The notes beneath the pieces were generated by a model, which did not search any database, was not told the DNA's origin, and was given only the letters and a program-made list of their open reading frames with translations. Source: a virus. Taken from it: a DNA stretch of 27,287 nt. Below are positions 1 through 27,287 of the stretch, in pieces. The position numbers were made by a program, and so were the translations under genes. The first letter of the stretch is position 1, and each line of letters starts with the position of its first letter. The stretch is from positions 1 to 27,287 of the IMG/VR virus record IMGVR_UViG_3300023223_000989. One strand, written 5' to 3'.

Positions 1-47
1 AGTACAGGGCTTTAAACGGGATCTTTGGTTGCAGTTTCTTCTGGCAT
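1..47 (-). pseudogene. 5' end of the next late gene (probable major capsid protein), frame broken at the window edge
   Basis: Reading leftwards from the prohead protease, an ATG at 47..45 follows a good ribosome-binding site (AAGGAG, spacing 7). It reads MPEETATKDPV and then TAA at 14..12. The gene after an HK97-type protease is normally the major capsid protein, so an 11-residue peptide is unexpected. The stop lies in GTTTAAAGCC; with one T fewer the frame continues as VKALY to the edge. That suggests a one-base indel in a T run, either real or a sequence error. The capsid identity comes from position only. The true start could also lie beyond position 1. Confidence 0.35.
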
Positions 48-90
48 AATTAGACTCCTTTTGATTAGTTTGATAATCGGAGGGTCTAAA

Positions 91-117
91 CTTTGCGAGT
101 AGAAAGCTCTTTGCGAG
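91..117. repeat. 9-bp direct repeat between protease and next gene
   Basis: CTTTGCGAG occurs at 91-99 and again at 109-117, inside the 78-nt gap after the prohead protease. No T-run terminator accompanies it. Its function is unknown and it may be chance. Confidence 0.4.
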
Positions 118-125
118 CGATGCCC

Positions 126-1181
126 TTACTTCACTTTAATTATATCAGAGACCTGTTTAATGCCTTCGGCTAGGATGCTAGCGGCTTTCTCGTCCATGAT
201 CTTGGGTGTTAAGTGGAGTTTCATCTGATGAATCAGTGCTGTTGCTTCGCCATTACTTAATCCAAAGTCTTTAAGAAATGCTGATACATCGTGCAAGTTT
301 TGAAAATCGTGTATAAATTTGATAAAACTCTTATCAAACGGGCTAGGACGATCCATTTTAGCGTAGTACCTATTTACGTTGGCTATAACGCCGTTTCTTT
401 GTGAGTCAGGTATGTCTACCCCTCCACGAGCACCTCTAAGCGCCGCAGCAGCAGCAAAAATCCCACGTGGAATTGCCATCATGCGTCCATCGACAATATC
501 TGCAATCGGAAGCTTATAGGCACCGAAATTTTCTTGATCTGCTCGGTCATACCAAAGAAAGGCATTTTTATATCTAGCAGATGGGGCGTCCTCAGAATTG
601 GTAAACTCTCTCACTCTTGAAATAGCAGCGCTAGAATCCCATGACCTGGTAAAATCAATCTCTCCGTCTGCGTTTTTTGGAAACGGTAAATCTTGGAATG
701 GGACAACTGTCTTAATATCTGTAACTACGGCTAGCGGGTTCATTGGAAGTGTCACTATTGAGACTTCGAACAACATTGCCTCTTTAATAATCCTCACGAC
801 CTTGTCGCCAATCTTTTTCATCTCGTCTTGTAAAACCTGAAATCCGATGCTCATAGTCCTGGTAGAACCTATCCGCATTTGGGGCATAACACGCCCTGCA
901 ACAAATGTATCGTCTCGTGGCATCTCGCCTTTAACAAACAATCCAGATTCAACTTCTCTAGCGGTCAAAATGCCTATAGGTTCGGACATGCTGTGCTGCC
1001 AAAGTAAAGCAGGAGCTAGCTGTTTAAGGCTCTCTATGAAAGCGCCCTTTTCTATAATATCGTCCCCACGGTCTATGTTTCCAAATGTCGAAGCAAAACC
1101 TTCGAATTTGAAGTTCTTATCTTCCTCGTCATCGTGCAGAGACTTAATTTCAAACGGTATTGATTTATATTCCAAGGGCAT
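126..1181 (-). CDS. HK97-family prohead (head maturation) protease with C-terminal extension
   Basis: This is the serine protease that processes scaffold and capsid proteins during prohead maturation (peptidase U35 family). It has 351 residues. The family core spans about residues 10-160: FEGFASTFGNID near 27-37, the catalytic His in WQHS (H63) and the catalytic Ser in TMSIGF (S111). Residues about 165-280 hold a second domain (KLPIADIVDG, then RGIFAAAAALRGARGG) that is often fused to phage head proteases, so the protein is longer than a bare protease. Its last part is helical and may be scaffold-like. The ATG at 1181 has AAGGAG 7-8 nt upstream. It follows the head operon on the minus strand but is separated from the minor head gene by a plus-strand island, so it probably needs its own promoter or read-through. 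Confidence 0.92.
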   Translation of the reverse strand: MPLEYKSIPFEIKSLHDDEEDKNFKFEGFASTFGNIDRGDDIIEKGAFIESLKQLAPALLWQHSMSEPIGILTAREVESGLFVKGEMPRDDTFVAGRVMPQMRIGSTRTMSIGFQVLQDEMKKIGDKVVRIIKEAMLFEVSIVTLPMNPLAVVTDIKTVVPFQDLPFPKNADGEIDFTRSWDSSAAISRVREFTNSEDAPSARYKNAFLWYDRADQENFGAYKLPIADIVDGRMMAIPRGIFAAAAALRGARGGVDIPDSQRNGVIANVNRYYAKMDRPSPFDKSFIKFIHDFQNLHDVSAFLKDFGLSNGEATALIHQMKLHLTPKIMDEKAASILAEGIKQVSDIIKVK

Positions 1182-1232
1182 TTATTTACTCCTTATTTTT
1201 GATGACTTCATACAAATATTATATCCTACCCA

Positions 1233-1241
1233 TGTTATTAT
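1233..1241 (+). promoter_or_regulatory. Extended -10 promoter (TGT-TATTAT), leaderless start
   Basis: TGT TATTAT lies 7 nt upstream of the ATG at 1249, and no Shine-Dalgarno sequence precedes that ATG. Transcription from this box would begin at or next to the start codon. The same arrangement (TANNNT, 6-7 nt, ATG) precedes the genes starting at 4871, 7122, 10104, 14164 and 14876. No convincing -35 is visible. Confidence 0.5.
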
Positions 1242-1248
1242 TATTTGT

Positions 1249-1602
1249 ATGGCCATCATTACGGACGATCAATCTGTCTCAGCCACTACAAAATGGGTAA
1301 GGGTACAAGACGGAAATGCTCCGTTCTCTGTCCAAGTTCACACGATAGTTCCAGCCGCAGTCACTACTGATTACAGTTTGCAAGGTGTAAACCAACTAAA
1401 TGACCCAAACACCTCAGCTCCCAATCTAGAAGACGTCATTACATATTCTGATATGGAAAACGAAACAGCAACGAAAGTGACCAACATTATCTCGCCTATC
1501 CGTTGGATACGAATCTTAATTGACTCCTTATCAGGGGGAGTTTTAAGAATTAAAATCTCTCAGGCCGGAACTGTTTTGTTCGACGATAACAATATCGGAT
1601 AA
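1249..1602 (+). CDS. Hypothetical virion-like protein, first gene of a reversed three-gene module
   Basis: The product has 117 residues, is beta-rich with many Thr, Ser, Val and Ile, and has no signal peptide or membrane segment. It includes WVRVQDGNAPFSV and ends SQAGTVLFDDNNIG, a composition typical of phage head-decoration or tail-adhesin subunits. I do not recognise the family. The frame is open further upstream, but that part is antisense to the prohead protease. The ATG at 1249 is chosen because it follows the TGT-TATTAT box by 7 nt and opens the module. The next gene begins 3 nt after its stop. A structural role is inferred from composition and context. Confidence 0.7.
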   Translation: MAIITDDQSVSATTKWVRVQDGNAPFSVQVHTIVPAAVTTDYSLQGVNQLNDPNTSAPNLEDVITYSDMENETATKVTNIISPIRWIRILIDSLSGGVLRIKISQAGTVLFDDNNIG

Positions 1603-1605
1603 CTC

Positions 1606-2376
1606 ATGGGAACACCTGGCTCAGAAAGTCTTACAGGCCCTATTTCATCAACTGGTATTTCGGGAGCCCTTCTAAGAGGGTTTGCAGACGGGTTTGTGGT
1701 CAAATACGACACAACTACGCGGGTTATAATCACGTCTGGATCGTTTGAATCAGACGGTATTATCTATACTTTGGTCGGGGATACGACTCATACTCTGACC
1801 AGTTTAGCTTCAGGAGATGACTTTCATTACCTTTTACTAAACAAAGCTACTAGCACTCCATCTGTTCCACTTTTTTTAGACACGACTACGGAGCCTGTAT
1901 TCGATCCTGTAAGGCGCGGTTGGTATGTTGGCGACAACAGAGTGGTTGGGGTCATATTTAGTCCTGATGCATCAGCAACGATCCTCTATTTCGATGCCTT
2001 TGGTGAAACTGGTAATTTCATTAAAAATAGTATTGGCATAGTTCAAGTTATTGCTGTTGGAATGAACCCCGACGGAACATTTCAGACACCAAATGTTGCG
2101 GAGTCTAGTGTGTTTGTCCCCGTTAATGGAGTTGAAGCTTTAATAGCTGTCTCGAATACAGATGCTAATTCTTCAGTGTTCATCTCGATTGCGAATAATG
2201 AAGCGGTTGCGGTCGTTGGTGGTGCTGGTAATCAGTTTACTACAGCAGCGGTTGGCATCACTGTGATGCAATACTGGATAGCGTTAGGAGCAAGTAGAAA
2301 CGTGAAACTCTCTGGATCTGACAGTGACGAGAATAATTTATCGGCTCAGGTGAAAGGGTATGGATACACGAGATGA
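1606..2376 (+). CDS. Phage tail-fibre or receptor-binding-like protein
   Basis: A 256-residue protein, Gly/Ser/Thr rich. Its N-terminal half follows a pattern common in phage fibre or adhesin subunits: a beta segment ending SGSFESDGIIYTL, a short DDFHYLLL strand, then EPVFDP, GWYVGDNRVVGVIF and a strand containing ILYFDAFG. The C-terminal part is a second beta domain. There are no catalytic motifs or membrane segments. The start at 1606 is 3 nt after the upstream stop, so it is probably translationally coupled. The role (virion surface protein, perhaps host recognition) comes from sequence character; the fold was not checked. Confidence 0.72.
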   Translation: MGTPGSESLTGPISSTGISGALLRGFADGFVVKYDTTTRVIITSGSFESDGIIYTLVGDTTHTLTSLASGDDFHYLLLNKATSTPSVPLFLDTTTEPVFDPVRRGWYVGDNRVVGVIFSPDASATILYFDAFGETGNFIKNSIGIVQVIAVGMNPDGTFQTPNVAESSVFVPVNGVEALIAVSNTDANSSVFISIANNEAVAVVGGAGNQFTTAAVGITVMQYWIALGASRNVKLSGSDSDENNLSAQVKGYGYTR

Positions 2377-2390
2377 GCGGGGGCAATTAA

Positions 2391-2645
2391 ATGTCGCAAT
2401 ATGTTGTACAAATTCAAGACTCTGACGGATGGCTGTCCCGTAGCTTTTTAGTGACCCCTGAATCTCCTATCCCTTCCCCTGCTCCGTCTGGAACTACTCA
2501 GGTGGTGATGACGAACACTGTGAATTATGACGATTTATTGTCTCAATATGACACCCATACTAAAGGGCTTGTATTTAGCTATGACTCAGGATCAAATGAA
2601 ATAAGCTGCACTGGAGCGGGGACAAAAACATGGAGCATAGATTAA
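2391..2645 (+). CDS. Small hypothetical virion-module protein
   Basis: The product has 84 residues and is polar, with a Pro/Ser linker (SPIPSPAPSG near residues 25-34) between two short beta segments. It ends in SCTGAGTKTWSID. A G-rich stretch 7 nt before the ATG could act as the ribosome-binding site. It is the last gene of the plus-strand island, and its stop is only 2 nt from the stop of the convergent minor head gene. I do not recognise the family. The linker and beta composition suit an accessory virion subunit, which is inference. Confidence 0.65.
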   Translation: MSQYVVQIQDSDGWLSRSFLVTPESPIPSPAPSGTTQVVMTNTVNYDDLLSQYDTHTKGLVFSYDSGSNEISCTGAGTKTWSID

Positions 2646-2647
2646 TT

Positions 2648-3547
2648 TTATATCGTATACAGCGCCGAGCATCGGCAATTTATCAGGTTCCCCGCTGATG
2701 CCCCTAGAGAGGGATCTCCAGGCTCCATCAGCAACTCTGAGTCAACATTAAAGGGGTCATTTATCGGTCTTTTTTGACCGTCGGCTATGACATGAGCAAT
2801 TCGTGTCACCTGGTCTAAAATTGCAGCCCACTCTTTGGTAGTACTCGGCTCACCCCTCACGCGACCAGTTATCAGTTCGCTTGCTCCGGCAGATGTTGGG
2901 CTAACATCGTCGGCTCGCCCTATGATGGCAGCCTCAATTTGTTTAACCTTCTCGGAAGAAAATTGTGTCTCAGTCAATGCGATAGTGTTAAATCTCGAAC
3001 TAAACTTTTGTCGTAATTTATTTGCTAAAACTGTAGCGAATACTGCCCCAGTAATTGGGTTTCCAGCTGCCAACTCCTCGGCCACAGTCTCGGTTGTGAC
3101 CTGTTCGATCTCCGATTGTGTTGTTTGGTTAATCACGGATGACCTTTCCCTTGATTGGATGCCTATAAAAACGCCAACGGCCATTGCAACAGCCTCTGTG
3201 TTTTTTTCGTCCTGTTCCTCTTGTTTTATCTCGAAGGCACCAATCGTGCTTTTCTCGCTTAAAAACAATCGCATTTCGTTTTGGAAAGCACGGGCCACGC
3301 GCCTATACTGAACACTCAACAGCTCCACAGTTTGATTTGATATTTCTGTGTCAAGGCTAGGACGTCCCCCCTCGGCTACCTGAATAGATATCTCTCTAGC
3401 TATCCGATTGAAATATCGCCTGATTTCAGGAAGAAACGTCTTTTCGAGTGACAATTTAAGCGCCAGGTTGCGACGTGCCCGCCTGTTTCGCTTAGCTAAT
3501 TGCTTTAAACTCAGACCAGTATCGCTCACACTCTGCCTCGTCTGCAC
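2648..3547 (-). CDS. Minor head morphogenesis protein, SPP1 gp7 / Mu F-like
   Basis: Minor capsid or head-assembly protein of 299 residues that acts with the portal in prohead assembly. The C-terminal signature is clear: ALTETQFSSEK, then TRIAHVIADGQKR, INDPFNVDSELLMEPGDP, and the terminal NCRC (N290-C293) typical of the SPP1 gp7 and Mu gpF families. The N-terminal half is helical and highly charged. The start is GTG at 3547..3545, with AAGG about 6 nt upstream, inside the 3' end of the portal gene (56-nt overlap). That order (TerL, portal, head morphogenesis) is standard. An internal start would shorten only the charged N-terminus. Confidence 0.88.
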   Translation of the reverse strand: MQTRQSVSDTGLSLKQLAKRNRRARRNLALKLSLEKTFLPEIRRYFNRIAREISIQVAEGGRPSLDTEISNQTVELLSVQYRRVARAFQNEMRLFLSEKSTIGAFEIKQEEQDEKNTEAVAMAVGVFIGIQSRERSSVINQTTQSEIEQVTTETVAEELAAGNPITGAVFATVLANKLRQKFSSRFNTIALTETQFSSEKVKQIEAAIIGRADDVSPTSAGASELITGRVRGEPSTTKEWAAILDQVTRIAHVIADGQKRPINDPFNVDSELLMEPGDPSLGASAGNLINCRCSALYTI

Positions 3548-4871
3548 CCATCGCCTTCATTTGTTCGAAAAACTTTCTCTTGGTCGGCTCGTCTAAGTTG
3601 TCGTCTGTGAATATATCTGAGCCTAAAGGGACTTGATTAGCTGCGATAAAGACCACATCGCCACCGTTTACTGACTCGTACCCAGCTGTTGCCCTTAGTT
3701 CGTTTCTGGTGAGTATACCTGTTTTTGCTAGAAGTTCTAGTTCTTGGTTTCTTCTAATTTGAAGCGCTGATATCGATTTAGGATCAAACGTGATTAACTG
3801 ATTTTCTTCGAGCATCCCTCGCTTTCGGAAAAGGTTTGTTAGTGCCTCGAATAGGATCGCGGCTAAAGGGAGCACCGCCGAATCGTACAGGGCAGTCAAG
3901 GCCGTCTGATAGTTATTGAATGTTTGCGACGAGGATGTGTGTATGGCTTTTGGAATATCTAGGCGGTCATAGATCGTATCCCTTGAGTCCTTTTTTGTTT
4001 CTAGGACCTGCATTTCTTTGTTAGTGAGACTAATTTTAGAAAATCCAATTGTCTTACCCATCGCATAAATCGGTTGCCCGGCGTTATTTGGTCCTGACTG
4101 TCTGTTTTTCATGTCCTTTCTAAATCGCTCAAAAGCCTCGCGGTCTTCTGTGTCTATATTGATGATCCCGGTTGCCGATAGCCCTTTTAGCAATGCGTTT
4201 CTCTCGTGACTAAGTGCCGCTTGCAATACCTCTGCGTTGTCTAATATTGAAGTCAGCTTCGATCTAGCGCGCAGGCCGGACATCGTTTGATTAAATCCTC
4301 TAATGTGGAAAATCTCTTGAAAATTAGAGTTTGTTAATATCCTGCCTGTATCGTGAGTTAATTTGAACGTCCCCCTTAATAATTGAAAAAATCCTGTAGT
4401 TGTTACTGTATAAATCAACTCATTTGTTCCCTCAGATTCTTGTATTTTGTCATTAGGTACGACAAAGATTGATTCAGGCTTAGACTTGAAAAACCCGATA
4501 GCCTCAATATAGCTATTTGTGTTTAATATAAAGTTTGTTGCTAGATTGGTCGCAAACTCCTTGTAAGATTCCACAGAATTTGGGTTCTTTAGAAAATCAA
4601 GAACTTCATCAGCGTTCTTGACTGGATTACCGTCGCTGTCTTCCACTATTGGGATAATCGATACAAACCTACTAGCTATAGAATCTGTTGCGTCTCCTAA
4701 TGCTGAGACTGTTTCATAAAGCTCATAGGCCCTAGTAGGAGAAACACCCCTGAAAAACCCAAATCTTAGAAAGTTGTCGATTATGTCTTTGTCTACTGTG
4801 CTTTTTCCGAAAAGTGATCCTATTGAGAGTGTTTTGAATGTGTTTGCGAGTTTTGAGAATGGATTCTTCAT
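3492..4871 (-). CDS. Portal protein, HK97/lambda-B-like family
   Basis: The portal forms the dodecameric ring at the head vertex through which TerL pumps DNA. The 459-residue length is usual. Recognisable stretches include AYELYETVSALGDATDSIA (residues about 49-67), a NTNSYIEAIG segment and the C-terminal ITFDPKSISALQIRRNQELE followed by LLAKTGILTRNELRATAGYE, which matches the helical clip and crown region of HK97-type portals. The gene lies 16 nt after TerL. The ATG at 4871 has no Shine-Dalgarno; instead TATAAT ends 6 nt upstream, so a leaderless transcript may add to read-through from the terminase genes. Confidence 0.92.
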   Translation of the reverse strand: MKNPFSKLANTFKTLSIGSLFGKSTVDKDIIDNFLRFGFFRGVSPTRAYELYETVSALGDATDSIASRFVSIIPIVEDSDGNPVKNADEVLDFLKNPNSVESYKEFATNLATNFILNTNSYIEAIGFFKSKPESIFVVPNDKIQESEGTNELIYTVTTTGFFQLLRGTFKLTHDTGRILTNSNFQEIFHIRGFNQTMSGLRARSKLTSILDNAEVLQAALSHERNALLKGLSATGIINIDTEDREAFERFRKDMKNRQSGPNNAGQPIYAMGKTIGFSKISLTNKEMQVLETKKDSRDTIYDRLDIPKAIHTSSSQTFNNYQTALTALYDSAVLPLAAILFEALTNLFRKRGMLEENQLITFDPKSISALQIRRNQELELLAKTGILTRNELRATAGYESVNGGDVVFIAANQVPLGSDIFTDDNLDEPTKRKFFEQMKAMGADEAECERYWSEFKAIS

Positions 4872-4877
4872 AGGTCT

Positions 4878-4883
4878 ATTATA
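4878..4883 (-). promoter_or_regulatory. TATAAT -10 box 6 nt before the portal ATG
   Basis: On the minus strand, TATAAT (4883..4878) is followed by AGACCT and then the portal ATG. It sits in the 16-nt gap after TerL, with no ribosome-binding site. It matches the leaderless arrangement seen at other module starts. No -35 is obvious, so promoter activity is a prediction. Confidence 0.42.
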
Positions 4884-4887
4884 CAGC

Positions 4888-6126
4888 CTAGAAATAAATC
4901 AGCTCTTTCTTAGGTTTCCCCACAAAACACAATAGCAGAGCGTCCGAATTATCAGGTGACCGCTTAAGTCTAAGTTTAAAATCGTCTTTTGATTCAACCT
5001 GTCTCAATTTAAGAGGGTTTTTAAAGTGGTATTGTCTAGCTGAGAGTTCTTTAAGAAGTTCAAGGTCGAAAGGTAAGTCCAGTTCTGGTAGCATCTTGCC
5101 GAACTCAAAATACATGTGAGAAATAAAGTCCGGGTATTTCGTCTTGTCTATCCCTTCCTTACTAGCAAAATTTATCGCGTTTACTTTGCTTTTACCGTAT
5201 TTCTTTTCAAAGGCTAAGGAGACCGCCCAGCCCATTGCGGTATCGTCCACTCTAATCTCGTTTGGTGGGGGCCCTTCCATTGCGTCGGTTCTGGCCACAA
5301 TCTCATCCGGATGCATCTCTTTTGTGGCTTCCCAATGGTCAATACACTTGAATCCGTGTGACTTATAGACACTGATTGCATCCCCTCCCCCCCTCGCCAC
5401 ATCAACGCCAATGCGAACCGGCCCCTCGGCTTTTACATCGCGATCCATAGCCTTTCGTATCTCTGCCATTGATAAAGCTGACGTTTCCGACTGCGACAAT
5501 GGTACCCCCTCCCAAATGTGGGCGTAGGTTGCCGGACTATCTTCGGCCTTGCATTTCAACCTAGATTTGTTGAGCACTTTTGGGAAAAATGGATTATTCC
5601 ACCAATTTGCGAAGATCACCAAAGTATCTCTATCGGGCACCGCAGCATATTTCTCAAAGACCGGATCTAACTCTTCAGTTCTATTCATGCTGAAAATTAA
5701 TTGTGAGTTCTCCTCTCTTATAGACGGATCTAAAACATCTAGGCTTGCTCTTGAGACTGTCTGAGCCTCCTCTACCCAGCATTTAGTAATCCCCTTAATA
5801 GATTTAACATTTTGACTATTGTTGTCTCTTAGACCTGTGAATATAAATCTTGTGTCATTTATCAACGATCTGATCGTTGCTTCATAAACGATATATGGCA
5901 TTTGAAACTGATTAATGATGTCCTTTAGCGTCTGATGTGATGACGTAGCAATCGTTTTCTGTATTTCTCGAGTGCAAAGAATCCGTTCGTTACGCTGACA
6001 ACCGGATATTAGGAGCCACCGCGCAATAGACTCAGTTTTCGCAGATCCCCGTCCCCCGTGCGTGACTTTAATCCTATAGTCATCTGAAAATAAAGGCTCG
6101 AATATCTCAGGTATTTGGATAGTCAT
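4888..6126 (-). CDS. terL: Terminase large subunit (TerL, PBSX/Terminase_3-like)
   Basis: ATPase and nuclease that cuts concatemeric DNA and packages it through the portal. In 412 residues: Walker A GGRGSAKT (24-31), then ILCTREIQKTIATSSHQT (adenine/Q-motif region), Walker B hydrophobic strand ending WVEEAQ (117-122), and motif III IFSMNRT (144-150). The C-terminal RNase H-like nuclease starts at GVDVARGGGD (D242), continues with RVDDTAMG (D294/D295) and ends with SPDNSDALLL, supplying the last acidic residue (D392 or D395). The start overlaps the upstream 96-residue gene by 20 nt. The sequence is intact with all key residues present. Confidence 0.95.
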   Translation of the reverse strand: MTIQIPEIFEPLFSDDYRIKVTHGGRGSAKTESIARWLLISGCQRNERILCTREIQKTIATSSHQTLKDIINQFQMPYIVYEATIRSLINDTRFIFTGLRDNNSQNVKSIKGITKCWVEEAQTVSRASLDVLDPSIREENSQLIFSMNRTEELDPVFEKYAAVPDRDTLVIFANWWNNPFFPKVLNKSRLKCKAEDSPATYAHIWEGVPLSQSETSALSMAEIRKAMDRDVKAEGPVRIGVDVARGGGDAISVYKSHGFKCIDHWEATKEMHPDEIVARTDAMEGPPPNEIRVDDTAMGWAVSLAFEKKYGKSKVNAINFASKEGIDKTKYPDFISHMYFEFGKMLPELDLPFDLELLKELSARQYHFKNPLKLRQVESKDDFKLRLKRSPDNSDALLLCFVGKPKKELIYF

Positions 6127-6397
6127 CGAATAAACCCACTATTTTTGGTGTGGGTGGTTTGATTTTCTGTTTCTTTTTCTCCTCTGTCATCAGGGAGCGT
6201 AGCTTTCCAGCAAAACGTAGGATGAAATTTTCATTTGGCATATTTTTACCTGATACATGGAAATAGATGTGCAAATCGTTTTTTTTAGTGACAACGAGAT
6301 CGTGGGATTCGCCGTTAGATTCATACCGACAGACGAATCCGTCTTCATAGTCAATACGTTTACGGGTAAGAGGTTCGGCCTCCTTGTATTTTTTCAT
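6107..6397 (-). CDS. Hypothetical protein between terminase subunits
   Basis: The product has 96 residues, is basic, with no Cys pairs or membrane segment. It has short beta-type strands (LVVTKKNDLHIYFHVSG near 33-49) and a Lys-rich tail (EEKKKQKIK). It overlaps the end of TerS by 4 nt and the start of TerL by 20 nt, so it is translated as part of the terminase unit. The family is not recognised. Position suggests a packaging accessory factor, which is inference only. Confidence 0.72.
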   Translation of the reverse strand: MKKYKEAEPLTRKRIDYEDGFVCRYESNGESHDLVVTKKNDLHIYFHVSGKNMPNENFILRFAGKLRSLMTEEKKKQKIKPPTPKIVGLFDDYPNT

Positions 6398-7122
6398 TTC
6401 TTTTTTCCCCCTTCCTTCTTTTTATTCTTCCCATGTTTTTTGGGCTTCACAAACTCTATTTGTAGGGTATTTAAAATCGGCGATCCGTCTGGATTCATAA
6501 TAGTAGTTTCGAGTTTTTCAACTTCGCCATGGTGATTAGCCAACGCGAACTTCGTCATCCCCGCATGAAGCTTTCCGGAAGTTGCCCCTGCCCACAGTTT
6601 AAGCCGCTTTATTTCTTTTGCCATATCCATAACCTTCCTAAACGAGGGGTATTTTTTAGTCAATTGACTAATTACCTGGGGATGTACATTTTTGAACTGG
6701 ACAAGGAATCTATTAAAGAAAATATTCGAGTCTTTTTCATTTAGCCATTCGAGCATGTCGGCGGCAAGCGCCATAGCGACTTCCTCAGTCCATTTTAAGG
6801 CATTATTATTGCCAGGTTGAGCGCCGCCCTTCAGCGCTTCCGGGGCCCCACGCACCACTCCATCTACCACGCCATCGTATGGTTCTCCGCTTTTGGGATC
6901 TTTATAACTTGAGTAAAAGATTCCCGAGATAAGATCGACTGCAAGTTCATGGTCCTTGACAGAATCTACGGGTTGTTTAACTACGACAAGGGACGTTTCT
7001 GGTTTTTTGGTGTCTTTGGTCTTTTTGTTTTCTTTTTTACGGGTTTTTTTATTAGGTTTACGAATATTTTTTTTGGGATTTTTGACATTGGCCTTCAAAT
7101 CAGAGATTTTTCGGGGGGTCAT
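6394..7122 (-). CDS. terS: Terminase small subunit-like protein (TerS)
   Basis: DNA-recognition subunit expected to bind the packaging site and recruit TerL. It has 242 residues: an extremely Lys-rich N-terminus (about residues 1-43), GGAQPGNNNALKW near 97-109 (a motif common ahead of small-terminase domains), then helices (MALAADMLEWLNEK, VISQLTKKYPSFRKVMDMAKE, LKLWAGATSGKL) and FALANHHGEVEK, a segment frequent in phage small terminases. The tail is again Lys-rich. Its place two genes before TerL supports the call. The ATG at 7122 lacks a Shine-Dalgarno but follows TGT-TAAATT by 6 nt. The basic tails are longer than usual for the family. Confidence 0.8.
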   Translation of the reverse strand: MTPRKISDLKANVKNPKKNIRKPNKKTRKKENKKTKDTKKPETSLVVVKQPVDSVKDHELAVDLISGIFYSSYKDPKSGEPYDGVVDGVVRGAPEALKGGAQPGNNNALKWTEEVAMALAADMLEWLNEKDSNIFFNRFLVQFKNVHPQVISQLTKKYPSFRKVMDMAKEIKRLKLWAGATSGKLHAGMTKFALANHHGEVEKLETTIMNPDGSPILNTLQIEFVKPKKHGKNKKKEGGKKK

Positions 7123-7128
7123 GTAATT

Positions 7129-7137
7129 AATTTAACA
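7129..7137 (-). promoter_or_regulatory. Extended -10 promoter (TGT-TAAATT) for the packaging/head operon, leaderless
   Basis: On the minus strand TGT TAAATT is followed by exactly 6 nt and the TerS ATG. There is no ribosome-binding site. The 103-nt gap back to the upstream gene makes a promoter here likely. No clear -35 is visible. Confidence 0.48.
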
Positions 7138-7225
7138 AGTTTGTGCTTGGAATATAAGTGCGATTACATTTCCACAGTTGAAGGAAACCTGTTTGACTAC
7201 AGTAATAGACGAGTCTTAAAACTCT

Positions 7226-7627
7226 CTAAGGCGTAATACCACCCTCAAGGATAATCAGCTCCGTTAGTGGGTTATTGTCTTTCTCCATATCCACATAAAA
7301 GATCCGTGCCGGGCTAACAAGAGTCAGCTGTAAAAATATATTGTACTCGTCTGGTGGGACGTCCATGTCGTCTGTTGTTGGGATTATAGTGACGACATCC
7401 TGAGTATCTCCGCTCTCGTCGTTAATCTCCGTAAGGGTGATCTTTCCTGCAGATTCTCGCAAATCGATCAGGACCGCGTCTGTTTCTTTATTTTTAGCCT
7501 GGAATATAATCTCAGAAACGTCTGCCTGAAGACCCGGTATCCGGTCCCCTGATTGATCTCGGATAACCACAGCGATTTGCTTATTGTCTTCAGGGAACCT
7601 TTTAAGTGCGTTTGCGCTACATGTCAT
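7226..7627 (-). CDS. Hypothetical accessory virion protein
   Basis: The product has 133 residues, acidic and beta-rich, for example KQIAVVIRDQSGDRIPG near 16-32, then KITLTEI and a late strand IFYVDME. The alternation of strands and the central EYNIFLQLTL resemble the N-terminal modules of baseplate or upper-fin proteins (BppU-like), but I cannot assign the family. It is last in the 10104-7226 cluster, 9 nt after the upstream stop, with GAGG 7 nt before its ATG. A structural role is inferred from neighbours. Confidence 0.68.
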   Translation of the reverse strand: MTCSANALKRFPEDNKQIAVVIRDQSGDRIPGLQADVSEIIFQAKNKETDAVLIDLRESAGKITLTEINDESGDTQDVVTIIPTTDDMDVPPDEYNIFLQLTLVSPARIFYVDMEKDNNPLTELIILEGGITP

Positions 7628-7636
7628 TTTGATGCC

Positions 7637-8167
7637 TCATGTCTGTATTATACCTAAAACATTTTCCGGCTCGCTCACCACTCCCACGATTTCTACGACC
7701 TTAACAATCCCATCTATTACGTCGGAACAGGCTATTTGTGTGATATCCTGCACTCTGAAATATTCCAGGGTATCGCCTACCTGTGGTGGGACAAACAACC
7801 TAAATGAAGTCTGGCTTAGTGTTCTTGTCTCGTCTGCTAGGATCTGGCCGTTTAATATTGCTAAGAAGTCACCCTCACCCAAATCCGCAGGGGCTGCAAA
7901 GAAAACGGTGCTAATACCATCCACCTGAGAGGTGATATCAAATCTATTGGGTGTTATAAAGGCCCCTAAGGTGTCCGTTGTATTGGGAAGTATCTGCGGT
8001 ACAAAAGACAGCTGAAAGCTCGTGCTGGTTAATATTGTCACATCTGTAGGGCTTACGACTTGTCCGTTGTGATCTATGACAACCCCGTCAGAGATATCGT
8101 TTACCGTAGTGAACGTATCAGAGACGCCATCTACTTGGGAGGTGAGATTTTCATGAATTGTGCTCAT
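7637..8167 (-). CDS. Virion-like protein with an internal two-fold repeat
   Basis: A 176-residue protein built from two homologous segments of about 58 residues. Repeat A (about 8-67) begins LTSQVDGVSDTF and repeat B (about 78-134) begins ITSQVDGISTVF. Both carry a DHNGQ/ILNGQ turn, a T-S-F-x-L strand (STSFQLSFVP, QTSFRLFVPP) and end at DTL. Such duplicated beta modules occur in phage fibre and decoration proteins. The start ATG overlaps the upstream stop (ATGA). The family name is unknown; the duplication is seen directly. Confidence 0.75.
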   Translation of the reverse strand: MSTIHENLTSQVDGVSDTFTTVNDISDGVVIDHNGQVVSPTDVTILTSTSFQLSFVPQILPNTTDTLGAFITPNRFDITSQVDGISTVFFAAPADLGEGDFLAILNGQILADETRTLSQTSFRLFVPPQVGDTLEYFRVQDITQIACSDVIDGIVKVVEIVGVVSEPENVLGIIQT

Positions 8168-8424
8168 GAAGTTTCAATAGCGTTGGGTTTATAATTATCC
8201 TCAAAATCCTCTTGGTCTGAACCCGTGGCTGGATTGGCGACTTTTGCAACAAAACACTGGTAGATCGCGCCTTGCACTGTTATCTCCAAAAAATAACGGA
8301 CAGTATCAGGAATGTTTGGATCGTTTGAGGTGTGTTCATTCTCCATAGAGTAATAAACATCGCTGGTGGGGTTGTTATCTTTTGTGGCCTTTAAGGCCGA
8401 CCAATTTACTCGTAGAACACTCAT
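8164..8424 (-). CDS. Small tail-associated hypothetical protein
   Basis: An 86-residue protein. It has a beta-strand pattern (TVRYFLEITVQGAIYQCFVAK) followed by GSDQEDFEDNYKPNA. A D-x-x-D/E-F-E-x-N-Y-K ending is familiar from small proteins encoded beside phage fibre genes, but no function is known to me. It overlaps both neighbours by 4 nt (ATGA at each end), so the three genes are translated as one unit. Confidence 0.7.
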   Translation of the reverse strand: MSVLRVNWSALKATKDNNPTSDVYYSMENEHTSNDPNIPDTVRYFLEITVQGAIYQCFVAKVANPATGSDQEDFEDNYKPNAIETS

Positions 8425-9563
8425 GTTTCAAAACCCGTCCAAATTCCCGTTACGTCCAAATTCCCACCACTAAAATTTCGTCTTCTTAATAAAATTCTTC
8501 TTGTTCCATCACCGATAAAGTCTACATTTAATATTGTTTGGAAACTAGCACCACCAACGTAGATATTTTCAATAATATTTAATGGCGAACCTGTCCCGGA
8601 CGGATCTTCAAACAATTCAATTATAGATCCTGCATTACTGATTTCCGCACCGGCAGAAAGGGTTTGTATCGTAAGTATTGTTCCGTTTGTTATGGTCCGG
8701 AATAGGTCTTCTGTGCCGCTCATAACACTTTGGGCTCTTTCGAAAATGGGAGTAGTGGCTGGTGGAGGTATCGGAGGCTGAATCTCCACGAGGAATCGAC
8801 CTGAGTCATTAACGACAACCGCCCTGATATTTCCATTATCATCAACCCCATAAATACGCGCACCCTGATCAGATTGCTCAGATGACACGAGCCATTGAAA
8901 AGAAGTTTTTGATGGCAATCCTCCTAATGGTGCCGCATTGTACATTGCAAAATAGGGTTTTTTTTCAGAATCACCAATAAGAGATGTGGACGGAGATACA
9001 ATTTCGGTTAATTTTTGGCCGTCAAGATTGGCGATAACTCTTGCTGCGCCTTGTTGTTCGATGGTGTACTGGTGAAAATTTTCATCTGGGAGAAACGATG
9101 TTAGATCATTAATTGTTTCGGCACCCCCCTTCAACGTGACAAGTGACATGGAAAAGCCATCAATTCTAAAAAATATCCCATTGAGAGCTGAAGTATCTTT
9201 GTATCCCCATTCTCTACGCGAACCAGCTTGTAGAGTTGATCCGAAACTTACAAAATAATCTATTTTCTGGAAACCTGAGGGGATACCACGAAAATCACCT
9301 TCTTTGAATGTCTCCGTAATGGAATCAGTTGCGTCAATCCCAACATTCAAATCTAATTGAAAAGAATTTGCTGGCTGAGTCCGTGTGGCCGTACCTACTA
9401 TAACCTCATTCCACCTATTTACAGCATCGAAAGGTCTGCCAAAATCCTCGATCACAAAAGGACGGCCAAAACTGACGACGTTTAGAAAATCGTCCGGGGT
9501 GACGGTTGGGACACCACCTTTCTTTCCTACTAAATTAAACTCACCAAAAAATGCACCACTCAT
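8421..9563 (-). CDS. Large accessory virion protein (fibre, decoration or adhesin candidate)
   Basis: A 380-residue protein rich in Phe, Gly, Thr and Ser with repeated beta strands. It has no catalytic motif or membrane segment. Residues about 150-235 (FHQYTIEQQG, VIANLDGQKL, then SFQWLVSSEQ) resemble a jelly-roll/laminin-G-type lectin pattern. About 240-275 forms a linker with a Pro-rich stretch (EIQPPIPPPATTP), and the last 100 residues form another beta domain. This two-domain, Pro-linked plan suits a surface adhesin. It begins 1 nt after the upstream stop and overlaps the downstream gene by 4 nt. The fold is inferred by eye. Confidence 0.7.
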   Translation of the reverse strand: MSGAFFGEFNLVGKKGGVPTVTPDDFLNVVSFGRPFVIEDFGRPFDAVNRWNEVIVGTATRTQPANSFQLDLNVGIDATDSITETFKEGDFRGIPSGFQKIDYFVSFGSTLQAGSRREWGYKDTSALNGIFFRIDGFSMSLVTLKGGAETINDLTSFLPDENFHQYTIEQQGAARVIANLDGQKLTEIVSPSTSLIGDSEKKPYFAMYNAAPLGGLPSKTSFQWLVSSEQSDQGARIYGVDDNGNIRAVVVNDSGRFLVEIQPPIPPPATTPIFERAQSVMSGTEDLFRTITNGTILTIQTLSAGAEISNAGSIIELFEDPSGTGSPLNIIENIYVGGASFQTILNVDFIGDGTRRILLRRRNFSGGNLDVTGIWTGFET

Positions 9564-9564
9564 A

Positions 9565-10104
9565 TCAACTCAAACTCATGGTTATATCATCTATCAGACC
9601 GCCAGTCCTAGAAATGGTTTCCGTTTGAGTCTCTGATACCGATCCCCCTGCGTCGTATTGCTGAGTCACTATCTGCGAAATCAAGCCGCTTGCCCTGCTA
9701 ATATTTTGTTCTCGAATCTTGGTTGTTTTTGTCGCATCTGTATAGACTATTATATCAGTGACAATCCCCTCTGAGTCCCTTACGATCTCTCTAAAGCTGT
9801 TTTCTGAAATATCATGTACTAACTGATCATAGGTCCTGTGTACATTCGCTAGATCTCCTGTTTGTCCGAACGTATCTGTGGCGAGTTGAAAAAGTCCACG
9901 TTGTTTCCCGAAAATAAGGGGGATACTGTCGTACCAGTTTTTTGTTCCTGTAGAGTCAATGACACGGTTTATCTGGGATCTTAATGCGTTTAGATCGAAA
10001 GCTAAGTCAGTTGAAGAATCCTCAAGCGCAACGCCTGGTGCTAGGGTATCGTCGTAGGTATCTGATTTTCTAGTTGCCTGTTGCCTGAACTCGTTCGTGG
10101 CCAT
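9565..10104 (-). CDS. Virion-like protein with C-terminal strand repeats, first gene of the accessory virion operon
   Basis: A 179-residue protein with a helical N-terminal half (about 35-110; FDLNALRSQINRVID) and a C-terminal half of short repeated beta units: TDIIVYTDATKTTKIREQ, then TQQYDAGGSVSETQTET, each followed by RxxGLIxxI (RASGLISQI, RTGGLIDDI). Such repeats are common in trimeric tail-fibre shafts. The ATG at 10104 has no properly spaced ribosome-binding site. An extended -10 (TGT-TATAAT) ends 6 nt before it, so the mRNA is probably leaderless. It heads the cluster down to 7226. Confidence 0.72.
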   Translation of the reverse strand: MATNEFRQQATRKSDTYDDTLAPGVALEDSSTDLAFDLNALRSQINRVIDSTGTKNWYDSIPLIFGKQRGLFQLATDTFGQTGDLANVHRTYDQLVHDISENSFREIVRDSEGIVTDIIVYTDATKTTKIREQNISRASGLISQIVTQQYDAGGSVSETQTETISRTGGLIDDITMSLS

Positions 10105-10110
10105 ACCTGA

Positions 10111-10119
10111 ATTATAACA
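10111..10119 (-). promoter_or_regulatory. Extended -10 promoter (TGT-TATAAT) for the accessory virion operon, leaderless
   Basis: On the minus strand a perfect TATAAT with an upstream TGT is followed by TCAGGT and the ATG at 10104. The AGGT is too close to the ATG to act as a ribosome-binding site. The box lies immediately after a terminator-like hairpin, as expected for a promoter separating two transcription units. Confidence 0.55.
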
Positions 10120-10153
10120 AAACTAAACCTGATTTTTTATAGTCTTCCAGGTT
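10117..10153 (-). terminator. Weak terminator-like hairpin after the methyltransferase gene
   Basis: In the minus-strand RNA, AACCUG (10153..10148) can pair with CAGGUU (10131..10126) across a 16-nt loop, followed by UAGUUUUGUU. The stem has only 6 bp and the U tract is interrupted, so termination may be partial. It begins at the stop codon of the upstream gene. Confidence 0.38.
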
Positions 10154-10955
10154 AAATATCGTCAACAACCTGCATTTCACGAACTCTGTGCCCCACTATA
10201 GTGTAGAATGTTTCGTCCCTTTTAGAAATCTCGTATTTCTGTGAGTACTTATAGTGTTCAAATTTTCCAAATCCCAATATAGACAAAAAGGTTTTAACCA
10301 TGTCCGGATAAATGTGCCACCATGTTTCAAATGGGCCAAACTGCTGCTCCGATATAAATTCTGGACGGAATGTAATCACCTTCTTATTAGAAAATAATTG
10401 TGATATCGGATGAGCATCTTCTGCCTTTTCGCTGACCACGACAATATCACAGCCATTTTTTGTTGCGTTATATAGTGCAGAAAACGGATCTCGAAGGTGC
10501 AGCAAAATTGATGACAGGGTTACAATGTCAAACTTTCCCATATCGGGGATGTCATAGATCTTCGAATAGAGCATTTTTACCTTAGATTTTTTGCACTTAT
10601 GCATGAACCAAAACGAGTTGTTTAATTTTTCGATCGAGGCTTTTCTATCAGAGACAATTTTCTTCATATCGACGCCCGCAAACGGGACGATATCCCAACA
10701 TAAGTGCCGATCAATATCGACCGACACCACTTCAGCGGCACCTTGAGACTCCATAAAAAATGAAAGGTATCCACTTCCAGTCCCAAACTCAAGGACACGC
10801 TTATCGGAAAATTTCACGTGACCCAAATAATCTTCAGTTTTCCCCCTTAAATCCCATTCGCCTCGTACCACGCCATGATCTGGAACATCCATTGTGTGGT
10901 AAAAATAACAGTCCTCGAACTTCGGGTCTCGTGGCTCTGAAAAAATATTATTCAT
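10152..10955 (-). CDS. Class I SAM-dependent methyltransferase (CmoB/DUF1698-like)
   Basis: Predicted methyltransferase, 267 residues. Residues 19-45 (YHTMDVPDHGVVRGEWDLRG) resemble the entry region of CmoB-like and small-molecule methyltransferases. The SAM-binding motif I is VLEFGTGSGYLSFF (54-67), with the acidic ribose-binding residue in VVSVDID (D80). The post-II segment is FDIVTLSSILLHLRDP. The substrate is unknown: possibly a sugar, a wobble nucleoside or a virion component. It overlaps the preceding broken gene by 4 nt and is the last gene of that unit, just upstream of the accessory virion operon. Its base use looks like its neighbours. Confidence 0.85.
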   Translation of the reverse strand: MNNIFSEPRDPKFEDCYFYHTMDVPDHGVVRGEWDLRGKTEDYLGHVKFSDKRVLEFGTGSGYLSFFMESQGAAEVVSVDIDRHLCWDIVPFAGVDMKKIVSDRKASIEKLNNSFWFMHKCKKSKVKMLYSKIYDIPDMGKFDIVTLSSILLHLRDPFSALYNATKNGCDIVVVSEKAEDAHPISQLFSNKKVITFRPEFISEQQFGPFETWWHIYPDMVKTFLSILGFGKFEHYKYSQKYEISKRDETFYTIVGHRVREMQVVDDI

Positions 10956-11125
10956 GTGGGCTCCTTTATTGTTTCTATCACTTTTTGCTCGAGTTCTTCT
11001 CGTAATTTGTCGTCAACAGCATAATCCAAAATAATCACAAATAGTTTTCCATGAAGTTCTCAAAATTCTTCGTCACTAGGAATATGATCGAAAAAAACAT
11101 AATCTTCTGATTTTTGTTCTGTCAT
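10952..11125 (-). pseudogene. Small 57-codon gene interrupted by an in-frame TGA
   Basis: One reading frame runs from an ATG at 11125 (GGAGGG upstream; ATGA overlap with the stop of the preceding gene) to a TGA at 10954..10952 (ATGA overlap with the methyltransferase start). Only one stop interrupts it, TGA at 11062..11060. Before it the frame reads MTEQKSEDYVFFDHIPSDEEF and after it ELHGKLFVIILDYAVDD, then an acidic helix ending IETIKEPT. Both junctions and the protein-like composition on both sides say this is one gene. A single G to A change of a Trp codon (TGG) explains the stop. Elsewhere in the window TGA is an ordinary stop. Read-through is possible but unproven. Confidence 0.65.
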
Positions 11126-11343
11126 CTGTTTTCCCTCCAATCCCATATATCAACTTTTTTTTTGCAACATTTTCGGCAAAAATAATCACAAAATACTTGA
11201 GGAATACCATTCGTGGGACGCATAGTCCAAAATCGTTTAAAAACCCAACTCATTATGATTTTTTTTCTGCATATCTCACATGTGACAGGTACCAAAACAG
11301 GGAACCGGCTTACAACTGTTTTAAGAAAATCGTATTTATTCAT
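11122..11343 (-). CDS. Small Cys-rich (putative zinc-ribbon) protein
   Basis: A 73-residue basic protein with CxxC at C22/C25 and a second cluster at C52, C56, C59 and C60 (FCDYFCRKCC), consistent with a treble-clef or ribbon zinc site. The C-terminus is DIWDWRENR. It has no further recognisable domain. It overlaps the next gene by an ATGA. Its start has AAGGGAACCGC before the ATG, plus a stronger GGAGGG in the 3' end of the preceding gene. A regulatory or nucleic-acid-binding role is common for such phage proteins but not shown here. Confidence 0.7.
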   Translation of the reverse strand: MNKYDFLKTVVSRFPVLVPVTCEICRKKIIMSWVFKRFWTMRPTNGIPQVFCDYFCRKCCKKKVDIWDWRENR

Positions 11344-11352
11344 GCGGTTCCC

Positions 11353-11526
11353 TTAACCCTCCTCAAACCTAAAACTTTTCATATCCAACTCATCAATCGC
11401 AATCCCAAGACCACTATTCGCGTTTTTACCGTTTTTAAACTTTCCAAAAATCAGCATTTGTGGTTCGATCCAATACGACCAATTAAACTCGATCTCTTTG
11501 CCCTCGTATTTTGCAAAATATTTCAT
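11353..11526 (-). CDS. Small hypothetical protein just downstream of the tRNA
   Basis: A 57-residue protein beginning MKYFAKYEGKEIEFNWSYW, with alternating aromatic and charged residues in a small beta fold. The frame is open upstream to 11577 but that part lies inside tRNA-Gln, so the ATG at 11526 is chosen, 13 nt after the tRNA discriminator base. No ribosome-binding site is visible. If the tRNA 3' end is processed, the mRNA would start with a 13-nt leader. The family is unknown. Confidence 0.55.
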   Translation of the reverse strand: MKYFAKYEGKEIEFNWSYWIEPQMLIFGKFKNGKNANSGLGIAIDELDMKSFRFEEG

Positions 11527-11538
11527 CGTTTTAGTTAG

Positions 11539-11609
11539 ATCCCAGACAAGGATTCGAACCTTGACTCTCAAGCCCAAAACTTGATGTGCTGCCGTTACAC
11601 AATCTGGGA
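11539..11609 (-). tRNA. tRNA-Gln (anticodon TTG)
   Basis: The cloverleaf is complete on the minus strand: acceptor TCCCAGA/TCTGGGA, D stem GTGT/GCAC with a 7-nt D loop containing GG, anticodon stem TCAAG/CTTGA with loop TTTTGGG (anticodon TTG, U33 present), 4-nt variable loop GAGT, T stem CAAGG/CCTTG with loop TTCGAAT. CCA is not encoded. The discriminator would be U, unusual for tRNA-Gln, so charging should be checked. Phage tRNAs often supplement host codon supply. Confidence 0.9.
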
Positions 11610-11622
11610 ATATTTTCTTTTA

Positions 11623-12075
11623 TCACTTCGAAGTCCGCACGTGTTTAAGAACTGGGTAGATCTTACCCTCAATAAACGTAAATATTTTCTCCATAAATCT
11701 CTTCCCAACAACTACTTGGTCATTTTTAAATTCGCTGTGATAATCGAGCGATATTTCGGTTCCGGTTTCGTAGGCATGTTTAGCAAACCCAAGCATAAAA
11801 CTATGAAACCCTTTGGTGGTTTCCTGGGAATCGATAGCCTCTTGCCACAAATCGAGGCAGCAAAACGATGCTGAATCATATCCGGATGGCAAAATCCTGA
11901 TTTCTGTGAGTTTCCCATGTCTAAGGGCTAACTCTTCTCTGCAAAGTTTTGGCAACGGGCCATTGGTATCGAGGTTTCCGGTAAACTCAAGATAGGACCT
12001 TGGGACTTCTGACCACAGCTTCCCCTTGTATTTACCTAACTCGACTCGTTCGGGATCTTCGATATCATTTTGCAT
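11623..12075 (-). CDS. DUF3820-like protein
   Basis: A 150-residue protein. Its N-terminal segment LGKYKGKLWSEVPRSYLEF (about 14-32) matches the G-K-Y-K-G ... VP-x-x-YLxF/W pattern of the DUF3820 family, a small domain found in phage proteins and beside exonuclease domains. The remaining 110 residues are not recognised; they include two Cys (FCCLDLW) and a helical C-terminus. ATG at 12075 is preferred over GTG at 12081 because GAGG lies 9 nt upstream of the ATG but only 3 nt from the GTG. The start overlaps the preceding gene by 11 nt. The tRNA begins 14 nt after its stop. Confidence 0.68.
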   Translation of the reverse strand: MQNDIEDPERVELGKYKGKLWSEVPRSYLEFTGNLDTNGPLPKLCREELALRHGKLTEIRILPSGYDSASFCCLDLWQEAIDSQETTKGFHSFMLGFAKHAYETGTEISLDYHSEFKNDQVVVGKRFMEKIFTFIEGKIYPVLKHVRTSK

Positions 12076-12298
12076 GTTCACTGTCCTCAGAGGTGTTTAT
12101 AAAATTACCATCTCGATTATAAAAAACATCGATTTTGTACTTAGTAAAAAGATCGGTAAGTAGCTCGTCATGTAATAAATCATCCAGACAAAATATCAAC
12201 AAAACAATTATTTTCAATCTTCTAAAAAACTCTAACTTTTTTGGCACAAAAGTAAGGATGGCTTTATTTTTTAACTTTTCTATTTTTATTTCAATCAC
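12065..12298 (-). CDS. Hypothetical protein with a hydrophobic central segment
   Basis: A 77-residue protein. I place the start at the GTG at 12298 because GGAGG lies 7 nt upstream and GTGA overlaps the stop of the phosphatase gene; a longer frame from 12328 is open but inside that gene. Residues about 24-48 are Leu/Ile/Phe rich (LKIIVLLIFCLDDLL), enough for an amphipathic or single buried helix, not a clear membrane anchor. The tail is polar. The family is unknown. Confidence 0.62.
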   Translation of the reverse strand: MIEIKIEKLKNKAILTFVPKKLEFFRRLKIIVLLIFCLDDLLHDELLTDLFTKYKIDVFYNRDGNFINTSEDSEHAK

Positions 12299-12822
12299 GC
12301 CATGGCCTCCAACTTCTTTTTTCTCCAATCTTTCGCCCAGATGAAATCAATATTTGCATTTTCAGCACATTGTCTGTCTTCTTCCCGATCTCCCACAAAT
12401 AAACAGATATGAGGTGGATAATATTCGCCACGGTATCTTTGGCCTAACAAGCAACAAGCTAAAACAACATTTCCTATTCTGGGCTTTCTACAAAAACACC
12501 TAGACATTTGTTTAACATGAGAATCGGGATGGTGCTGGCAAGCCAAGATTAAATCAAATTTGTTATCACACAGAGAATTTGTCCGATTTATATTTTCTCT
12601 CAAATTTTGTTCGGTCATTAAACCCAGAGAAATATCTCCTTGATTGGTAATCCCAACTATCCTAAACCCCTTTTTCTTATAATTTTCAATAAGCTTCGGA
12701 ACTTCTGGGAATATCTCTACATCACCTACACAATTGACGAACTTCCCTATTTCATCAAACCCCTTCCGAACGGTTCCGTCTAAGTCTAAAAACAAAATTG
12801 GCACTTGTTTATCTGTTGTCAC
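12295..12822 (-). CDS. HAD-superfamily phosphatase, GmhB/HisB-N-like
   Basis: Predicted phosphomonoesterase of 175 residues with all HAD motifs: I, FLDLDGTV (nucleophile D13, acid/base D15); II, GITNQGD (T59, N60); III, CRKPR (K113); IV, VGDREED (144-149). The loop CQHH (C95, H97) followed by CFC (C109, C111) is the zinc-binding insert of GmhB-type heptose bisphosphate phosphatases and HisB N-terminal domains. In phages such enzymes may act on sugar phosphates or nucleic-acid 3' phosphates, and the substrate here is unknown. GTG start at 12822, GGAG 7 nt upstream, GTGA overlap with the replication gene. Confidence 0.86.
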   Translation of the reverse strand: MTTDKQVPILFLDLDGTVRKGFDEIGKFVNCVGDVEIFPEVPKLIENYKKKGFRIVGITNQGDISLGLMTEQNLRENINRTNSLCDNKFDLILACQHHPDSHVKQMSRCFCRKPRIGNVVLACCLLGQRYRGEYYPPHICLFVGDREEDRQCAENANIDFIWAKDWRKKKLEAMA

Positions 12823-13871
12823 CCCACTTTCTCCGAATCCTGAAACGCCGAAATATCGTCGAATTGGTTACAAGTAACTTCAAGCTTTTTATCAAAATAT
12901 TTTAAGGATGACTTTAATATCTCCGACGGATCGTTATGTCCGTTGGTGCTTTGCCCTGTAAGCGACCTCACGATACCGGATCGCCACGAATCCTCGTCTA
13001 TAATCGGGTTCTTAGTGTTCTTCTTTATCCTGACCTTAGCCGTGGTGTACATGGCCGCCACATCGTCAGCAAACACCCGATGCGTGCAAAAGAAACTATG
13101 CATTGAGGCGTCAGATGCTCCACTCTCTAATATTTCTATTATTTTTTTATAATTATTCAACCACGACCACCACTCTTGGTTTTGCCCTGGTCTCATGGAA
13201 TTTAACAGATTTGTTCTGGTTGAGGCCCAGTCTTCAAACTGTTTTGCTCTTGTTCGTTCTTTTGTGAGAGTGGTGGTGGTTTTATTTAATTTAATTTTGT
13301 TTAGTTTAGTTTCGTTTAGTTTAGTTTGTGGGGTTAATGTATGCACCGGGTCAACATTATCTTCTTTATTTCTTGCATTATCTTTATTTATGTATGCATT
13401 AATTACTTTGACATGGTATTTTTCACCCTTTATCTTAGGTCGTGGGTAGGTCTCGTCATCAGACGGGTCAATAAGGATGTAACGCTCGTCCATCTCTACA
13501 TGCTTTCGCCTGTAATTGGCTTTTAACCATCGATCCTGTATTGATCTGGAAGTCAAAATTAAATATTCATCGTATAAATTATGGTTGAATAAACCCTCAT
13601 TAATGCATACATTAATTATTTTATTGCAAACATCATAATCAATCCCGCATCGTCTCGAAAAAATCTTGGTATATTTTTCACCCCATTCCAGAAAGTAACT
13701 GTGCGAATAAATCCTGGTGAGTATTCTTATAAATAGGTATGGGCCGGTAATTGGATACTCCGCTTCCAGATATTCTATTTTCGGATCATTGAAAAAATCA
13801 GTATCAAAAGAAAAGAACTTCAGCCTATCCTTTTTTGGCGCTCCGACGGGTCTCTGTATATTACTATCCAT
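12819..13871 (-). CDS. DUF4373-domain putative replication initiator
   Basis: A 350-residue protein. Residues about 14-105 (KKDRLKFFSFDTDFFNDPKI and on to YDVCNKIINVCINEGLF) are a DUF4373 (Lin1244/Lin1753-type) winged-helix domain, found at the N-terminus of phage and plasmid DnaD-like replication proteins. A Lys/Asn/Thr linker follows (TKLNETKLNKIKLNK), encoded by short tandem DNA repeats, then a helical C-terminal half. Several copies of a 16-bp dyad lie inside the gene and just upstream, as iterons lie inside lambda gene O. That supports an initiator role, still inference. Start ATG at 13871; no strong ribosome-binding site, so coupling to the HTH gene is possible. Confidence 0.8.
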   Translation of the reverse strand: MDSNIQRPVGAPKKDRLKFFSFDTDFFNDPKIEYLEAEYPITGPYLFIRILTRIYSHSYFLEWGEKYTKIFSRRCGIDYDVCNKIINVCINEGLFNHNLYDEYLILTSRSIQDRWLKANYRRKHVEMDERYILIDPSDDETYPRPKIKGEKYHVKVINAYINKDNARNKEDNVDPVHTLTPQTKLNETKLNKIKLNKTTTTLTKERTRAKQFEDWASTRTNLLNSMRPGQNQEWWSWLNNYKKIIEILESGASDASMHSFFCTHRVFADDVAAMYTTAKVRIKKNTKNPIIDEDSWRSGIVRSLTGQSTNGHNDPSEILKSSLKYFDKKLEVTCNQFDDISAFQDSEKVG

Positions 13872-13965
13872 AACTTAATGCATACCTGTTGATTACATTA
13901 TCTTTATTAATGCATACATTAATTATTTTATGGTATGAATTATTTACATTTTTGTTTGCATTAAT
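13334..13965. repeat. Iteron cluster, candidate phage replication origin
   Basis: Six full or partial copies of the near-palindromic core TTAATGYATRCATTAA occur: 13334-13345 (partial), 13390-13405, 13599-13624 (full), 13875-13885 (partial), 13906-13931 (full), 13957-13965 (half). The two full copies share a perfect 26-bp direct repeat 307 bp apart, made of the core plus an A/T tail. Three copies are inside the DUF4373 gene, three in the AT-rich gap upstream. Codons are kept around them (INVCIN, INAYIN, VHTLTP). This is the arrangement of initiator-gene-embedded origins. Confidence 0.7.
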
Positions 13966-14164
13966 CATGAAATGGATTCCCCTTTCCCCTTTTGAACTTC
14001 CATTTACGGACGCTTTCGACATGAAAAAGTAGGTTCCGTCCCTCTATTCGATGTGGGCAACCTTGTTTTCGCCAGTCAACCATTGTAGTCCTGGATATCC
14101 CCATCTCAGACAATATGGCTTTGTGGCTAACTAAGGGGGCCTTGTAAAGAACTTCTTTTGGCAT
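13961..14164 (-). CDS. Small helix-turn-helix DNA-binding protein
   Basis: A 67-residue protein. Residues about 13-33 (SHKAILSEMGISRTTMVDWR) form a helix-turn-helix followed by the wing-like QGCPHRIEGRNLLFHVES and a basic tail (KWKFKRGKG). This matches the MerR/excisionase/Nu1-like small HTH type found in phage regulators. The ATG at 14164 lacks a ribosome-binding site but follows TGG-TACAGT by 7 nt. Its stop codon lies in the last half-iteron, next to the DUF4373 gene. It may control replication genes or bind the origin, but neither is shown. A longer frame from TTG at 14200 begins inside the proposed promoter. Confidence 0.72.
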   Translation of the reverse strand: MPKEVLYKAPLVSHKAILSEMGISRTTMVDWRKQGCPHRIEGRNLLFHVESVRKWKFKRGKGNPFHD

Positions 14165-14171
14165 AATATAT

Positions 14172-14200
14172 ACTGTACCATCTTTTACGAGAAAACACAA
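14172..14200 (-). promoter_or_regulatory. Promoter (TTGTGT-17-TACAGT, TGn) before the HTH gene
   Basis: Minus strand: -35 TTGTGT (14200..14195), 17-nt spacer ending TGG, -10 TACAGT (14177..14172), then 7 nt to the ATG. The predicted start site is at the start codon, giving a leaderless transcript for the HTH protein and the replication unit. Confidence 0.5.
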
Positions 14201-14227
14201 GTTACTACATTGCGGGACATGGGCGCT

Positions 14228-14267
14228 AGCATTGTTATGCTTATAGCAATGCTTCTACGAAGCATAA
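14228..14267. promoter_or_regulatory. Nested inverted repeats upstream of the HTH gene
   Basis: Three inverted repeats overlap in 40 bp: AGCATTG (14228-14234) with CAATGCT (14247-14253); TTATGCTT (14235-14242) with AAGCATAA (14260-14267); and ATGCTTC (14249-14255) with GAAGCAT (14259-14265) around a 3-nt loop. The first and third share bases and cannot form together. There is no T run, so this is not a simple terminator. It may be an operator array, or an RNA switch at the end of the unit read from 14876. Confidence 0.5.
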
Positions 14268-14294
14268 CCTATTCTTGAAGGGGTTCTTGAAGCA

Positions 14295-14462
14295 TCAAAT
14301 ATCCATAATATTCTCAATATGAGATTTGATTTCTTCAGATCGTTCGCTTTCGTCAAAATTGTGATAGATCCACCGCAGATATGTCTCGTCTTCGTCGTAA
14401 ATCTCCCCGAGGGTACAATTAGCGTGTTTGCCGAATGGCATTACAAAGTCTTCTGAGTTCAA
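14295..14462 (-). CDS. Short DUF3820-like protein
   Basis: A 55-codon gene. The segment MPFGKHANCTLGEIYDEDET followed by YLRWIYHNF matches the DUF3820 signature (MPFGK-Y/H-x-G-x-T-L-x-E-I, then YL-x-W). Nearly the whole protein is this domain. The start is uncertain: TTG at 14462 gives 55 residues, and ATG at 14441 gives 48 and starts exactly at the conserved MPFGK. AGAAG 8 nt before the ATG is a weak ribosome-binding site. It ends TGA at 14297..14295, just before the nested inverted repeats. It shares the domain type with the gene at 11623-12075. Confidence 0.65.
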   Translation of the reverse strand: MNSEDFVMPFGKHANCTLGEIYDEDETYLRWIYHNFDESERSEEIKSHIENIMDI

Positions 14463-14474
14463 AATAGTTTCTTC

Positions 14475-14708
14475 TTAGGAATACCGACTAATAACGCATT
14501 CAAGCTCGTCTATTAGGCCATCTAAATCTTTATTGTCGCCAATATCATTATCACCAATATCAAAATGTTTGCCCAAAAACTCCCCTAAACTCTCAAGAAC
14601 ATATCCGGGAATTTCAATTTCTTTTTGATCGACTCCCAAGCCAATAATTATTGAGCCGTCACTTGAAAAATCTATCGTAAAATTTCCTTTGTCGGTTTCA
14701 ACTCGCAT
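14475..14708 (-). CDS. Small acidic hypothetical protein
   Basis: A 77-residue acidic protein, beta-rich at the N-terminus (NFTIDFSSDGSIIIGLG) and helical after (VLESLGEFLGKHF). A short tandem repeat, DIGDNDIGDN, near residues 50-59 is encoded by an imperfect 15-nt duplication. The start has AAGGGGG 5 nt upstream, placed at the end of the ribbon-helix-helix gene, so the two are co-translated. The family is unknown. Small acidic proteins beside a repressor gene can be inhibitors or antitoxin-like, but nothing specific is visible. Confidence 0.68.
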   Translation of the reverse strand: MRVETDKGNFTIDFSSDGSIIIGLGVDQKEIEIPGYVLESLGEFLGKHFDIGDNDIGDNKDLDGLIDELECVISRYS

Positions 14709-14876
14709 CTAGTCCCCCTTTTCAGCCTTGTCTTTTAAAACAAGATCTATCATGGCCATTTCTACTAACGTGCTGATCGATCTTCGTCGTTTTTTAGCAA
14801 TCCTTTTTACATCAGCATGCAGCGTCTTAGTCACAGCTGACCATAAATCCATGTTTCTTAATTCTTCGTTTTCCAT
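14709..14876 (-). CDS. Ribbon-helix-helix (Arc/CopG-like) regulator
   Basis: A 55-residue basic protein. Residues about 11-50 fit a ribbon-helix-helix fold: a short strand (LWSAVTKTLHADV), a basic turn (KRIAKKRRRS) and two helices (ISTLVEMAMIDLVLKDK). It sits at a divergent promoter pair, the classic place for an autoregulating repressor. Its ATG is 6 nt after a consensus -10 (TATTAT) with TTGACA 17 bp upstream, so the mRNA is leaderless, as is lambda cI from PRM. The twin -35 boxes form an inverted repeat that could be its operator. The RHH call is from pattern; DNA binding is inferred. Confidence 0.72.
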   Translation of the reverse strand: MENEELRNMDLWSAVTKTLHADVKRIAKKRRRSISTLVEMAMIDLVLKDKAEKGD

Positions 14877-14882
14877 GGTGCA

Positions 14883-14911
14883 ATAATAACCTCAGCATTG
14901 GCTATTGTCAA
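14883..14911 (-). promoter_or_regulatory. Consensus promoter for the RHH regulator and replication unit
   Basis: Minus strand: TTGACA (14911..14906), 17-nt spacer, TATTAT (14888..14883), 6 nt, ATG. This is a near-perfect sigma70-type promoter whose start site would fall at the start codon. Confidence 0.78.
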
Positions 14912-14934
14912 CACTTCCAGGCAATCCCTTGACA
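14906..14934. promoter_or_regulatory. Putative operator: inverted repeat spanning both -35 boxes
   Basis: TTGTCAA (14905-14911) and TTGACAA (14929-14935) are inverted copies separated by 17 bp, each containing the -35 of one divergent promoter. A protein bound to both arms would block both promoters. The ribbon-helix-helix protein encoded next to it is the obvious candidate, but part of the symmetry comes simply from having two -35 boxes. Confidence 0.45.
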
Positions 14935-14957
14935 ACCACCAAGGATAGACTTATTAT
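14929..14957 (+). promoter_or_regulatory. Consensus early promoter for the plus-strand operon
   Basis: TTGACA (14929-14934), 17-nt spacer, TATTAT (14952-14957). The start site would be near 14964, giving a leader of about 30 nt that contains AAAGGGAG. It drives the operon from 14995 to about 20978. Confidence 0.8.
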
Positions 14958-14994
14958 GAAGGTGTAGATTGAAAACAAAAGGGAGATTTTGATT

Positions 14995-15282
14995 GTGAGT
15001 GACCAAATTATATCAACAATATGGAATCCATTTGAAGATAAAAGGCATTATGAAAGAATTAAAAGATTTTTGAAAAATACTGATGCAAAATCTTTTGAAA
15101 TTAATCAATATAAAACTTTAACAGTAGCTATAAAGAATGATGTGGCTGAATACTTTTATCACCCCGGATCATCTATAAAGAAGTCTAATGGGCTAGTTTT
15201 GTCCGATGGTTGCGATGGCGGTTGGGATACGATTGGAGACTGTTTCGATCATAGAGTCAAAAAAAAGGAGGCCAAAGACTAA
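14995..15282 (+). CDS. First early gene, hypothetical
   Basis: A 95-residue protein with a basic helical first half (EDKRHYERIKRFLKNTDAK), a strand (TLTVAIKNDVAEYFYHPG) and a Gly-rich turn (SDGCDGGWDTIGDCFDH) before a Lys-rich tail. The GTG at 14995 is preferred over TTG at 14989 because AGGGAG is 9 nt from the GTG and only 3 nt from the TTG. As the first product from a strong promoter opposite a repressor it could be a Cro-like or host-takeover factor, but no DNA-binding motif is visible. Confidence 0.68.
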   Translation: MSDQIISTIWNPFEDKRHYERIKRFLKNTDAKSFEINQYKTLTVAIKNDVAEYFYHPGSSIKKSNGLVLSDGCDGGWDTIGDCFDHRVKKKEAKD

Positions 15283-15305
15283 ACTAATAAATTTAAGTTG
15301 TGAGA

Positions 15306-15326
15306 GGAGCGGAGTTGGTTTGCTCC
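15306..15326 (+). other. Small hairpin between the first two early genes
   Basis: GGAGC (15306-15310) pairs with GCTCC (15322-15326) around an 11-nt loop in the 74-nt gap. A C run follows rather than a T run, so it is not a standard terminator. It may be an mRNA stability or attenuation element. Confidence 0.3.
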
Positions 15327-15356
15327 CCCCACAAATAAAACACAGGAGAGTGTTAT

Positions 15357-15719
15357 ATGACTAATAATAATGGAAATTTAGAAAAATTGCAGCAGAGGAA
15401 CCGGGTTAGAATGACGAGATCCCCTCAGAGGATACAGGATATGATCGACATAGGGGTTGAGGATCTTGATACTCAATACGAGAGAGAAATTGCAAAAGAT
15501 GAGGTTCTAACAAAATTCCAGCCTCATGAAAAAGGGTTTTTTGAAAGAGGATCTGTCTTCCAGATACACAATTATATTTTAAGCATTATGAATAGGAAAA
15601 CAACTCATCGTAATAATGTCTTGCAATTCGTTTCAGAACTATACGGATCTGCGGATTTCAGGAAAGGGGCGATGTTTGGTCTTGGCGGTGCATTTTCTAC
15701 GAGAGTAGTTTCAAAATAA
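15357..15719 (+). CDS. Hypothetical early protein
   Basis: A 120-residue basic protein, largely helical, with a Gln/Arg-rich N-terminus (EKLQQRNRVRMTRSPQRIQD), a central acidic helix and a Gly-rich C-terminus (GAMFGLGGAFSTRVVSK). There are no Cys pairs or membrane segments. The ribosome-binding site AGGAGAG lies about 8 nt before the ATG. The family is not recognised. Confidence 0.68.
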   Translation: MTNNNGNLEKLQQRNRVRMTRSPQRIQDMIDIGVEDLDTQYEREIAKDEVLTKFQPHEKGFFERGSVFQIHNYILSIMNRKTTHRNNVLQFVSELYGSADFRKGAMFGLGGAFSTRVVSK

Positions 15720-15729
15720 GGGAGTGAAT

Positions 15730-15942
15730 ATGAAAACAGACATATGTGATCCAGTTTTAACAGAGCCCTCTTATTGGGCACCAGAGGCACCGGAGGTTAT
15801 ACAGACAGAGTGTGAGTGCGAGGCATTGGTTCCACCAGAGGATGCACGTCAATGCAAGTCTTGTGGGGAGGTCAATTGTGAAGAGTGTGACAACGATTAC
15901 AATGGGGAATGTCGTGTGTGTTATCAAAAGGAGATTCACTAG
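15730..15942 (+). CDS. Small zinc-binding protein (cross-brace-like Cys array)
   Basis: A 70-residue acidic protein with CxxC pairs at C42/C45, C50/C53 and C61/C64 plus an earlier C28/C30, the spacing expected of a small RING/B-box or treble-clef zinc module. The first 40 residues are Pro/Glu rich. The start is ATG at 15730: GGGAG lies 5 nt upstream, overlapping a GTG at 15724 that is therefore unlikely to be used. The partner is unknown. Confidence 0.7.
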   Translation: MKTDICDPVLTEPSYWAPEAPEVIQTECECEALVPPEDARQCKSCGEVNCEECDNDYNGECRVCYQKEIH

Positions 15943-15980
15943 GTTGAAATCTCGTGGGTGTTATGAAAAGGAGCTTAAAG

Positions 15981-16298
15981 ATGGGAATTGATCTTGATAT
16001 TACTGAGGGGAAGTGGGAACAGGAAATGTATCTAGATAATCGTGGTACGGAATTAGACGAATGTCAGGGGTTGGGACCAATATGGGCACTTAGCGGGGAC
16101 CACGGACCATTTTTGTCTACGCACAAAGATAATGCCATAGCCACCCTCTGCGTCCCCCAGTTCAAGGTGCTTGCTGATGAATCTGACAAATTAATCGATA
16201 GACTTATTTCAGAAAAATCTACACTAAATGTTGATGGACTTTTGGTTTCTCTTATGGAACTTAAATCTAGGATAAAGGAGCTTAAAAATGACGCCTGA
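15981..16298 (+). CDS. Hypothetical early protein
   Basis: A 105-residue acidic protein. The N-terminal half has a GLGPIWALSGDHGPFLSTHK stretch rich in Gly, His and aromatics, and the C-terminal half is a helical hairpin (DKLIDRLISEK, LVSLMELKSRIKELK). The start at 15981 is set by AAGGAG with 7-nt spacing; upstream in-frame GTG/ATG codons sit before or inside that site. It overlaps the next gene by 11 nt. The family is not recognised. Confidence 0.66.
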   Translation: MGIDLDITEGKWEQEMYLDNRGTELDECQGLGPIWALSGDHGPFLSTHKDNAIATLCVPQFKVLADESDKLIDRLISEKSTLNVDGLLVSLMELKSRIKELKNDA

Positions 16299-16482
16299 TT
16301 TTGATCCCGATAAATTGCCAAGACTAGAGACCGAGACGTTAAGTCTCCGAATCGGGTGCGATAAGCAACTGAGAGTGTATTTTAGGCTTGATGCTGGCGA
16401 GCCTTGGTTTAGTGGGGTCCAACTTCCGAAAGAGGATCTTCCAGCGATTGGCCGCTTCATTCGGGAGGTTTATGGTGAGTGA
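16288..16482 (+). CDS. Small hypothetical early protein
   Basis: A 64-residue protein with a beta-rich centre (LRVYFRLDAGEPWFSGVQL) and a C-terminal helix (LPAIGRFIREVYGE). Its leader AAGGAGCTTAAAAATG almost copies the leader of the preceding gene (AAGGAGCTTAAAGATG). It overlaps both neighbours by 11 nt. The family is unknown. Confidence 0.66.
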   Translation: MTPDFDPDKLPRLETETLSLRIGCDKQLRVYFRLDAGEPWFSGVQLPKEDLPAIGRFIREVYGE

Positions 16483-16825
16483 GCTTAAATGTAGCAAATG
16501 CTTGGGCCCCGATTGGTTTTATTGTGACGTGAGATTTGCGAGTTTTGACCCAGTACTTTGTTATGACTGCAACGACTCGATTAAGGGAGCACAGATGAAA
16601 TCATCTCTAGAGAGCAGCCAAGAGTGCCCGCTGAGGAGATTAGTGGTGAGTGATGGGGCAAGATTTGAATTTGGGGTTGATTCAACAGACCTTGAAAATC
16701 TAAAGGTTGGCGGTAACACGGATGATGCTATTGCTTTACGCGAGCTTAGTTTGAAATTCAATAAACTAATCGATCTGTTGATCCAGTACAGAGATGACGA
16801 TCTTCAAAGGTCGCGACGCCGATGA
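16472..16825 (+). CDS. Zinc-ribbon protein with a possible internal translation start
   Basis: A 117-residue protein. The N-terminus carries C7xxC10, C18 and C30xxC33 (CSKC ... CYDC), a zinc ribbon. The remainder (about 42-117) is a separate helical domain ending in an Arg-rich tail (LQRSRRR). The start is ATG 16472 or GTG 16475, with GGGAGG just upstream; the longer frame from 16388 runs inside the previous gene. An internal ATG at 16595 has its own AAGGGAG at 5-nt spacing and would give the 76-residue C-terminal domain alone. The stop overlaps the YopX gene by 4 nt. Confidence 0.68.
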   Translation: MVSELKCSKCLGPDWFYCDVRFASFDPVLCYDCNDSIKGAQMKSSLESSQECPLRRLVVSDGARFEFGVDSTDLENLKVGGNTDDAIALRELSLKFNKLIDLLIQYRDDDLQRSRRR

Positions 16826-17328
16826 ATAGGGAGATTAAGTTTAGGGGGAAAAGAAAAAACAAATATAACTTGCCAGATGGAGTAGATTTATCTGAGTTTC
16901 CACATGATTATGGAAAAGAAAAATGGGTATATGGGGATCTTGTATGGGGCCAAGTTGATCATTACTTTATAGTCAATCTTTACAGTGAATTTCCGGATTG
17001 CCCAGCCAGAAACACAACCTTTGAGGAGGTTTACAAGGAAACCCTAGACCAATACACAAATAAACTTTGTCAGGACGAATACGAGCTTTATGAAGATGAT
17101 CTGGTTAGTGTTGATTTTTTTAAAATCTCTTTAGGTCAAATCGTTTTTGAAAAGTTGAAGTTTAGTCTTAAGTGGTGGGTACCAGAATCAAAAAGACCGG
17201 CTGTTTACGGCAGAAAAGAAATTGTCACAGGAAGTTTTCAATATATGGATTTATCAGATTGTCGATCTGAATATATAAAGCGCCTAGGTAATACAACCGA
17301 TAATCTCGAACTATTGGAAGCAAGATGA
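16822..17328 (+). CDS. YopX-family phage protein
   Basis: A 168-residue YopX-domain protein. It starts NREIKFRGKRKNK, followed by KWVYGDLVWGQ, then the LDQYTNKLCQDEYELYEDDLV segment that corresponds to the family's T-V-G-Q-Y-T-G ... I-Y-E-G-D-I-V, and closes with KRLGNTTDNLELLE like the usual IGN-x-x-ENPELL ending. YopX proteins are frequent in phage early operons and have no established function. It overlaps the zinc-ribbon gene and the exonuclease gene by 4 nt each, so it is translated with the recombination genes. Confidence 0.86.
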   Translation: MNREIKFRGKRKNKYNLPDGVDLSEFPHDYGKEKWVYGDLVWGQVDHYFIVNLYSEFPDCPARNTTFEEVYKETLDQYTNKLCQDEYELYEDDLVSVDFFKISLGQIVFEKLKFSLKWWVPESKRPAVYGRKEIVTGSFQYMDLSDCRSEYIKRLGNTTDNLELLEAR

Positions 17329-18293
17329 CCAAGGCTGAGATAGAAGCGCAACAAAAGCGCGAGGAATGGCTTTCTAGACGAAAATCTGGAATAGGAGCCA
17401 GCGATTCGCCTAATATTCTTGATCTTACCAATTGGGGAAGCGCCTTGAGTGTCTACCTGGATAAAATCGGGGAGGGTGAGGAATTTGAGCAGACGGAACG
17501 GATGGAAATTGGGCTTGATATTGAAGAGGTTATAGTAAAGATATTCAAAAAACGCACAAAGAAACAGGTATATCGGATATTTAAAGAGATCTGGAATAAA
17601 GACCACTTGTATTTATTCGCCACACCGGATGGGCGTATAATCGGTGAAAATGCTGGTATAGAGTGCAAGAATATTGGGATCTATAAAAAAGAAGAGTGGG
17701 AAGAGGAAAGAGACGGCAAGACAATCGGAAAGATCCCAGACAAATACATGATCCAATGCCAACATAGTATGTTAGTTACTGGATATGACAAATGGTATCT
17801 AGCGGCTTTATTTGGGGGAAATAAATTTGAGATACGCGAAGCTATTAGGGATCAAGAATTAATTGATATATTTTTGCCGAAATTATATTCGTTTTGGCAC
17901 GATAATGTATTAAATAGGGTCCCTCCACCCGCACAAAGCAATGACGGAAGCATATTGATAGGGAAGTTTCCTGAAGGCGTGGAAGAAGAACCACCACTAA
18001 AACTAGGGCCGGAAGCACAAGATCTAGTGAATCAATACAAGAATGCTTCAGAACTGGAAAAGAAGTACAAAAAACAAAAAGAGGAGGCATCAAATAGACT
18101 CAAGCAGAAATTGGGTGATAATAAGTTTGGATGGACCGGAGATCATTCGCTAAGCTGGTCTCGGTGGGATACCCAAAGGATCGATAGCGCAAAGCTAAAA
18201 GAACTCTACCCATCGGCCTATAAGGAGTGTTTGAAGGTATCGAAATCAGGACGGTTAAATATATCGGAGATAAAGGAGCAAAAAAATGACTAA
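17325..18293 (+). CDS. YqaJ-type phage exonuclease (lambda-Exo-like fold)
   Basis: Predicted 5'-3' double-strand exonuclease that makes single-stranded ends for annealing-type recombination. In 322 residues: RKSGIGASDSPNIL (19-32), GLDIEEVI with the first acidic ligand (E67/E68), LFATPDGRI (D102), IECKN (E113, K115; the D-(D/E)-x-K core of the PD-(D/E)XK nucleases) and YMIQCQHSMLVTG (Q144, Q146, H147). The C-terminal third has a charged coiled coil (about 238-265) and is longer than a minimal YqaJ domain. The putative annealing protein follows with an 8-nt overlap, forming a Red-like pair. Confidence 0.9.
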   Translation: MTKAEIEAQQKREEWLSRRKSGIGASDSPNILDLTNWGSALSVYLDKIGEGEEFEQTERMEIGLDIEEVIVKIFKKRTKKQVYRIFKEIWNKDHLYLFATPDGRIIGENAGIECKNIGIYKKEEWEEERDGKTIGKIPDKYMIQCQHSMLVTGYDKWYLAALFGGNKFEIREAIRDQELIDIFLPKLYSFWHDNVLNRVPPPAQSNDGSILIGKFPEGVEEEPPLKLGPEAQDLVNQYKNASELEKKYKKQKEEASNRLKQKLGDNKFGWTGDHSLSWSRWDTQRIDSAKLKELYPSAYKECLKVSKSGRLNISEIKEQKND

Positions 18294-19182
18294 AGACATG
18301 GAAAAAACAGATACATCAAGTTTGAAGGCTAAGATGGTGGAGAAAAACGAAACGGTAGTGGGATCGGTAATTCCAATACAAAACGAATTTCCTAACAATT
18401 CACCTATTTTGTCGTCTGAAAACGACGCAATTCTTGATCAAAACAAACTTTCGGTACAAGTAGAGGCAGAAAAAAGCAAAGCAGTGGCAGAAATACAGGC
18501 CAGCCTTATCATGGCTCAGAAGTTTCCGAGAAATGAGAGTGTGGCCTTTGCAAAGATGGCTAGGTCACTGGATCGAGTGAATTTTGCCAAGAACTGTTTG
18601 TATGCGTTTCCGAGAGGAGGTCGTACGATTGAAGGACCCGGTATTGTCTTAGCTAGAGAGTTCGCACGATGTTGGGGAAATATGCGCTATGGGATCACAA
18701 TCATCCACGAGACAGAGGATGACAGAACTATTGAAGGTTGGGCATGGGATCTCGAGACAAACGTTCATACAGCCGCCCAAGCAACGTTTGCTAAACTTAT
18801 TTACAGAAAAGCACAGGGATGGATCAAGCCCGATGAGCGTGACTTGAGAGAATTAAGTAATAAACACGGTTCTTTGTGTGTCAGAAACGCGATCCTACAG
18901 CTTATACCCCAAGACATTATCGATGATTGTGTTATTAAGGCAAAATCTGTAGCAAAAAATGGTGTCGATCCAAAAAATATGAAACAGCAACGAGCAGGAA
19001 TCATCAATCTGTTTGATCCGTTCGGGATATCGGCTTCTGATTTAGAAGAATATATAGGCACAAAGTCAGATAATTGGACCCCCGATATGATTACCAAGCT
19101 AAATGGTATTGCAAATGGCCTAAAAGATGGGAACATCTCACGCGATGAGATCCTTAAAAAAGATAATAAAGGAGATAATTAA
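18286..19182 (+). CDS. Putative single-strand annealing or recombination protein
   Basis: A 298-residue protein. The first 60 residues are polar and probably disordered. The core includes IQASLIMAQKFPRNESVAFA (about 70-89), YAFPRGGRTIEGPGIVLARE (106-125), CWGNMRYGITI, WAWDLETN and LSNKHGSLCVRNAILQLIPQ. I have seen this core in phage proteins encoded beside YqaJ exonucleases, usually left as hypothetical. By synteny it occupies the place of RecT/Bet/Erf. The annealing role is inferred; it is not an evident RecT or Rad52 by motif. Its start overlaps the exonuclease gene by 8 nt, with GGAG upstream. Confidence 0.68.
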   Translation: MTKDMEKTDTSSLKAKMVEKNETVVGSVIPIQNEFPNNSPILSSENDAILDQNKLSVQVEAEKSKAVAEIQASLIMAQKFPRNESVAFAKMARSLDRVNFAKNCLYAFPRGGRTIEGPGIVLAREFARCWGNMRYGITIIHETEDDRTIEGWAWDLETNVHTAAQATFAKLIYRKAQGWIKPDERDLRELSNKHGSLCVRNAILQLIPQDIIDDCVIKAKSVAKNGVDPKNMKQQRAGIINLFDPFGISASDLEEYIGTKSDNWTPDMITKLNGIANGLKDGNISRDEILKKDNKGDN

Positions 19183-19183
19183 T

Positions 19184-20164
19184 ATGAACACATCAACTCA
19201 AGTAATAAAATTGGACGTACCTGAATTAAACGGGATAGAGGCGTCAAAATCAACTCAGATAAAGGCAATATTTGAACCAATGTCAGAAATGCTTTTGGAG
19301 TTTGAGACTCAATATTTTGAAGTCATAACAGAGGCTAAAGAAGAAATTACTAAAGATGTGACTGTGAAGGCGAAAAAAATACGCCTAGCTATAGGAAAGG
19401 TTAGGATTGAAACGGAGAAACTACGCAAGGGACAAAAAGAAGAATACTTGAGGGCTGGAAAAGCCATTGATAGCGTCAGCAATATACTGAAATGGGCTAT
19501 TACAGATAAAGAAGACAAGTTAAAAGAAATTGAAAATTATTTTGAAATACAAAAAGAGAAAGCCCGGAAGCTGTTGGCATCACAACGACAAGAAGAGTTG
19601 AGTCGCTACATAGAGGTTGGCTATCAAGCAACAAATTTAGGGGACATGAATCCTGACGTTTGGGAAATCTACCTCCAAGCAAAGAAAAACGAATACAACG
19701 ATAAAGTAGTGGCTGAAAAAAAAGCTGAAGAAAAACGTATTAAGAAAGAAAAAGAAGCTGAGATAGAACGTACTAGAATAATGGAAGAAAATGAACGGCT
19801 TAGGAAAGAAGCTGAAACACGCAGAATAGAAGAACAACAAAACAGAGCGATCCAAGAGGCAAAAGAAATAAAATCTCGGGAAGAGAAGGAAAAACTTGAA
19901 ATTAAGTTGAGAGAAGAAAAAAAGGAAAAAGAACAACTTCAAAAACAAATAGACGTAGAGAAAGTTGTTGACAACACAACAATAGAAGAGAATTTATCCC
20001 TAAAACAGTGGATCATGATTGCTTATAATACCGGGTATATGAACGGACACGATGATGGCTGTAACGGAAACTACGATGAGAATATTTCCAAATATGGCAT
20101 TGAAGGAGCTAATGCTAATAAAGCAGATGCCATTATAAAACGATATGAAAAGGCACAGAAATGA
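19184..20164 (+). CDS. Long coiled-coil protein of the recombination operon (DUF1351-like)
   Basis: A 326-residue protein. Residues about 20-150 contain regularly spaced Lys/Glu helices (TVKAKKIRLAIGKVRIETEK, then SNILKWAITDKEDKLKEIEN) resembling DUF1351-type phage proteins that accompany annealing proteins. Residues about 170-265 form a continuous Glu/Lys/Arg coiled coil. The last 55 residues form a separate domain (LKQWIMIAYNTGYMNGHDDG). The ATG at 19184 follows GGAG; an open frame upstream overlaps the previous gene and lacks a ribosome-binding site. A scaffold or nuclease-regulator role is a guess. Confidence 0.72.
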   Translation: MNTSTQVIKLDVPELNGIEASKSTQIKAIFEPMSEMLLEFETQYFEVITEAKEEITKDVTVKAKKIRLAIGKVRIETEKLRKGQKEEYLRAGKAIDSVSNILKWAITDKEDKLKEIENYFEIQKEKARKLLASQRQEELSRYIEVGYQATNLGDMNPDVWEIYLQAKKNEYNDKVVAEKKAEEKRIKKEKEAEIERTRIMEENERLRKEAETRRIEEQQNRAIQEAKEIKSREEKEKLEIKLREEKKEKEQLQKQIDVEKVVDNTTIEENLSLKQWIMIAYNTGYMNGHDDGCNGNYDENISKYGIEGANANKADAIIKRYEKAQK

Positions 20165-20376
20165 CCGGAAAATTCATCGAGAAAAGCGGAGAGAAAATAT
20201 TTCTGACGACTCGGGAATGTCGGATGATAGAAATTTTGAAGTCTGTAGATGATGTGATAAAGACATCTTATGGCGTAGTAAAGGAAAGTGGTGATATTTA
20301 TCCGTATTCATGGTCAGAGTTCAGTTTTGTTGACGATATAAAGGAAGTACTAGAAGAATTAAGATCAACTAAATGA
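20161..20376 (+). CDS. Small hypothetical early protein
   Basis: A 71-residue protein coupled by an ATGA overlap to the coiled-coil gene. A basic N-terminus (GKFIEKSGEKIFLTTRE) leads to helices (RMIEILKSVDDVIK) and an acidic C-terminal helix (DDIKEVLEELRSTK). There are no Cys or membrane motifs. The family is unknown. Confidence 0.64.
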   Translation: MTGKFIEKSGEKIFLTTRECRMIEILKSVDDVIKTSYGVVKESGDIYPYSWSEFSFVDDIKEVLEELRSTK

Positions 20377-20449
20377 CTTTAGAGTTACATTTATAATCAT
20401 AAGAAAAGGAGAGTGCCGTTATGCAAAGAAAAACGAACAGTACGAGGCT

Positions 20450-20713
20450 ATGATAGAGGGCATGATCGATTGCGCTGATGTAAATATCAGTCACAGATGT
20501 AGGGAGGAGCTAAAAAACGTCTTAGGCTCACTTTTTATCGATGTCGTTAATCAGGGCAAACAAATGGGGCCAAATTTTTCGCCCGGTGATAAGGACACAG
20601 AGATAACGTTTGTTTTTGCAATGGTATTTAAAAGTACTGTTGTTATTGAAGGCAAAGAAGCAACGGTTATTGAGCAACAAAGAAGACTGTTATCGCCTAT
20701 AAGTTTAAATTAA
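20450..20713 (+). CDS. Hypothetical early protein, probably shortened by a one-base frameshift at its start
   Basis: As written, the ATG at 20450 gives 87 residues (MIEGMIDCADVNISHRCREE onward) but has no well-spaced ribosome-binding site. In the same frame, protein-like codons extend upstream (AKKNEQYEA) to an ATG at 20421 that has AAAAGGAG 9 nt before it but is one base out of frame. ATG-GCAAAG would restore MAKKNEQYEAM; the sequence has ATGCAAAG. From 20421 the present frame gives only MQRKTNSTRL, ending TGA at 20453 and overlapping the ATG at 20450, so the gene may still be expressed by re-initiation. The function is unknown; mid-protein strands (EITFVFAMVFKSTVVIEGKE) suggest a compact alpha/beta fold. 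Confidence 0.62.
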   Translation: MIEGMIDCADVNISHRCREELKNVLGSLFIDVVNQGKQMGPNFSPGDKDTEITFVFAMVFKSTVVIEGKEATVIEQQRRLLSPISLN

Positions 20714-20714
20714 A

Positions 20715-20978
20715 ATGGGATTCATGGAACTAGACAGAAGTGACGTCTTAAAATTGGAATTTAAGGAGGGCACGTATCACTGGGAAACTAACGGAATAAA
20801 ACAACGGGCCTTTGTATACCGGGGATCGATGGGGTTGAGGGTACATGCAGAAAAATTAGGTCCAGATCATTGGCAAACATTGGGAATTGACGAAACAAGG
20901 AAGCTTCGTACTGCGCTTTTAGGACCGTCTGTCGAAAATATTACGGTTGAGTTTAGTGATAGGAAAGGTAAAAAATGA
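20715..20978 (+). CDS. Small hypothetical early protein
   Basis: An 87-residue protein that ends the first plus-strand operon, 1 nt after the previous stop. It is beta-rich (LKLEFKEGTYHWETNGIKQR, LRVHAEKLGPDHW) with a Lys-rich tail. An in-frame ATG at 20724 is an alternative start, and neither has a good ribosome-binding site. Its stop is 4 nt from the stop of the convergent minus-strand gene, with no terminator between. The family is unknown. Confidence 0.64.
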   Translation: MGFMELDRSDVLKLEFKEGTYHWETNGIKQRAFVYRGSMGLRVHAEKLGPDHWQTLGIDETRKLRTALLGPSVENITVEFSDRKGKK

Positions 20979-20982
20979 GTGG

Positions 20983-21504
20983 CTAATTTATGCCGTCTAG
21001 GAGTTCCACAGTTTCGGGTAAGACTTCGTCGATAGAGTTTAAATAGTCATCCAAATAAAAGTTAGGCTCACAACCTTCGATAACAGCATCTTCAATTATA
21101 AAAGCTCTATTCTCCTCAGATATTACCAAGCTACCATACACCCATTTATCTTCATTCTGTTGTTCATTACAAATAAACCTTCTCTCGCCCTTAAATTTAA
21201 AGGGCCTCTTAAACTTCTTACCTCTTTCCTCTATCTCTTTTTCTACTTTTTTCTCTTCTTTTTCTACTGCCTCATTTATCTTGGCGAGGCAAGAAGAAGC
21301 CCTAGCACATTCGTAAGGTGACTTACAGTTATCACAATAAGACGTAAATTCAGAAAGGACTTTCAATCTGTGATTACAAGGTCCGCAAAGCGGGCTTTTA
21401 CCCTCAAAAGACAAAGCCTTTCCCTTATATTTAAAAGCAATTTGACCGCACTCGACGCAGCCCTGTATTTTCCCCTCTTTTGTTACGATGTGTGGGGATG
21501 TCAT
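20983..21504 (-). CDS. Double zinc-finger protein with a YopX-like C-terminal segment
   Basis: A 173-residue protein. The N-terminal half has C16xxC19 with C40xxC43 (CVEC ... CGPC) and a second set, C57xxC60, C66, C72. Residues about 74-95 form a Lys/Glu coiled coil. The C-terminal half begins PFKFKGERRF, then KWVYGSLV and EVLPETVELLDGIN, the start and end pieces of a YopX domain, without the middle block seen in the gene at 16822. The start at 21504 is set by the ATGA overlap; ATG 21516 is possible. It may be a fusion of a zinc module with a shortened YopX domain. Confidence 0.72.
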   Translation of the reverse strand: MTSPHIVTKEGKIQGCVECGQIAFKYKGKALSFEGKSPLCGPCNHRLKVLSEFTSYCDNCKSPYECARASSCLAKINEAVEKEEKKVEKEIEERGKKFKRPFKFKGERRFICNEQQNEDKWVYGSLVISEENRAFIIEDAVIEGCEPNFYLDDYLNSIDEVLPETVELLDGIN

Positions 21505-21962
21505 CGAGATTTCCATCCATCTCGCACAGCTTCCTCAACAGTGTCATAGTCCATTATTTCAACTGGATTATGAATTTCAACATATACAATCCCCATATTT
21601 GTGTCTTTAAGCTTTGGATCAATCCATAGTTGACCGACCATATAAGATTTTCTGTCTTCAGATAACCTTATATTTATAACCTCACAAAAATCAGGTAAAT
21701 CAGGGCCTATATTCCCATTAATAAATTCGACATCTTGTTCTTCACTGCATGCATTACGATTACGATCAGGGTTGCAACCAAAAGTCCTACACATATAAGG
21801 TGTGGGGCATTGTTTTATCTGACATTCTAAGACAGATTTCTTTATCTTTTCCTTCCTCTTTATGGCGTCAGCTTCTCTCTCCGCCAAATCTTTCTTCTGA
21901 GCTTCAGCAATTTTCGACGCATATTCTTGATATTTTGGGTGACAACTAAGATGTAAATTCAC
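21501..21962 (-). CDS. Hypothetical Cys-containing protein, C-terminus related to its neighbour
   Basis: A 153-residue protein. The start is GTG at 21962, with GGAGGGCGGT 5 nt upstream. The N-terminal region is helical and charged with a Cys cluster (VLECQIKQCPTPYMC, then GCNPDRNRNAC). The C-terminal 60 residues form a beta domain ending YDTVEEAVRDGWKSR. That ending matches the neighbouring protein's YESILHAVMDGWRAV, suggesting tandem paralogous domains. It overlaps both neighbours by 4 nt. The function is unknown. Confidence 0.68.
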   Translation of the reverse strand: MNLHLSCHPKYQEYASKIAEAQKKDLAEREADAIKRKEKIKKSVLECQIKQCPTPYMCRTFGCNPDRNRNACSEEQDVEFINGNIGPDLPDFCEVINIRLSEDRKSYMVGQLWIDPKLKDTNMGIVYVEIHNPVEIMDYDTVEEAVRDGWKSR

Positions 21963-22273
21963 ACCGCCCTCCACCCATCCATAACTGCGTGCAGGATGGA
22001 CTCATAAAAAAGAGCGGGGTAGTTGTTATCATGAATATACAAAACTAAAAACGGAAATGGTTTAGCATTTCCAGTTTGATTGTGTGTGATATAAAAACCT
22101 TCGTCTCCATCTTTATAAGTCGGATTAACCACGAGGGTACCAATAAAGTCTTTTTTTTGTTCTATCCTTTTTAGTGCATGAAGATTTCCAATAATCCTTG
22201 TAGTTGATCTTGAAATTTCCTCACCGACTTCGTAGGTATGTTCTTTCGGATGTTTTCCCCACAACCTAAACAT
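21959..22273 (-). CDS. Hypothetical protein, paralogous C-terminal domain
   Basis: A 104-residue protein. ATG 22273 is chosen because GGAG lies 7 nt upstream; a TTG at 22291 would place the start before that site. It is beta-rich (FIGTLVVNPTYKDGDEGFYI, then FPFLVLYIHD) and ends in FYESILHAVMDGWRAV, like the end of the downstream neighbour. It overlaps the upstream gene by 8 nt and the downstream gene by 4 nt. The family is unknown. Confidence 0.66.
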   Translation of the reverse strand: MFRLWGKHPKEHTYEVGEEISRSTTRIIGNLHALKRIEQKKDFIGTLVVNPTYKDGDEGFYITHNQTGNAKPFPFLVLYIHDNNYPALFYESILHAVMDGWRAV

Positions 22274-22469
22274 TTTGAGACTCCGCTTCAAGCACCCAAG
22301 TATGCTCAGGGTCGTCTATTTTATGAATCTCGATATGAGGTTGTTTATTAAACACAATACTACTCTTCACGAGCCACCCCCCAGGCACCTTAAGTCGTTC
22401 CAATGTGTCTAAATATCCTTCAGCTTTTTCTATGCTAATGATCCTCCAATTTCTCGGAAATTTTACCAT
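22266..22469 (-). CDS. Small hypothetical protein
   Basis: A 67-residue protein. It begins MVKFPRNWRIISIEKAEGYL and continues with GGWLVKSSIVFNKQPHIEIH, a compact alpha/beta pattern with conserved-looking Trp residues. ATG 22469 overlaps the stop of the upstream gene (TGATG) and has GGGAG 8 nt before it. The family is not recognised. Confidence 0.66.
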   Translation of the reverse strand: MVKFPRNWRIISIEKAEGYLDTLERLKVPGGWLVKSSIVFNKQPHIEIHKIDDPEHTWVLEAESQNV

Positions 22470-22957
22470 CACTCACTCTCCCTAACCGACCTATCAATCC
22501 CCAAAAGCATATCGATCCCCTCTTCTAGTAAAAACATCCTTTTAACCCCACGTAGCCGATTAGATACGAATATACAATCAACCCGGCTCCTAACCTCTGG
22601 GTCTATCCGATAATAAGTCCCTTGCTCATCCGCATATCTATCCTCCCTATCTTCAGGACGAAACCTCCCTACACTCTTACAAGGCCCGTCTGTCTCCTGA
22701 CCCACAAGGTAACGTGTAATAACAAGAGAAAGGGCCGCGTTGACCACATCCTCTATCGATGCATAGTTTCTATCGACCTTGATCCAGTCCAATTTAGCCC
22801 TATAGAAGCTATTAACGATAAAATGGGATCTAAACCTACGTTTCTGGCTATGTTTTTTTTTAGCTGGGTCAGGGTGTTGCGCAACCGGATACTTCTCGGC
22901 AGCGGTCTTTGTATCAAACGGGTCTAGGTTTAAATCTGAAAAACTAGATTTTTTCAC
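22469..22957 (-). CDS. Hypothetical protein, possible ribbon-helix-helix-like centre
   Basis: A 162-residue basic protein. The N-terminal 45 residues are polar. About 40-80 (HFIVNSFYRAKLDWIKVDRN followed by SIEDVVNAALSLVITRYL) has a strand-helix-helix pattern that could be ribbon-helix-helix DNA binding. The last part is charged and helical. The GTG at 22957 is chosen because GGTGGAGG sits 5 nt upstream; an ATG at 22972 lies inside that site. The role is unknown; a regulator of this minus-strand block is a guess. Confidence 0.64.
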   Translation of the reverse strand: MKKSSFSDLNLDPFDTKTAAEKYPVAQHPDPAKKKHSQKRRFRSHFIVNSFYRAKLDWIKVDRNYASIEDVVNAALSLVITRYLVGQETDGPCKSVGRFRPEDREDRYADEQGTYYRIDPEVRSRVDCIFVSNRLRGVKRMFLLEEGIDMLLGIDRSVRESE

Positions 22958-22959
22958 GC

Positions 22960-23082
22960 TTACCTCCACCATAAAGCATCGATACGTACAGGAAAATAGC
23001 CAAGCTGTGGCAGAGGATACAGAATATCCACATCGTCACATAAAGAAAGGTCATTGTGGTTCCCATAAGCAGACTCTACCAT
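22960..23082 (-). CDS. Small 40-residue protein heading the minus-strand accessory operon
   Basis: The frame from ATG 23082 reads MVESAYGNHNDLSLCDDVDI, then LYPLPQLGYF, and stops at 22962..22960 just before the GTG of the next gene, containing that gene's ribosome-binding site. That tight join supports a real gene. AGGTG is 5 nt upstream of the ATG. A second frame over the same bases (23066..22944) encodes a 40-residue very hydrophobic peptide. One of the two is probably coding; I favour this one. No known family. Confidence 0.5.
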   Translation of the reverse strand: MVESAYGNHNDLSLCDDVDILYPLPQLGYFPVRIDALWWR

Positions 23083-23217
23083 TCCAACACCTATAAATCC
23101 ACATTAATCCGGTCTATCAAATACGGCCGTTCATGAAACAGAGATTGAAACCGGCTTTTATACTCCTGGCATCGTATGACATATCTTCTAATAAATCCTG
23201 TAAATAGTCTCCGGTTT

Positions 23218-23226
23218 TGCTATAAT
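23218..23226 (+). promoter_or_regulatory. Extended -10 promoter (TGC-TATAAT) for the second early operon
   Basis: A TGn plus perfect TATAAT at 23221-23226 lies 26 nt before the ATG at 23253. The -35 region (CTGTAA or TGTAAA near 23198-23204) is poor, as is usual with an extended -10. Unlike the late genes, this transcript has a leader with AGGAAAGGG. Confidence 0.62.
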
Positions 23227-23252
23227 ATCTCTATAACTCATAGGAAAGGGAA

Positions 23253-23687
23253 ATGGCTAATGTAAGCAATAGGATGACGACCGACGAGTATAGGGCGCTT
23301 CAGAAGGTCGCTAGTAAGCGTAAGTACAGAAATATTCCCAATGTATGGCAGGGGAAGTGGAAAGGAAAGACCGTTTCGATAAAATTTGACTCAGAGGGCG
23401 AAATGAGGTGGGGTGTGGGGCTTATACGCAAAGAAAACGCTGGTCTTATTAAGAATTTAGAGTTTCAGAAGAAATTTGAGTTGGTTCCTAAGACTAAGGA
23501 CGAGAGAAGCTTAAGCTATATTGCTGATGGCGCTTACTACGATCCTCTTATAAAACAGAGTCTCCTAAAGAAGATCAACGTTGTCGCTGATTACAAGGGT
23601 TATCCCACTCCTATGTATATTGCCAAGCGAAAGATGTTTAAGTACCAGAATCCTGATATTTTGTTCATAGAGATTAAAGAGAGTTGA
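23253..23687 (+). CDS. DUF1064-family phage protein (putative nuclease)
   Basis: A 144-residue protein of the DUF1064 family, common in phage early regions and thought to have a PD-(D/E)XK-like nuclease fold. Motifs: KYRN near 24-27, IKFDSEGEMRW (43-53; D46, E50), a GLIKNLEFQKKFELVP strand, SYIADGAYY (D92), VVADYKGYPTP (D113, K115) and YIAKRKMF. The E...D...D-x-K set would be the active site. It is the first gene after the extended -10 promoter. Biological role unknown; Holliday-junction or end-processing activity has been suggested for relatives, not shown here. Confidence 0.85.
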   Translation: MANVSNRMTTDEYRALQKVASKRKYRNIPNVWQGKWKGKTVSIKFDSEGEMRWGVGLIRKENAGLIKNLEFQKKFELVPKTKDERSLSYIADGAYYDPLIKQSLLKKINVVADYKGYPTPMYIAKRKMFKYQNPDILFIEIKES

Positions 23688-23731
23688 TAGATATCCTTCT
23701 ATCTTACCTCAAAAAATAGCTATATACTTAG

Positions 23732-23760
23732 TTGACGATCTTCTATTATAGTGTTACTAT
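23732..23760 (+). promoter_or_regulatory. Promoter TTGACG-17-TACTAT (TGn)
   Basis: TTGACG (23732-23737), 17-nt spacer ending TGT, TACTAT (23755-23760). An ATG at 23767 begins 6 nt later, where a leaderless start would fall. A second in-frame ATG at 23791 has a strong ribosome-binding site. Confidence 0.68.
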
Positions 23761-23790
23761 GGGTTTATGTTGAAGGAAGGGAGTGACAAA

Positions 23791-24015
23791 ATGAAGAAAG
23801 TGATCCATTACTCTTATATACGGGAAAATAGGCTCGGCGGTACTATTACAGCCAGTGTATGTGGCATAAACGCTCTGACCGACGATGGTATGAACTTGGG
23901 GCTCTCTGCCGACGTAACCTGCAAAAGATGCGAGGCTTATCTTAAGACCACGATAGGAAAGCTCGTTAAAGAAAGGTCAGAAAAACTCAGAAACAAACAA
24001 AAGGTTGAAGACTAA
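23791..24015 (+). CDS. Small Cys-containing protein
   Basis: A 74-residue basic protein with a His-Tyr start (IHYSY), C24 in TASVCGIN and C44xxC47 in DVTCKRCEAYL, a pattern shared by small phage proteins that probably bind one zinc. The C-terminus is a Lys/Glu helix. ATG 23791 has AAGGGAG 7 nt upstream and is preferred; leaderless initiation at 23767 would add MLKEGSDK. Function unknown. Confidence 0.7.
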   Translation: MKKVIHYSYIRENRLGGTITASVCGINALTDDGMNLGLSADVTCKRCEAYLKTTIGKLVKERSEKLRNKQKVED

Positions 24016-24036
24016 AAACAAAGGGAGATGATGGGA

Positions 24037-24363
24037 ATGGATAAAGACGAAATTACCGAGGTTAAAGGTTTGTCTCCCGGTATCTACTATGAAAAATCAC
24101 CAAATCAATACGCAAACGAATCAAAAGGGGAACTAGACTTCTCATACTGGCACGTAGAAAATCCCAGAAATAACGTAATGTTACACGCAAGAATTGGATT
24201 AAACCCAAAGACTTATAAACTAGCTTTGATGTGGGGAGTGTCAGACTCAATAGTTAGAGGGATGAGAAGATTCTCTAGTCAAAAAGACGCGGAGGAGTAT
24301 ATTAAAAAAATGTTTGACACCTATAAATTTCATTGGATGAAGCCCGAATGTGTAGACAGATAA
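24037..24363 (+). CDS. Hypothetical early protein
   Basis: A 108-residue protein. Residues about 20-60 (KSPNQYANESKGELDFSYWH) are polar with aromatic residues, then IGLNPKTYKLALMWGV and a C-terminal helix (SQKDAEEYIKKMFDTYKFHW). The ATG at 24037 is 9 nt from GGGAG; upstream in-frame ATGs at 24028 and 24031 are too close to that site. Its stop lies 2 nt before the first CRISPR-repeat-like unit. The family is unknown. Confidence 0.66.
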   Translation: MDKDEITEVKGLSPGIYYEKSPNQYANESKGELDFSYWHVENPRNNVMLHARIGLNPKTYKLALMWGVSDSIVRGMRRFSSQKDAEEYIKKMFDTYKFHWMKPECVDR

Positions 24364-24365
24364 TC

Positions 24366-24443
24366 AATTTCCCCACGATTGTGGGGATGAACCTGGAATA
24401 CGATGGTGGCAAGGAAGTTTCCCCATTGATATGGGGATGAAGA
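24366..24443 (+). repeat. Pair of type I-E CRISPR-repeat-like hairpin units (candidate repeat-mimic RNA)
   Basis: Unit 1 (about 24366-24393) contains TTT CCCCAC GATT GTGGGG ATGAACC; unit 2 (about 24416-24443) contains TTT CCCCAT TGAT ATGGGG ATGAAGA. Each forms a 6-bp stem (7 with the flanking T-A) and a 4-nt loop, followed by ATGAA, the same plan as E. coli-type I-E repeats (CCCCGC GCCA GCGGGG ATAAACCG). The stem's sixth pair changes from C-G to T-A between units, a compensatory change that supports selected RNA structure. The 22-nt intervening sequence and 50-nt period are shorter than a real I-E array (about 61), and no cas gene is present. The units fill an unusually long gap in a tightly packed operon. 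Alternatives: mRNA stability or translation-control hairpins. Confidence 0.62.
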
Positions 24444-24461
24444 ACTAAGGGAGTGATGGGA

Positions 24462-24968
24462 ATGAACGATAGAAGACGTTACGAAGATTTTTGTAAAGAT
24501 TATGGAGAACAAATGGCCGAGGACATATTTTTGTCGCTTTATGGAGATATCAAGTTAGAAACCATAGATATATGGGGAAAGCATAGACTTGACGCAGTAA
24601 ACGTAGAATTTATGGCTACTATTTATGATGATAAAGGAAATGAATTATGCGAGGTCTCTTGCAGAGATGGGAACTGGGCCGGTAGCGAGATTTTAGATTA
24701 TGGGGATATTGTCCAGCCTGATAGATATACATCCATCATACGTCTCGATATTGACGACGTGGTTTTAAATGGCCAGACAAAAAGAGATCAAGAAATAATA
24801 AGAAATTTCCCAACCTGGAAGAAACAAAAATGGTTTATTGAGATGGAGCAAAAGATTTCTTATGACTTCCATTTTGAACCGACCGAAAAAATATATACCT
24901 ATTGGAAAGGTAAGGCAAATTCTAAAGGGTTAAAAATTGTTAGTGAGACTATCAAGATTGAGAATTAG
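24462..24968 (+). CDS. Hypothetical early protein downstream of the hairpin pair
   Basis: A 168-residue acidic protein: a helical start (RYEDFCKDYGEQMAEDIFLS), a beta-rich middle (VEFMATIYDDKGNELCEVSC), and a C-terminal half with IIRLDIDDVVL and aromatic helices. ATG 24462 is 8 nt from GGGAG, and that leader follows unit 2 of the repeat pair directly, so its translation could be affected by folding there. The family is unknown. Neighbourhood raises an anti-defence possibility but nothing in the protein shows it. Confidence 0.66.
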   Translation: MNDRRRYEDFCKDYGEQMAEDIFLSLYGDIKLETIDIWGKHRLDAVNVEFMATIYDDKGNELCEVSCRDGNWAGSEILDYGDIVQPDRYTSIIRLDIDDVVLNGQTKRDQEIIRNFPTWKKQKWFIEMEQKISYDFHFEPTEKIYTYWKGKANSKGLKIVSETIKIEN

Positions 24969-24984
24969 AAAGGAGATGATGGAA

Positions 24985-25248
24985 ATGAACAACCAAAGAC
25001 GCAAAGAACTGGAAAGAGCTATTATTGATCTTGAATCGGCGAGAGAAACGATTGAATGCATATGCGATGAAGAAAGTAGAGATTATGAAGAGCTCTCGGA
25101 AGACGAGACAGAATCCGAAGAGATGCAGGATCTGGATCAAATAATTACGGATTTGTACGACATGGAAGCTCGAATTTCAAATATTAAAAAAGAACTGCTA
25201 GAGATAATCATGGAAGAACAATGCCAAAAAACAAACTTAAAAACATAA
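24985..25248 (+). CDS. Small acidic helical protein
   Basis: An 87-residue, strongly acidic protein, almost all helix (RKELERAIIDLESARETIEC, then ELSEDETESEEMQDLDQIIT), likely a coiled-coil dimer or a DNA-mimic-like surface by charge. ATG 24985 has GGAG 9 nt upstream; the longer open frame overlaps the previous gene. The leader resembles those of the two preceding genes. The family is unknown. Confidence 0.66.
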   Translation: MNNQRRKELERAIIDLESARETIECICDEESRDYEELSEDETESEEMQDLDQIITDLYDMEARISNIKKELLEIIMEEQCQKTNLKT

Positions 25249-25412
25249 GCAACGCAGAGATCGAGGTCGCGCTTGAGAAGGCTCGAAGTGGTCCTGGTGC
25301 CGCTAAGTTACTCGGGGTTAGCTTCCAAGCTCTTTATAAGCAAATAAAGAAACGCGGAAAGACTTTGGGCCCTACTCTTAGGGATCTAACTAGTGAAGCA
25401 CCTAAACCCTGA
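25221..25412 (+). CDS. Small Fis-type helix-turn-helix protein
   Basis: A 63-residue basic protein. Residues about 26-45 (GAAKLLGVSFQALYKQIKKR) form a Fis/HTH_8-type helix-turn-helix, preceded by a helix (AEIEVALEKAR). It is little more than this motif, so it probably dimerises and binds DNA. It overlaps the previous gene by 28 nt; GGAAG precedes the ATG. It may regulate this operon; target unknown. Confidence 0.74.
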   Translation: MPKNKLKNISNAEIEVALEKARSGPGAAKLLGVSFQALYKQIKKRGKTLGPTLRDLTSEAPKP

Positions 25413-25437
25413 TATACTGTTTCTTGAGACGTAACTT

Positions 25438-25677
25438 ATGAAAAAACCCTACAGTGGCACAGAAGAAGATATGCCTGAATCAGGCCGAATGATTGAGGTA
25501 CAGTCTAAAGACCTTGAATGGGTGCTTACAGAGGCCATGCTCGCTATTCAAGGGGTAGAGTTAAGTCCTGATAAGAAAGAGAGAGTTAAAGAGTCTCTAC
25601 AGGGGTTTTTGAAGGATATAGAGAATCTTAGGGAGGTTACTGGGGGTAAGACTAAAGTGGTGGTTGAAAATCGCTAA
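25438..25677 (+). CDS. Hypothetical protein ending the second early operon
   Basis: A 79-residue protein with an acidic N-terminus (SGTEEDMPESGRMIEVQSKD) and a helical remainder (LEWVLTEAMLAIQGVELSPD, then RVKESLQGFLKDIENL). A TATACT box at 25413-25418 lies 19 nt upstream, but no -35 is clear, and the ribosome-binding site is weak. It converges with the minus-strand gene ending at 25698. The family is unknown. Confidence 0.62.
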   Translation: MKKPYSGTEEDMPESGRMIEVQSKDLEWVLTEAMLAIQGVELSPDKKERVKESLQGFLKDIENLREVTGGKTKVVVENR

Positions 25678-25697
25678 GTCCAGTAGTCCTATAATTA

Positions 25698-25970
25698 TCA
25701 ACCCTTATAGCCCCAGTCATCATCGTCATCATGACCCCCGCAGTCTTTCTTTCTCCAGTAATTAAAAGCATCTTCTTTTGTAGGGATACATTGTTTGCAA
25801 ACGTAGGTGTCAGAATCCAACAAAGAAGATTTAGGTATTTTTTTATAACCCCACTCTCTCCGAAATTGATTTGTACAAATCACACATCTATGCCAAAAAA
25901 ATATGGGATAAAATCGTCTAATGCGGCTTCTTAACGATATGTCATCTGCTTCTTCTTGAGTTCTTTTCAC
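25698..25970 (-). CDS. Small zinc-binding protein with an Asp-rich tail
   Basis: A 90-residue protein with a basic N-terminus (RSRIRRFYPIFFWHR), C29xxC32 and C58xxC61 (CVIC ... CKQC) forming a likely zinc ribbon, then CGGH (C77, H80) and a run of five Asp before WGYKG. The GTG start at 25970 has GGAGG 6 nt upstream inside the end of the preceding gene. It is the last gene of the right-hand minus-strand operon. Function unknown. Confidence 0.7.
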   Translation of the reverse strand: MKRTQEEADDISLRSRIRRFYPIFFWHRCVICTNQFRREWGYKKIPKSSLLDSDTYVCKQCIPTKEDAFNYWRKKDCGGHDDDDDWGYKG

Positions 25971-25972
25971 CG

Positions 25973-26266
25973 CTAACCTCCGTTCGATCTACAGAGTGCT
26001 TGAAGCTCAAGCTTGAACTCTTCGCAGTTGTAAACGGAATGGATGAATTGATCCAATATTTCTTTTCGACATTCCTTCCTAATCCTAATTATGATTCCGG
26101 CCATTATTCGGGCATTCATATCCAAGACGTACCCATCAAAAACACATATGGGAAGCTCCTCGTTAACTATTTCACTCCGGCATCTTTCTATATACTCTTG
26201 TATTTTTTGATCCATAACCCCGACGATTTCCTGAACTATTTCGTCCTCGTCTATGTATGTTTTCAC
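25973..26266 (-). CDS. Small helical hypothetical protein
   Basis: A 97-residue protein, mostly helical (DEIVQEIVGVMDQKIQEYIE, then IIIRIRKECRKEILDQF). The GTG start at 26266 overlaps the upstream stop (GTGA) and has GGAGGTGA just before it. The family is unknown. Translationally coupled at both ends. Confidence 0.66.
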   Translation of the reverse strand: MKTYIDEDEIVQEIVGVMDQKIQEYIERCRSEIVNEELPICVFDGYVLDMNARIMAGIIIRIRKECRKEILDQFIHSVYNCEEFKLELQALCRSNGG

Positions 26267-26508
26267 CCGTCACCTCCGTTTTCTTCATTGGGTACCCAGA
26301 CAGCTCTACCGATATACTCCATATTCTCAAATTTAACCCTCAGGTACGCAGCTCCCGGCCCAGGGTCCTCGGGACAAGAGATGAATCCCATAGCGCCCCA
26401 TGACAAGGGTTCTGTCACAAGCATAAAGCAACCAGCAAACATGGCACCCTTATGTCCCTCCGGGTCAATTTGGACAACGTCCCCGACTTTTAATTCTCGT
26501 TTAATCAT
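26263..26508 (-). CDS. Small beta-barrel-like hypothetical protein
   Basis: An 81-residue protein. It begins MIKRELKVGDVVQIDPEGHK, then MFAGCFMLVTEPLSWGAMGF and YLRVKFENMEYIGRAVW: an SH3-like small barrel pattern (KVGDVVQIDP at the start). Similar short proteins are common in phage accessory regions with no known role. ATG 26508 is favoured over GTG 26514 because GAGGAG lies 5 nt before the ATG. Confidence 0.7.
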   Translation of the reverse strand: MIKRELKVGDVVQIDPEGHKGAMFAGCFMLVTEPLSWGAMGFISCPEDPGPGAAYLRVKFENMEYIGRAVWVPNEENGGDG

Positions 26509-26510
26509 AT

Positions 26511-26636
26511 TCACTCCTCTGATTCAAGCGCATTTTTTGGGGGTCTTTTCGATTCTTTTACCGGCAATGCAATACATCTCCCACGATTAAGGCAAGACTT
26601 AGGCGAGACACAAAGTTTATGTGGGCAGTTGTTCAT
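26511..26636 (-). CDS. Very small Cys/His protein
   Basis: A 41-residue protein with C4, H6, C9, C15 and C21 (NNCPHKLCVSPKSCLNRGRC), a possible single zinc site, followed by a Lys/Pro-rich tail. ATG 26636 overlaps the stop of the membrane-protein gene (ATGA). A longer frame from 26783 is open but runs through that gene and is not credible. Confidence 0.6.
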   Translation of the reverse strand: MNNCPHKLCVSPKSCLNRGRCIALPVKESKRPPKNALESEE

Positions 26637-26815
26637 TTTTTCTGAACCCACATACCAATTATCAAAGCAAGGACTATCACTACCAATAAAGGCCCCCAAA
26701 AAGGTACCAAAACCCACCACCAAGACCAAGTAATCAGATGTGTTAGCTTGAGTGTTACAAAAATTATTAAAAGGACCGTACATAATCCCCTGGAGGTGTT
26801 AGTGTTATTTGCCAT
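26633..26815 (-). CDS. Small membrane protein
   Basis: A 60-residue protein with two closely spaced hydrophobic helices: about 12-30 (CTVLLIIFVTLKLTHLITW) and about 33-55 (WVLVPFWGPLLVVIVLALII), joined at SWWW. Short phage proteins with LKLTxxITWSWWWVL are widespread and of unknown role in the host inner membrane. AAGGGG lies 4 nt before the ATG. The C-terminus is cytoplasmic-like (WVQKK). It overlaps the downstream gene by 4 nt. Confidence 0.78.
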   Translation of the reverse strand: MANNTNTSRGLCTVLLIIFVTLKLTHLITWSWWWVLVPFWGPLLVVIVLALIIGMWVQKK

Positions 26816-26889
26816 CAGACCCCTTTCTCACATACTGAACCCCGTGGGCTAGGATTTTTTTCATTACTTTTGATCTCGCTCTTGGTCAT
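26805..26889 (-). pseudogene. Tiny gene split by a frameshift in an A7 run
   Basis: ATG 26889 overlaps the stop of the upstream gene (ATGA) and reads MTKSEIKSNEK, then out of frame to TGA at 26815. The adjoining frame reads ILAHGVQYVRKGSDGK to TAA at 26805. The join is a run of seven A on the minus strand (26861..26855); with six A the frame gives one 27-residue protein, MTKSEIKSNEKILAHGVQYV and on. The downstream half alone could start at ATG 26864 (MKKILAHG). Indel, transcriptional slippage or sequence error are all possible. Confidence 0.5.
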
Positions 26890-27113
26890 CTTTTGCCACT
26901 CATCTTATATGGCTTTCCACCATCGCTTATTACCCACTTTGTTTTTCCATCGAATCTTTTGGCATAAAATTTAGTACCCGGCATTCCGACACTAAATTTT
27001 CTTAGGGCTTTTAAGCTTTTAAAAAACCTAAAACATTCCGGTGGTTTTGGAAATAAGAACTTTCTGAGAGGGTCATGCCACCGTACTACGTAGCCGTATT
27101 TTTTGTTAAACAT
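26886..27113 (-). CDS. Small basic hypothetical protein
   Basis: A 75-residue, strongly basic protein rich in Phe, Lys and Gly (FNKKYGYVVRWHDPLRKFLF, then KFYAKRFDGKTKWVISDGGK), beta-rich. ATG 27113 overlaps the end of the upstream gene and has GGTGA 5 nt before it; ATGs further upstream lie inside that gene. The family is unknown. Confidence 0.64.
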   Translation of the reverse strand: MFNKKYGYVVRWHDPLRKFLFPKPPECFRFFKSLKALRKFSVGMPGTKFYAKRFDGKTKWVISDGGKPYKMSGKR

Positions 27114-27287
27114 CTCCGTCACCATCCCAAACATACCGACGCCCATGCTTTGTGATTTCTTCGGGGATTTCTGGTTTTGGGGCGTTTATTAGGTTAATCT
27201 CTCCAGATGCCCATGATGCGATATTTCCATCTTTAGTTTTAATTAAGTGACCGTGATCAATACTGCCGTAATATTGATAGGTGTAAT
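27106..27287 (-). CDS. Hypothetical protein, N-terminus beyond the window
   Basis: Partial. 59 codons run from the right edge to TAA at 27108..27106. They read YTYQYYGSIDHGHLIKTKDG, then a segment with ASWASGEINLINAP and a C-terminus RRYVWDGDGDV. The next gene's ATG overlaps the stop. No family recognised and length unknown. Confidence 0.62.
   Translation of the reverse strand, partial: YTYQYYGSIDHGHLIKTKDGNIASWASGEINLINAPKPEIPEEITKHGRRYVWDGDGDV

Follow-up and report, generated by a model that had tools for sequence, protein, structure and literature searches.

A tandem pair of type I-E CRISPR-repeat mimics in a phage operon: a probable RNA anti-CRISPR

Two repeat-like hairpins between genes of a phage operon

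What is the role of a pair of hairpins resembling the repeats of a type I-E CRISPR array when these lie between two genes of a phage? The pair is found in a 27.3-kb linear virus record of IMG/VR (henceforth the window, i.e., the whole stretch of 27,287 nucleotides that was analysed), which codes for a terminase, a portal, a prohead protease, a RecE-like exonuclease, a Holliday junction resolvase and one tRNA-Gln. As the first-pass annotation had stated, no cas genes could be recognized among the scanned ORFs of this 27-kb contig. We consider the locus to be, probably, a phage-borne mimic of the type I-E repeat that acts as an RNA anti-CRISPR, namely a Racr-like decoy in tandem form. The features on which the argument turns are the following:

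24028..24363 (+), upstream ORF of 111 aa, no known family
24364..24452 (+), intergenic gap of 89 nt with both units, bounded by the ORFs on either side
24369..24394 (+), unit 1, type I-E repeat mimic, TTCCCCAC-GATT-GTGGGG-ATGAACCT
24387..24394 (+), handle-like 8 nt of unit 1, ATGAACCT (the I-E handle consensus being ATGAACCG)
24395..24416 (+), 22-nt interval where an array would have its spacer, GGAATACGATGGTGGCAAGGAA
24419..24444 (+), unit 2, diverged type I-E repeat mimic, TTCCCCAT-TGAT-ATGGGG-ATGAAGAA
24453..24968 (+), downstream ORF of 170-171 aa, no known family

The gap is indeed larger than its neighbors, as had been claimed, since these measure 10-25 nt; it spans 89 rather than about 100 nt, and a second gap of about 100 nt, with a promoter-like site, lies upstream of 23788. 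Both units are in the sense orientation with respect to the same-strand operon at 23253-25677, with the hairpin preceding the handle in the order of the transcript, as in a genuine repeat. The label "early" for this operon would follow from its gene content, a Holliday junction resolvase and small unknown proteins. The flanking ORFs have zero family matches in PHROGs, Pfam and NCBIfam, and the downstream one displays a weak similarity (23%) to a protein of the Caulobacter phage CcrPW. The confidence of single-sequence structure models of the two flanking proteins is below that of use for fold comparison. We also observed that the start region AAGGGAG(A)TGATGGGAATG is common to two neighboring genes (window 24021-24044 and 24446-24467), which makes their true start codon uncertain.

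In their 24-nt forms, TTTCCCCACGATTGTGGGGATGAA (24368-24391, +) and TTTCCCCATTGATATGGGGATGAA (24418-24441, +), the two units start 50 nt apart, precisely where the first-pass annotation had placed its hairpins, and their stem, loop length and handle agree with the I-E repeat geometry that it had proposed. When compared with the I-E consensus search pattern TTCCCCRYNNNNRYGGGGATRAACC, unit 1 has 0 mismatches and unit 2 has 2. Unit 1 conforms to the stem, loop and handle pattern at 25/25 positions and has 7/8 of the I-E handle bases in its tail. At up to 3 mismatches, the 27-kb window has no further matches beyond these two units. The number of matches expected by chance in the window is 0.02 for the pattern of the first-pass annotation and 0.00 for the I-E consensus pattern; dinucleotide shuffles of the window yielded zero consensus matches, and the best score in 30 Markov-randomized windows was 4-7 mismatches, versus 1 here in the 26-nt form.

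The manner in which the two units differ from each other is distinctive. They are 79% identical over 24 nt, with 18/18 outer positions the same and all five differences falling within the inner six of the 24 positions; the chance of this under random spread is 1.4e-4, a post hoc figure because the unit bounds were picked on the same data. Up to and including the ATGAA, the differences are confined to the loop and to a single base pair, which is compensated: the innermost stem pair is C-G in unit 1 and U-A in unit 2, with pairing kept, in agreement with the covariation that had been described from the letters. Such inner-only differences are what selection on the stem and the handle would leave. 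After the ATGAA, the tail of unit 2 (ATGAAGAA) departs from that of unit 1 (ATGAACCT), and its handle is broken, a divergence that had likewise been pointed out. The reported 22-nt spacer is recovered, in register, when counted from the end of the 8-nt handle, whereas the resulting period is 50 nt and that of a normal I-E array is 61.

Predicted folding

Each unit is predicted to fold into a stem of 7 bp and a loop of 4 nt; the loop is as originally described, and the stem, given earlier as 6 bp, gains a basal U-A pair. The predicted energies are -12.8 kcal/mol for unit 1 and -11.1 kcal/mol for unit 2, versus -15.1 kcal/mol for the E. coli repeat. In transcripts of at least 221 nt both hairpins form with a probability of about 0.9 or higher, and that of unit 2 does so (about 0.9 or more) in all contexts tried. 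The hairpin of unit 1 has a probability of about 0.25 in an isolated RNA of 89-101 nt, where a rival fold competes with it, and becomes dominant once the transcript is longer. No match to the units was obtained in Rfam; this is uninformative because the search also missed the plain I-E units of two other loci discussed below (L017 and L003).

Matching repeats in bacterial genomes

The first-pass annotation had suggested comparing the units with the repeats of I-E arrays of candidate hosts. The likeness to I-E repeats is borne out by a BLAST search of 369 gammaproteobacterial genomes with the DNA of the phage, in which unit 1 finds genuine I-E arrays in two genomes (G146 and G159), from whose repeats it differs by two loop bases. 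The 25-mer of unit 1, with its loop included, is present exactly in one contig of the whole genome collection, from the gammaproteobacterial MAG HyVt-441, where it is a solitary repeat with the rare loop GATT, situated between genes that we read as cas8e and cas3 from their ORFs rather than from a profile match. The same stem and handle with other loops are seen in 7/24 genomes of that order, almost always in arrays.

The HyVt-441 locus (L003:1949-2067 in DRKN01000123.1), the repeat of which has the same core as unit 1, merits a description of its own. It is CreR-like in being placed between the apparent cas3 and cas8e genes and consists of a solitary I-E repeat, a pseudo-spacer, GTATACACGGTTTG, and then a degenerate second repeat. 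Some 45 bp before the repeat, next to an AAG PAM, lies GTATATACGGTATG, which the pseudo-spacer matches at all positions except 6 and 12. These positions are those of the flipped-out bases of type I-E. The locus likely specifies a cas autorepression RNA.

Repeat units in other viral contigs

The stem-and-handle pattern recurs in 43 stretches of viral contigs, which include arrays as well as many cases with one or two repeats. In the IMG/VR phage contigs with one or two repeats, these are located between genes or at gene ends, and such similar solitary or paired I-E repeats in other phages speak for the mimic reading. A pair of units, 63 nt apart and with different loops, is common to L005, L036 and L042 (on the minus strand), in which a third, degenerate unit is found 333 nt further.

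A search of viral contigs for I-E units 31-58 nt apart recovered four contigs (L067, L066, L065 and L017). L067 turned out to be an ordinary array; the two units of L066 are spaced 36 nt (L066:1274-1335), and the three of L065 are spaced 66 and 52 nt (L065:8316-8459). In L017 (IMGVR_UViG_2900074995_000003), five diverged I-E units at 2449-2673 follow one another with periods of 50, 50, 49 and 50 nt. Like the pair in the window, they are diverged, share the 50-nt period and change in their loops; unlike it, they number five, have mostly CCCCGC stems and lie beside lysis genes of the enterobacterial phage type (spanin and endolysin); the flanking genes of the two loci are unrelated. The first and second intervals of L017 are 79% alike, which suggests that this locus arose by tandem duplication of a 50-bp unit. 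As for relatives of L017, its matches to phages and plasmids are confined to the lysis genes, there are none in E. coli genomes, and its spanin is absent from the sampled gammaproteobacterial genomes at E<=1e-20.

When the two units of the window are aligned with the five of L017, 49/49 pair cells are paired and covariation is seen at two inner pairs, although the covariation test is weak in this small sample, with 20/500 shuffles reaching the observed score. Sliding the partner strand lowers the pairing of the seven aligned units to 43-65%. Pairs of I-E units with a 45-55-nt period occur in 0/369 gammaproteobacterial genomes, whereas in a count of 185 of the 369, 7 genomes yielded 465 ordinary pairs spaced 58-64 nt; thus, the 50-nt period is not among the variants that ordinary arrays display.

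Comparison with known systems and alternative explanations

The closest parallels to the locus are RacrIE1 and RacrIE2, experimentally proven phage anti-CRISPRs that inhibit a P. aeruginosa type I-E system (PMC10651486) and that furnish a precedent for the first-pass proposal of phage-borne repeat units as RNA anti-CRISPRs. Cas6f cuts RacrIF1 and is trapped by it together with Cas7f (PMC10651486). Like the I-E Racrs (Camara-Wilpert et al. 2023, PMC10651486), the locus at 24364-24452 is borne by a mobile element, in this case a phage, is intergenic and away from cas genes, and resembles the subtype repeat closely in stem and handle (0 and 2 mismatches). Unlike those solitary units, it comprises two that have diverged from each other and start 50 nt apart. 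SRUFinder, as published, drops candidates with a partner that is >70% identical within 100 bp, and unit 2, at a distance of 50 nt and 79% identity over 24 nt, is such a partner; because of it, the locus would have been dropped by the survey that defined the Racrs.

The locus also shares with virus-borne mini-CRISPR arrays two repeats around one spacer-like interval and the lack of cas genes; such arrays have repeats identical to those of the host, and the majority of their spacers are directed at related viruses (PMC6858448). Were the interval a real, shortened spacer, it would aim the host Cascade at a rival phage or at a host gene (e.g., for cas repression in the manner of CreR), and type I-E Cascade does still license Cas3, if more slowly, when its spacer is 6 or 12 nt shorter (PMC7296934). 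CreR of type I-E, as far as it is mentioned in PMC13131331, is located beside cas genes and has a pseudo-spacer matching the cas promoter; the window is similar in having a repeat followed by a degenerate second one, and the sole genome with an identical 25-mer has the CreR-like solitary repeat beside cas3 and cas8e, whereas the window units are on a contig with no recognized cas genes; a CreR-like RNA could still repress the cas genes of the host in trans. We nevertheless judge a two-repeat array of this kind to be unlikely. The search with the interval that the first-pass annotation had advised offered it no target: there is no exact 20-nt match in the 2.9 million viral contigs of IMG/VR, and a likeness to spacers of G146 and G159, taken up as a candidate match, proved by simulation to be at the chance level for about a thousand spacers. 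Hence, neither a guide role nor inter-phage targeting is supported. Furthermore, the repeats of the window differ from each other and the interval between them is short, with a period of 50 rather than 61, contrary to the identical repeats and array spacing of known mini-arrays.

Less probable still is that these are ordinary hairpins of a phage mRNA, controlling translation downstream or protecting an mRNA end upstream, with a coincidental likeness to I-E repeats. The second hairpin does lie just upstream of the Shine-Dalgarno AAGGGAG and the start codon of the downstream gene, but the Shine-Dalgarno is in neither hairpin, and the AAGGGAG start region is also seen in another gene of the operon that has no hairpins. 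Moreover, such a model leaves the ATGAACC handle without a purpose, and yet this handle matches that of I-E, with no shuffle giving a match of such quality. The slimmest chance is the one we accord to an array or repeat that was acquired from a host by recombination and now persists as a decaying, functionless remnant. Repeats move between hosts and phages, and this established traffic, together with the drift in the loops and the handle of unit 2, would fit such a remnant; however, the differences all spare the outer stem and the ATGAA, and arrays do not have the 50-nt period.

A possible mode of action for a tandem mimic

For the repeat mimic that we favor, we infer that the locus is transcribed, that it is bound and cut by Cas6e, that its products compete with crRNA and that the phage infects a host with a type I-E system. 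Some features speak against this reading: the broken handle of unit 2, the rarity of the GATT loop of unit 1, the rival fold of unit 1 in the short isolated RNA and the weakness of the covariation test. The operon transcript would carry the two hairpins, and the Cas6e of the host would bind both and probably cut 3' of each stem, at 24386/24387 and 24436/24437, positions that are predicted by analogy with the E. coli type I-E repeat. These cuts would release a 50-nt crRNA-like RNA with the 8-nt handle AUGAACCU, the 22-nt filler along with a few pre-stem bases, and a 3' hairpin, while the upstream leftover would be a hairpin-ended fragment. Such RNAs could then occupy Cas6e and the Cas7/Cascade subunits but would not direct these to the phage, and the supply of working Cascade would fall. 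The tolerance of I-E Cascade for shortened spacers (PMC7296934) implies that the 50-nt RNA could fill a short Cascade, in which case the mechanism would differ from that of single-repeat decoys.

The mimicry of repeats is a known trick of viruses, and the double, short-spaced form seen here is unusual. Together with L017, the locus suggests a tandem, short-spaced class that is missing from the RNA anti-CRISPR catalogue because the catalogue search removes repeats with a similar partner nearby. A bolder and rather doubtful extension would be that phages have repeatedly evolved tandem, diversified I-E mimics with a fixed period of ~50 nt, the crRNA-like products of which, ~11 nt short in the spacer, would form truncated, non-targeting Cascade instead of merely blocking Cas6e, with the varied loops preventing loss by recombination.

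Relatives of the phage, the search for a host and other features of the operon

No DNA relatives of the phage were found in INPHARED, and no viral relatives were confirmed through the proteins of the upstream gene, the downstream gene, TerL and phrog_3657; proteins distantly related (30-36%) to the TerL of the window are encoded in the repeat-bearing viral contigs L028 and L034. No host emerged from DNA and spacer matches in the 369 gammaproteobacterial genomes (window 7301-27287) or in 24 genomes of one order (window 1-20000), these searches returning only repeat matches, a partial tRNA match and low-complexity or chance matches. The portal protein had two matches of 25-27% identity in 398 genomes of the phylum, which are uninformative on the host.

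Two further features of the operon may be recorded:

23732..23760 (+), promoter-like site preceding the operon genes at 23788-25677; in this region the number of such sites does not exceed chance
25221-25412 (+), Fis-type HTH protein of 63 aa in the same operon, with Pfam HTH_8 just at the cut-off

Anti-CRISPR operons are often regulated by small HTH proteins.
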